Source of the DNA: Isoetes taiwanensis
Taxonomy: Eukaryota > Streptophyta > Lycopodiopsida > Isoetales > Isoetaceae
Length of the DNA stretch: 64,000 bases
NCBI GenBank assembly: GCA_021234155.1
Contig: JAJEKV010000095.1
Coordinates: 3,174,621 to 3,238,620, forward strand
Direction of reading: 5' to 3'
In this document: piece after piece, positions 1 to 64,000 of the stretch
How positions within the stretch are numbered: position 1 is the first letter of the stretch
How the letters are laid out: every line of letters begins with the position of its first letter
The notes under the pieces: model-generated
What the model was told of the DNA's origin: nothing
The model's database searches: none
What the model saw: the letters and a program-made list of their open reading frames with translations, nothing else
Made by a program: the position numbers and the translations under genes

Positions 1-599
1 CCATATACCTATTATTATAGTTATACATTTAATAGGATTACCTCAAGGTAATATTTATAGGACATTAATACTATTATGCAATCAATGGATTTATCACTTA
101 TGTCATTATAACAATAACTCCTAATGTCACCGGTTATTTATTATATATACAATTATTGTTGAGGGTACTCTTTATTCCTTGCAACACATTACAACAAAAT
201 TGTGTTGCAAGTCCTCCTAACCCTCAGGGGCTCTATTGGCACAAGGTCAACACTACATTAGTACCATTAATATGAAATAAAATTTTTTTGGTTATATGAT
301 GACCACCCCACCTATCTACATGGATGCATGGCTAATCTCTCGGTAGGAAGAGGTGAATCTTCCATTATGGCCGTGGGCCGGTACGCCTATATGCCTATAT
401 GCCACTCATGCCTACACCTTTGGTTGCCGTGGAGGATAGGTCCTTCAGGTATGGGCGTGAAGGCCCGATTCCTCCTATCAAAGCATATATGGGGCTAGAG
501 GTGCTTTTTCCTATCAATGCATTCCTCAATGACCTCCGTTCTCTCGAGGTTGTCTGCTTAGTGGACGGTAGACTTTCAAGCGGCTGACACAGCGGTCAT
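1..599. other. No gene recognised
   Basis: AT-rich sequence at the window edge. No conserved protein, RNA gene or terminal repeat was recognised. It may be part of the 3' region of the Ty3/gypsy remnant that follows on the minus strand, but no LTR boundary is visible. Confidence 0.4.
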
Positions 600-3130
600 G
601 CCCTACATTGACATTACACCACGTCCTAGAGATCCAAGTAGTAATCTCATCGCCGGTTACAAGCGCATGCAACCCTTACCTCATAGGTTGCATCGTAGAT
701 ATACTAAGCAAGCTATTAATCTACCCAAATCGACATGCAAAGTCGATTTCTTGGAGAATGACCTTGCCGTCCCATTGCTCCATAAATTGTGTATACTATT
801 TTTCCAAATCTCTTTTAAAGTACCCATGTTGCGTCTTCCAGCGGCAAGTGTTTCCCTTGACCAAGTATTGGAGGAACTCCGATCTCCTTGTTTTCTTGAA
901 GGCCTTATCAAGAATTAGCTCTGGAACTATTTCTAAGCGCTCTTACGTCATTTCGGCATCGTTGGAGTGTCCAAAACTTCCTGCGGGTTGGGGTGTGTGC
1001 TTCTTACGGCAAGCTCGTGGAAGACTTTGTGGATCTTTAAGTGTCTTTGGTAAGTCAACTTGTAGGATTGGTTACCCACTCTACGGACTGATACGAAGGG
1101 TCCGCCCACCTTGGAGCAAGCTTCTTGCAATTTCCAGATCGCGGACTTCGCTGCTTTACCTTGATCTTGAGCCATCGTCTTCTCAATTTGGAATTCTCAT
1201 TTGTCCAGATGTTTTGGCAACAGTATCTAGCGGACTCCTTGCTGCTTAGAAGGTACCCTCGAACTTCTTCCACAAAGGCTGCGCATGTAAAGCTCAACAT
1301 TTGTTGCGACACTTCCACTGACGACGGGATTGTGCCAAATTAATGCGGAGTTAGGCATTGGTGGCCGTAGTTGATCATGAGCGGCGACATTTGGGATGAT
1401 TCACGCTTGGTGCTATTGTATGCAAACTCCACCAAGTGAATAAATTCCTCCCACATACCTTGCTTGTTCGGACATAGCGAACATATCTTCGAGTCTTTGA
1501 CTGCTCCGGTTTGCCCATCCGTCGTGGGTGATAGGCGTGCTCATGGGCGACACCGTTCAATGCGTCGTGAAGAGATCGCGCAGCGATGAACTTTGGATCG
1601 ATTGGGAGATAATTTCCCTTGGCATGCCATGAAGTGCGAAAATCTCTTTGGTGAAGAGCTTTACGTGCGTGTCCATACGTATTTGTAAGGTGGTCACGCA
1701 AGGTACAAAATGGGCCATCTTCGACAACTTGTCGCGACTACGACCATCAAAGGCGTCCTTACCTCTTCTTGTCCTTGGCGGTCTGTTATAAAGTCCATCT
1801 TTGGCGACTTCCCACTTAGCGTTTGGCACAGCTAATGGTTCCAATGCTCACGGTATTAGGAGTTGTTACGCCTTTGTTGTTTTGGCATAAGCTGACACTC
1901 CTTGATGTAGCGAGCTATCTGCTTCTTCTTTCGGCCAATAGTAGGCTGCTCGCGCTTTGAAGTATGTCTTCATGAATCTGCGTGGCCAGCTATTGGGCTG
2001 TAATGGTAATGTCGTGGAGGATCAACTTTCTTACTCCGGATGATTAAGCACGCTACAACTGTTCTTATGGTATAGTAGGTTACCTTCCTTCTTAAAATTT
2101 TTTGAAGGCTTCCCCTCTCCTTGTCCGTTCGCTTCCTTGCAAGGGCTTGCCCATACTTCCCTGAAGTCGACATCACATTGGCAAGGTTTCTTCTATCTTT
2201 TCGAAATCATTTGAAGCGAGGTTGCGTTCGCGATGCACCGCTGGTTGTCGATTGGATGTCTTGAAAAGCGCATCTGCTACCACATTAAGCTTTCGGGCTT
2301 GTGGAGCTATCTCAAAGTGGGTACTCCTCGAGAAACTCCATCCACCTTCTGCGCCACCAGTTGAGATGTGGTTGTGTGAATCGTCTTGGAGGCTCACTCG
2401 GTGATCGGTGTCCAAGCTGGAACTTCCTCCCTAAGAGGTAATGCCTCCATATTCTCAATCGCCCACTACGACAAGCGCTGGCGACTCTTGATCATCTTTT
2501 GTCGAATAGCAGCGTTTCGGTGTCGTTCATTTTTTCCTTGAGTAAATGCGCTATTACCAGCTCTTCTTGCATGACTTTGCACGTGGCTATCTTGCTTGCG
2601 TCGGATTAAGCCACTAACTTGTCCTTTTAAGTGCGGCGGGGTCAAGGCGAGGTGATTGTCAAAGCTTCCTTCAACAACTCAAATCTGCTTGGGCTTTCTT
2701 GAGCCAATGGTGAAGCCCAATTTTTGACTTTCTCAGCCTTTGTCAAGTCGCGTCGGTGGGGCTGCTATCTTTTCTGAAGTTCTTCGAACTTCTGTAATAC
2801 CACAACTAGGCCAAAACTTAGCCGACCTCATGGGCGTTCTTTGGTGCGGCCATTGGATTCTTGCTTCAATCTTGGCCTTCTGGCGAAATCACATGGCCAG
2901 AAATTATTCCACCTTCTGTTGCGAAGTGACGCCCGACAACTTGGCATACATGATGCCTCCTTAACTTCTCGAGCACCTTTTCGGCGTCTTTGAGCATGCT
3001 CTTCAATGGATTCTTGTACACGGGAATGTCGTCGAAGAATACTATCACAAAGGTGTCCAAGTATTCTCTGAAGATGTTGTTCATGAGTCTCATGAACGTA
3101 GCTGGGGCATTGGATAGCCCCAACATAGTT
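600..3130 (-). pseudogene. Ty3/gypsy retrotransposon pol remnant (RT, RNase H, integrase, C-terminal region)
   Basis: This is a decayed polyprotein gene of a Ty3/gypsy element, probably of the chromovirus type. Reading on the minus strand, the palm of the reverse transcriptase comes first (about 2866-3126), with LSNAPATFMRLMN and the FFDD variant of the usual catalytic DD. The end of RNase H lies near 2173-2415 (LNVVADAL). The integrase core is at about 1557-1844 (EPLAVPNAKWEV and DKLSKMAHFVPC). The integrase C-terminus is at 948-1175 (KLAPRW, YKLTYQRHLKIHKVFHEL). A chromodomain-like tail with ATWVL-type residues is at about 681-911. The segments lie in different frames with stops between them. 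The 5' part (gag, protease, start of RT) is missing: homology ends abruptly at about 3130 against AT-rich DNA. The element is not autonomous. Confidence 0.85.
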
Positions 3131-6100
3131 TTGTGACATGGTATTGAAACATGGCAATTTTAATTGGTCTTTGTAACAACTTAAATTATACGATATGTAC
3201 TATTGTTTGGTATGTCAAGTTTAGTAGACTGGTATTTGATTGCGTCTATTTTCATTAGTATATTAACATGGTAATTTGAAGTGCATAATTATCATGATAC
3301 TTTACAGTGATTATTGGCCAATGCACAAGGTGGTAAATGATCTTGGCTTAAATATGATAATGACTTTTTTTACCCTATTTTTCTCCATGGTATTAAAAAC
3401 CTATTTATTTCACTTAGTTTTTCTAACAGCTTAAAATGTCCAATTCGAACTAATTTCTTAGTATTTTGAGTTAGTATATCAAGTGGAAATTTAATATGGT
3501 TTAAATTTGTTAATATGATTTTTTTCTATAATTTCAAATAGTTATTCAATACAATTTTTAAACGTTGTACATATGCATAATATATGATATTTAATAGTGC
3601 TTCCTGAGTAGCATTTAGTGATATGATATTGGAGCATGGTAAAATGTTTAATACGTAATGATTATTGATTGGTAGGTTTCTATTTCTATTTATAAAACAA
3701 TTTACTGTTTGTTTTTATTTAGGACAAAAATAACACAACATTTGGAATTAGTCATAGCAAAAATTTAGTACAATTCTAAAAGACAAATTGTTTAGATAAA
3801 CAACTCTTTCAACAAAAAGATTCTCCCACTAGTCCTCAAGTTCTGGCGACCATTGAGTGAAGGAGGTTTCACTACAAATCTCTAAGGCACTAACAATGGG
3901 ATTGAAGATCCTACACGATCATTCCTCTCTTTGTCTGCACAAAATCTGCTAGTGGTCTCTCTTGTTGCAACAACCAACCAAGTAGTAGCAGTACCAAGTT
4001 TTGAGCAAATATACTTCTACGTCCCAGTAGAATCACAAGCAGATACTACATGTTTTACTGTCCCAAGTCGTGATGACTGCATACAAGAATTGTGTGAGCA
4101 ATTGATTGCCAAATCAAACAATGTGATACATGAACACCCTGCCCATTATCAGATCAGAACTACTGCATATTTCTGTCATCCCGTCCAGGCTAGGGTCTAT
4201 TCATCACTTTAGTCCTTTCATAAGGACCATGAAATCCAGGATAAGAGTGCTTCCAAAGCAGAAAGCAATAGCAGCCCACAAGAACATGATTATTCACTTG
4301 AGGTTCAGGTCTTGTAATATACCATTTGAGGCTTTCGGTCAAAAAAGGCTGGTGATCTCAATATATCTCCTTTATTATGAAATCTTGGTGAGAATCGTTA
4401 CACTTGCAACCAAGATAGTGAAGGATCGACATTCTTTTAGGCTATACAATGATAAAAAAAACATAGGAGAATGCCATTTATTCACAAGGTCAAGATTAAA
4501 GGGAACAATCCAATTGCATGGCGGCGGATACATGCGGAAGTCGGCATACATGATCTAATACATGTGATATGGCATAGCACATTCCGGGTAGGAGTGAACA
4601 TGATTTCGTTATTTCCACAGCTTGCAATTTATTTGTGGTCCTCCAAGACACATACAAGACTCTTGTTTGCCTGGTAGAATATGTGTTTATGTCATTACTC
4701 CAAAGCAAATAAATCAATCAAATTTATATTACAAAATAGGCAACGCGAATTTACCACCGTTATCTTGTGCATCCTTCCCCGCAACATCCATATTGTCTCA
4801 TCTATAGCTGCGAGAAGCACAACATAAATAAAAGCATAAAATAAATCAATGAATTTTATATTACAAAATAGGCAGCGTAAATTTACCAAATTTACCCACC
4901 AGTTCTCTTATCTTGTGCATCCTTCCCCCAACCTCCATATTATCTCATCCAGCCTTGCGAAGCACGCACAACATAAAAAGCACGAGCAACAAAATCAGCA
5001 TTTATAGAAGTAATAAACAAAATCCAGGTTACCATCAAATTTTAACCAAAATTCGGAGACCATGTACTGCTCTGCTTTTCTATGCTTACCTACAATGCAA
5101 AGGCCGGATTTGCAAGAAACGCATGCCATATCTCTGCACCAAGCGGAAGCTTTTCACCTATTTCTCTGCTGCCTTCCTTCTTACCTACACAAACCCGACT
5201 TCTCTGCCGCTTTCCCGCATCTCCTCCACCGCCAGACTGTAGGGAATGGCTCCGCCATATCTGCTTTCCCATTGCTCTTCTTTGCCCTTTTCGTTTCATA
5301 TGGCTGATAACCTCACCTGCTATCCACCTATTTCATTTAAACCTTGGTGCTTCATCATATTTATTTTCTTTTGAATTGCTCCTTTGCCCCATGATCACTT
5401 CCTATGCCCAAAATATATTTTGAAGTTGAAGGTTTGTTTCGGCATTCATGGATCTCTTTATGCACAAGGGTCTCTTTATGCCCCCTGATTTATATTCACC
5501 ATGTTATTCTTGGGAAGTTCACCAAGTTCTGTTAAGACCTTAAGCCTTCTAGACCTGTCCGTCATGTACTACTATTCGCCACATTCTATGATTTTAAGAA
5601 CTGCAATGTGGCCACTTAACTTCCTAAGGTACATGCCACATGCCTCTAAATAGAAAGTAGTGCCGAAGAAAGACCTTGTGCCTACATTTCCAAAGGCCCC
5701 ATGAACCATGTCTGATTATCTGTCAAATTGTCACTCGATCCTATTTTTCAAACACCCATGTCAAAACCAACATTATGCATGCTCCATGCCCATTATGTTT
5801 GTATACCCATGCACTATACTCCCCTAGAGTTCTTGGTCCATGCTATCCTACTTACCCTGCAGAAGTTATGCTCCAATGGTTACATGCCACAAAGTCCATA
5901 TTTTCTGATAATATGGATCAGTTTACACAACGATCTGGGCTGTCAAACTTACAACTGGTCAAACCATAGGGTTCTGGGCGTGATCCGTTTGGCAAGGAAG
6001 GGTGTCATCCTTTGTTCCTTGGAGTTGTTCAAGACCATATGGGTGCATATTTTAACTTTGTAGGGCCAAAAATAGCATTTGAGATAGCTTGTCCTATATA

Positions 6101-6851
6101 TCTTCATAATCTTGCTTCAGTTTAGGGTTCAACTACCAACGTAAAAACCACTTAGTCTTTGTTTTTCCTCATTGTCTAATGATATATAGCCACGTGGCAA
6201 TGTTTCATTTCTAAAATCTCCATCAACCATGCCTCCACGCTTCATGTGTCGGCATGGTTTCCACACTGGACATTCCTGTATACATAACATCCAAACAAAG
6301 TACAACTTCCACAGTTGGTTCGAACTAAAAAAGACCCAAAAAGAAGAAGGGAAGAGGCAATGAAATAAACTTCAAACAACACGAAGACAAAAAACATCTT
6401 GAAGAACGTGTATGTTCAAATATGCCTAACCATTCTTTAGGGACCAATATAGCTTGAGGCACCTGGTAATTTCACCATTCCTCAAAACCTCAATTGCAAA
6501 ATGAGAACATGGGAAGCACAGTTTTCTAAACCAACTAACAAAAGTATATTATACGCTATTGTGAAAAGACGAAACTTCTTTAAAAATATTGAGCTATTAT
6601 CATACCTATGAAAAAATGAAACGAGATGAAACATTGTCATTTTGCTAGAATCCTTGAAATGACGTTATAAATATCTAGCTAGGCCATTATGTAACATTTT
6701 TTTTTTCTTGGAACTTTCAAATTGCATGTACAAAATCGATTTTGTCATTTTGTTTCCCTTATAATGCTTAATAGTTCTCTAGTGCTTTTTGGGTTGCCCC
6801 TGGGACAAACCTTTGTTTGATGGTGGGGGTGGCAATGAGCAATTACATGTT
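3131..6851. other. AT-rich stretch with no recognised gene
   Basis: About 3.7 kb of AT-rich sequence. Several short open frames (for example 3931-4212 and 4130-4558) have no recognisable domain and no supporting codon or splice structure. One short tandem repeat is present (listed separately). It may be degraded transposon or intergenic DNA. Confidence 0.5.
4721..4975. repeat. Two-copy direct repeat, period about 134 bp
   Basis: Two imperfect copies each begin with ATTTATATTACAAAATAGGC and continue through TTATCTTGTGCATCCTTCCC and CATATT(G/A)TCTCATC to an ACAACATAAA motif. No function is apparent. Confidence 0.7.
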
Positions 6852-7124
6852 TGTGAGATACTTGGCAATGTTTGGAACATCGCCTAAAGCTGCTTGAAGG
6901 GATTGCCTAGGAATAAAGTAGCCTATGCAAGGTGGAAGCTGCACTAGTGATGGCTCTACCCTAGCTTGGAATTCAGACAGGACTCTGCTGTAAGCTGGGG
7001 TTGCGTGCAAAGTTGCTTGGACATCTACCTCCTTCTAGAAGACATGGAAAATTTCATCGATGTCGGCCTCGGCGACATGGCATTTGGTATTTGTACCATC
7101 TACTTGAATCGAGGAGGTTGCCAT
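6852..7124 (-). pseudogene. Second gene of the H3 element, copy A (N-terminal fragment)
   Basis: This matches the first about 95 codons of the gene at 61,494 in copy B. The ATG is followed by the same region (EADID.IF, KEVDVQATLHATPAYSR, QLPPCIGYF). The homology ends at CTCACAAAC, where unrelated sequence begins, so the gene is truncated. An in-frame TAG interrupts the frame near its 20th to 30th codon. A TATAAATA box lies 107 bp upstream of the ATG, as in copy B. The function is unknown. Confidence 0.75.
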
Positions 7125-7230
7125 GAGTTAAATCACGGAAGAAGAGTAGCAAGCGGTTGCAAAGCCTCGGGGAGTTGGAAAATTGGCTAAGAGGGCAAGA
7201 GCAAACTTGTAGGGTGCTACGTGAGGGACC

Positions 7231-7238
7231 TATTTATA
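7231..7238 (-). promoter_or_regulatory. TATA box of the second gene, copy A
   Basis: TATAAATA on the minus strand, about 107 bp before the ATG at 7124. The equivalent box in copy B (61,372-61,379) is at nearly the same distance, and the surrounding sequence (TTTCTATAAATAG then a CCC/TCAC stretch) is also conserved. Confidence 0.7.
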
Positions 7239-7431
7239 GAAAAAAAGGAAAACCACGATTTTTTGGGTGACTTGGAAAATTCTTGGGGTTGGGCAATTCT
7301 AGCCTATCTTGAGGTCAAAATGGGAATTTGAAGACTAATTCAAAGGGTTTGAGCATGTTTGGATTACCTAAAGATGCTATACTCTGCGGGTTGAAGATCA
7401 TTTGGGCAAGTTACGGTGAAGAAATGGTAGG

Positions 7432-7702
7432 AGGTCTCCTGACTAAGCGCCTAAAGCTCAAAAACTAAAGTTTAGTTTCTTGACCCGGTAGCGACCTATG
7501 AGACATCAGTCCCATTTGATCAAAAGCGTGTCCATTTTAGGTAATTAAGGGTGTAAGGATGGCGGGCTCATCAAATCGGGTAGAATTGACCCCTTATTTG
7601 GTCAATTTGGGTACATTTTAGGCAGAAATTTTGGGCAAGGTTTCCACGGCTTAAGCCTGGCTCAAAACTAAAGTTTAGTTTCTTGACGGTGTGAGACATC
7701 CG
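7432..7702 (-). repeat. Pair of palindromic modules upstream of the second gene, copy A
   Basis: Two modules (about 7432-7507 and 7645-7702) share the central palindrome AACTAAAGTTTAGTT and flanking GAGACATC-type sequence. They correspond to the pair at 60,915-61,183 in copy B. The sequence between them, including the stretch about a shared ACCAAATAAGGGGTC-like region, is also conserved. They could be regulatory sites or structured RNA; which one is not known. Confidence 0.65.
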
Positions 7703-7829
7703 CCTTCGGTCTGCAAATGTCTATTTTACTAAAATAAAAACTAAAACACTGCTAACTTGTCCTAATTAAGCAAGTTCGGACAATTAAAAGTACTCAAAAT
7801 TGTTCTATATTACAAAATTTTTTGATTAT

Positions 7830-9126
7830 TTACAAAGGTTTAAAGGCGTTCTCCTTAATGCGGTAGCAAGTTGCATATCTTGCCTCATCGGTGTTACTAA
7901 ACCCATGAGCGATTGCAAGCCGTCGGAGTCTTCAAAATGTTGCACTATTTTACGCTCGCCGCTTCTGCGATGGTGACATCTCATCCGTGACCACAGTAGT
8001 CCGTCCTAAAGTCTGCATCACCTCTCGATCTAGCCGAGCAAAGGGGCCGCGAGGGGAATTAGGAGGCCGTGGCTTCTTATTTGGAAGTGCGAATCTCCGT
8101 AGTGCTCTTTGCTCGATTTTGCTTCACTGGTGAGCTTCTTGCAGGCGGGGCTTTTTGGGACCTTGGGCTTAGGTGGTGGCGGCCTTAGAGTGGCTTTTCT
8201 TTGGGTGTCGCCCTCGATCGTCCGTTACCACATTTCTCGATGGTAGGGTTGTATGCCTCCCACTCCTACATATAGGCCTCATGCTCCGCATCTTTTAATT
8301 TCGTAGATTTTTAGGGGTTAGTTACATAGGACTCCGGCGGTGGGGGTTGCTTCTTCTGTCCCATTTGGATGGGGAGGGGGCTTCTTCAACGTGTCCCTCT
8401 TGCTCTTGTTATTTTGCTACACGCTCCAGCGGTAACACCTTTCGGCAACTAGGGGTTTGGAAGAACTTGCCCCTCTGTGTTGCGGTTAGGTTCTTCGTCG
8501 GAAGAACCCGAGGAGGTCGAGGGGGATGATCGGGTGGCGTTGGTAATGGTGATCTTGGGGTTGGGCTTTTTCACCATAGGGACTTCCTTGAGCTTCGGGG
8601 CTCCCACCCATTTCCCTTTCTTCTTCTTGGGCTCCTCGGCCGCTTCGCTCCTCTTCTTCCCTCTTCCTCTTCTTTTGTTCTCTTTTTCCTCTCTCGGCGT
8701 TCATACTTTCACGATAGCCTTGAGGTCTGCTTCTTCGCGGCTCTAGTCTCGGCTCGTTGTGCTCTTCTTTGCTCCTTTGTCCTCCTTTCGATGTGCCTCC
8801 TCCTCTTGAGTCTTGAGGATCTGTTCTTTGCATCAGTGGTTCTCTTTCCTTTCTGCTCTCGAATCTCGCTCTATCTCCTCGTAAACTTCCCTTGTCTCCT
8901 CATCCATGGAGGTTGGTGATGAGGCCTCGTCTTTACTCCACTGCTGATTGAAGATATCAATGGGATCAGATGTATCTTGCTCTTAAGGATGCTCTCCTGC
9001 GGCGAAGGCGAGCGACCCCTTTAATTAGCACATCCACGAAGCATCGCGAATAAGGTCGGCGCTTTGTGGCCCTGGTGCTTCGCTGGGCGAGGGCTTCCTT
9101 TGCCCGTCTGCTTGAGTCAGTGCCAT
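7830..9126 (-). pseudogene. Histone H3-like gene of the H3 element, copy A (frames broken)
   Basis: This is the inverted counterpart of the H3-like gene in copy B. The start aligns base for base with the copy B sequence coding for MARTKQTARK, but with indels, and now reads MALTQADGQRK. The lysine/arginine/glutamate-rich linker follows (about 8486-8833). Near the 3' end parts of the H3 fold can be read in changing frames: GLLIPLAAP, RLDREVMQTL, KIVQHFEDSD, and VTPMRQDMQLATALR. The last resembles the end of the H3 fold (VTIMPKDIQLARRIR in ordinary H3) even more closely than copy B does. Several indels fall next to CAG/CTG sites and may be consensus errors. It may therefore be more intact than it looks. 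Confidence 0.75.
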
Positions 9127-9226
9127 GTTTGATGGTTTGACAATCGGATATCGGCCAAAGATGTCGCCTTAGGGGCGGGGAGCTAATTTCTAAAGCGAGG
9201 AGCGTGCAAATGAGGGGGTCTACTTC

Positions 9227-9234
9227 TATTTATA
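9227..9234 (-). promoter_or_regulatory. TATA box of the H3-like gene, copy A
   Basis: TATAAATA on the minus strand about 101 bp upstream of the ATG at 9126. It aligns with the box at 59,438 in copy B, and the sequence just after it (GATGTAGA/GAAGTAGA then CCCACTCAT/CCCCCTCAT) is conserved. Confidence 0.7.
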
Positions 9235-9337
9235 ACTTAGTAAATTTTAGGTCAAAATTCAAGTTGCTCTATTTAACATGCTAAAGGCACCTATTTAATT
9301 AAAACTTACACTTATTTAGGACTTTTCCTACTTATTG

Positions 9338-9595
9338 GTCTCACGCAGGTGGCGCCATCTCAAAAACTAAAGTTTAGTTTTTTAGACCCGGTAGCGGTAT
9401 CGAATCTCCTAGTTACATGTAATTTAAAGTAATTTAAACATGCTATTCTAATTAATTCCTATCTTAGAACTAGCCTTACCACATTATTTTTCTCAAATTC
9501 ATCATGTTTGAGTGATCTTGGCTCGATGTCTCGCGGCTGGCGCCTAAGCTCAAGAACTAAAGTTTAGTTCTTTGACGGTAGCGACACGTGAACCA
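9338..9595 (-). repeat. Pair of palindromic modules upstream of the H3-like gene, copy A
   Basis: Modules at about 9338-9410 and 9525-9595, each with a central ACTAAAGTTTAGT palindrome and outer arms related to GTCTC and GGCGCC. They match the pair at 59,080-59,338 in copy B in order and spacing. Confidence 0.65.
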
Positions 9596-10954
9596 CTATT
9601 ACTGGCAAAGATTTTTTAGCTCATTCCTTTTTTTTTTTTTTTTTTTTTTTGTCTTATTAAGTTCAATTCCTTAAATATTACTAGCTTAGCATAAGCGACA
9701 AAAATGAGAAAAATTTTTCCACTTTCGGGAGGCTTGAGGATCCTATCAAGTTAGTACTCTTTGGGAGCATAATCGGTGCTTTGCTCTTGGTCTCAAGAAC
9801 ATAGCTCGATACCATTAATGACGTCCCCTACTTCATTATCACGATGCCGCGCATTATACAACGCGAGATTCATCCCCATACGATTGCCATACTGATATAG
9901 GGCCCTCCGCGAGATCTTTGTGATCATCACGGAATCCGCGGTGGGGAAGAATGAAGGGTCATTTTACCCGTCTCCTCGGGGCCTACCTAGCGGCGGGGCG
10001 TAAACATGCGTTAGTAACATAACATCATATATCCACCTCGAAGGGTGGTACATCAACATCTGCATAGACAAAGATCGGCACAATACAAAGGAAGTTCCTA
10101 CCCAAGGCTCGGACGGGGATGGGTGACAAGCTTAGGTCTCAAAGTTCATTTGAGAGGAGAATCATGACAATGGATTGGGCGGCATAAGAACATGGCATTG
10201 GGTTGTCCACTCCATCCGCCCCTCTGTACACACTTTGCAGAGTAGGTTGAAGAGTGTTGGGACTTTTGGCCTTAGCCCGCCGGGTGCATAGCCAAAGGGG
10301 CTACTCACGGTTTACATCTCCCGGGCCGATGGGGCGGTGGGGATCACTCCCACCGAGATCTACATGCTGACCCAAGGTGACTAGAGAGCCACTTTGCCCT
10401 TATTCGACTTAACCTTTGGAAGGTGAACTCCACCCCACGGTGTAGCCGAGCCCATGCCTTGCCCACACTTTGGCAAGCCATTGGAACCTAGTCACTCGAT
10501 CCCGGTAGACTTTACCGCGGTCGGTCAAGGGTCGAGGAACGAACACAGTTACGAGCGGTCTGGTCCCCTTCACCCCACAACCCGGTGGGGTTCTTGTACA
10601 GGCGAAATCTAGTAATGCACTAAGAGGGACTATCTAGGGCATCATCTACTAAGCTTCAAGTCTCTACCCCCTTCCCAATCTGGTGAGTTCACCGAGATTC
10701 ATAGTCCATCACATCATCATAGAACTAAAGAATAAGAACTAATCTATATCATACATAGAGTTAGGTTCTTTAGTTAAGTCAATCTCGGAATGCTTGGCTA
10801 CTAGGGGTGATTTAATAGGCTAAACCCTTTTGGTTGAAGGCTGGAATAAGGTTTAGGCTATTCAATCAACTAAATACCTAATCCACAGTTCCTCCTGCGA
10901 TTGACGCGTCCATGTCGCGGTTACGCCCGAGATCGCGGTCGGAAAGGAGATCGA

Positions 10955-11520
10955 CACTACAAAGGGATCGTCGGCGTCCAGCGGCGTGGCGTCGTCGATG
11001 AAGCGTCGGATCGTCGTCGTTGATCGGCGCGATCATCGTCGTTCAACGGCGACAACGTCGTTCGGCGTCGTTCAGCAACGGTCATCCCGGTGGCGTGCCG
11101 GTTTACTGCGTGGCATGGATGCTGGCGCCAAATTTTGGCGAGCTGGAGTGTCAAACCACGAACTAAAGCGTCGTTCAACGGCGTTTCCTGAAACTGAAGC
11201 GTCGTGTGGCCGTCATCGCGTGGAAATGGGGCGATTCAAAGGCGGCGGAAAAGCGATGTCAAAACAGCGCCCCGATGCCGTCGTTGAGCGGCGTTGCACA
11301 ATCTTGGCGTGTCCACGTCACTGCGTGGCATGGTCTTTGAAGTGCCAAAATTTGGCGACTGCGTGTCAAAGGCAGCGCCCGCCGTCGTTGAGCGTTTTCA
11401 TGGCAATGACGATATCCGCGTATTGACGTGGCGCCAATGTCTTTTAATTTGCTTTGCACTTTTACTGCGTGTCAAGACGCGTCGGCTTAAGCGTCGTTTA
11501 ACGGCGTGACCGCGAAGGAT
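10955..11520. repeat. CACTA left terminus and subterminal repeats
   Basis: CACTACAAAG is followed by many copies, in both orientations, of motifs such as CGTCGTTCAACGGCG and GTCGTTGAGCGGCG. In known CACTA elements such subterminal motifs bind the accessory transposase protein. Here that role is inferred from position and repetition. Confidence 0.7.
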
Positions 11521-12089
11521 TTTTTTTTTTTTTTGCCAAATAAAAACCCTAACCTAACCCTACATCCACGTTATAAGTGGATCCATCGATAAAGTTCTTT
11601 GTTATTCTTATTTTTTTGAGTGTTCTTCCTATCTTGCTATAATGGTCGTGGGTTGAAGACCACCACCTTATGATATGTTCCTTCTAGCGGTAATCCTCCT
11701 CCTCCAAGGGAAGACAACTCCGGCAACCCCCAGCTTCTCCGAGAACCCTCCCTTCACCATCGTGGCAAAGATGGTGAAAAGACTTCGATTGCACTAACAT
11801 CACGGCGTTCCATGCGGGGAGCGGAGGGTAGAATGGCTCAAGGCCAAACAAAAGAAAGCGACATTAATGGTGGGATAATGATGCAAATGGTTGCATCAAA
11901 GCATCGCGATCCTCGGGATGGACATAAGTAATGTATAAGCTTTTTTTTATGAATGGAAACAATAAGTTTTTATCTATTTGTGTTGTCGTTGTATAAGCTT
12001 ATTTTATGAATGGGAACAATCGGTATTTTTATTTATTTGTGTTATTTGTATTGTATGTTGTTTACGTTTATGTTAAACAATCCACGGTT

Positions 12090-12270
12090 AGTCGTTTAAG
12101 CGGCGTTATGATCATTTGGCGTCGTTAAGCGGCGTCATAATCATCGGCGTGGCATATGAGGGGGCATCGGTGGCGCAAAGGCGATGTGGCATGCCTAGGT
12201 GTCGGAGGCGGCGTCGGCTTGGCGTCGTTAAGCGGCGTCACCACCTGAGGCGTCGATAAGCGGCGTCAAA
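12090..12270. repeat. Internal cluster of the CACTA repeat motif
   Basis: Several copies of GGCGTCGTTAAGCGGCGTC. The same motif cluster recurs at 21,553-21,660 and 37,075-37,165. This may mark ends of nested non-autonomous relatives, but no internal CACTA/TAGTG terminus was seen beside it. Confidence 0.55.
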
Positions 12271-12426
12271 TATGGCGGGAACCCGACTTTCTTCGGGTTA
12301 TTTACTTGTTATTTTCACTTTCGTTTGTTTTGGATTTTTGCGGGCGTGGGTCTTCATAAGGTAAGATCTGCTGCTTTAATCTTTGTGTTAGAGTTAAACA
12401 CCTCCAAATGCTAATAGATTAGAAGA

Positions 12427-12723
12427 TTGAATCTTGAAAGTATGTTAAAACTTGAGGGATGCATGATCAAAGATCTTGGTCGGTTCCATCGAATGGATGG
12501 AAGACTAAATGTATCGGGTTTATGCACCTCGAGCGAAGTTTCAATCTTCATAGATTACAAAAGATTTGAAAGGTTGCGTGAATATAAAGGTCTTGGTGCG
12601 ACTCCATTTCAAATGGAAGGACTAGATGTATCGGGTTGGGCACCCTTCAATCAAATGCTTTCTAAATATCATAAGCGTTGTATGAATCGAGATCTTAAGA
12701 ATAAACATTTGATAAAATCATGA
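12427..12723 (+). other. Short open frame made of two related halves
   Basis: A 98-codon open frame contains two similar DNA segments, both with the pattern GGTCTTGGT, (A/C)ATGGA(T/A)GG and CTA(A/G)ATGTATCGGGTT. No domain is recognised. It is probably a local duplication inside transposon sequence and not a gene. Confidence 0.35.
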
Positions 12724-15700
12724 AAAAAACATGGATATTTATAATTATTATATTATTACATGGTTTTTATTAATATTTTTATTGTTTACTAGAAAAACAA
12801 CATGAATGACGTCGGAAGGAATTTGAGCGTAAAAGTGAAAGACTTTGAGAAAGTTACATGGCGACTAGCAAGAATGTTACCCCAACAATTGCCACAAATA
12901 GTCAATTAGACCCGGTGGACCTAGTCTTCCTAGAATTTTGGGGTGGTGTGCATGAAATGAATCGTAGATGTATGTACCATAAACATGTTTTGAATGATTA
13001 GTTAACTTTATATCTTGACTATTAGCTTGATTGCCCGGCGTTCTTTGGGCATAGGGTGGAAGCGTAAATGACATAGGAGAGTATATATTATACTCGGCAT
13101 GAATTCATACTTCACAAATTATAGTATTATAGTTTGCAATGAATTCTTACTTCACAAATGGAACCCAATTTCTTGGAGTAAGTAATGTGTTAACATTTTC
13201 TTTCTTTCTTTGTTTGAATCCTTCCACGGTTAGTTGTTATAATTTTGATCAATAGTGGTACATGACCTCATGAGAATCTTTTGAAATATATATTTGCAAA
13301 CCAATGGCGAGCATGATGTGAAAACATTCCCTTGCTAATGTTTATCTGTCATCAAAACTACTTTGCCTTCTTAGATTGCACATGATAGAAGAAAAGAAGA
13401 ATGGAGTTTTAGCCTTCCTTGCAAAGAATAAGGCTACAACAGAATGGGGTGCATTGGAAAAATGATGTTTCTTGTTCTCGAGTTTGAATTTTCATGAGAG
13501 CTCCTCGGGACCATGATGCATAAAAAATCTTCAATAATCAAGCGTAAATTGCATATACAAAGGTTTATATGCGAGACCATGTCCTATCAAATTTGTATCT
13601 GTATACTTAATAATTTGCACGACTCCAATAGTTTCTTTTTCAAATTGAACTTCAAGTCAAATTCTATTTGCACTTTCTAAGTTTTTCTTATTCAATATAG
13701 TGGGTTGTGAAATGCCCAAGGTCATGGATGTGAAACCCGAATTTATTAAAAAGAAAATTGTATCTCCATTTATGCTCTTCGGTATCTTCAAATGGCTATT
13801 TCTTCTTGCATATAGTAGCAACTCAAGCATATAGTGGCAACTCAAAGCATAATTTGACATCAGGCACAACAAAGTACAATTGTTGCCACTATTGTTGCTA
13901 TACTATTCTTTGCATACATTTGCCTTTCTTCTTCAAAAGCTTGGCCACACAAGCTGTGGTGTTTTATAGAAGAAAATAGTTTCCCATTGTATTATGTTTA
14001 GTTGGCAGCTTCTTTAAATAACCGTTTCACCGGGGATCACTTGGTGCATTTTTTAAAGTTCCTACACCTGCAAAACAATGTGGAAGGCGAGAAAATAGAA
14101 CATTCTAGAAATGGTTCTTGTGATTAAGCAGAACCTACTAACTTGCACACATGAGATACAAAGGCATAACTGCCAAGATAAATTATTGTGGAGCCATGTT
14201 TAAATTATCTTTGCTTGGATGTAGAAAATGCAAAAGAATTGTCATTGTGGCATTGCCACCAGCTAATAGCTATTTGATAGAGGAATGTGTAAATGGGGAT
14301 CGAGCATACCTTGAAAGAAAGCTTTTCTTTTGCAAAGAATAAGGCTATAATATAATGGCTGCAATGGCTTCATAAACCGGTTATTTGTGCACATCACGGC
14401 AATCATCTTGTTCCATGATGGCACATCGTGCAAAGGCACGATTTGAAAGCGGCGTCATCCGCCTCTCGTATTTGAGAAACATATCAACTTACAAACTTAA
14501 GACTAATGGCTCAAGCATTATGGTACTTTCATAACATATACATATACATGGATCAGCTTACCATGTAAAGGTGAAGGTCCAATCGCATTCAAGATACAAC
14601 ATGATGTATTGATTACGAGGAAGCTTCAGGAAGACAAAACAGGTCTTTCTATTCATATTGTTGATTCTAAAACCAAAAGACATAAAACTTCGGTCCTCAC
14701 AGCGTGGGGCATACCTAAGCTAAGCAAATTATGACTACCAAAGCTATGAATGGACCAACTCATACACAAAAGATGATAATGGCATAAAAAAAGATGCAAC
14801 ATTTCTGAAAAAATTATTTGCAAAGCGGAAGAAAGCTTATAATTAAAAACATTTTTAAATGTTTCTCTTACGGAACAATGTGGAGAGGCTCGAGGCTCTG
14901 TTTCAAAAGGAAGAGGTGTGCAAACATGAGAAGAAGTATCATTACCTCTGTAAATAGAAGTTCGAGAAAGATGCCTAACATCAACGAAGCTGGGATTCTG
15001 GTTCTTGGGACGACCATCTAGCGAGTTGGACCCACATAAGTTCTTGCGATATCACGGATCATGGAGAAGCATACTTATTGTGTAGCGTGATCAAGGAGAA
15101 GAATACTTATTGTGTAGCATGCTCTGGAACCAAAAAGAAAAAGGTGTACCACGCCCGACTTTTGAGACATTATACGCGCTCTACTCGAGCGGCTTTTGAT
15201 CGATGAAGCGGCTTGAAGGAAAATAGATGTAAATTTGCACATTATCGCGTCAAAATCATATGCTTGTTCTTCAAGACTTTGAACCATGTTCGAGTTTGAA
15301 CTCCAAGATATAGCCACACCCTAGCTGTCGGATTCGAGGAAACAAAAAGCGGCAGCTCTGCTATTACATATGGCGGAAGGATCTTGAAGAGGGGGAGCCG
15401 CGATCTATTTGGGCTCGGGCTTCTTACCGATCTACTAATTTTTCGCCAACATCAACCTCAAAATAAATATCGTCGTTCTTGGCTGACCATCTTTTCGATG
15501 GTGGCCATAGCCCGCGAGAACTTCGAGCTCATGCTTGGAACCCTATAATACATCTTCGTTTTTGCCCAAATTTTGCTTTCGTAGAATGAGGATCAAATAA
15601 TGGTAGAGACCTCGAAGGTCGCGATGGCGCCCTCGCTAACCCTAGCCAAAAAAAACCCAAGTTATTTTTAAGGATATGGCGTGGCATCATCTCCTCCATT

Positions 15701-16632
15701 GGCTTGATCAAATGCGGATCGTCAAATTAAAATTTGGGGTCAACACTTACACAATAACATTATAATATAAGATGTTACTTTTTTTGCGGTTGTACTTGTG
15801 AGGCGGTTATATTGCAATTGTTCGATGTGCAAAGGACAAATAAAGCGGATGAGAAAAGGCGTCCTCGACCATGTTGAAATATGGTGAATGCGGAGCAAAT
15901 CCGGTGCTCGGGCCACATGTGGGGTATTCAGCGAGGTATAATAATACGAATCTTATGAGCGATAATCAACTACTCTCATGTACTTGAATCGATGTCTTAA
16001 CTTAGTTTGCTTGTATTTTGTTAGGAAGAAATTGAGAATGAAGTGAGCTTCGAAGCGATTATATAGATTTTTGGGGTTATGTTGTCATTGGAAGTAGATG
16101 ATGTTGATACTATGAATCGTTCATAGAAAACCCCAAACAAAAGCCATCAACTTCCTCAAAAGGTATCCCATTACATTGATAGAACTTCGTCGTGCAATGG
16201 TGGATTTGCCAAGATTGGAGGAATGACAATGTTCATCAAAATTGGAATGTACTAGATCATGTGAAGAAAATAATCTTCCACCTTCACTAGTCCATTTGGT
16301 CCAGCCCTTCTGAGATAAAGATCGTAAGAAATTCAATGCATGGCCTAGAGGCAAGCCAATTATTTATGGGGGAGCAATTTACATATTGGGGTAGAAGCGA
16401 TTACATGATTAAAATAATTGGTCCCGGTCTTTGGCTTTGGGATTATATATTATGACTAGTGTGAAAGTCAAAGATGAATACAGCCCATTTCCTTTAATGC
16501 CATATGTAGGTCTGAATATAACTTCGGACACTTGGCATAAATTGAGTAAAGCATCGATTGGCGCATGCTCATCTATGGCCTAAATTCAAATGCACGAACA
16601 ATATCAAGCCCGGTGACTCTCACTTAAGCTTC
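12724..16632. other. Transposon interior with no recognised gene
   Basis: About 3.9 kb inside the CACTA-like element. Short frames exist (for example 14,151-14,342 and 14,818-15,021), but no domain could be identified. The stretch 16,100-16,620 may be the upstream coding part of the SET-like fragment (plus strand, several frames), but the similarity is too weak to claim. Confidence 0.4.
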
Positions 16633-16873
16633 ACATATATTGATGGTCGTCCTGGGTTGCATGGAAACCTTCTTGCTTTTATTAATAGCTCTATCGAGAA
16701 TCACTGAAGCTACCAATTGTGAATTTGTCGAGGGCAAACAAAGACCAAGAAGATTTTTTAGCCGTAAAATTGGCCGGAGATATATCATGGTTTATGCTAT
16801 AAAAACTTTGTGTATTGGTGATGAATTGTTCATTGAATATGAATACGGTAGACCAATACAGGAGGTCCTTTGA
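16633..16873 (+). pseudogene. SET-domain-like fragment
   Basis: Two adjacent frames joined by one frameshift near 16,700 resemble the C-terminal half of a SET lysine-methyltransferase domain. The first gives GRPGLHGNLLAFINSS, comparable to the GN..(R/F)(F/I)NHS segment. The second gives EATNCEFVE, then YIMVYAIKTLCIGDELFIEY. This resembles the family pattern of C-x-n-VxAxRDIxxGEELxxDY. The substrate-binding and catalytic features expected are partly visible (ELFIEY in place of ELxxDY). The N-terminal half was not recognised. It sits just before the TNP2 gene, which suggests capture by the CACTA element. It could instead be a chance resemblance in a transposon protein. Confidence 0.5.
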
Positions 16874-17229
16874 TGATGTACTCAAATTACTCATATAATT
16901 TTTGTCGGAATGCACCATTTTTCTTCTTCTTCTTGAATTCTTCTTCTTCTTCTCTTGGAATGAGATTGCACATATTGAAGATAAATGTGTATTATATCTT
17001 CAATATATGCTTTGATTATGACATAAAATTTTATATTTAGATTCGTTATTAAATGCTTAAAATTTAACAAACGGGCTCTCAATGTATGTATCAATCACAT
17101 ATATTTCCGTTTAATCGGCGTGCGCGGGGTAGGCAAGTGGATATAAGACCACATCAAAGCGTCTTGAATTGGCGACATCAAAAGTCATTGCGGATAGCGA
17201 AATTAGAATACATTAAGCGGTATATGGTA

Positions 17230-20200
17230 CAAACATGGGCACAAGCATAATGAAAATTACAATGATGAAGATGAGCGGGAATCACGATGATGAAGATGAT
17301 GACAATGCCCCTATGGGCGACTTCATGGAAGTTGAGGAACCCATATGAGACATGTTAGATGCATTTGGCCCAATCTTCGACAGCGACCTAGATGGCGATA
17401 TAAATACTCCCTAGCGATGGTCATGAAGATCCGCGTTTTATTGGAGGAGGCGCATAAAGCATTATATCAGTGCAAGCATATCTAGATTGGCGACATCTTT
17501 ATTGATATTAAACCTTCAAGCCAAATTCAAATGGAGCAATGCGGTATTACGGCTTTGTTAGAGTAAGTACAATTGCAATCACTTGACTTATTGAATTTGT
17601 AGTTGAATGTATCGTAAAGGTCTATTTTATACGAGGTTATTGCAAGAGAAAATACTCCCACAAAGGGAACACTATGCCCAAAAGTCGCACTAAAATAAAA
17701 AATATATTGGCGACCTCTTGGTTTTAGGCTACCATAAGATTCACGCTTGTCCAAATGATTGCATGGTATATTATCAGGATGACATCTACAAGAACGAGAA
17801 ACATGCCCTAAATGTGGTGCCTCTAGGTACAATCACGGATGCCAAAGGGAAAGATCGTCAGATGAAGGTGGTTCGCTACTTTCCATTGATCCCTCGCATA
17901 AGGCTATTGTTTTGATGTGAATCTCTAACCCAGCTCATGGGTTGGTGTGCGCTAATCGTCAGTGACAATGTACTCAGCGTGGTTAGTGACTGCAAGCAAT
18001 GGAAGCATATTGATGAAACATGGCGGAATTTGGAAGAGACCCGCGAAATCTCAGTTAGGGTTGGTAGCGGATGGGTGTTAATCCTTATGGGCGTCAATCG
18101 GCCAGCGTGGTCAACTTGGCGATGGTGTTGATCAACTATAATTTACCACCGTGGTTACTCATGAAGACTAGCCATTTAATGGTAGTACTATTAGTTCGAG
18201 GACCGAAGAAGCGGGAAAGTCTAGATCCATATCTGAAAATAGTTATTGATGAGCTTTTGACATTGTGGGTGAAGGTATTGAAGTTCACGATGTCTCAAGA
18301 GAACCGTCTTTGAGCGAAGATTTACCTTGAGAGCAATCTTAATGTGGACAACGGCGATTGGCTGGTTTGTATGAACTCTACGGACTCCAATTAATGCGGA
18401 TATGCGGCATGTCACTTGTGTGGGTTTGAGCAGTTGAACTCTCGCGGTCAGCGGCATTGCACAAAAATGTCTATGCAAACTTCAAGAGATATCGCCAATG
18501 GAAAATGTCGACCCCGATCACGTGGGTCCAAAGAGAAAAACATTGCACTGAAGAGCCTCCCAAAAGGTTGACAATGAGAGATTGGGGTAACATGTGGGAT
18601 GCCGCTGAAGGAAATAAGGTTAAGGGAATGAAGTGGAAAGCATCCTTCTTCCTTCTACCCTATTGGACAGAATTGAAGATCCATCATCTTCTTGATCCCA
18701 TGCACATCTTTAAAAGCGTTTGGCGTCTATTTGGAAGCATATCACCGGACGTAAGGACCGAGATCACGCGAGAAGATCTACAAGAAGCTGGATCAAAATC
18801 TAAAGCATGGTTAAATGTCGAAGAAGGAATAAGGCCACAAGTGGATTGGATCGTGCCTAGAAAATGTATGAAACCCGTTCGAGAAGCGATCAAGGCAATA
18901 AAAAGACTCCGACGGGGATATATGCATTCGTTAGCGTAATTGTTTCTCTAGCGAAGGGGAGTTAAGCGGGTTGAAATCTCATGATTGGCATAAGATGTTG
19001 CGGTTTGTTATGCCTATTGTTGTTAGGGTCGCGTCTGCGCCCGTAGACGGTCCACTACATGCAATATGTCTCCTATCGAGTTTTCGAGGTTAAATGCAGT
19101 TTAGAAAACACTTTCGATCTTTGAACTCTCCTTAACTTTTTCTTTCTTAAATGATATTTAGATGGATTACAAGGAAGGAGATCTGCAAACAAATGAAATT
19201 GCGGACATCACGAACTAAGGTCGTTGAGGCATGTTGTATGCTAGAAAGAATTCCCAACAAGTTTTACGGACATACAAACTCACTTACTAGTGCATTTTAG
19301 TGGGCCAGTAGTGCTTGCGAGGCACAACAAATCCTAGATGGATGTTTTTATAGAAGCGGCTTTACGAAGGTCCTCAAGGACTTAGTGCGTCGAGAAGAGC
19401 AAGGCGAGGAGGGTTGCATGGTAGGGGTTGGATTATACGAGAGTCATTATTCTATGTCCAGGAGTTCTTGGCGATCTACACCCCAATGCTCCCGATTATG
19501 GACCCGATGAAGACACTCCAACTATAATTGGAGAAGTTCGAAGGAAGACCACGAGAAGAAATTGTTCACACTAGAAGAGCGAGGCAAAAGTCAATAAGTT
19601 TCTCATCTACAACTCCACTCCCATGGAAAAATGGATAAAAAATATGAGGAAGAAAAAATAAAAGAGATGAGGAGAGAAAGGCGCTATCGACAAAGAATGC
19701 GCAAACAACCACTTCAGGATCATCTAGGGGTCTGCCAAGTGAGATAAACAATAAATGGCTGCTCGAACAACTAGAGATGGCAAAGACAGCGTGTGAACAT
19801 GTTTCTAGCGAAGAATTTGCATATGCTAAAGGCGTGTCACTATTTGTAAGTGCAACTTAATAGCATATAATTCCACGAGTTTCGTTCGTTATTTTGAACA
19901 TTTGTTCCTTTACTTTGTAGTATAATTCATATGCATCAATATGGTCTTACGGTGCTCACTTTCGGCGACAAGTGTGGATCATGGCCGCGCACTTATGATT
20001 GTGGTATATCAGCAAAGTTTAAATGCAGGTTTGCGGTGGTAGTCTGGAACCCAAACCCAATCGAGGGCAATGTTGGAATGGATTGGTACTATAAAGACTA
20101 TCATGGAGGTTGATGTCGGTAGTGCATTCAAAACAATGTTGTTTGATGCGAATGGTTTGATCTTGTGTGTCTTGGTGCTCATGCCACGATCATAATAAAG

Positions 20201-20480
20201 ATGCGAGTGGCTTTTGTATTCACTAGATTCAACTTCGTCGGTATCGTGGTCAAGACACACTTTCGTGAGGGTTGAGCAATGTGAATAAGTATGTTTACTT
20301 GGATGCAATAAAATTTATATATGTCATTAACAAAGGAACTAATGTAATAGAGGTTTTGTAGGTCACCTTCGTTCGGATCCTTTGCAAGATCGGTGGTGGT
20401 TCGTAGTTCCATGTAAAGGCTCGCTCCGCATATTTGAAGGTGAAGAAAGAGATGGCGGTCGAATAGGGAGGTTGGGGGTT
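17230..20480 (+). pseudogene. CACTA transposase (TNP2 family), broken by frameshifts
   Basis: The gene encodes the transposase that cuts and moves CACTA elements. An acidic stretch (about 17,260-17,400) leads to the TNP2 core: LGYHKIHACPNDCMVYY at about 17,720, VVRYFPLIPRIRLLF at about 17,870, then NYNLPPWLLMK and GPKKRES..DPYLKIVIDEL (18,140-18,270). LPYWTELKIHHLLDPMHIFK follows at about 18,655, then GLKSHDWHKMLRFVMPIVVR at 18,970-19,030. After this come a region like the DUF4218 domain (MLERIPNKF..., 19,230-19,460) and one like DUF4216 (FKCRFAVVVWNPNP and DWYYKDYHG, 20,000-20,110, then to about 20,480). At least six frame changes or stops interrupt it. The region is depleted in CAG/CTG, so some breaks may be consensus errors. 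It is probably the mobilising gene of the surrounding element. Confidence 0.88.
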
Positions 20481-22737
20481 GGGGCGGACTATTGTCATGA
20501 TAGAAGACTACCATCGATTGAACCTTCATTACTTTATTATGATTATTATATTTTCTTCCCACATATGAATAAGAAAATACTTTGGCATGCGAATTTGTGT
20601 ATACTACAAACCATATTAGGCAACATTAGTATTGCAACTTGAAGTTATCATAGACATTTATGCCAAGTTAATTGGCATCCTAGTATAGACCTATGGCTTG
20701 CAAGGCGCCCGTCGGGGCAGTTCTACATACTGATTGAGTACCGCTTTTATGTTTAATTAATCATAAAATGTGAAGATTCCCTTCAAAATGCAAGATTCAT
20801 ATACAAAATCATATATGTATTCCTTCAAAATACAAAAGTCATATAAAAACCCATACACAATTCAAATACACAAAACAAAGTGGATGCGGTGCACATCTAG
20901 TGGTATATATCAGCATCGGTGTGATCCACTCAGCGAGGCTCGAAGGTGCTTTCGGCGGTGATTTCCTCCACCCCGTCGAGAACAAGCCTCGAGAAGCATG
21001 GAATCAAGCCCTCGGTGTGGTGTCTGTTTCCCCAAAGGAATTCGTATGCGAGCACTTCCCATGCCACTGGTTGGTGCAGTGCAACTTTTGAAAGTAGGGC
21101 TTGACAAATGTTTCCCTTCCCAAGGCCCTATCCTCTAGCATACGGGCCAAGCACAACGAAGCTCACCATGCATTTCTTGGGCACTTTCGAGCACGGCGTA
21201 TTGAGGAAGGTTCGCCTCCCGATAATCGCGGCGAGGTCTTTCTTACCCTATCCGCGCCGACTTTGTCATGGCTTGCTTGAACTCCGGCCTTTCTTGGGTT
21301 AGGTTTCGTCTCTAGCCACTTTCGATTTGGAAGGCGATTCAGGGTGCTCAGCGGCGCCTACCTACGGCCTGCAGTGCGGCATCAGCGGGCATGCATCGGG
21401 GAAGCGGCCATGGCGGATGTAGGTGAGGAGCTCGAAGCCGGAGGAGGAGGAGGAAAATTTGGAGGCGGGGGCGAGAGGGCCAGGCGGAGAATTTGGAGGA
21501 CTAATAGGGCAATATATATGGCATCTCGGCCTCTGAAAACAAAACAAATTTAAATGCGGCGTCGTTATAGCCCGAAAGCGTCGTTATAGGCGTCGTTAAG
21601 CGACCTTTAAGCGTCGTTAAGCGGCGTCTATCGTCTAAAAGCGGCGTCTCTGTTCTTTAAAGTCATCGGGCGGCTTTCATTTTTCCCATTTCTTTTATGA
21701 TTTGAGTATTGCGAGCGATCCACCGGATCCTAGTTTTTTTCATTCGCGATTATTGTGAGTTTTTTCTTTATTGCTTTTTGGGATACATGGCCATGGAAGG
21801 TATGCTTCGGCCTTGAACCAGATTGGGGAGGAGATGAGGATTCAAGAAGCGAGAGAGATATGGAACTGTCTTCACAAGTAAGGCTACACTCGTAGTTTAT
21901 ACACTTTATTGTATTTTATCTATTTTCTAATCTATAGCTTGGTGTAGGAGCCGTCGAGGGCATGAGAAGGAAGGGAATCCTCAAGTGAACCCCCTCCTCC
22001 CACTTTCGAAGATGAGGACTATGAAACAACGATCCATCGGATGAAAGTGTTAAAGAAGTATGTGATTGGTGAGAAGGCGACCAAATTGCTAGGAACCGAT
22101 TGAGCTGCCTAGCATGATGAGGGTGCTTCTTGAAAAGATGGTCGGGGTTTGGAAGCACCACAGGAAAACGGCATTAACATGATACTAAGCGTCGACATAT
22201 GCATGGTGACGCCCGGACATACTGACATGGAGCTATGGTTCAAAGGGGATGGACAAGTGGAGGACTTCCACGATAGAAACCATAAGCCAAGCTCGGGAGG
22301 AGTATCTTTGAATTGTTCAAGTGATCTTTTGTTCAATAAACCTATGTTTTGTACATTGTTATATTTTCTCTTGGGTACAATCTAGCATTGATACATATGC
22401 ATGAACATGATCCGAAGGATTCTTGAAGATATTTTGCATTCTTACATTTGGATATAAGCCTTCTTGATTCGATTTGCCATTTGAACCTGAGGTTTTCTGC
22501 GACATTTCGACTTGGATTTGGTAGAACCGGCTACGAGATTATTTGTGGTTTTGGACTCTCTGTAGCTCTTACAAATGGGACACTTCCATGTTCTAAATCT
22601 TTCAAATGCACATTCTTAGAAGTTTGTGATGGGCCGGTCGGCTTGGATTTTTCTCAACTTTGGTGATAGAAGCGACCACTAAATTTATGTTTCTTTGTGG
22701 CTTGAAGTCAAGCTGCATCTTCAAATCTTCCAAATCA
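20481..22737. other. CACTA interior with no recognised gene; one motif cluster
   Basis: No recognisable protein. The cluster at 21,553-21,660 repeats GGCGTCGTTAAGCG-type motifs found near both CACTA ends. A possible coding stretch at about 22,010-22,300 could not be assigned to a family. Confidence 0.4.
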
Positions 22738-25700
22738 GCTCGGTTGCCCTGCATAGCGGGCTGCCCAAACGGTTCTAATGCTAACCCTTTGACCTAGACC
22801 TTCTCAAAAATTCGAAAAATTGGGCCGTGTCTTTGGAGATGAATTAGGGATCGGTGGCAAAAATCAGAATTTATTTTAGGTGCAATGCATTAATTATGAA
22901 TTTAATCGTGTGTTGCCCTTTGCAAAGCGCCCCCCGACTTCTAATTGCCACATCGGAGGAGGACGAGTCCAAACTCCGTTCCGTCGGTTCCCCTTGCTAT
23001 GCGTTCTCGTACGCGGCTTTCGACCCGCGTTCCAAGCTACCTTGAGACTAGGACTCGGCCCCAAAGCGTAAACCCTTCTAGAGCACGGCAACTCCACGGG
23101 GGTTTACGTTTGACCCCTCTCCTTGTCGGATTCGGTAGGGACCTAGCGGCGTGTCATGAAGTGGAGTTGGGGGGTGTTGGCCCGGAGGCGGACCCTAAAA
23201 TCCCTCAGGAGGCTGCTTTCCCCAAATTTCCTCTCCCTAAGGCCCAGGGGAAGAGCGGGCAACCTCCCTCTCAGGAACCCGCGATTTGGCTCTGCCAATG
23301 GACTCGAAGCGTTGACATTGCTGCGGAAACCAAGTTCCGTGGCCAAAGAGCCGGGACTTCGGCCCCAAAAAGGTAAACCCTTCTAGAGCACGGCAGCCCA
23401 CGGGGGTTTACGTTTGAGGCCCTCTCCTTGTCGGTCGGTAGGGACTTTGCGCCATGTCTTGAAGTGGAGTTGGGGTGTTGGCCTTGAGGCGGACACTAAA
23501 ATCCCCAGGAAGGCTGCTTGCCCCGAATTTCCTCTCCCCAAGGCCCCGGGGAAGGGCGGGCAACCTCCCCTCCCAGGAACCCTTGATTTGGCTCTGCCAA
23601 TGGACTCGAGAATGCCGACATTGCCACGGGGATCAAGTTAAAGTGGCGAGGAAGACCCGGGACTCGGCCCCAAAGCGTAAACCCTTCTAGAGCACGGCAG
23701 CCCGCGGGGTTTCACGTTTGGAGGCCCTCTCCTTGTCGATTCAGTAGGGACTTTGCGCCATGTCTTGAAGTGGAGTTGGGGTGTTGCCTGAGGCCTTGGA
23801 CACTAAAATCCCTCAGGAAGCTGCTTGCCCCGAATTTCCTCTCCCAAGGCCACGGGGAAGGGCCGGGCAACCCCCCCTCATCCGGAACCAGCGATTTGGC
23901 TCGCCAATGGACTGAGAATCGCAGGCATTGCCACAGGGGATCAAGTTAAAGTGGCGGAGGACCGAGGACTTCGGCCCCCAAAGCGTAAACCCTTCTAGAG
24001 CACGGCAGCCCACGGGGTTCACGTTTGGAGCCCTCTCCTTGTCGACATCAGTAGGGACCTTTGCGCCCGTGTCTTGAAGTGGAGTTGGGGTGTTGGCCTT
24101 GAGGCCGGACCCTAAAATCCCCCTCAGGGCTGCTTGCCCCAAATTTCCTCCCCAAGGCCACGGGGCCGGGGCCAGGCGACCTCCAGCTCTCGGAATGCGA
24201 TCTGACTCTGCCAATGGACTCGAGCGTCGACATTGCCACAGGGACCAAGTTACGTGGCGGAAGACCACCGAACTCAAGAAGCGCCAAAGTAGCTCACTTC
24301 CATCACACTTTCGTAGTCAATTGGCCTAGGATGTGCATGCGGGGATCTTGTCGTGGAGGCGTGAGTGTTTCCTTCTTCGCCAAAACCGGCCACCGTGTAA
24401 CTTGCTCCTAGGGTAATTTCGTCATTTCGGACGATTTGCATAGGGTCTATTTGCCATTCGGAGCATCCCGGTGCGAAACGACAAAGCAGTGTGTGGTTTC
24501 TACAAACCGAGCATCGGGGGGGCCAGCGGTTTGACAAGTTCTCGGACCGATCTGGAATCTTTTGGACCTTCGAAGAGGGGCCCTGAGCGGAGGATCAGCG
24601 GTCGGGATAGGGGCAGGAGCTCGGGAGGGTGGTCATTAAGCGTCGCGCCAGGGGGCCAGGCCGGGGAAAAGCTGCCTGGGGAACTTTTGGATCCGCCTCA
24701 CGGGGTCAGGAACTCTCCCCTCTTGTGGGGGGATCCCTGCAAGGTCCTGGCCTCGTTTGACTTGGGGAAGGGTGCGGCTCGGTTGCCACGCAAGCGGGCT
24801 GCCGGCCGTTCTATCACTAACCCTTTGACCTAGACCTTCTCGAAAATTCCGAAAATTGGGCGTGTCTTTGGGGAGATGAATTAGGGATCCGTGGCAAAAC
24901 CGAATTTATTTTTCGTGCAATGCATTAATTGCGAATTTACAAATGTCTTGCCATTTGCAAAAGCCCAGACTTCTACTTGCCACTCCGGGGAGGAGGAAAG
25001 GCCCAAACTCAGCTCCGTGGGTTCCCCTTGCTCGATTATTCACCGGCTGCGCTTTCGGCCAGTCCCAAGTTACCTTGAGACCGGGACTCGGCCCCAAAGC
25101 GTAAAACCCTTCTAGAGGCACGGCAGCCCACGGGGTTTTCGTTTGAGGCCCCTCTCCTTGTCGGTCGGTCGGGACCTTGCAGGTGTCTTGAAGTGGAGTT
25201 AGGGTGTTGGCCTTGAGTGGCGGACCCTAAAATCCCTCCGGGCTGCTTGCCCCAAATTTCCTCTCCCCAAAGGCCACAGGGGCCGGGCCAGGCGACCTCA
25301 GCTCTCAGGAATCAGCGATCGACTCGCCAATGGACTCGAGCGTCGACATTGCCACAGGGACCAAGTTAGTGGCGAGGACCACCCGAACTCCAAGAGCGCC
25401 AAAGTAGCTCACTTCCATCACACTCGTAGTCAATTGGCCTAGGATGTGCATGCGGGATCTTGTCGTGGAGGCGTGAGTGTTTCCTTCTTCGCTAAAAACC
25501 GGTAGTGTAACTTGCTCCCTAGGGTAATTTCTGCCATTCAGGACGATTTGGCGGGGTCTATTTGTCATTAGAGCATCCCGGTGCGACGACGGCAAAAAGT
25601 CGCGGTTTCTACAAAGGCCGACGCATCGGGGCCATGGCGGTTTGACAAGTTCTCGGACCCGATCTGGAATCTTTTGGACCTTCGAAGAGGGGCCCCTGAG

Positions 25701-28700
25701 CGGAGGATCCAACGGTCCGGATAGAGGCAGGGCTCGGGAGGGTGGTCATTAGCGTGCAGCCGGGGCTGCCCGGGAAAGGGCTGCCTGGGAACTTTTTGGA
25801 TCCAGCCTCACGGGGTGGGACTCTCCCCTCTTGTGAGGGATCACGCAAAGGTCCTGGCCTCGTTTGACTTGGGGAAGGGTGCCCATTTCGGTTGCCGCAG
25901 CGGGCTGCCCCGAGCCGTTCTAATGCTAACCCTTTGACCTAGACCTTCTCGAAAAATTCGAAAATTGGGCGTGTCTTTGGAGATGAATTAGGGATCCGCT
26001 GGCAAAAGCGAATTTATTTTTAGTGCAATGCATTAATTGCGAATTTCTGAATGTCTTGCCAGCGCAAAAGCCCCAGACTTCTACTTGCCACATCGGGGAG
26101 GAGGAAAGGCCCAAACTCCGCTCCGTCCCGGTTCCCCTTGCTCGTATTCTCGGCTGCTGCTTCTCGGCCAGGTCCCAATTGCAACGAGACCGGGGACTTC
26201 GGCCCCAAAGCGTAAACCCTTCTAGAGCACGGCAGCCCACGGGGTTTCGTTTGGAGGCCCTCTCCTTGTCGGTCGGTAGGGACCTTGCTTGGCGTGTCTT
26301 GAAGTGGAGTTGGGGTGTTGGCCTTGAGTAGCGGACCCTAAAATCCCTCGGGAGGCTGCTTGCCCCAAATTTCCCCTCTCCCAAGGCCACAGGGGCCGGA
26401 CCAGGCGACCTCAAGCTCTCAGGAATGTGATCTGACTCTGCCAATGGACTCGGAGCGTCGACATTGCCACAGGGACCAAGTTCGTGGCGGAAGACCACCC
26501 GAACTCCAAGAAGCGCCAAAGTAGCTCACTTCCATCACACTCGTAGTCAATTGGCCTAGGATGTGCATGCGGGGATCTTGTCGTGGGAGGTGAGTGTTTC
26601 CTTCTTCCCGCAAAACCCGGCCGTGTAACTTGCTCCCTAGGGTAATTTAGCCATTAGGACGATTTGGCGGGGGTCTATTTGCCATTCAAGGAGCATCCCG
26701 GTGCCGGCGACAAAGCGGTCACCCGGTTTCTACAAAGTAGACATCGGGGCGCCCGTGGTTTGACAAGTTCTCGGGCCGATCTGGAATCTTTTGGACCTTC
26801 GAAGAGGGGCCACGAGCGGAGGATCCAGCGGTCCCGGATAGAGGCAGGACTCAGGGAGGGTGGTCATTAAGCGTCATGCGACCGGGGGCTGCCGGGAAGG
26901 GCTGCCTCGGGAACTTTTTGGATCCGCCTCACGGGGTCAGGACTCTCCCCCCTCTTGTGAGGGATCCTGCAAAGGTCTGGCCTCGTTTGACTTGGGGAAG
27001 GGTGCCCGGCTCGGTGCCATCTGCAGCGGGCTGCGACCGTTCTAATGCTAACCCTTTGACCTAGACCTTCTCGAAAATTCGAAAATTGGGGCGTGTCTTT
27101 GGAGATGAATTAGGGATCGTGGCAAAAATTTATTTTATTTTGGGTGCAATGCATTAATTGCGAATTCTGAATGTCTTGCCGCTGCAAAAGCGCCCAGACT
27201 TCTACTTGCCACATCGGGGAGGAGGAAAGGCCCAAACTTCGCTCCGTCAGTTCCCCTTGCTCCGTATTCTCCAGCTGCCGCTTCGGCCAGTCCCAAGTGC
27301 AGACCGGGACTCGGCCTCCAAAGCGTAAACCCTTCTAGAGCACGGCAACCCACGGGGTTTACGTTTGAGCCCTCTCCATATCGATTTGGTAGGGACCTTG
27401 CCCGTGTCTTGAAGATGGAGTTGGGGTGTTGGCCTTGAGGGAGCTTGGACCCTAAAATCCCAGGAGGGCTGCTTGCCCCAAATTTCCTCTCCCCAAGGCC
27501 ACGGGGGCCGGTTGGAGGCGACCTCAGCTCTCGAATGTCCTTGTCGACTCTGCCAATGGACTCGGAGCGTCGACATTGCCACAGGGACCAAGTTCCGTGG
27601 CGAGGAAGACCACCCGAACTCCAAGAAGCGCCAAAGTAGCTCACTTCCATCACACTTTCGTAGTCAATTGGCCTAGGATGTGCATGCGGGATCTTGTCGT
27701 GGAGGCGTGAGTGTTTCCTTCTTTTCATAAAACCGGCCAGGTGTAACTTGCTCCCTAGGGTAATTTAAGCCATTCGAGACGATTTGGCGGGGTCTATTTT
27801 GCCATTAGAACATCCCCGGTGCCGAGCGACAAAGCAGTGCGGTTTCTACAAAGGCGGACATCCGGGGCGCCAGCGGTTTGACAAGTTCTCGGACCCGATG
27901 GAATCTTTTGGACCTTCGAAGAGGGCCCACGAGCGGAGGATCCAGCGGCCGGATAGGGAGCAGAGCTCGGGAGGGTGGTCATTAGCGTCTGCGACCGAGG
28001 GGGCTTGGCTGCCGGGAAGGGCTGCCTCGGGGAACTTTTGGATCCCGCCTCGGGGTGGGACTCTCCCCTCTTGTGAGGGATCCCCGCAAGGTCGGCCTCG
28101 TTTGACTTGGGGAAGGGTGCCGGCTCGGTTGCCACAGCGGGCTGCCCGGCCCGTTCTAATGCTAACCCTTTGACCTAGACCTTCTCAGAAAATTCCGAAA
28201 ATTGGGCCGTGTCTTTGGAGATGAATTAGGGATCCGTGGCAAAAACCGAATTTATTTTCGTGCAATGCATTAATTGCGAATTTACGAATGTCTTGCCAGC
28301 TGCCAAAGCCCCCGACTTCTACTTGCCACATCGGGAGGAGGAAGGCCCAAACTCCGCTCCGTCCGGTTCCCCTTGCTCGTATTCTCGGCTGCTGCTTCTC
28401 GGCCGGTCCCAAGTGCAGCAGACCCGGGACTCGGCCCCAAAACGTAAACCCTTCTAGAGCACGGCAGCCCACGGGGTTTACGTTTGGGAGGCACCCTCTC
28501 CTTGTCGGTCGGTAGGGACCTTTAGCGTGTCTTGAAGTGGAGTTGGGGTGTTGGCCTTGAGCCTTGGACCTAAAATCCCTCGGGCTGCTTGCCCCAAATT
28601 TCCTCTCCCCCAAGGCCACAGGGGCCGGGACGAGGCGACCTGGCTCTCGGGAATCGTGATCTGACTCTACGCCAATGGACTCGAAGCGTCGACATTGCCA

Positions 28701-31700
28701 CAGGGACCAAGTTCCGTGGCGAGAAGACCACCCAAACTCAAGAAGCGCCAAAGTAGCTCACTTCCATCACACTTTCGTAGTCAATTGGCCTAGGATGTGC
28801 ATGCGGGATCTTGTTGTGGTGGGCGTGAGTGTTTCCTTCTTTTTCGCCAAAAACCGGCCAGGTGTAACTTGCTCCCTAGGGTAATTTCGCCATTAGGACG
28901 ATTTGGCGGGGGTCTATTTGCCATTCGGAGCATCCCGGTGCGACGACAAAGCAGTCTGCGGTTTCTACAAGGCCGACATCGGGGCGCCAGCGGTTTTGAC
29001 AAGTTCTCGGGCCCGATCCGGAATCTTTTGGACCTTCGAAGAGGGGCCCACGAGCGGAGGATCAGCGGTCGGATAGGGGCCGGGGGCTCGGGAGGGTGGT
29101 CATTAAGCGTGCGACCGGGGGCATTTGCCGGGGAAGGCTGCCTGGGAACTTTTGGATCGCCTCACGGGGGTGGGACTCTCCCCTCTTGTGAGGGATCCGC
29201 AAGGTCGGCCTCGTTTGACTTGGGGAAGGGTGCGGCTCGGTGCATCGCAGCGGGCTGCCCGGCCGTTCTAATGCTAACCCTTTGACCTAGACCTTCTCAG
29301 AAAATTAGAAAATTGGGGCGTGTCTTTGGAGATGAATTAGGGATCGGCAAAAACGGAATTTATTTTACGTGCAATGCATTAATTGCGAATTCACGAATGT
29401 CTTGCCCTTTACCAAAAGCGCCCAGACTTCTACTTGCCACATCGGGGAGGAGGAAAGGCCCAAACTCCGCTCCGTCGGTTCCCCTTGCTCCGTATTCTCG
29501 GCCTGGCGCTTCTCGGCGGTCCCAAGTGCAGCGGACCGGGGACTCGGCCCCCAAAGCGTAAACCCTTCTAGAGCACGGCAGCCCACGGGGTTTCGTTTGG
29601 GAGGCCCCTCTCCATGTCATTTGGCGGGACCTTGCAGGTGTCTTGAAGTGGAGTTGGGGTGTTGGCGCCCGAGCCTTGGACCCTAAAATCCCTCGGGAGG
29701 TGCTTGCCCAAATTTCCTCTCCCCAAGGCCACAGGGGCCGGGGCCAGGCGACCTAAGCTCTCAGGAATCGATCGACTACGCCAATGGACTCGAGCGTCGA
29801 CATTGCCACAGGGACCAAGTTAGTGGCGGAAGACCACCCGAACTCCAAAAGCGCCAAAGTAGCTCACTTCCATCACACTCGTAGTCGATTGGCCTAGGAT
29901 GTGCATGCGGGGATCTTGTCGTGGAGGCGTGAGTGTTTCCTTCTTTTCGCAAAACCGGCCAGGTGTAACTTGCTCCCTAGGGTAATTTAGCCATTCGGAC
30001 GATTTGGCGAGGTCTATTGCCATTCGGGAGCATCCCGGTGCGAAACGACAAAGCAGTCATGCGGTTTCTACAAGGCGGAGACATCCGGGGCGCCAGCGGT
30101 TTGACAAGTTCTCGGGCCGATCTGGAATCTTTTGGACCTTCGAAGAGGGGCCTGAGCGGAGGATCAGCGGTGGGATAGGGGAGCAGGGCTCCGGGAGGTG
30201 GTCATTAGCGTCTGCGGCCGGGGGGCCCGGTGCCCGGGAAAGGGCTGCCTCGGGAACTTTTGGATCCAGCCTCACGGGGTGGGACTCTCCCCTCTTGTGA
30301 GGGATCCTGCAAGGTCTGGCCTCGTTTGACTTGGGGAAGGGTGCGGCTCGGTTGCCTACAGCGGGCTGCCCGGCCGTTCTAATGCTAACCCTTTGACCTA
30401 GACCTTCTCAGAAAATTCGAAAATTGGGGCGTGTCTTTGGAGATGAATTAGGGATCGCTGGCAAAACCGGAATTTATTTTCGTGCAATGCATTAATGCGA
30501 GAATTCACGAATGTCTTGCCCTTTGCAAAGCGCCCCAGACTTCTACTTGCCACGCCGGGAGGAGGAAAGGCCCAAACTCCGCTCCGTCGGTTCCCCTTGC
30601 TCGCGTATTATTCATTTCTTTGCTTCTCGGCGAGGTCCCAAGTGCAGCAGACGACGGGGACTCGACCCCCAAAGCGTAAACCCTTCTAGAGCACGGCAAC
30701 CCCCCGGGGTTTACGTTTGGGCTCCCTCTCCTTGTCGGTCGGTAGGGACCTTTTAGTGTCTTGAAGTGGAGTTGGGGTGTTGGCCTTGGTAGCGGACCCT
30801 AAAATCCCTCAGGAGGCTGCTTGCCCCAAATTTCCCTCTCCCCAAGGCCACAGGGGCCGGGCCAGGCGACCTCGGCTCTCAGGAATCGCGATCGACTCTG
30901 CCAATGGACTCGGAACATCGACATTGCCACGGGGACCAAGTTCGTGGGCGAAGACCACCGAACTCAAGAAGCCAAAGTAGCTCACTTCCATCACACTCGT
31001 AGTCAATTGGCTAGGATGTGCATGCGGGATCTTGTCGTGGGCGTGAGTGTTTCCTTCTTTCGCAGAAAACCGGTAGTGTAACTTGCTCCCTAGGGTAATT
31101 TTCGCCATTCGGACGATTTGGCGGGGTCTATTTGCCGATGGAAACATCCCGGTGCCCGAGCGACAAAAGCAGTCCGGTTTCTGCCGGAGGCATCGGGGGC
31201 CCAGCGGTTTGACAAGTTCTCGGACGATCTGGAATCTTTTGGACCTTCGAAGAGGGGCCTGAGCGGAGGATCAGCGGTCGGATAGGGGAGGCAGGGCTCG
31301 GGAGGTGGTCATTAGCGTCGCGACCAGGGGGCCAGCGGCCGCCGGGAAGGGCTGCCTCGGGAACTTTTGGATCCAGCCTCACGGGGTCAGGACTCTCCCC
31401 TCTTGTGAGGGATCCTGCAAAGGTCTGGCCTCGTTTGACTTGGGGAAGGGTGCCAGCTTCGGTTGCCTACCACAGCGGGCTGCCGGCCAGATTCTAATGC
31501 TAACCCTTTGACCCTAGACCTTCTCGAAAATTCCGAAAAATTGGGCCGTGTCTTTGGAGATGAATTAGGGATCGGTGGCAAAAATAGGAATTTATTTTCG
31601 TGCAATGCATTAATTGCGAATTCTGAATGTCTTGCCTTTACCAAAAGCCCCAGACTTCTACTTGCCACATCGGGAGGAGGAAAGGCCCAAACTCCGCTCC

Positions 31701-34022
31701 GTCGGTTCCCCTTGCTCGGTATTCTCGGCTGGCGCTTCTCGGCCCGGTCCCAAGTGCAGCAGACCGGGGACTTCGGCCCCCAAAGCGTAAACCCTTCTAG
31801 AGCACGGCAACCCACGGGGTTTCGTTTGAGGAGGCCCTCTCCTTGTCGGTCGGCCGGGACCTTGCGCCGTGTCTTGAAAGTGGAGTTGGGGTGTTGGCCG
31901 CCAGAGCGCGGACCCTAAAATCCCTCCGGGGCTGCTTGCCCCAAATTTCCTCTCCCAAGGCCACGGGGCGGGCCGGGCGACCTCGGCTCTCGGAATCGCG
32001 ATCGACTCGCCAATGGACTCAGAACATCGACATTGCCACGGGGACCAAGTTCGTGGCGAGGGAAGACCACCCGAACTCCAAGAAGCGCCAAAGTAGCTCA
32101 CTTCCATCACACTTTCGTAGTCAATTGGCCTAGGATGTGCATGCGGGATCTTGTCGTGGAGGGCGTGAGTGTTTCCTTCTTTCGCCAAAACCGGCCAGGT
32201 GTAACTTGCTCCCTAGGGTAATTTCGCCATTCCGGACGATTTGGCGGGGTCTATTTGCCATTAGAAGCATCCCGGTGCCCAACGACAAACAAGTCTGCGG
32301 TTTCTCTGAGGACATCGGGGGCCCGCGGTTTGACAAGTTCTCGGACGTCATCGGAATCTTTTGGACCTTCAGAAGAGGGGCCCGAGACGGAGGATCAGCG
32401 GTCCGGATAGGGGAACGGGGGCTCGGGGAGGGTGGTCATTAGCGTGCAGACCGGGGGGGCTGCCGAGGAAGGCTGCGCCTCGAGAACTTTTTGGATCAGC
32501 CTCACGGGGTGGGACTCTCCCCTCTTGTGAGGGATCCCCGCAAGGTCTGGCCTCGTTTGACTTGGGGAAGGGTGCCGGCTCGGTTGCCCTGCAGCGGGCT
32601 GCCCCGACCGGATTCTATGCTAACCCTTTGACCTAGACCTTCTCAGAAAATTCGAAAATTGGGCCGTGTCTTTGGAGATGAATTAGGGATCGGTGGCAAA
32701 AAGGAATTTATTTTAGGTGCAATGCATTAATTGCGAATTTCTGAATGTCTTGCCATCGCAAAAGCGCCCCAGGCTTCTACTTGCCACATCGGGGAGGAGG
32801 AAAGGCCCAAACTCCGCTCCGTCGGTTCCCCTTGCTCCGGTATTCTCCGACTCTTGCTTTCGGCCAGGTCCCAAGTGCAGCAGGACCGGGGACTCGGCCC
32901 CAAAAGCGTAAACCCTTCTAGAGCACGGCAGCCCACGGGGTTTCACGTTTGGAGAGCCCTCTCCTTGTCGGTCGTAGGGACCTTTAGGTGTCTTGAAGTG
33001 GAGTTGGGGTGTTGGCCTTGAGCTTGGACCCTAAAATCTCTCGGGAGGCTGCCCCAAATTTCCTCTCCCCAAGGCCACGAGGGGCCGGGCCAGGGCGACC
33101 TCGCTCTCGGGAATCGCGATCGACTCTCGCCAATGGACTCGAGAGCGTCGACATTGCCACAGGGACCAAGTTCGTGGCGAGGAAGACCACCCGAACTCCA
33201 AGAAAGCGCCAAAGTAGCTCACTTCCATCACACTTTCGTAGTCAATTGGCCTAGGATGTGCATGCGGGGATCTTGTCGTGGAGGCGTGAGTGTTTCCTTC
33301 TTTTCGCCAAAACCGGCCAGGTGTAACTTGCTCCCTAGGGTAATTTAAGCCATTCGGACGATTTGGCGGGGGTCTATTTGCCATTCAGGAGCATCCCGGT
33401 GCCGAGCGACAAAGCAGTCCCGGTTTCTACAAGGTAGACATCGGGGGCCCAGCGGTTTGACAAGTTCTCGGACCCGATCTGGAATCTTTTGGACCTTCGA
33501 AGGGGCCCGAGCGGAGGATCAGCGGTCGGATAGGGGCAGGGCTCGGGAGGGTGGTCATTAGCGTCGACGGGGAATTTGCCGGAAGGGCTGCCTCGGGAAC
33601 TTTTGGATCCGCCTCACGGGGTCGGACTCTCCCCTCTTGTGAGGGATCCCGCAAGGTCTGGCCTCGTTTGACTGGGGGAAGGGTGCCGGCTCGGTTGCCA
33701 CAGCGGGCTGCCCCGGCCGTTCTAATCTAACCCTTTGACCTAGACCTTCTCAGAAAATTCGAAAATTGGGCGTGTCTTTGGAGATGAATTAGGGATCGTG
33801 GCAAAAATCGGAATTTATTTTCGTGCAATGCATTAATTGCGAATTTCTGAATGTCTTGCCAGCGCCCCCGACTTCTACTTGCCACATCGGGGAGGAAAGG
33901 CCCAAACTCGCTCCGTCGGTTCCCCTTGCTCCGTATTCTCTCATTTGCTGCTTCTTGGCGAGTCCCAAGTGCAACGGACCGGGACTTCGCCCCCAAAGCG
34001 TAAACCCTTCTAGAGCACGGCA
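22738..34022. repeat. Tandem satellite array, unit about 1.11 kb, about 10 copies
   Basis: The landmark AACCCTTTGACCTAGACC recurs at about 22,783, 24,820, 25,929, 27,050, 28,164, 29,276, 30,389, 31,501, 32,622 and 33,729. Spacings are 1108-1121 bp except for the first. Every unit contains GGAATCTTTTGGACCTTCG, GTGCAATGCATTAATTGCGA and ACCCTTCTAGAGCACGGCA. The units are head to tail and highly similar. Most differences are small indels at C/G runs or at CTG/CAG sites. Open frames occur on both strands in every unit but drift between units, which argues against a coding function. The first unit is about 920 bp longer because of an internal triplication. The array lies wholly inside the CACTA-like interval. 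Confidence 0.95.
23040..24010. repeat. Internal tandem expansion of a 307-bp segment in the first satellite unit
   Basis: The segment from CGTAAACCCTTCTAGAGCAC through the GTCTTGAAGTGGAGTTGG region to the next CGTAAACCC occurs four times, at about 23,065, 23,371, 23,680 and 23,987, with a period near 307 bp. Other units carry it once. Confidence 0.88.
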
Positions 34023-34959
34023 ACAAATTAATTAGTGGCGGTCACATTCATATGGACTCATTATGGAGTGTGCGAAATTGAATATCTCGAACTTCGAAAT
34101 TCAAGGTGAGGCGTCGTTGAACCACGAAGGCGTGTCCAAAACCCTTAGCGATAATCTATGAAGAGGTCGCAACCATATATGAAGTTGTATGTGATCATGC
34201 GAGAGAATATGGCAAATCAAAGAAGCTCTTCTTGCGACTTTGCATGAATTTGTATGTTGGGCATGCCTTGTGTAGATTGTATGCGGAGAAGAGCAACTGG
34301 TGAGCCATATGTTTACCTTTACTCTGATCATGGTCGAAGTGATTGGCAAGCTTGATTTAGTATGAAAGTATGCAAGTGAAGCTCAATGGTGCACAAGTCC
34401 GGTTTATTAAAGTGGATAGATAAACAAGGATGGAGAGAAATATAAGTGGATAGATAAAGAAGGATAGATAAAATACATAAGTAATCATTGCCAACTAGTG
34501 CTCCATTATTATCGCTCCGGATGTGTTAGTTTCATTGGAAGCAATACCCAAGAATCATTGGCATCCGAGTTGCCTCCTCCCCATCTGTCATTTCCATTTG
34601 ATGCAATTCCCCAACTATCATTCTCACGATTCCTTGTTATACGTATCATTGTTACCAATAGCATCATGTTGATTTCCTCCCCATCGATATTCCACGAGTT
34701 TCAATGATGTTCAATGCTTTAAAATCTCGACTAAAAAGGGCCACGAGTTTATTCTATGCATTCTACCTCGGAAAAGATCTCTATCTTTGTGTAATGGTTT
34801 GATTCCTTTTATATGTAGTTTCTGAAGGAAGATGCAATGCATACTTATGCGGAGAGAGATGTTTTGCGAACCGTTTAACAAAGCTGTTTAAATCGGGGCG
34901 TTGGAGTTGTTAATCGGTGTATAGTTCCTCCCGTAATATAAATGATCGATTACTTGGCG

Positions 34960-35711
34960 AATGTGGCTTTGAAAATTAATGCCAAGGTAACTCACTTGGT
35001 ACCCCATAATGGCTCCCTGTTCATTGAACGAAGACTTACTTTGGCTGTAGTGTGGAGGATATAATACGATGTTATCGATGGAATTTAAATTCCGTGGTCT
35101 TCCAAAGGTCTCAGGGGAGCCAACTATAATCTTTGGAATGGATGTGTCACATGGAGCCCCATTCTCGTCAAATTCACCATCAATTGCAATTGTAAGGATT
35201 GAAGCGTGTGTGCACTTGACATTTCAAATTTCAATTCATTACATTCCTATTTTAACTTGCGGCGATGGGCTCTGATTATTAGCGATATCGGTTTATCGCA
35301 TACGGGTCAAAACACAATCGAAAATGTGAAACTATGAATCGTTGTGCGAAGAACCTTACGGGGGCATGATTGCATAAGTAACATAAATAACTTTTTCAAT
35401 CGATATTGAAAGAATAATTAACTTTTGCTTGTGGGGAATTGTTGAAAGGGTTTTGCGGGCTCGGTAAGTATCGGAACAAAGCAGTTGCCTCCACTGACTT
35501 GTTGTATTCGAGGTTCCTACCCCTTATGGCTATGTATAGTTCTCTCCCAGCTTTCAGGTTCAATTTTAATAAATTTTATTGTATTGTGGACTTCAGGGAT
35601 GGTGTCAGCGAATCCCAGTTTGCAAGTGTTCTTAATGTAGGGTTGGCAGCAATACGAAAGGTGTGCAGATGTTGGTTTAAGAAATCGATTTTGAAATGTT
35701 TAATAAATTGA
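34960..35711 (+). pseudogene. Argonaute PIWI-domain fragment, copy 1
   Basis: Argonaute proteins bind small RNAs and slice or silence target transcripts. This fragment keeps exons of the PIWI domain with intron sequence between them. It shows ALKINA around 34,975, then GEPTIIFGMDVSHGAPFSS at about 35,115, which carries the first catalytic Asp and resembles the AGO4/6/9 clade more than AGO1. After an intron come remains of the RYR..V.TQS segment (about 35,290) and DFRDGVSESQF with VLNVGLAAIRK (about 35,590-35,660). RDGVSESQF is a signature of plant Argonautes. The N, PAZ and MID domains are absent and frames are not joined, so no functional protein is expected. It is probably a host gene fragment captured by the CACTA element. 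Confidence 0.82.
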
Positions 35712-36284
35712 TTTTTTGCAGGAGATGTTTAAAGGGCACGTCGTTTAACACAAAGACGTCGTTATAGATAAAGAAGGATAGATAAAGAAGGATAGATAAA
35801 ATACATAAGTAATCATTGCCAACTAGTGCTCCATTATTATCTGCTCCAGATGTGTTAGTTTCATTGGAAGCAATACCCCAAGAATCATTGGCATCTGAGT
35901 TGCCTCCTCCCCATCTGTCATTTCCATTTGATGCAATTCCCCAACTATCATTCTCACCTGATTCCTTGTTATCTGTATCATTGTTACCAATAGCATCATG
36001 TTGATTTCCTCCCCATCGATATTCACAGAGTTTCAATGATGTTCAATGCTTTAAAATCTCAGCTAAAGGGCCACGAGTTTATTCTATGCATTCTACCTCG
36101 AAAAGGCCTGATCTCTATCTTTGTGTAATGGTTTGATTCCTTTTATATGTAGTTTCTGAAGGAAGATGCAATGCATACTTATGCGAGAGATGTTTTTGGG
36201 GGCCGTTTAACAAAGCTGTTTTTGTCGGGCGTTGGAGTTGTTAATCCGTGTATAGTTCCTCCAGTAATATAAATGATCGATTAC

Positions 36285-37040
36285 TTGGCCGAATGTGGCT
36301 TTGAAAATTAATGCCAAGGTAACTCACTTGGTACCCCATAATGGCTCCCTGTTCATTGAACTGAAGACTTACTTTGGCCGTAGTGTGGAGGATATAATAC
36401 GATGTTATCGATGGAATTTCGTCATGGTCTTCCAAAGGTCTCGGGGAGCCAACTATAATCTTTGGAATGGATGTGTCACATGGAGCCCCATTCTCGTCAA
36501 ATTCACCATCAATTGCAATTGTAAGGATTGAAGCTGTGTGTGCACTTGACATTTCAAATTTCAATTCATTACATTCCTATTTTAACTTGCAGGCGATGGG
36601 CTCTACATTGGCCCAGCGATATCGGTTTGTCGCGCGGGTCAAAACACAATCAACGAAAATGTGAAACTATGAATGCGTTATGCGAAGAACCTTCGGGGGC
36701 ATGATTGCGTAAGTAACATAAATAACTTTTTTCAATCGATATTGAAAGGATAATTAACTTTTGCTTGTGGGGGGGAATTGTTGAAAGGGTTTTGCGGGCT
36801 CGGTAAGTATCGAACAAAGCGGTTGCCTCCACGACTTGTTGTATTCGAGGTTCCTACCCCTTATGGCTATGTATAGTTCTCTCCCGGCTTTCGGGTTCAA
36901 TTTTAATAAATTTTATTGTATTGTGGACTTGGGGATGGTGTCGGTGAATCCCGGTTTGCAAGTGTTCTTAATGTAGGGTTGGCGGCAATACGAAAGGTGT
37001 GCGGATGTTGGTTTAAGAAATCGATTTTGAAATGTTTAAT
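36285..37040 (+). pseudogene. Argonaute PIWI-domain fragment, copy 2
   Basis: This is the second half of the tandem duplication. ALKINAKVTHLVPHNGSLF is readable at 36,300. IFGMDVSHG follows at about 36,460. An intron that starts with GTAAGGATTG after the SIAIV codons and ends in TTGCAG at about 36,593 precedes ALAQRY-like and RVKTQS codons. This intron position fits the plant Argonaute reading (SIA.V then W.LI.RYR..V.TQS). The later RDGVSESQF region is damaged: CAG has become GG or CGG, so the motif is lost. It is read as a duplicate gene fragment whose damage may partly be consensus error. Confidence 0.8.
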
Positions 37041-37560
37041 AAATTGATTTTTGCGGGGAGATGTTTAAAGGGCGCGTCGTTTAACACAAAGGCGTCGTTA
37101 TAGGCGTCGTTTAATGACTATGACGGGCGTCGTTAAAGCGACCTCACGGCGTCGTTCAGCGACGTCTGTAACTTTTATCGAAAGCGAGCCGGCTTTTCCG
37201 CGCCCTAGTTTTTGGTTCTAAGCTAGGTGGAGGGCGTTTTTTTGGCGATTTTTGGCGCGGATCATCCTTGCGGTCCTTTCCAAGCTTCAAGCAAGCATCC
37301 AAAGGTATTTCAATGGATCAATCAACTCTATTTTTGAATTAGGCTTGTTGTTTGATAGATTTAGGGCTTCTTGTTTTTTCTTGTTTGTTTTCAATCCATC
37401 CCATTTCTATCCTCCTCTTCTTTCCATCCTTGTTTTTCTTCAATCCATTTCGCCTCTTATTAGTATGAATCGAATCCTCCTCCTTCTTCTTCCAATGATC
37501 TTCCAATCATTGGTTTCTTCCTTCTAATCTTCCGTTCTTCCAATCTTCTATTCATTTTCT

Positions 37561-37672
37561 TCTTCTTCTTCTTCACCACTTTCTCATTCTATTCAATCTT
37601 TTTTTCCTATCTCCCTTTCTTCTTCTTCTTCTTCTTCTTCTTCTTCTTCTTCTTTTTCTTCTTCTTCCTCTT
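37561..37672 (+). repeat. TTC/CTT microsatellite
   Basis: Low-complexity TTC repeats, longest run at about 37,617-37,672, within a pyrimidine-rich stretch starting near 37,380. Two copies of a GACGTCGTTGAAAGACGAGGCCC motif family follow at about 37,697 and 37,749. Confidence 0.85.
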
Positions 37673-38049
37673 CTATTTTTTTTCCATGGAAGAAGGACGT
37701 CGTTGAAAGACGAGGCCCATTCTTCCTCTATTTTTTATTACAAGAAGGGGACGTCGTTGAAAGACGAGGCCCCTTCTTTTTATGTTCTTCCTTTTTTTTT
37801 TTATTTTCATTTTTTACATGTCAATATATAGTTCTTTTTAATTAACAATGTAAATAGTTTTAATGTTTTTTTTTTTTTTAATTTATTTCTTTATTTATGT
37901 AAGTTTTCTAATTATTGAATGCCTTTATTTTTTTGCATGTACACTAATAACAAAATCGTAAAGCTCTTGGAAATCGATTTTTCGATTTCGAAGACATTCT
38001 AGGTAAGAATTTGAGTTTGAGTAGGAGAATAAAATTTTAATGTTTTATT

Positions 38050-38400
38050 TAGGTTAAAAAAACTTGGGGAGACTTGGACAAAGGGCATGGTAGGCTCATC
38101 GCCTTGAGTGGGAGAAGACTAGGTGTTAGGGTCCAAGCTCACCGTTACTCTTGTAATTTTATTGATTAATGTATTTAGTTTAGAAAAAATTGGGGAGACT
38201 TGGACAAGGGCATGGTCGCCTCCGCCTTGAGTGGAGAAGACTAGGTGTTCAGGTCCAAGCTCACTTGGATTACTCTTGTAATTTTATTGATTAATGTATT
38301 TAGTTTAGAAAAATTTGGGGAGACTTGGACAAGGGCATGGTGGCTCCGCCTTGAGTGGAGAAGACTAGGTGTTCGGGTCCAAGCTCACCTACTACTGTTT
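38050..38400. repeat. Three-copy tandem repeat, period about 125 bp
   Basis: Three copies share GGGGAGACTTGGACAA, GGGCATGGT, GGAGAAGACTAGGTGTT and GTCCAAGCTCAC, with spacers TTGTAATTTTATTGATTAAT. No function is apparent. Confidence 0.88.
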
Positions 38401-39235
38401 GTTTTTTTTTATTAATATATCAATAAATAGAAATCTTTCTGAGGATTGGACAAGGGGGGTTTTTGAAAAATTGCATTATTGATTTTCGGGTTTCTAGTTA
38501 AGAATGTTGTTTTTAAAGATGTTAGGGATGTCAAAGAAACAACGATGTGGAGTGGTTAAGAGCAAGAAAAAATTTAAATAGTTGGTTTTAAAAAAAAAAA
38601 ATTAAAAGGGAAACTAACTCTTAAGAAAGTAGGTAAAGATTCATAATGAAGGTTTGAAAAAAGTCACAAAGCAAGATTAATGAATCTAAATTGGTTTGTA
38701 GGTATGGCCCCGATTTGTGAAGACACTAATGATTAGTGAGATTAGCGCATGGTCATAAATGAGATATGTGCTAACGAAAGTCCCGATAGGGAGATGCAAA
38801 CTGGTCAAAGTGTCGACCATTTTGTCGGGCAATTGAAAAGGAAGTGCCAATTTGAGTTAGCACAAAAATGGCGGTCAAGAAGAAATGTTGACTTCTCTCC
38901 TTGACACACATGTAAAGCCAATGATTGGAAACCCCATGGATGAACTGAAGACATGTTTGAAGCATTAGGTCAGACTTAAAAGTCCCAATGCCGAGGCTCG
39001 TGTCAAGGAATGGGTAGCTTCATGGAATTCCTCAAAGAAGCGGCGTTTGGATCACAAGAACATCATTGCGGATCTCAATGCACGCGTCGGTTGAGGTAAT
39101 TAAAATGCTTTGCATCGTGGGGAAGCTCTAGTGGAGCAGGGCCTAGCAAGCCCCACTTTTCTTTGGAGAATCACATGAACACATCAATCTTTGTTGATCC
39201 CATGCCCGTAGAGGCCGTGGATGTGATACGCCTTA

Positions 39236-40259
39236 TTGAGGAGAAACCAACACATCGCACGTATCAAATCAAAATCAACGGAACACAACACTTCCAAGAT
39301 GATGAGCTATCTGAGTGGATGGGTTTTCAAGGGCAAAGATAGGGCAGAGACGTATGAGATGGCTCAAAGATACATACGCTTCAAGAGCCCGCATCCTGCT
39401 TTGGCTACATCCATTGGACTTGCATATGAAGTTGCTAGCTCTAGTGGGGATACCATAGGGCCAATGGTGATTCTACCTTTCATGAATGGAGAGACACTTG
39501 CACACTTGTTTGACTATTTACCTAATAACTTGTCACGTTTTAGAAGATGGTCAAATGCAATTGCTAGCGCCAAGAAGAACCGACAAACACATAAAGCTGA
39601 ACTTAGGAGCAAAATGCGAGTTGTATATCAGTATGTTCCAGAGATAGCTCTTGCCCTAGCAGAAGGTGTCGTTGAGATCCACAAAGGCCACTTCACTCAC
39701 ACAAAGCTTAATTGCAAGAGAGTCAAATTACATTTTGATGATGAGTACCAAAATGTGTGGGTGGCCATTGGTGATTGGGACAATGCAATTCATTTTTCGC
39801 TAAAGGCGTCGTCCCTTGTTGAAGTGTCGGTACTTACTTTGGGATGGACAAGCAAAATATCCATGGTTAGAGGAAACTGTGTTTGAGAAATCAAAGGATG
39901 ATGATCGTGTATGGGGACACGAAATTCATGATGTCTATGCATTGGGATATATTTATGAGATGCTTCTGGATTTCGTGCAAGCTATGCGACGAATGGAGTG
40001 GTTTAATAATAACAACAATGCCCAATGGATTAATCCAACCCATATGTACCAACGACGTCTTGACAAGTTGGAGGAGCAAAAAACAAGAATGATGTGCCTA
40101 CGTGAAGACGTATTCTCATCACGACCCAAAGCTTCTGAAGTTGTTGAAGCCTTACAAAGTGTTGGAATATCTTCTACCATGGTTGTGAGACAAAGACGAC
40201 ACATGAAGTGCATGGATGCCTTGGAGATGTCAAAATTGTTGTTGTCACAACTCAAATAA
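39236..40259 (+). CDS. Kinase-like protein lacking catalytic residues (captured, one frameshift)
   Basis: Two overlapping frames, joined by a shift near 39,820-39,880, read as a protein-kinase fold. HPALATSIGLAYEV and MVILPFMNGETLAHLFDYL resemble the HPNIV..GF.YE and LV.EYM.NGSL..YL segments. EGVVEIHKGHFTHTKLN occupies the catalytic loop but has HTK where active kinases have HRD. The metal-binding DFG position reads DWD (VAIGDWDNA). VYALGYIYEML matches helix F and SSRPKASEVVEAL the C-terminal RP..EVV segment. The glycine loop and VAIK lysine were not recognised upstream. The missing Asp suggests a pseudokinase. The frame is long and rich in normal CAG/CTG, unlike its surroundings, so it may be recently captured or better polished. 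Confidence 0.6.
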
Positions 40260-40710
40260 TGAATACAATATTGTATATCTTGCCATGTTTAAGAGTATTA
40301 AATTTTTTTAATTGTCTAATAACCAAATATATAAAGACACTTTTAATTATTCAAATCCCAATGTTTTGTAATGAACTTCCCATGTTGCTAACATTTGTTG
40401 CTTTCCTACTATGTTATTCATCGCACTCCATATAAATAACTTGCAAGTTTTTGCACATGTCCAGCAACCATGGGATGCGGCACGATGGCATATCTATTGT
40501 TCACAACTTTACTTCTCGCGTGGCTTGGTAGCCTTCTTGTGACCCTAAAACGCAAAAGGCCTTTAAGAGGCTTAAGTTGGTCGTTAGGGTTTAGCTCGCC
40601 ACCACCGCCACCTCCACCATTGTGTGGATTTGGTATGGATTTTTTCTAGGATAAAATGTAAGTTAACCATTTATTTTTAACGTTCTAATGTTTTTAAATG
40701 TAGCGTGTAA

Positions 40711-42150
40711 ATGCGGTTCGTCCTTCTTTTCCTATGCATAATGTTCGCCGTCGTGGTTATGGGCGGATCTTCTTTCGGACCATCACGTAGAAGAGGCGGA
40801 AAAAGGACCTCGCATCCAGCGGGGAAGGCGAAGAGCGTGGAACTCCGAGATATCATCGAGGCGATAACCACGAAGATAGGTGGAATGCCTTGCAATTCGG
40901 GATGTCGCCCCGAGAAATGGAGATTGCGGCGCCGGTTGTTGAACAAAGTAGGAGGTCTCCGGGCGCCCATGACCCTCCACGTCATAGCTCATACACTCCT
41001 TCGAATTCAATCTTGGGCCGTTCAGAACACGAGGAGAATGAACCCCACGAAGGAGGCGCCGACCGTCGTTTACGCCGGAGTGGACATAATTCCTCTTCAA
41101 GCTCTGTTAAAGATCGTGCACCACGCACCACCTCCACGAAGGCATCTCTTTCAATATGAGTGAGTTCATCTTGAATTATGCCCTTTTTTGTTCACTAACA
41201 CATATTCATATGTTAGTCGTATGTTGAGTGTAGTAGCAAGAAAGTTGCCGCCACAACGACCGCAGATGGCGACAATTTTTGGAAGATGGCTAATAATGTC
41301 ACAAATAGCGTTTGCCATAACGTCCACAAGGGTGAATGGAACTCGGGAGCCTATGATGAGGAAAAAGAGAGGATCAAGGAGATTTTAGAGCGAGAATATC
41401 CGAGCTCAAGTCGAGAGATCTCATGGAGGGAGGTTTGTTCAAAGCGGGGTAAACATGTTAAATCCACGTTTATTAGGCTCTTTCGTTCTTCATTATAACC
41501 TCATTGTACTCATATTTTATTTATATTTTGCAGAGGTAATCGGAAGAAGCGGTGAAAGCTCTTGCCAAAGCTTCTGAGGAGTCCCGATAGAGGAAGTGGC
41601 CTGACCTATCCGGGTTGACTAATGAGGCATTTCAAGTACATCATCTCTCCCATGAGTCATTATAATTAGATGATGCCATGTGGACTAAGTCCTTGTATTG
41701 CATTGTAGTGTTTGAAGGCCAACATATTATCAAAGAAAGGGGAAGCTAGAACAAAGCAGCATTTGACGCGAGGTACGACGAAGCAAGTGGCGACCATAGT
41801 GCCAATAAAAGACTGGTGCGGCGGTTATGGCTTTTCGGATAAGCTATTTGTAAGTATAAATTTGGTTTATAATGTAGGTTCTCGAAGTTGAACACTAACA
41901 TTAGTTTTGGTGCTCATTCTCACTAGGCGTCATTTCTTTGGTCGCCCTGCTAAAGATGAACGCGAAAGGGCCTTCAAACAAGGCGGATCATGCGACCATC
42001 GCGTCGCCAGCATGCTTGGCGTGAAAGGGGGATGAAGTGTGTATCATTCATTAGATAATTATTTGTGACTACAATGAACTAATTGTTTGCGATACAATAT
42101 AATGCGGGTAAATGAAGACGAAGCCAATGAAGAAGAAGAAGAAGAGAGCA
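40711..42150 (+). pseudogene. Possible second CACTA gene (plant En/Spm transposase-associated type)
   Basis: Several frames in a row look like the smaller CACTA protein family (Ptta/En/Spm). There is a serine- and charge-rich N-terminal region (RSEHEENEPHEGG, about 41,010) and KGEWNSGAYDEEKERIKEI at about 41,330. Later come LKANILSKKGEARTKQHLT at about 41,710 (compare K.KN..NR.K..I.H..G) and KDWCGGYGF. Typical genes of this family lie downstream of TNP2 in the same orientation, as here, although 20 kb of other sequence intervenes. Frames are broken and the assignment rests on weak similarity and position. Confidence 0.4.
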
Positions 42151-42589
42151 ACAACTAAAGACTTAATATATTTTGTAATGTGCAAATTACATTGTGAAAT
42201 ATATTAATTGAATTCAATTTAAATTTTTATGCTTTGTTCTTATTATTTGTGATTTTTTGTTATGTTAATTTTATGCTCGATTCTATTTTTTTATTCTTAG
42301 ATTTATTAAACATTTAATTACATATTAAACAATAATGCTTATCTACCATTAATATAATTTAATCAATATTTGTTTCTATTTTTCGAATTTTTAAATTTTT
42401 AAATATTTATTCTCGATTTATTTTGTTCATATTTAATATTTATTAATACTATTAATATTATTGATAATATTAATATTAATAAATATTACTAAATATTTAT
42501 TTATATTAAATATTTGTTAATTTTGCATATGAATATTGTTGTCCCGGATTAAATCATATTGAATAATATTAAATAAATTTTTTTTATCA

Positions 42590-43122
42590 AAATTCCTTAA
42601 TCGTCGTTGAACGGCGTGTCGTCTGCGGTAGCGCGCCGCGTCGGCGTCGTTGAACGACGTTGTCCGGCGTGGCGCCGCCGCCAGAAGCCCGACAACCACG
42701 CGCGGCGAGCGGTGGCAGACAGCCAAAGAACGTCGTTGAGCGGCGTTTCACCGGCAGATACCGCGTCGGCTTCTGTACCGGCAACGCCCACCGGGCCGGA
42801 CATGATGGCGTGTACTTTTACCCGCCGTTGAACGGCGTTGCCAGTCATCGCCACACCCGCAACGGCCCGGCCGGGCGATCCACTCTGGCGGCGATGCGCG
42901 TCGACCGATGCGATAATGCGCGTTAACGGCGTTGAGCGGCGTCATGTAAAATTCGCAAAAACGCCAGCGGTTGCGGCGGCGTATAGCGGCGATAAGCGTC
43001 GTTTATCGGCGCTCGACGTCGAAATAGACGTCGTTTATCGACGTTTTGACGTCGATCATCGACGTGCAAACGACGTCTGGACGTCGTAATAGACGCCGTA
43101 ACAGGGCTTTGGTTTTGTAGTG
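42590..43122. repeat. CACTA right terminus and subterminal repeats
   Basis: Dense copies of CGTCGTTGAACGGCGT, GACGTCGTTTATCGACG and similar motifs in both orientations, ending in GGTTTTGTAGTG. Many are near-palindromic. They mirror the left end of the element. Confidence 0.72.
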
Positions 43123-43451
43123 TGACTAGCTGGGGTGCACAGGCAGATCGTGGGAGTTGGAATTGACTCCTCAGGCGCGCGAATCGGAGCTCGGAAGGTC
43201 TGTGGGCGAAAAGGGGAATGTTAGGGTTTGATGCCTTATGTAGGCTATCAGTTAGGTTTAGGGTTTTCCATGACCCTTGGTCTACTTTTAATGGGTTAAA
43301 GGTCTAAAAAGTGTGCGCACCATTGCAAGTTGCCCCCTAGGCGTCCTTGCTTGGGTATACATCGGCGTACACGTCGACTGGACGGCGTGTACGCATGATG
43401 GCGGAGTACGGTATACGTCTTGAGACCGTATATCGTACTGGAACGTCACAC
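43123..43451 (-). mobile_element. H3 element copy A, 5' terminal part
   Basis: On the minus strand it starts TGTGACGTTC at 43,451, the same first ten bases as copy B at 57,321, and shares CCTAGGGGGCAACTTGC about 110 bp in. Further on it contains plant LTR-like AAACCCTAA stretches. It continues the body at 6852-10,954 across the CACTA insertion. The TG start is compatible with an LTR, but no matching 3' LTR is in the window. Confidence 0.8.
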
Positions 43452-43572
43452 TGATGTTTGATGGTTGGAAGAGCAAGATTAGCTTCGATCTCATTTCTCA
43501 CCCTATGGTGCAACGATTGCTCAGTTATCCTTATTGCGCCAAGAAAAAAATTAGAAGAGTTGAACCACAGGA

Positions 43573-43643
43573 TCCATTGGCCGAGAATCGAACTCAGGTC
43601 TGTACCGTGGCAGGGTACTATTCTACCACTAGACCACCAATGC
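43573..43643 (-). tRNA. tRNA-Gly (GCC)
   Basis: 71 nt. Anticodon loop CTGCCAC closed by GTACC/GGTAC. The D arm (GGTCTAGTGGTAGAA) and T arm (CTGAG TTCGATT CTCGG) are typical of plant tRNA-Gly(GCC). The first acceptor pair is mismatched (G1 with G72), so it may be a decaying copy. No intron. Confidence 0.82.
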
Positions 43644-44057
43644 ACAAGTAATACAAATGAATACCTTTTTAATTAACAAGCACATACAACCAACTCAATC
43701 AAATGCATCTCATAATCCAGTTCTCAAAAAAATATCGTGGTCGTACAATAAGGTGTAGGAATGGTTGTTCTTCTAATAAGTCCAAACAAATGATTATGCC
43801 AAGGCATAAAGCGACAAGATTTGCTTAATCACCGTGTTTTGCCATGCTTGAACTTGATATCATCAAAAATTGAAAGAATTTAAATGTTAATGAGTAACAA
43901 TGTCGAGCATTGGTGTGCCACTAATGGGGCTATGCATAAACCCTAGAATATTGCGTCAGTGGAAGAGTGCGTAGGGAATCTGAATGACAAACTCTAAATA
44001 TTAATCGAATGGACGTATGTGATAGGGACTATAAAATAATATGAAAAAGCTCCTACA

Positions 44058-44139
44058 CGTGGATGATACGATTCAAACCTATGCGAGCAAAGCCCACATG
44101 ATTTCTAGTCATGCCCAATAACCACTCTGGCACATCCAT
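44058..44139 (-). tRNA. tRNA-Ser (AGA), probably degraded
   Basis: 82 nt with a long variable arm and anticodon loop CTAGAAA (anticodon AGA). Position 1 is A against C72, and the B-box reads GGTTTGAATCG where GGTTCGAATCC is expected, so it is likely a pseudogene. Confidence 0.7.
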
Positions 44140-44396
44140 GACGGCATGTGGAATACTTCCGTTTCTTCTTAGATCATTGAAATATTTAGGAGGATAGGAT
44201 TTGGCTAGTCATTTGTTCTCTTTCATTGTGATGTTTGATGGTTGGAAGAACAAGATTAGCTTCGATCTCATTTCTCACACTATGGTGCAATCGATTGCTC
44301 AGTTATCCTTATGTCATTATCAACATGGTTTAATGCATTAAATCTTCTTTTTGGCTCTTGCGCCAAGAACAAAATTGGAAGAGTTGAACCACAGGA

Positions 44397-44467
44397 TGCA
44401 TTGGCCAAGAATCAAACTCGGGTCTGTACCGTGGCAGGGTACTATTCTACCACTAGACCACCAATGC
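44397..44467 (-). tRNA. tRNA-Gly (GCC), second copy
   Basis: 71 nt. The acceptor stem is fully paired (GCATTGG with CCAATGC) and the anticodon stem-loop is identical to the first copy. The T loop has TTTGATT in place of TTCGATT, which weakens the B-box. Confidence 0.8.
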
Positions 44468-44517
44468 ACAAGTAATACAAATGAATACCTTCTTCATTAA
44501 CAAGCACATACAACCAA

Positions 44518-44640
44518 CTCAATCAAATGCATCTCATAATCCAGTTCTCAAAAAATTATCGTGGTCGTACAATAAGGTCACCTTATTGTACGACCACGAT
44601 ATTTTTTTGCGAACTGGATTATGAGATGCATTTAATTGAG
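44518..44640. repeat. Near-perfect inverted repeat (61-bp arms, 1-bp centre)
   Basis: The left arm belongs to the duplicated block and is present in the first copy at about 43,692-43,752. The right arm is its reverse complement and is present only here. The centre is AAGGT-C-ACCTT at 44,579. This looks like a local fold-back duplication during replication or repair, or an assembly artefact. Confidence 0.92.
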
Positions 44641-44953
44641 CACCGTGCAGGAATGGTTGTTCTTCTAATAAGTCCAAACAAATGATTATGCCAAGGCATA
44701 AAGCGACAAGATTTGCTCAATCACCGTGTTTTTCCATGCTTGAACTTGATATCATAAAAAATTGAAAGAATTAACATGTGAATGAGTAACAATGTCGAGC
44801 ATTGGTGTGCCACTAATGGGGGCTATGCATAAACTCTAGAATATTGCGTCAGTGGAAGAGTGCGTGGGGAATATGAATGACAAACTCTAAATATTAATTG
44901 AATGGACGTATGTGATAGTACGGACTATAAAATAATATGAAAAAGCTCCTACA

Positions 44954-45035
44954 CGTGGATGATAGGATTCGAACCTATGCGAGCAAAGGCCACATAATTT
45001 CTAGTCATGCCCAATAACCACTCTGGCACATCCAC
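44954..45035 (-). tRNA. tRNA-Ser (AGA), second copy
   Basis: 82 nt. Paired acceptor stem (GTGGATG with CATCCAC), anticodon AGA, canonical A-box-like TGCCAGAGTGG and B-box GGTTCGAATCC. The variable arm is slightly altered. This is the better of the two serine tRNA copies. Confidence 0.85.
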
Positions 45036-45049
45036 TCCAGCATGTAGAA

Positions 45050-45052
<3 letters not shown>

Positions 45053-45081
<29 letters not shown>
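45053..45081 (+). repeat. T29 homopolymer at the left edge of the retroelement
   Basis: A run of 29 T directly before AGATGGCTTGTTAATGGG. The tandem copy has only TTTTTTTATT at the same place (51,410-51,418). Confidence 0.95.
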
Positions 45082-45084
<3 letters not shown>

Positions 45085-45498
45085 TGGCTTGTTAATGGGC
45101 TGTAAAATTCAAGCAGTAAATACAAAAATATGTTGGTCTAAGCATTACCCCTTATTGTGGTAAAATGATTATAGACGCTTATATTATACAGACCTTTACA
45201 TAATGTAAGAAAAAATAGAACTAGGGTTTATGGAATGAAAATGTTAGGGTTTCATCCTCACGAAAAGGTAACGTGGATGGATGGAGATGCAACTGCTTTT
45301 AGCAAGAATGATAACTAGATACAGATAAGCTGGACTTAGAATACGACCAGTGTGGTGCAACCCTACTAAGGACAGAGATTGCAGATAAATAGCAGTAATA
45401 TGAAGCATAGAGGCTTATACATGTGCTGGTCTCCCGCTGCCGGAAATGTTCTGCTATTGGTTTCAATGAGTATGGGCAGGAAAAAGGGTGATTTAAAC

Positions 45499-45861
45499 AT
45501 GGCTACTAGAAGGAAGCTAGATCTAGAAGCTAGTATGGCTCCCAAGAGAAAGAAGATTTGGGAATTTCGTAGAGTTGCACAGGCTGCAAAACCAACTGAT
45601 AATTCAGAAAGTTCCAAGAAGGATAAGGAGGCAGAGAGCTTAGCTGGGAAAAATGGAGAAGGCAATAGTAAGGCTGGTAAAGAGCATTCTACTAGTAATA
45701 AAGGCTATGGAGAATTCCCTGCAAACAAAGAGGCTGACTCAAAAGAAGATGATGGATCTGGAGCAATGGCCAAACAACACAAGGAAATCCCCTCTGGAGC
45801 GAAATTTATTCAGGTTAATGCTTACCAAAGTGATTTTACCCAATTGCCTGATGGGTTGTAA
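45499..45861 (+). CDS. Small basic, lysine-rich protein of the retroelement
   Basis: An open frame of about 120 codons from the ATG of MATRRKLD. The same start is preserved in the second copy at 54,681, which favours it over an upstream ATG at 45,379. The protein is hydrophilic and rich in Lys, Ser and Glu. APKRKKIWEFRR near residue 15 looks like a nuclear localisation signal. Repeated KAGKE and KEADSKED stretches suggest disorder. No domain is recognised. It lies 5' of the large ORFs, so it may be a first exon of ORF1 or a separate accessory protein. A further short frame at 46,100-46,315 (also basic) follows and is only partly preserved in the second copy. Confidence 0.5.
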   Translation: MATRRKLDLEASMAPKRKKIWEFRRVAQAAKPTDNSESSKKDKEAESLAGKNGEGNSKAGKEHSTSNKGYGEFPANKEADSKEDDGSGAMAKQHKEIPSGAKFIQVNAYQSDFTQLPDGL

Positions 45862-47286
45862 AATTATTTGAATCTAATTACGTATATTCAACTTAATGTG
45901 CTTTAGTAGAATTCGATCTGTAAGTATTAGAATACATTTAATGAGGTTGATCCTGATTTGCTTAATAGGAAGCTAATTTATAGATCATCTTGGGGCGACA
46001 TTGTAGAGCTTGCTGGCTTGATGTTAACTCAGGATAATGTTTATGGAATAGTCCTATGTGTAGCTACTCTTGTATGATTAAATAGAGTTTAACTGCTGAA
46101 TGAGAAAAGAAATATGCAGAAATACCCTTCATAATGCATATAGGCAGAAATATCTCTGGTCTGGAGCTATGTTACATATGAAGGTAATCAACAGGGGATA
46201 TAAAGATGAGAAAGTGATAAAAGACAAGATCATGAAAAGAATAGGGCAGAATAGTCTAGTCTGGTTTATTCATCCTATTGGGCTATATGCTGGCATTAAA
46301 TCTCTGCCAGACTGAACATGATACATGTGTTAGACGTAAACTGCAGATTTAAATATCATTTGTGCTTTGGTGCATAACTTCTTAGCTAATCCTAATGAAT
46401 TAAGGTGACCATGCTATTCTATATTAAATAGTTGTAGCCGGACTGAACATAAATAGTGAGAATAAACTTATGGTCTGTTTGGTTAAATGCTGGACACGAG
46501 TCACATTATAGAATTTTCTGATAAATAACATAGAATCTTGCATATACGTGGTAGCATAGGGGCGCACAAGAACATCTGGAGTTGCATGATTGCTGTACTA
46601 TTAACTCTAGATTTTGGCAGTCCAAAGAGCTTTTCATGTTAACATAGGATGGTTATTATGGAAATCCTGGGTATGATTGTATTGATACTTATGAAACAAA
46701 GGCATAGACTGGTCTGTGAACTGTGGAAGGTAATAGATATGGGACCATAAAAGTTACTGATAACCAATCGTCCATGGTAAGAATACTATCATATATACTT
46801 GAACAATGGCCAAAAGAAGGCTCGATATGCCACTGAAATTTTAGGCTCATGTGATCCAGATATGTCCTGCAGTATACTTTTGTATTGTTTCATCTATTTT
46901 GCATGGTGAAGGGGATAACCCAAGAGACCTAATGCTTACTGTCCGTCGCTGTCATCATTACCCTTCTTAGGCTAATTTTTGGCTGGTTTACTGCAGGTAA
47001 CCAGGTTTCTTGCTCCATGCTTTGATGTTTATAACGTTCTAAGCTGATGGTTCAAAAAACAAGACTGAAAGTAAGATATTTCCATTGGGAGATCATTGAA
47101 TATGCTGAGTTCTCAGTATTTGTATCTTAAAGTATAAGCTTGTCTTAAGTCTTTTCGGTTGATTATTTCTTAAGTTTGTAATAATTATTGATCTCTGTGG
47201 ATTATATGATTTTATTTCTATCATTCTTGGAATATAAGTTCTTTTTCTGAAAAAATATGATATCATTACAAAGTATATATTTTTTA

Positions 47287-48899
47287 GATCCTTACCACCC
47301 GCCTAGGAAATTGTTCCGGCAATTTTTAAGGGCTGCCAAAAGGCGATTTGATATTTTCAGTCAGAAATATCAAGTATGGAAGTCTGGAAACAGATTTGAG
47401 GTTTTTATTTTAAATTCAGTTTTCTAGTTCTGCAGGCGGTTACTACGAGGAAATACTAATTACGAAACTTTTGCCGATGATTATAGGATGAGGCCAGAAA
47501 AGATGACCATAATTACTGGATCAAAGAACTCAGGTTCTTTAAATATCATGAGTGTGGGGTCGATAGCCCTAATCTGGCAGTTCAAACAATAGTTGCTTGC
47601 ATCAGAAATAAGGAAATCCATGATTACATCACATTCAAGGAGACAAATCTAGTAGACAAGGCAAGATCTCCTATTACCTTTTTAGGTTTCAATGGTTGGT
47701 TTAAGCTGCTCCATACTATGAAGAAGAACAATTTTGAGTATACTAAATGCAAAGGCGCCATTCTGGAAATTTACAATGATATGAACAATATCTTGTACCA
47801 ACGAACCTGTCAAGAGGATGATATTGCCAGAAATTTCGTGATTGGCCTCACTGCACTTGAAGTAGGCAATGAAATCTATCCATCTTTTGATCCTACTGAT
47901 GATCTACCAAGCAATGATGATGAAACATGCCTTTTTTCTGAAAAGGATCTGATAGAACCTGATTTCTTCAATATACAGTCACAGTCACCTAACGTGGATA
48001 CTGCTGACAATGAACAACAGCATAATGTTGAGCAAGAGGAGGTCCCCAATCTTACTTTAGGAAACTCATCTTGTTTTCCTATCATCATTGAGCAATCTGT
48101 GGAAGGACTGGCAGCTGCGTACGACCACGCCATTTGGAAAAGTCAAAATTTCGGAGCTTTAGCGCCTATTAATTTGGAGACATGGATTGCACTTGCAGGT
48201 ATAACTAAAGATGAGATCATGAATGCTAAGGCCACTGCCTCCAGACTTGAAAAAACATTTTCCTATATTAACCCTGATGTTAATTTTGATATGTCCTTCT
48301 TTGATGAAGTCTGCATTAAAGATCCAGCTATCCAGGTTTGCCAAAAAGGCCACATGGCCTATCCCAATGAAGAAAGGAATGATTTCTTTTTGAAAAGGAT
48401 GTGGCGCACTCATTGCCCATACTTTAAATGTAAGTGTTTCAAGAACAAAAAATCCACATGCCATTGTGGCATTATTTGGCTGGATCAGGGTATATGGTTT
48501 TTATTAAACCACTTGGATGCTGTTTTTGAAGACTCCACACCAATCATGAAAATGGTGGCAATATATAAGCTCTTGAATAAGGTATTGAAACCGGCTGTTA
48601 TTGGTTATATTTCATACCTTGAAGTACGAAAAGTCATGATCAATATGACTCTCAAATATGCTGAAGATGCTGATGCCAATCTGAAATGTTTATATGGCAA
48701 CAACAGAATGGCTGATATAGTGGAGAAGACTATTAAACCTCTTTCCTTCTTGCACGACAATGCTGAGCAGAATGGAAAAAATCAGGGCTTCAAAAAGCAG
48801 AATGTTTACAAAGCCAAATCTAGCAAGCCTGCACCTAAGTTTACACCTAAGTTGGCTCCAAGAATTCATCGGCCGATCCCCTGCATTGACCAAATGTAA
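47287..48899 (+). CDS. Retroelement ORF1 (unknown, Cys-rich motif), multi-exon
   Basis: The long frame from the ATG at 47,718 has 393 codons, but coding potential extends upstream. The same frame reads EARKDDHNYWIKELRFFKYH from about 47,485, just after a TATAG acceptor. An earlier exon-like segment (PPRKLFRQFLRAAKRRFD) starts near 47,290. The protein has an acidic region around 47,890-48,050. A cluster CPYFKCKCFKNK..TCHCG at about 48,410-48,470 has the spacing of a metal-binding motif. The C-terminus is lysine-rich (KPAPKFTPKLAP). No family was recognised. The frame ends in TAA at 48,897, but a donor GTAAC at about 48,893 could splice it to the reverse-transcriptase exon at 49,193. Confidence 0.55.
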
Positions 48900-49192
48900 C
48901 AATATCCAGAACAAGAAACCTACCGCTATAGGTGCTGGAAACATGGAGGAAATGAACACAATCACTAAAGGTGGGAGCAAGATCATTACACTTGTGGAAA
49001 ATACTCCAGCTAATATTGAAATTGTGGAGGATTCTCAGGAATAATGTACTACAGTATAGTACATGACATTTGTCAATCGACTTTTTCTTGCAATTTCAAT
49101 ACAAAGACTATAGTTTTTTTTGAAACATGTATATAAAGTGATAATTAAAATTGCTGATTGCTTGTATGTTGCTAATAATCTGCATTGTGTAG

Positions 49193-51252
49193 GTACAGTC
49201 CAGACTCATTACTAAAGATGCAAACGGCAAAAGACATCTGAAAAATATTAAGGATACAAATGACAGAAAAATTGTGCATTTCACTTTCATATCCAAGGCA
49301 GTGGAAAAGATAGATATCAGAAAAATCTTCACATTAATACTAGAAGAGACATTACAGGAAAAAGGCACAGAATTGGTGGAGAACACCACGTTCGCATGGA
49401 GATATATTGAGCAGATAAAAGATAAGGTTTATAGACCCTTTATTATTTTTGCTGAAGATAATGAAGCTAGGTGTCCATGCCTAAATCCCAACCTGCAAAA
49501 ATACATAGACCCAAAGATTGGGCATGTGAGAACAACAGACTTGGGAATTATCCACTGCATGAAATTAAGAAAGGCATTTGCCAAAGGTCTAAACCACATC
49601 CCAGATTGTGGCCTCAGCATACAAAGTTTTCGTGAAGAATTTCTCAAACTTTGCAAACAATTTTGGGATGTCCACAAATATGAAACCATGGACCTGACAG
49701 ACATAGATACCAGTAATATTACTGAGATGCTACTGCAATATGCCCATAATGAAATTGTACAGCTAAAGGAAAGTCTACCTAACAGAAGGTTTTTGTGGGA
49801 TGACAAACAAGTCAAAAAGAACTTGGAATGGTTAACACATAACCTATTCATATCTGGTTTGGACAAAGCCAATAACAATCCGACCTTTATATGCCAAAAA
49901 CATATCCGTGAGATGGCAAGGGCAAGGCTTGAAGGGCCCGACTTTGAGTTAACTCAATGTACTTCTGAGCAAATAAAGGATGTATGCAGCAAGTTTATAC
50001 AAGAATCCTTGGATGTAGAACATGACAAAAATGGTAAATTACCGTACCTAATGGCTTGTTACAAAGCACATAAAGCGGAATACAGGTGGTTAACAAATGC
50101 AAGTGACTCTATCTTCTCATATGGGGCACGATGGATTACTGCAGTATTAAATGATATTATTGTGATCTGGCCTCAACTATGCCTAAGGCAAACTGCCCCT
50201 TACAGGTTGTTTAACAGAAACAAGATCAACGCATCATGGATGGTGAGCTCCTCATATGAGGTAATTCTGAATCTCCCATACAAAATAAGCAGTGTTTTCT
50301 CAGCAGATATAACAAGATGCTACGAAAATATACCAATATTTGGAGAAGATGGAATCATAGAAATCATGAATGATGTCATTGAACTAGCATGGGAACATAT
50401 GAGAAAAGACCAGCACCTTCTGTACATGCTGATAAAAGACAAGGCAGGAAAATTTGAAATAAAATGGGAAAGACACTTGAAAAAAGACTTGAACAAAACA
50501 TGCTAGACTGTGGTTGAAAAGGAAAAATTTAAAACTATAAACGAATGGTTATTATCACACTGCTTCCTACAATCAGGTACTGATATATGGCGTCAGAAGA
50601 AAGGTATCCCTATGGGATTTTCGTGTAGCCCAGCATGGTGTAATTTATACCTTGCTTGGCACGAATTAAGGTTTATGCTGAAACTTGCTCACAGCGGTAG
50701 ATTCAATGATATTAAGAAATTTGAAACAGCTGCAAGGTACATTGATGACCTCAGTATACTGAATGCAAATAACATTGGAGAGTTCTTTGATAAGCAGGCA
50801 GAGACTACTGTATACAACATGCATCATCTTGGCATAAAAGATGAAACTGAATATGAAACAGATGGAGATGAAACGCATGGTTACAGCATTAACTTCCTTA
50901 ATGTCAACATAAGGGTGATGGACAGAAATAGAGGTCTCTTTGAGATTTCAAGATATGATAAAAGAAACAAACTGCCTTTTGAGGTATACAAGTTTGTAAA
51001 AGCAGATAGTTGTAGACCATACTGGCATGCACTAAAAGTGATAATTTCGCAAATTCTACCATATGTTTACGCACATTCGATCACGCTAAAGCTGCTGAAG
51101 ATATACTTAACCTAATTGATACCTTTGCTAAGAATGGTTTCGGCAAGAAAGAATTATGCAGAACAGTCCTGAGATATCTACAGGAAGAACAATTTTCTGG
51201 GGTTCTATACAACATTGGGGATATGATACAAACTCTGAAGAGATTGATGTAA
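49193..51252 (+). CDS. Reverse transcriptase of Penelope-like type (one in-frame TAG, one frameshift)
   Basis: Copies RNA into DNA for the retroelement. The exon opens after TTGTGTAG at 49,185-49,192. RT motif A is DITRCYENIP (about 50,310), motif B is GIPMGFSCSPAW (about 50,605), motif C is ARYIDDLSIL with the catalytic Asp pair (about 50,735). The following motif is INFLNVNI (about 50,890), which resembles the FLD step of Penelope RTs. A TAG at 50,504-50,506 lies between motifs A and B in an otherwise open frame. A one-base shift near 51,060 moves the end into the frame reading RTFDHAKAAEDILNLIDTF..., which stops at 51,250. No endonuclease domain follows. Whether the TAG and the shift are real mutations or assembly errors cannot be told. 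Other RT groups remain possible. Confidence 0.7.
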
Positions 51253-51295
51253 TTACAAATAAAGTGTAGAGATCAGAAATAAAAGCATTGTGAGG

Positions 51296-51324
51296 GTAGG
51301 GCCTTTGCTACAGCAAGGCCCTAC
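51296..51324 (+). other. Hairpin in the retroelement 3' UTR
   Basis: GTAGGGCCTTTGCT and AGCAAGGCCCTAC form a 13-bp stem with one bulged T, 44 bp after the RT stop codon and downstream of an AATAAA at about 51,257. It could be a structure recognised by the RT or a 3' processing element. This is inferred from position only. Confidence 0.6.
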
Positions 51325-51418
51325 ACTCCTTGCTGTATGTATTGCAGTTATATTGACCTATTTAGGCTTGACTAGCAATAGCCCACCGAACAACGGTTGG
51401 AGGTAGGATTTTTTTATT

Positions 51419-51811
51419 AGATGGCTTGTTAATGGGCTGTAAAATTCAAGCAGTAAATACAAAAATATGTTGGTCTAAGCATTACCCCTTATTGTGGTAA
51501 AATGATTATAGACGCTTATATTATACAGAACTTTACATAATGTAAGAAAAAATAGAACTAGGGTTTATGGAATGAAAATGTTAGGGTTTCATCCTCACGA
51601 AACCCTCAACTAGGTAACGTGGATGGATGGAGATGCAACTGCTTTTAGCAAGAATGATAACTAGATACAGATAAGCTGGATTTAGAACACGACCAGTGTG
51701 GTGCAACCCTACTAAGGACAGAGATTGCAGATAAATAGCAGTAATATGAAGCATAGAGGCTTATACCTGTGCTGGTCTCCCGCTGCCGGAAATGTTCTGC
51801 TATTGGTTTCA
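51419..51811 (+). repeat. Second retroelement copy, part 1 (direct repeat of 45,082-45,473)
   Basis: Nearly identical to the start of the first copy, with one short extra segment (CCTCAACTAG near 51,603). It is cut off at TTGGTTTCAAT by insertion A. Confidence 0.92.
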
Positions 51812-54220
51812 ATATGTAGCATAATAACAGGGGGTTTTCTTTGTGTTTTTGTACGCTTTTAACTAAGGTTTTCCTAAGATTTCATGGCGTATTCGAATAG
51901 ATGTACTAATGCGTACATCTAGAGTGCGTCATTTCTTAGTCGTTGATTTAGCTTTTTTTTTTCAATGGTCCAACATCCAAGGGCTCACAACAAAAGCCCT
52001 CTTTTTATTTTAGGGGCTGAACATGCAAGCCTCGTGGATAGCATTTTAGGGCACGAAACAGAGCTTGCAAATCTGCAACAACAGGGATTAGCAAGATAAA
52101 ATTACAATCCACAATCTTGTTGGAGCGATTTAGGTCAAAGACCTCTTCTTCTTTTAAGTGATTGCATCTCCAATCTTTGGCTTCAGTTTGGGGCAAGCAT
52201 TACAAGAGTTATAGGTCCGACAGAGTGGAAAAGGTCATTTTGCAGCAGAATCTGAGAAGCAATCTAAGTATGGCGCATTACCCCATTCAAAACTCCGATT
52301 AGGCTCCTGGTTAATTTGTTTGTCCTCATGCCCTGAGTAAATCGCCATCAGAGCAAGTAAAGGCAGATCAGAGCAGAGGTAGATGATCGGGAGGTTCAAG
52401 CAGAGGTAGATGGTCGGGAGGTTCAACGGAGGATACATGGGTTCTGCTCCATTGCAACAGGGTTCTGGCAGGCTGAGGGCTAGCGCACAGGACACCGGAG
52501 ATGTTTTAATGTCTGGGAGTTCATAGTATTCTCTCATGCTCCTTTTCATGCTCCAAAGGTACTGAGGAAGTCTGGGCATTTTTGTGTCACCGCAAATCTT
52601 TTGTGTCAGACTGCCATGCACTTCTACAATTGCACTTCTACAATGTGCACTGTGATGAAGACTCAGCAGAGGTATCGAGTACTTTTTTGTGTAGATGGGC
52701 ATGAATGCCTTGCATGCATACCTTTTCTTGTTTACTGTTCAATGAATTGAGTCCTTACATTGATGCTGCACTAACTATGAATCAAGGGTTGGCTGGAGTT
52801 TCTTGGCATGCAAAGCAAAGATATTCTTCAAAAGGCCTCCCGAAAGTCGAAGAAGGTTCTTGGAGCAGCTCTAGTATTTGGATTAGCGATGCAAATCAGG
52901 TCCCTTCTTGAATGCCTCTTAGCTCTTATGGTTCTGGTGTTCCATACTTTGACCGAAGTATTATGTGTGGCGGGATGTACATGACAGGAACCGCTTTTAC
53001 TACTGTGCTTCTATTGCGTGGAGTAGTTGCGTAACATGTTATTAATCCGCCCAAACAGTCTCTGTCTTCGCGGACATACAAAGTAGTGAGATAAAAAGGA
53101 TAGAATTTTCGATGAATTTAATGACCTTTCGGTTGTTTATCGTCGGTAGATTGCCAAAAGACTTTATAGACCATATATAATCCTGCGACCCTTTATGTAT
53201 TAAGATGGTTTTTCAAATCTGCAACCTTCTTACCTGTTTCTTGACAAAGAGCACCGAGGTTTCGTGGAATTCTCAGATGATACAAGCACTTTAGCTGTAG
53301 GTTCTTCTACGGACAATATTTTGCCAAGTGAGCAAGTGGAAGCAAGTGGCAATGATCTATTGTTGGGTGCATCTGAAAAGGAAGATAGTCGAGCTACCAT
53401 AAGTAATGGCTCATATGCATCTGGGCATAGCATTGTGGACGCTAGCCAACATGACATGACAACAATGCAAAGACAGAAGCCTGTCTTAGCAATTGATGAT
53501 CTTCTTGGACTGAGTTTGGCACCAGAGGCATCTCCAGCACTGAAGCTTAATCCAAAGCCTATGCTTGACCCATCGTTGTTTCAGAGGAAGTGGAGTTATA
53601 TTAGAGTTTTCTTGTTGTCCATGTAATTCAAATTTACAGAGCTGCAGGTTGTAATGCAAGCAGCTCTAGTGTTGAACAGGAATCAGCTCTAGTGTTGAAC
53701 AGGAATGGAATTCCTGTAATCTGTGCACATATGTTTGGTGTTAAGTAGTCTGTCTGTACATGTTTGACTGTTTGACTTCAACGGAATACAATTGAGACAA
53801 CCTTTGGGTGAGGTGGAAAATGGGGTTTGACCCCATCTCGTTTTTAGATGAACGGCTATAGTTTGTGGGTTTGGAATAATCCATGGAATATTACTTGGAT
53901 CAAGGGCCAGGGTTAGACGAGCATTGAGGGTTAGACGAATATGAGAACCCCTTATGCTAGTTTGTGTATACGTTTTCATTTGCATTGTTTTTATGATTTT
54001 TATATTCTATAGGCCCTAAATTTCCTGTTCTTCACATATTTCACAAACATATAACAATATATAACAAATAAACAATGATTATATGACTTTTTTTTAGTTT
54101 AGATGCTACATATTCACTCAAGGGAGTTTGAACTATGTATATGTTGTATTGTTGCTTGTTTCTTTATTTGGTTTTGTTTTCTTTTGTTAGGGCCCGAAGG
54201 GCCAAAAAATTTTTTTAGTA
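51812..54220 (+). mobile_element. Insertion A in the second retroelement copy
   Basis: Begins ATGTAGCATAATAACAGGGG. The reverse complement of this end, with about 80 further related bases, forms the right end of insertion B at about 57,070-57,166, and a shorter match ends at about 56,265. It contains a fragment of an AP-4 beta gene and other unassigned sequence. It is followed by GGGCCCGAAGGGCC (54,189) and the palindromic block at 54,221. It looks like a gene-capturing DNA transposon. The superfamily is unclear. Confidence 0.6.
53225..53626 (+). pseudogene. Fragment of an AP-4 complex beta-subunit gene
   Basis: The frame reads LDKEHRGFVEFSDD, then a Ser/Asp-rich hinge, then AIDDLLGLSLAPEASPALKL and NPKPMLDPSLFQRKW. 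This matches the hinge-to-ear transition of the plant beta subunit of adaptor complex 4 (AIDDLLGLG... then LKLNP..VLDP..FQ.KW), which helps sort cargo at the trans-Golgi network. The trunk domain and nearly all of the ear are missing. It ends at a stop 10 codons after the last matching residue, probably in former intron sequence. It lies inside insertion A and is read as a captured host fragment. The family assignment is from memory of the conserved motif. Confidence 0.62.
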
Positions 54221-54677
54221 TAACTACCAACTCATAACTATCATTAACATTAATTATTCCAAACCATTGCATTCCACACTTAAAAATAAAATTCCCCCTT
54301 AAACCCCCTTTGGTTTGGGTGCATATTCACACGGGGGGTGACGTAAGGCGGCGAGAGCCCCTAAAATCATGTTATACATATACAAAATCAATACCATATA
54401 GTACATTCTCTCAAATCTTATAGTATTTCGCAAATTGTGTTATACAGTATACCAAAACTTGTACAGGCATACCCCACAAATGAGGATCACTATGTACGGT
54501 CTAGATCGAGGAATAAAAGGCATATATGCTCATCCGACAGCTCTCGATGCCCGGAGTCACCCCCCGTGTGAATATGCACCCAAACCAAAGGGGGTTTAAG
54601 GGGGAATTTTATTTTTAAGTGTGGAATGCAATGGTTTGGAATAATTAATGTTAATGATAGTTATGAGTTGGTAGTTA
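54221..54677. repeat. Fold-back element 1 (long inverted repeat, 457 bp)
   Basis: Starts TAACTACCAACTCATAACTA and ends with its exact reverse complement. The arms run about 120 bp each, through a shared inner sequence CCCCTTTGGTTTGGGTGCAT. The central part is not palindromic. The right end abuts the retroelement segment directly. Confidence 0.92.
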
Positions 54678-55372
54678 AACATGGCTACTAGAAGGAAGCT
54701 AGATCTAGAAGCTAGTATGGCTCCCAAGAGAAAGAAGATTTGGGAATTTCGTAGAGTTGCACAGGCTGCAAAACCAACTGATAATTCAGAAAGTTCCAAG
54801 AAGGATAAGGGGGCAGAGAGCTTAGCTGGGAAAAATGGAGAAGGCAATAGTAAGGCTGGTAAAGAGCATTCTACTAGTAATAAAGGCTATGGAGAATTCC
54901 CTGCAAACAAAGAGGCTGACTCAAAAGAAGATGATGGATCTGGAGCAATGGCCAAACAACACAAGGAAATCCCCTCCGAGCTTAAATTTATTCAAAGTTA
55001 ATGCTTACCAAAGTGATTTTACCCAATTGCCTGATGGGTTGTAAAATTATTTGAATCTAATTACGTATATTCAACTTAATGTGCTTTAGTAGAATTCGAT
55101 CTGTAAGTATTAGAATACATTTAATGAGGTTGATCCTGATTTGCTTAATAGAAAGCTAATTTATAGATCATCTTGGGGCGACATTGTAGAGCTTGCTGGC
55201 TTGATGTTAACTCAGGATAATGTTTATGGAATAGTCCTATGTGTAGCTACTCTTGTATGATTAAATAGAGTTTAACTGCTGAATGAGAAAAGAAATATGC
55301 AGAAATACCCTTCATAATGCATATAGGCAGAAATATCTCTGGTCTGGATCTATGTTACATATGAAGGTAATC
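54678..55372 (+). repeat. Second retroelement copy, part 2 (repeat of 45,496-46,190)
   Basis: Nearly identical to the first copy. About 23 bp that separate parts 1 and 2 in the first copy (GAGTATGGGCAGGAAAAAGG and a few more) are absent here. Confidence 0.92.
54681..55001 (+). pseudogene. Second copy of the small basic retroelement ORF (3' end altered)
   Basis: From the same ATG as the frame at 45,499. It is identical for nearly 100 codons apart from one Glu-to-Gly change. Near the end the bases around CCCCTCYGAGC differ by small indels, so the frame stops early, after KFIQS. The retroelement copy is split by insertions, so this is a non-functional duplicate. Confidence 0.7.
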
Positions 55373-56025
55373 ACAACCAACACATAATTACCATTGACAT
55401 TAACAACCAACACATAATTACCATTGACATCCAACATATAAAAATTAAATCCCCCAACACATAACAACCAACACATAACAACCATTGACATTAACAACCA
55501 ACACATAATTACCATTGACATTAATTAACACAACCATTGAGTCCAACACATTTAAATTAAAATCCCCCTTAAACCCCCTTTGGTTTGGGTGCATATTCAC
55601 ACGGGGAGTGACTCCGGGCAACGAGAGCTGTTGGATAGGCATATTCACTCCTTATTCCTTAATCTATATCGTACGTAAAGTTCCTCGTTTGTGGGGTATG
55701 CAAGTACAAAATTTGCTATACTGTATACTAAGATTCACAAAATACTATAAGATTTCAAGCGGAATACTATATGGTGTTGATTTCATATGTGCAAAATACA
55801 ATTATGAGGGCTCTCGCTGCCCTACATCACCCCCCGTGTGAATATGCACCCAAACCAAAGGGGGTTTAAGGGGGATTTTAATTTAAATGTGTTGGACTCA
55901 ATGGTTGTGTTAATTAATGTCAATGGTAATTATGTGTTGGTTGTTAATGTCAATGGTTGTTATGTGTTGGTTGTTATGTGTTGGGGATTTAATTTTTATA
56001 TGTTGGATGTTAATGGTTTGTGTTG
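55373..56025. repeat. Fold-back element 2 (long inverted repeat, about 650 bp)
   Basis: The arms contain repeated ACAACCAACACATAATTACC units. The inner arm part, CCCCCTTAAACCCCCTTTGG through GGGTGCATATTCACACGGGG, is the same as in fold-back element 1, so both belong to one family. The outer right flank is GCAAAAAAAACTTTGGCCCC, a mirror of the flank left of element 1. Confidence 0.9.
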
Positions 56026-57166
56026 CAAAAAAAACTTTGGCCCCGAGGGGCCTTAGGGACGCCACCCCAAAGGTGACAAAAATTTTAGAATTCAAACCGT
56101 AAAAAAACTAGAATTCATTTGAGGCTTTCATCATTGTAGCTTTTGAATTTGATCACAATAAAACAAATAGAACATAAGTAAAAGTTACCATAAAGATAGA
56201 GCAGATTGATCCATTATTCGAAAGTCATAAAGTTTGCAACACAAAGAAAACCCCCGTTATTATGCTACATATTGTTACTTCCGCTACAACTATTTCTCTT
56301 TCACAATGACACCATTGTTTATCAATCCATATGATTTTGGATGCTCCATCTCTAGCTTAAAGGTAATGCATGATTCACCTTATGGTTCGATTAAAGTTCC
56401 ATTCCTACAATATAAATGCATCCTTGTGGTCGCTTTGACCGGGATCTCATGGACATGGAAAAAGGCGCGGAATAATCCTACATTGTGTGCATAAGAATCC
56501 GTTTGTTGATTGAAGCTAAAGGTCGGCTGCTATGAACAATCCAGGAAGCCAAGAATATCCAAGAGTTGGAAGCAAACAGAGGGCCTAAACTTGAATCAAG
56601 TAAAGCAAATCTTAGGAAGGAAACAAAAGGAGGTTTTGCAAAGACTACATTGTAGAATCAGAAACCAATACCTTGTAAAAAAAAAAACATTATGCTAATC
56701 AAGAAACATTAAAAAACAAATACCTTTGTAAGTGTGAGCAAAAAATCCATCTCGTGGTAGTAAAATCCACTCCGCAATAAGAATCCAAGAGGGCAAGTAC
56801 ACATGCATATGCACACATGCACACACATGCACACATGCACTTGCACTTGCACTTGCACATGCACATGCACATGCACATGCACAATACACATGCACATGCA
56901 TATACATGCACATGCACATGAACATGCACATGCACACACATGCACATGCATACACATGCGCAGTGTTCATGCACAAACACATGCAGAGAAAGACAACAAC
57001 CCTCGGATTGTTCCAACCAACGAAAATCAACGGCCCATAAAGGGTGCACTCTAGAAATACTATTTAGTACACCTCAACGAATACAACAACGAAATCATAG
57101 AAAAACCATGTGAAAAAGCGTATAAAAATCTAAAAGTAACCCCCTGTTATTATGCTACATATTCAA
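56026..57166 (-). mobile_element. Insertion B in the second retroelement copy (opposite orientation to A)
   Basis: Ends at CCCCCTGTTATTATGCTACAT (57,146-57,166), the reverse complement of the start of insertion A. A second, nearly identical end (CCCCCGTTATTATGCTACAT) stops at about 56,265, so B may itself be two elements. No gene was recognised. It includes a CATGCA microsatellite. Confidence 0.55.
56797..56960. repeat. (CATGCA)n-type microsatellite
   Basis: About 160 bp of CACATG/CATGCA repeats with short CTTG interruptions. Alternating purine-pyrimidine makes it a candidate for Z-DNA and for length variation. Confidence 0.93.
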
Positions 57167-57320
57167 TAGGGGATATAAAGATGAGAAAGTCTTAGATCTA
57201 GATCTGATAAAAGACAAGATCAGGAAAAGAATAGGGCAGAATAGTCTGGTCTGGTTTATTCATCCTATTGGGCTATATGCTGGCATTAAATCTCTGCCAG
57301 ACTGAACATGATACATGTGT
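57167..57320 (+). repeat. Second retroelement copy, part 3 (repeat of about 46,190-46,332)
   Basis: Resumes at AGGGGATATAAAGATGAG and ends at ACATGTGT, where H3 element copy B begins. It has a small extra ATCTAGATCT near 57,196. Confidence 0.9.
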
Positions 57321-59050
57321 TGTGACGTTCAAAGACAAGATACGCTCCGTGATTTACATTGTATCGCCACGCCACGCCAGATTATCGCCACCCCGATTGA
57401 CGGTACGCCAACGGATAGCTGTGTAAGTAGCCCTAGGGGGCAACTTGCTAGGAGTGTTCATATATTATTAATGTGCACATGTGCACATTAATGAGGGCAC
57501 ACCTTTCCATGTTGGCATATTTTGCCACCTAGCCACTAAAGGCAAGTGGGGCCTTTCCAATTATCCCACATGCCAAATTGGGTAATTGGAAACCCTAGCC
57601 TAAACCCCCATGTCTATTTAGGGTAGGAAAACCCTAGCTTGCTAGTTTTTCGTCCTTAGGGTTTTAGAGCTCGGTTTTGGCTGCCCTGTGAGCCAAAACC
57701 GCCCCCGTGACGCTGCCTTAAGCGAATTGCGCCATCGGTTTCCACAATCCGATCAATTCGGCAGATGGTTGAACTCGGTCGAGGAGCCACTCAAGGATCA
57801 GTATTTGGTCAATTTAATAGCTTAAACCGCCTTCTAGTCATAGAATCAAGAGGTTTAGACTATTAAATTGCCCATAGTAGTTATCTAGATCTTAGATCTG
57901 GGACACTAACTAAAGAACCTAACTCTATGATTGGATCTAGTTCTTTAGTTCTTCCGTGATATATTTGGATGATGTATTTTTCGTGAACTCCTTGTATTGG
58001 GAAGGGGGTAGAGGCCCTAAAGCTTGTAGTTGATGCTCCTAGAGTAGCCTCTCTAGCACAATGTAGATTCGGCTGGTGGTACAAGAGCCACACCGGGTTG
58101 TGGGTGAAGGGGCAGACTGGCTAAAAAGGAGGTTCATGTCCCCGACTCTTGAACGATCCCCCGGTGTGTGTAAAGCCACCGGGATCATTGTGACTAGGTC
58201 TAATGGCTTACCACCGCGGGTAAGGCATGGGCTCGACACCCGTGAAGTGGTGTACACTTTCCGCTGGGTTGGTCGAATCACGGGCAAAGGGCCCTCTAGT
58301 CACCTTGAGTTAGCATGCAGATCTCCTGAGGAGTGATCCCTACCGCCCCATCGAACCGGGAGGATGAGACCCGTGAATAGCCCTTCGGCTATGCATCCGC
58401 TGGCTACTGGCCAGTCCCAACACTTTTCAGCCTTACCGCAAAGTGTGCATGGGAGGGGCGGATGGAGTGGACAACCCTATGCCATGTTCTTATGCCGCCC
58501 AAATCCATTGCCATGAATTCTGCCTCAAGAACGAACTGCGAGACCCAAGCCGCCACCATCCATTGAGTCCGAGCCTTGGGTAGGATCCCCCTATGTGATG
58601 TGCCGATCTTTGTCTATGCAGATATGAGGGGACCATCCTTCGAGATGGTCACAGGATGTTGATGTATGTGCTAATTGACATGTATGTTTACGCCCGCAGC
58701 CTAGGTAGGCCCCGAGGGAGACGGGTAGAATGACACCTTCACTCTCCCCACCGAGACTCGTTACGGGTGCGCAAATGATATGTGGAGGGCCCCCAGATCA
58801 GCATGGAGCTGGTGTGGGGAAGAACTTCCTGCTTGTATACGGTGAGTGCACCGTGATAATGAGTAGGGGACGCCACGGTGGTATCGAGCAATGTTCTTGG
58901 AGACCAAGAGCAAAGCACCGACCATGTTCCCAAAGAGTACTAACTTGATAGGATCCTCAAGCCTCGAAAAGTGGGAAAAATTTTTTTCTCACCTTTGTAG
59001 TTATGCTAAGCTAGTAACAATTAAGTGAATTGGAATTTAACAAGATTAAA
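57321..59050 (+). other. H3 element 5' region and leader, no recognised protein
   Basis: It includes AAACCCTAG-rich sequence typical of plant LTRs (57,590-57,665) and a conserved leader shared with copy A (about 57,800-58,980). Open frames here are not conserved between the copies. No clear LTR end (CA) was located. Confidence 0.5.
57467..57492. repeat. Perfect 26-bp palindrome
   Basis: ATTAATGTGCACA followed directly by its reverse complement. It lies about 150 bp into copy B, in the possible promoter part of an LTR. It is not evident in copy A. Confidence 0.95.
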
Positions 59051-59079
59051 AAGAATGAGCCAAAATTTTCCAGTGAGGT

Positions 59080-59148
59080 GGTCTCACACAATTACCGGGT
59101 CATAAAACTAACTTTTTGTTTTGAAGCGAGGCGCAAGCTGTGAGACAT
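59080..59148 (+). repeat. Palindromic module 1, upstream of the H3-like gene
   Basis: Outer arms GTCTCACA and TGTGAGAC flank AAAACTAAC and GCGAGGCGCAAGC. It is one of four related modules in copy B. It sits about 290 bp before the TATA box. Confidence 0.7.
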
Positions 59149-59269
59149 CGAGTCAAGAACACCAAAACATGATGAATTTGAGATAAATAATGTGGTAAGG
59201 CTAATTCTAAGATAGGAATTAGTTAGAATAGCATGTTTTAATTACCTAAAACCCTAGAATGTATGAGGA

Positions 59270-59338
59270 TCTCTCACATCGCTACTGGTCGCAAAACTAA
59301 ACATTAGTATTGGAACGAGGCGCAAGCCGCGGAGACCA
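59270..59338 (+). repeat. Palindromic module 2, upstream of the H3-like gene
   Basis: Related to module 1 (TCTCACATCGC, AAAACTAAACATTAG, ACGAGGCGCAAGC, GGAGACC). It lies about 100 bp before the TATA box. Confidence 0.65.
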
Positions 59339-59437
59339 ATGGGTAGAAAAAGTCTGAAATAAGTATAAGTTTTAGATAAATTGGTGCCTTAGCATGTTAA
59401 ATGAGCAACTTGAGTCTTGACCTAAAATTCCCCAAGC

Positions 59438-59445
59438 TATAAATA
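59438..59445 (+). promoter_or_regulatory. TATA box of the H3-like gene
   Basis: TATAAATA, 113 bp before the ATG. Position and sequence are conserved with copy A (9227-9234) and with the promoter of the second gene. Confidence 0.78.
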
Positions 59446-59550
59446 GATGTAGAACCCACTCATTTTTTTTCGGTCCAAGCCCTAGAAATCTGGCTCTCCC
59501 CAATTTAGGCGATCTTTCTACGCTTTTATCCGATTGACGATCCGTAAAAC

Positions 59551-60788
59551 ATGGCCCGAACCAAACAGACCGCAAGGAAGCGTCGCCCAGGCGAAACCAC
59601 CAGCGCCACTGAGACAGAGATCATTCGGAAGATGCTTCGTGAGAGGCTCGCAAGAGGGGATCGTTCGCCTTCGGACGAAGAGCAAGACACCTCTGATTTG
59701 ATCGATGTCTTCAACCGCCAGTGGAGGACGAGGCCACATCACCAAACTCCATGGACGCATTTTAGACGAGGGAGGTGTATGAAGAAATAGAGCGGGAGAT
59801 CCGGCAGCCAGAACAAGCGAGATGAGCAAGTGGCCGGGTTTGGAGCCCGGAGGTAGCGTGAACCTTAGAAGATTCATCAGGAAGTACGAGCGCCGGCAGA
59901 AGAGAAGGGAGGACAAAAAGAGGAAAAGGAAGGAGGAGGAACAAAAGACAGCAGAAGAAAAGAAGGAAGCAAAAGGGAAGTTCGTGGCTGGCATAAGGAG
60001 AACAAAGGACTGCCCGCCAAGGAAGAGGCCGAACCCCAACATTATCATCAAGGAGCGGCAACCTGACGAACCCCCAAACCCTTCCGACGACTCTTCTGAT
60101 GGGGACTTCAACCCTAACGCTGCAGGTGGAAGCTCTTCCAAGAATCCAGGTGACGAGCAAGAAGTACCTCGAGCACCGCAAGACCGAAAGCAACCCCAAA
60201 GAAGACCAAGTGCAGAAGCCCCCTGAATACCCGGCATGGGATAGAAAGAAGCAACCACGACCTGCCCGGGAAGCCTACGTCACCGACAGGGTGAAGATTT
60301 ATGAGAGGAAGATGAGAGAGCACGAGGCCTACATGAAGAAATGGGAGGCCTATAACAAATATTATGAGGAAAACAGGGTTAAGTTCATCGAGGAGGGCGA
60401 CCAACGGCAAAGAAACCCTAAGGCCGCCACCACCGGCCCAAAGGTTCCCAAGCCGCCACCCGTGAAGAAAGCGGATAGGAAGGAGGTGGAGAGAAGAGCG
60501 TTAAGGGGAGATTAGACACTTCCAACAAGCTTTCGGTCTCCTAATCCCCGCGGCCCCTCCGGTTGGTGCGTGAAGTTATGCGTGCCTATAGAACAGACTT
60601 TAGAGTCACGGGCATTTAGAAATTTGCTGGCAATGCAAGAGGCGGTTGAGGCAAAGATAGTGCAACATTTTGAAGATTCAACAGCCTGCACTATCCACGC
60701 ATGGCGGGTAACCTTAACGCGACAAGACATGAGTCTTATGACCGCATTAAGGGGAGAAGCCTTTAGAAACTTTTTTTGTTGTAAATAA
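59551..60788 (+). CDS. Histone H3-like protein with canonical H3 tail, long charged linker and H3 fold (frames broken)
   Basis: The first ten codons give MARTKQTARK, identical to the N-terminus of histone H3 (K4 and K9 included). The next residues are RRPGE, so Ser10 is absent. A linker of about 300 residues follows in three frames. It is rich in Lys, Arg and Glu, with coiled-coil-like stretches (RREDKKRKRKEEEQK; YERKMREHEAYMKKWEAYNK). The last about 90 codons follow the H3 fold across small shifts: RRALR, EIRHFQQAFGLLIP, RLVREVMRAYRTDF, LAMQEAVEAKIVQHFEDST, and CTIHAWRVTLTRQDM. These match ALREIR, LLIRKLPFQRLVREIAQDF, LALQEAAEAYLVGLFEDTN and CAIHAKRVTIMPKDI of ordinary H3. Five or so frame changes would have to be assembly errors, introns or mutations. 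It could act as a chromatin protein or a histone-tail mimic. That is inference. Confidence 0.78.
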
Positions 60789-60914
60789 TTAAAAAAATTT
60801 TGTAATATAGAGCAATTTTGTGTACCTTGATGACATAAACTTGAGTAATTAGAGCAAATTAATAAGTTTTAGCTTTTATTTCAGGTGAAATAGGACATTT
60901 GGGAGCCGAGACAT

Positions 60915-60987
60915 GATGTCTCCACATTTCACGCGCCTCGTCATAAAACAAAAGTTAGGATTGAAGCGAGGCAAAGCTGTGAGACCT
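60915..60987 (+). repeat. Palindromic module 3, upstream of the second gene
   Basis: GATGTCTCCACA, CGCGCCTCGTC, AAAACAAAAGTTAGGATTG, AAGCGAGGC and TGTGAGACC, pairing GCCTCG with CGAGGC and the outer GTCTC with GAGAC. It also lies just 3' of the H3-like gene. Confidence 0.68.
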
Positions 60988-61115
60988 CGCCCCAAACTTG
61001 ACCAAAACAGCTCCAAATTGACCAAATAAGGGGTCGATTCTCGCCTAATTTGGTGAGCCCATCACCCTTACACCATTAGTTTACCCAAATTGGACACCTT
61101 TAATGAAATGGGACT

Positions 61116-61183
61116 GATGTCTCATACTCGCCGCCGTGAAAACAAAAAGTTAGGATTGAAGCGAGGCGCAAGCTGTGAGACCT
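61116..61183 (+). repeat. Palindromic module 4, upstream of the second gene
   Basis: Near-identical to module 3 in its right half (AAAAGTTAGGATTGAAGCGA, then GGCGCAAGCTGTGAGACCTC). It lies about 190 bp before the second TATA box. Confidence 0.7.
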
Positions 61184-61371
61184 CTTACCAATTCTTCACC
61201 AGGACTTGTCAAAGTCACCTTCAACCTACTGCATAGCATCTTTTAGGTAACCTAGCCTTGTTCAAGCATCTCCTATAGTCCTCAAACTCCTATTTTGACC
61301 TCAGATAAGTTAGAATTACCCAATCCTAGGAAATTTCCAAGTCATCCAAAAATTAGGGTTTCCCCCTTTTC

Positions 61372-61379
61372 TATAAATA
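61372..61379 (+). promoter_or_regulatory. TATA box of the second gene
   Basis: TATAAATA, 122 bp before the ATG at 61,494. The same box and spacing are found in copy A and before the H3-like gene, so both genes appear to have matching independent promoters. Confidence 0.78.
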
Positions 61380-61493
61380 GACCCGTCACTTCTCACATAG
61401 CACCCTGCAAATCTGCTCCTGCCCTTCTAGCCGATTTCCTAACTCCCTGAGGCGCTCTTGCAACCATTTGTTACCTTCTTCTGCAATTAATCA

Positions 61494-63051
61494 ATGGCAA
61501 CTTCTGATTTCCAGAGATGGTACAGCGCCAGCGCTCATGCTGCTGAGGCCGACGTCGACCAAATCTTCCAGATTTTCAGGAAGGAGGTAGACGTCCAAGC
61601 AACCTTGCACGCGACCCCAGCTTATAGTAGAGTCTTGACTGAGTTCCAAGCTAGGGTAGAACCAGCGCTAGTGCAACTCCCTCCTTGTATAGGATATTTT
61701 GTTCCTAGACAGTCCCTGCAGGCAGCATTAGACGATGTCCCGAACATCGCCAAATACCTCACAAACAAAGCGCACCGCACACCTGAGCCAATGGTCCTAA
61801 CTGTCAACAGGACCAAGTACTTTCTTTCAACACCGCCTCGGGCAATCTTTCTCACCCAATCGCGTCGCCGAGAACATTGTGGGGGAAACCTCTATTCCCC
61901 CCATGGACGTGGATCCATTAGCCGTAGCAGCAGAACAACGGCTCCTCACACAGTATGAACAGGAGCAGGAAGGGAAGGAAGAAGACTCGGATGAACAGGA
62001 ATCCGAGGAGGAGGAAGACGATGTTGAGCTCGACCCAGCAGAGGAGCAGCGACAAGCAGAGCGGGAGTGGCAAGACTTCGAAAGAAGCCGGCAGACTCTC
62101 AGAGTCGCGCCACCCCTCGGGTTAGGCATCACAAGCCTGGCTCCCATTATCGTCGAAGGTGAGGAGTTTCTACTCCCTGGCGACATTCAAAACCTCCCCG
62201 GAGTGTGGAAAAGGGAATACCGACCTGAAGAGTTGCCGCACCAACTCGAAGAACAGACTTGGACGACTTCATCGTCTCGAGGAGTCCCGACTTCCCCTCC
62301 AAGTAAGGGAAGCCGACACTTACACGGGAGAGTTTACCTCCGACATCCAAGCCTACAGCAACATCAGGCAGATCATGGAGGCAGACAAGGCTGAGAACAA
62401 GCTACCGACGGAGGAAGAGTTCCTTGCTCTCCAGGAACAGATGGGGATCCGTTATGCGACCTCAAACATCCTAACGCAAGCTCGGCCCGCTAACCTCCCG
62501 GGATAGGACAGCTTAATTCGACCTCGAGAGGGCTTCAAAGAACATCAAGGACTACAGGGGAGCTCACACCACGGTGGAGGTTGATGATTTCGGAAGCAGA
62601 CACAGAGCTGGATACCGAGTGGCCGAGGACCCGTCTCGCAACGACAGGTCATTACGCTATTACCTGCCATTGCTGATGGATGGAAGAATAGCGGTTATCC
62701 ACCGCAAGTTCACCCCCGTGAGGCGAGGAAGGAGTATCGCTGCTGATTGCACTCTCAGGATTCGGCCGGCATGCACGGCTACCCCTTAACACCGAGTATG
62801 CAATCCTGGTGAAAAGAGCGGTAGCACTCGACGCCTTCGACTTCGCCATACCTTACAAAGCGGCAAAAGTAAGACTGGCCGCTGACAGCAGCCTTACACC
62901 TCCCACCTTGAGAATAGAAGATTTAGCAAGAGCATTACAGGTGGATCTCCAGCCAATGTCCTTAGGAACTTGGGCCATTCAAAGGGGAACAGCCCAAGTG
63001 AAAAAGTTCTTGGAGGATAATCCATCTTACCAGGCATCACCGTATGATTAG
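61494..63051 (+). CDS. Second protein of the H3 element, function unknown (about 510 codons, frames broken)
   Basis: Starts MATSDFQRWYS. An N-terminal part of about 120 residues (KEVDVQATLHATPAYSR, LPPCIGYFVPRQSLQAAL) is conserved with copy A at the DNA level. One frameshift near 61,840 leads to an acidic region at 61,960-62,070 (EEDSDEQESEEEEDD), then GEEFLLPGDIQNLPGVW. Further shifts join EADTYTGEFTSDIQAYSN (about 62,310), YYLPLLMDGRIAVIHRKFTP (about 62,660) and a C-terminal part with DAFDFAIPYKAAKVRLA, ending at TAG (63,049). The continuity of coding sense across shifts suggests one original protein. No domain was recognised. The acidic block might bind basic histone-like partners such as the neighbouring protein, but that is speculation. 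A structural (capsid-like) role is equally possible. Confidence 0.55.
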
Positions 63052-63408
63052 CGGTAGTTGCAAGTTCTTGTATTAGTGTAATATAAAATATAAATATAAC
63101 ATTCTCTTGCACTATAAATGTTTTGTTGATACATTTTGTGTCCCCTCAACCATGCCAACAAACATAAATAATGCAAGAAAGCAAGGAAAACTAACCATGT
63201 AGATATGAACCACTTGTGTATGCAAGCTAGGAGGCCCGAGCGCCAGAGAACGACAACCGAGGGAACTTACAGGGGAACAGAGCCCGCCTGTGCCACGCCG
63301 ACGCAAGGAACCCGCTTGAAGAGTTTGGACAAATGACTCCGAAGAAGAAATATCGCAAATGAGGACGGACCTCCTCGAACAGATAAAGTTTGCCTAGCCG
63401 CACAAGCT
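63052..63408. other. Gap between second gene and Gag-like region
   Basis: Starts with an AT-rich tract (AATATAAAATATAAATATAA) after the second gene's stop, which may hold its 3' end signal. No TATA box plus module pair like those of the first two genes was found before the Gag-like region. Confidence 0.45.
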
Positions 63409-64000
63409 GTGAGCAGGTTGGTGGGTAACGCCAACCGCCGCAAAGCATCAGCTCGGAGAACAGGTAGAGACAGGAAGAGGAGCAAGAGAGGAAGGTCCCC
63501 AGCTTGGACTCCTCCGACTCAAGCTCTCCGATTCAGACCGATTCCGAGGAAGAAGAAGAGCGTAACCAAGTCCGAAAGGCATCTAAAGGCAAAGAGGAAC
63601 CACCCGAGGGACGACAAAGGGACACAAGAACCTCGACTACGGAAGAAAGTAGACTCTGATTGGGAAATGTTTGGAAGGCCAGGAAGCTCGAGCAATTCTC
63701 AAAGCAGAACAGGTCGCATGGAAGCGGAGGCTTGGCTTGACGAGATGAGCCGAACACGGCAATGCCTATGGTATGAAGGATAAGGATAAAGGCAGGGTGG
63801 CAACAAATAACTGAAGGGAGCAAAGACGATTTGGTGGAAGGGCTATGCCAAGGCTCATGGCTTGCTGGGGATGCTTGCGGTGTTCAAGAAGTTTGCTAAA
63901 GCCTTCTGCCGCCATTACGCCCAAGAGAGCACAAGTCCAAGATGATGCGCCAGCTTCTGTGTTGCAAGAAGGCAACAAGTCAAGATGCAAATACAATGAG
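63409..64000 (+). pseudogene. Gag-like region of a Ty3/gypsy retrotransposon (partial, frames broken)
   Basis: The N-terminal part is rich in Arg, Ser and acidic residues (SDSEEEEE-like stretches in one frame). From about 63,705 it reads RMEAEAWLDEMSR, then in another frame LKGAKTIWWKGYAKAHG (about 63,813), and KKFAKAFCRHYAQES (about 63,890). This fits the retrotransposon Gag pattern: AE.WL..M, then L.G.A..WW, then W..F...F...Y. It runs off the window, so protease and polymerase cannot be seen. It may be the gag of H3 element copy B or of a neighbouring element. Confidence 0.62.

Follow-up and report, generated by a model that had tools for sequence, protein, structure and literature searches.

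The 64-kb stretch of the Isoetes taiwanensis genome that was analysed, called the window here, contains a Ty3/gypsy LTR retrotransposon in two copies, both decayed. The element bears a histone H3-like ORF1, and its order is LTR, primer site, ORF1, ORF2 and gag-pol. The features mapped in the window are as follows.

57321–58877, plus strand: 5′ LTR of copy 1, which begins TGTGACGTTC, the same start as that of the LTRs in L062 and L063 (contig C1064)
58879–58890, plus strand: primer-binding-site region, TGGTATCGAGC, common to both window copies
59085–59340, plus strand: two imperfect palindromes of ~75 bp, 189 bp apart, upstream of the ORF1 promoter and present in copy 2 too
59438–59446, plus strand: TATAAATAG, 113 bp 5′ of the ORF1 ATG
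59551–60788, plus strand: ORF1 for the H3-like protein, frame-broken here, with full-length relatives in L046, L052, L054, L060 and L061
59551–59580, plus strand: MARTKQTARK codons (H3 tail tip), from the translated frame
60504–60785, plus strand: H3 fold region in three frames (Pfam PF00125)
60910–61184, plus strand: second palindrome pair, 195 bp apart, before the ORF2 promoter
61372–61380, plus strand: TATAAATAG, 122 bp 5′ of the ORF2 ATG
61494–63051, plus strand: ORF2, frame-broken, with an acidic stretch and with strong codon constraint between the window copies in its first 91 codons
63660–63996, plus strand: gag region continuing past the window end (tblastn with the gag of L028, E 1.2e-10)
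6848–10884, minus strand: copy 2 with part of the LTR, leader, ORF1 (~9126–7780) and the start of ORF2 (7124–6848), 71–74% identical to copy 1
5–3116, minus strand: pol region of the same element kind, 75.6% identical to L063 4775–7976 and probably the remainder of copy 2

The original prediction for this locus was that a transposable element encodes a histone H3-related protein, and translation bore out that the frame at 59551 opens with MARTKQTARK. The H3 motifs expected at the C-terminal end were found in order in copy 1, where they are split over three frames (GEIRHFQQAFGLLIPAAP, RLVREVMRAYRTDFRVTG and FRNLLAMQEAVEAKIVQHFEDSTACTIHAWRVTLTRQDMSLMTALRGEAF) because the window copy is frame-broken. 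The last piece of the fold alone (60615–60785) matched the Pfam Histone profile PF00125 at 2.8e-8, exceeding the gathering cut-off, and H3 chains of the PDB at 8.9e-9, and the match to PF00125 was 1.5e-13 when the three pieces were joined. Furthermore, five aligned window-type folds span the core-histone profile, and ORF1 of L028 matched PF00125 at 3.2e-42; the helices follow the H3-type order. Chance resemblance to H3 was ruled out by the Pfam matches and the open relatives. The tail and the fold lie in a single stop-free frame of 421 residues in L046 and 403 residues in L052, and the frames of L054, L060 and L061 are likewise uninterrupted between MARTKQTARK and the fold's C-terminal end, the five full-length copies spanning 403–436 residues. 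The tail and the fold are therefore one gene and not separate genes, in agreement with the single unit that had been proposed. The window copy itself is frame-broken and did not hold up as the source of the protein; the open frames sit elsewhere in the genome. The layout of ORF1 consists of ten H3 residues, ~300 charged, proline-rich residues and a final 90 residues that form the H3 fold; the tail of L052 contains 69 K/R and 64 D/E in 304 residues, which is near neutral overall. The feature is almost certainly ORF1 of a Ty3/gypsy LTR retrotransposon that encodes an H3 tip, a long tail and an H3 fold.

The copies were searched in the window's own assembly, which holds 1.658 Gb in 1,110 contigs. 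The histone profile gave 8,705 loose candidates, 150 of which were scored and were all past the cut-off. The top 15 of these 150 resemble the host's own H3 genes (8 were read), and 55 of the 150 H3-fold loci lie in stop-free frames of at least 300 residues by hand count. When 20 loci selected for long frames (L018–L037) were fetched, in every one of them a frame of 331–494 residues closes, or nearly closes, with the H3 fold, and their N-terminal parts were of several kinds. A MARTK start was seen in one of these 20 loci of other types (L033, MARTKGTKSY) and a MARTKQTARK start in none. By eye, an inner TGGK resembling the surroundings of H3 K14 was noted in 11 of the 20. The search with the last fold piece gave 6,058 candidates, and the best match besides the piece itself was 89% identical among the 150 that were scored. 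With the tail piece, 150 of 10,550 matches were scored, all at E ≤2.6e-28, and 24 of these lie in stop-free frames of at least 380 residues (hand count), not all of which enter the fold. From the fold and tail matches, 7 and 9 stretches, respectively, mostly selected for open frames, were fetched; the window type accounts for 15 of these 16, and L051 is of another type. Apart from the five full-length copies, the frames of L048 and L050 lack the start and continue up to the fold's end, L047 begins later, the end is cut or altered in L053, L056, L058 and L059, L049 is broken, and L057 is without a tail-to-fold frame in the scripted reading. On contig C907, window-type copies were placed at 2.4, 5.0, 8.7, 14.1, 23.9, 48.1 and 50.7 Mb, and because they are spread along the contig in this way, there was no sign of centromere targeting.

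The identity of the element was established mainly from its relatives. The element of L052 has LTRs of ~1.57 kb that start with TG and end with CA, both beginning TGTGACGTTC, and the 5-bp target duplication TTGTT flanks it on both sides; the paired LTRs and the target duplication were checked in this one relative, and the 3′ LTR of the window copy lies outside the window. The LTR of L062 is 93.3% identical to that of L063 and 90.6% identical to that of L064; with gaps left out, 31 substitutions were counted over 864 aligned columns of the LTR pieces and 43 over 778. The copy-1 LTR, whose 3′ boundary was placed through homology to L064, is 90.2% identical to the LTRs of the relative on contig C1064, counted from 57320 on. 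The primer site TGGTATCAGAGC was found in L062 and, exactly, ahead of ORF1 in 14 of the 20 loci of other types. Where the window copies read TGGTATCGAGC, other copies read TGGTATCAGAGC. L063 aligns to 60848–63995 of the window at 88%, and its Pfam matches past the cut-offs come in the order PF03732 (1.3e-15), PF08284, PF00078, PF17919, PF17921 and integrase C-terminal domains. In the element of L052, the gag, protease, reverse transcriptase, RNase H and integrase domains come after ORF1 and ORF2, and this gag-pol is broken because its domains sit in several frames. The downstream ORFs of five of the 20 long-frame loci were also run against Pfam, and gag and protease were past the cut-offs in L028 and L037, gag in L033, protease in L020, and RNase H and the integrase zinc domain in L021, where the integrase core rve was narrowly below its cut-off (30.9 vs 32.6 bits). 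In copy 1, gag is the part of gag-pol that falls inside the window, whose final 340 bp matched the gag of L028. These results confirmed the transposable element of the original prediction through gag-pol in the unit and through LTRs and a target duplication in a related copy. The hAT features of fungal H3-like (H3L) elements, namely a transposase and terminal inverted repeats, were not found, and the unit has LTRs and gag-pol instead. In addition, a chromodomain (PF00385, 5.9e-12) was found in one relative, the element of L052, in the frame adjoining the integrase end; by eye, two of the three methyl-lysine cage residues are presumably missing from its piece YLVKWKHLPVEDATW.

A single TATA box ahead of the unit had been noted, and TATAAATAG does occur at 59438, 113 bp upstream of the ORF1 start codon. 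The corresponding sites of copy 2 are at 9234 and 7238 on the minus strand. This motif occurs five times in the 64 kb against about one occurrence expected by chance, and four of the five sites sit 108–122 bp ahead of the ATGs of ORF1 or ORF2, in both copies. Similarly, TATAAATA was found 109–113 bp 5′ of the ATG in all four window-type loci with that stretch fetched, which are four of the seven having an in-frame ATG. The positions and conservation of these motifs show a predicted core promoter belonging to ORF1 itself. Palindrome pairs, imperfect and of ~75 bp, precede each gene of the element; those of copy 2 are near 9570, 9380, 7681 and 7478 (minus strand) with the core AAACTAAACTTTAGTTT, and the spacing of 189–203 bp within pairs is close to the nucleosome repeat length. 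ORF2 contains the acidic run EEDSDEQESEEEEDDVELD (61879–62391), and acidic runs are a feature of histone chaperones. The Pfam search gave no match above the cut-off for the pieces of ORF2 or for ten further ORFs of the window.

The selection acting on ORF1 was evaluated from the copies. The tip region is present in 14 of the 15 window-type stretches, and MARTKQTARK is exact in 11 of these 14; the tip of L055 differs in the start codon only (IARTKQTARK), and those of L049 and L050 are disrupted by indels. In the window, the tip is exact in copy 1 and broken in copy 2. Among seven copies picked for an exact tip, six of the ten tip codons vary, always synonymously, and codon 11, which corresponds to H3 S10, reads T, R, A or P; the predicted exact H3 tail thus held for ten residues and did not extend beyond them. 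For the first ten codons of the five full-length copies, also picked for an exact tip, pS was 0.533 and pN was 0. Comparison of dN/dS across the copies, which had been suggested along with the original prediction, gave purifying selection, with a median of 0.062 in the fold of the five full-length window-type copies and of 0.182 over their tail outside the tip. When the element types were measured side by side, the fold median was 0.035 for the window type (4 rows) and 0.04 each for type A (9 rows), type B (3 rows) and type C (2 rows). The N-part medians were 0.165 for the window type and 0.12, 0.10 and 0.16 for types A, B and C. Out-of-frame starts affect two of the four window-type rows, and some pairs of type A drop out because their dS is saturated. 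Furthermore, copies 1 and 2 of the window are separated in ORF1 by 67 codon differences that are synonymous and 194 that are not; the synonymous share, 0.257, compares with 0.139 in substitution-preserving shuffles (reached by 0 of 2,000). The share was 0.21 vs 0.127 for the fold part alone (p 0.019) and 0.644 vs 0.229 for the first 91 codons of ORF2, and no synonymous excess was found in three non-coding frames compared between the window copies. As judged from these codon substitutions, purifying selection keeps the tail tip and the fold in the intact copies. A tip and a core selected in this manner suggest that this genomic parasite produces a chromatin part of its own.

The kind of H3 from which the fold descends was examined next to host H3 and CENH3. 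The window-type fold is 57–58% identical to host H3, and 29 folds of the other element types are 80–88% identical to it. In a 46-row tree, a branch with 98/95 support separates the window-type folds and four folds of CENH3 from the 37 others; the CENH3 rows are all from angiosperms, three of them were entered by hand, and host CENH3 is not among them. A topology joining the window type to the other element types was rejected by the AU test (p 0.025). Among 20 columns that are diagnostic, 8 show the CENH3 residue in the window type, 3 the H3 residue and 9 another one; the corresponding counts for the other element types are 2, 16 and 2. The window type resembles CENH3 in LLIPxAPFxRLVRE, EALLAxQEAAE and RVTLMRxDM, and it is unlike CENH3 in its much longer tail and the complete canonical-type ARTKQTARK tip. 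A CENH3-like origin of the window-type fold is probable. The similarity to CENH3 could also have come from convergence, long-branch attraction or an early-diverging H3, the fold being derived from a canonical H3 shared with the other types, and we regard this as possible, at odds clearly below even. It agrees with the 46-row tree being unrooted, with the window type on a long branch and not nested inside CENH3, and with the CENH3 loop-1 tryptophan/tyrosine and the GG near the C-end, which are absent in the window type (V and K in columns 39 and 86). Likewise, the AU test against the window type grouped with the database family described below gave 0.029 when both window copies were included and 0.056 when one was, and canonical and CENH3 profiles scored 75.1 vs 73.2 bits on the fold of copy 1 and 27.7 vs 32.5 bits on that of copy 2, scores of broken copies that do not separate canonical H3 from CENH3. 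The 98/95 split, the rejection at p 0.025 and the diagnostic columns, however, argue against it. The length of loop 1 was rejected as a sign of CENH3, the open copies having the canonical length. Host CENH3 was not found among the 150 scored genome matches, in which H3 genes and element H3 ranked first. The proposal that a host H3 was captured and its tail expanded stands in so far as the tail is ~300 residues longer than that of H3, but the fold groups on the CENH3 side and not with ordinary host H3.

A family of proteins from ENA contigs (P0002–P0133) has the same layout, namely MARTKQTARK, 230–300 residues and a canonical H3 fold, and the middle part of the P0002 family gave 1,363 matches at E 0.001, of which 120 are listed. 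Among 85 long fetched members starting with MA, 80 retain K4, 81 retain K9 and 4 retain S10. S10 is mostly replaced by D or N, and where R2 or R8 is lost, C, Q, H or W mostly takes its place, a pattern to be expected from methylated CpG decay. Common descent of the window tail and the tail of this family was not supported, the hhalign probability being 1.7% and that of five shuffles 0.1–0.2%. Since the two families share the layout without detectable homology of the tails, the solution may have arisen more than once. Against this genome, P0002 gave mostly fold-only matches and a few longer partial ones. The tail region 230–350 had no relative in the protein database, and the viral contigs held no relatives for P0002, the start of ORF2, alignment A2 or the tail piece. 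The ColabFold model of the P0002 family reached a pLDDT of 43, too poor for use. In prokaryote contigs, nine loci (L001–L009) with H3-like coding sequence were observed, all in metagenome bins, and these are probably contaminating eukaryote sequence.

We propose that the ORF1 protein enters host nucleosomes and that its long tail tethers or shields the element, and the conserved sequence features lead us to give this reading a probability of roughly 0.6. The protein would be produced from its own internal TATA promoter and go into the nucleus, where its histone fold would pair with H4 and the protein would be incorporated in host nucleosomes as a long-tailed, CENH3-like H3 variant. The long tail would serve as a tether or handle that takes the integration complex of the element to chromatin, or would mark or shield new copies, and the ARTKQTARK tip would be open to the readers and writers of H3K4 and H3K9. 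We infer the pairing with H4 and the entry into nucleosomes because the fold is kept; the pairing is predicted as likely only, because the window-type fold is just 57–58% identical to host H3. Taken by itself, entry into nucleosomes has a slightly better than even chance, and a tether or shield role of the tail is a tentative assignment with a chance somewhat short of even. A wider model, in which a lineage of LTR retrotransposons encodes its own H3 variants, several of them canonical-like and one CENH3-like, that would be built into host nucleosomes, give the chromatin or the target sites of the element an identity of their own and be read by the element's own chromodomain, is doubtful. Its part in which the chromodomain reads the element's own tail is weak because the cage residues seem to be missing and the chromodomain lies in a different frame than the integrase end.

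No other part of the protein is kept as strictly as the tip (pN 0 at pS 0.533; exact in 11 of 14 loci), as would be expected if the protein were bound or modified by the host H3K4 and H3K9 machinery and so spared the chromatin of the element, the fold merely carrying the tip. Phosphorylation of S10 displaces K9 readers, and the loss of S10, seen in the window family and, mostly as D or N, in the database family of unrelated tail, would remove this displacement. A pure peptide decoy would not need the fold, however, which is strongly conserved too, and the 20 loci of other types all have the fold, yet a single MARTK start and no MARTKQTARK; we consider a decoy role unlikely. Still less probable is that the protein condenses the RNA or DNA of the element in the virus-like particle with no role in chromatin. 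The highly charged tail and the position of ORF1 upstream of gag in the same element would suit such packaging, but the tail is close to charge-neutral overall, neither the conserved ARTKQTARK tip nor the H3 fold is necessary for it, and the gag-protease ORF already has a zinc-knuckle match, below the cut-off.

The window copies are broken, and in the available parts of the reports on fungi, capture of H3 genes by hAT elements and decay of the copies in some species are known (PMC6710886, PMC3538342), which would be consistent with ORF1 being a passive fragment of a captured host gene without function, as in transduplication. This is scarcely credible because of the synonymous excess, the low dN/dS (0.035–0.06 in the fold) and the kept tip, which changes synonymously; the conserved promoter of its own and the retention of an H3 by several element types also speak against it. 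Nucleosome entry with a tethering or shielding tail remains the reading that we prefer.

In the portions of the literature available to us, the closest precedent is the H3-like gene carried by fungal hAT elements. All 26 copies of the hAT H3L of Pyrenophora tritici-repentis are described as having tail insertions and as agreeing fully with neither H3 nor CenH3 (PMC3538342), and captured H3 in hAT transposons is described from Pseudocercospora and relatives (PMC6710886). The resemblance lies in a transposable element with a histone H3-like gene (PMC3538342, PMC6710886). As far as those excerpts go, the fungal elements are DNA transposons whose copies number from tens to hundreds and in some species have been inactivated by RIP, whereas the Isoetes case is one of a plant Ty3/gypsy element with a tail extension of ~300 residues, of several element types with an H3, and of measured purifying selection. 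Plant chromoviruses including CRM share with it the Ty3/gypsy gag-pol, the chromodomain after the integrase and a primer site of the TGGTATCAGAGC type; in the sections available, they read chromatin through the integrase domain and no histone gene is mentioned (PMC3059260, PMC6317226, PMC3350952), unlike the Isoetes element, which also encodes a histone. Extra ORFs are described as common in plant LTR retrotransposons, heterogeneous and mostly unexplained, and they resemble ORF1 in lying upstream of gag (the part of PMC6317226 at hand), but in ORF1 the fold is identified and the ten residues of a histone tail tip are conserved. The available passages of the Isoetes genome reports describe Gypsy elements and do not mention a histone gene for them (PMC8566536, PMC10541799).

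The search of open-licence PMC literature found no retrotransposon lineage with a selected histone gene. Viruses encode histones, such as the bracovirus H4 with its extended tail and the histones of giant viruses; these are like the present case in that a parasite genome has a host-like histone, and unlike it in the histone and in the kind of parasite. If the wider model were true, a genomic parasite would write part of the host chromatin with its own histone and read it with its own chromodomain. A selected retrotransposon histone would amount to a parasite intervening in nucleosome composition, beyond marks, and would reveal whether CENH3-like histones are among the genes that selfish DNA can carry, which bears on centromere conflict. 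It would also make testable whether type II chromodomains recognise an element-encoded histone; for those of plant retrotransposons, the partner is given as not identified in the parts of PMC6317226 and PMC3350952 at our disposal.

Elsewhere in the window, a tandem array of GC-rich units of ~1.1 kb, ~87% alike between units, spans 22738–34024, and four alternating tRNA-Gly (gcc) and tRNA-Ser (aga) genes lie within 1.5 kb at 43570–45035 on the minus strand. The long ORFs at 47718–51115, the last of which has a weak reverse-transcriptase match (PF00078, below the cut-off), are possibly a Penelope-like element.
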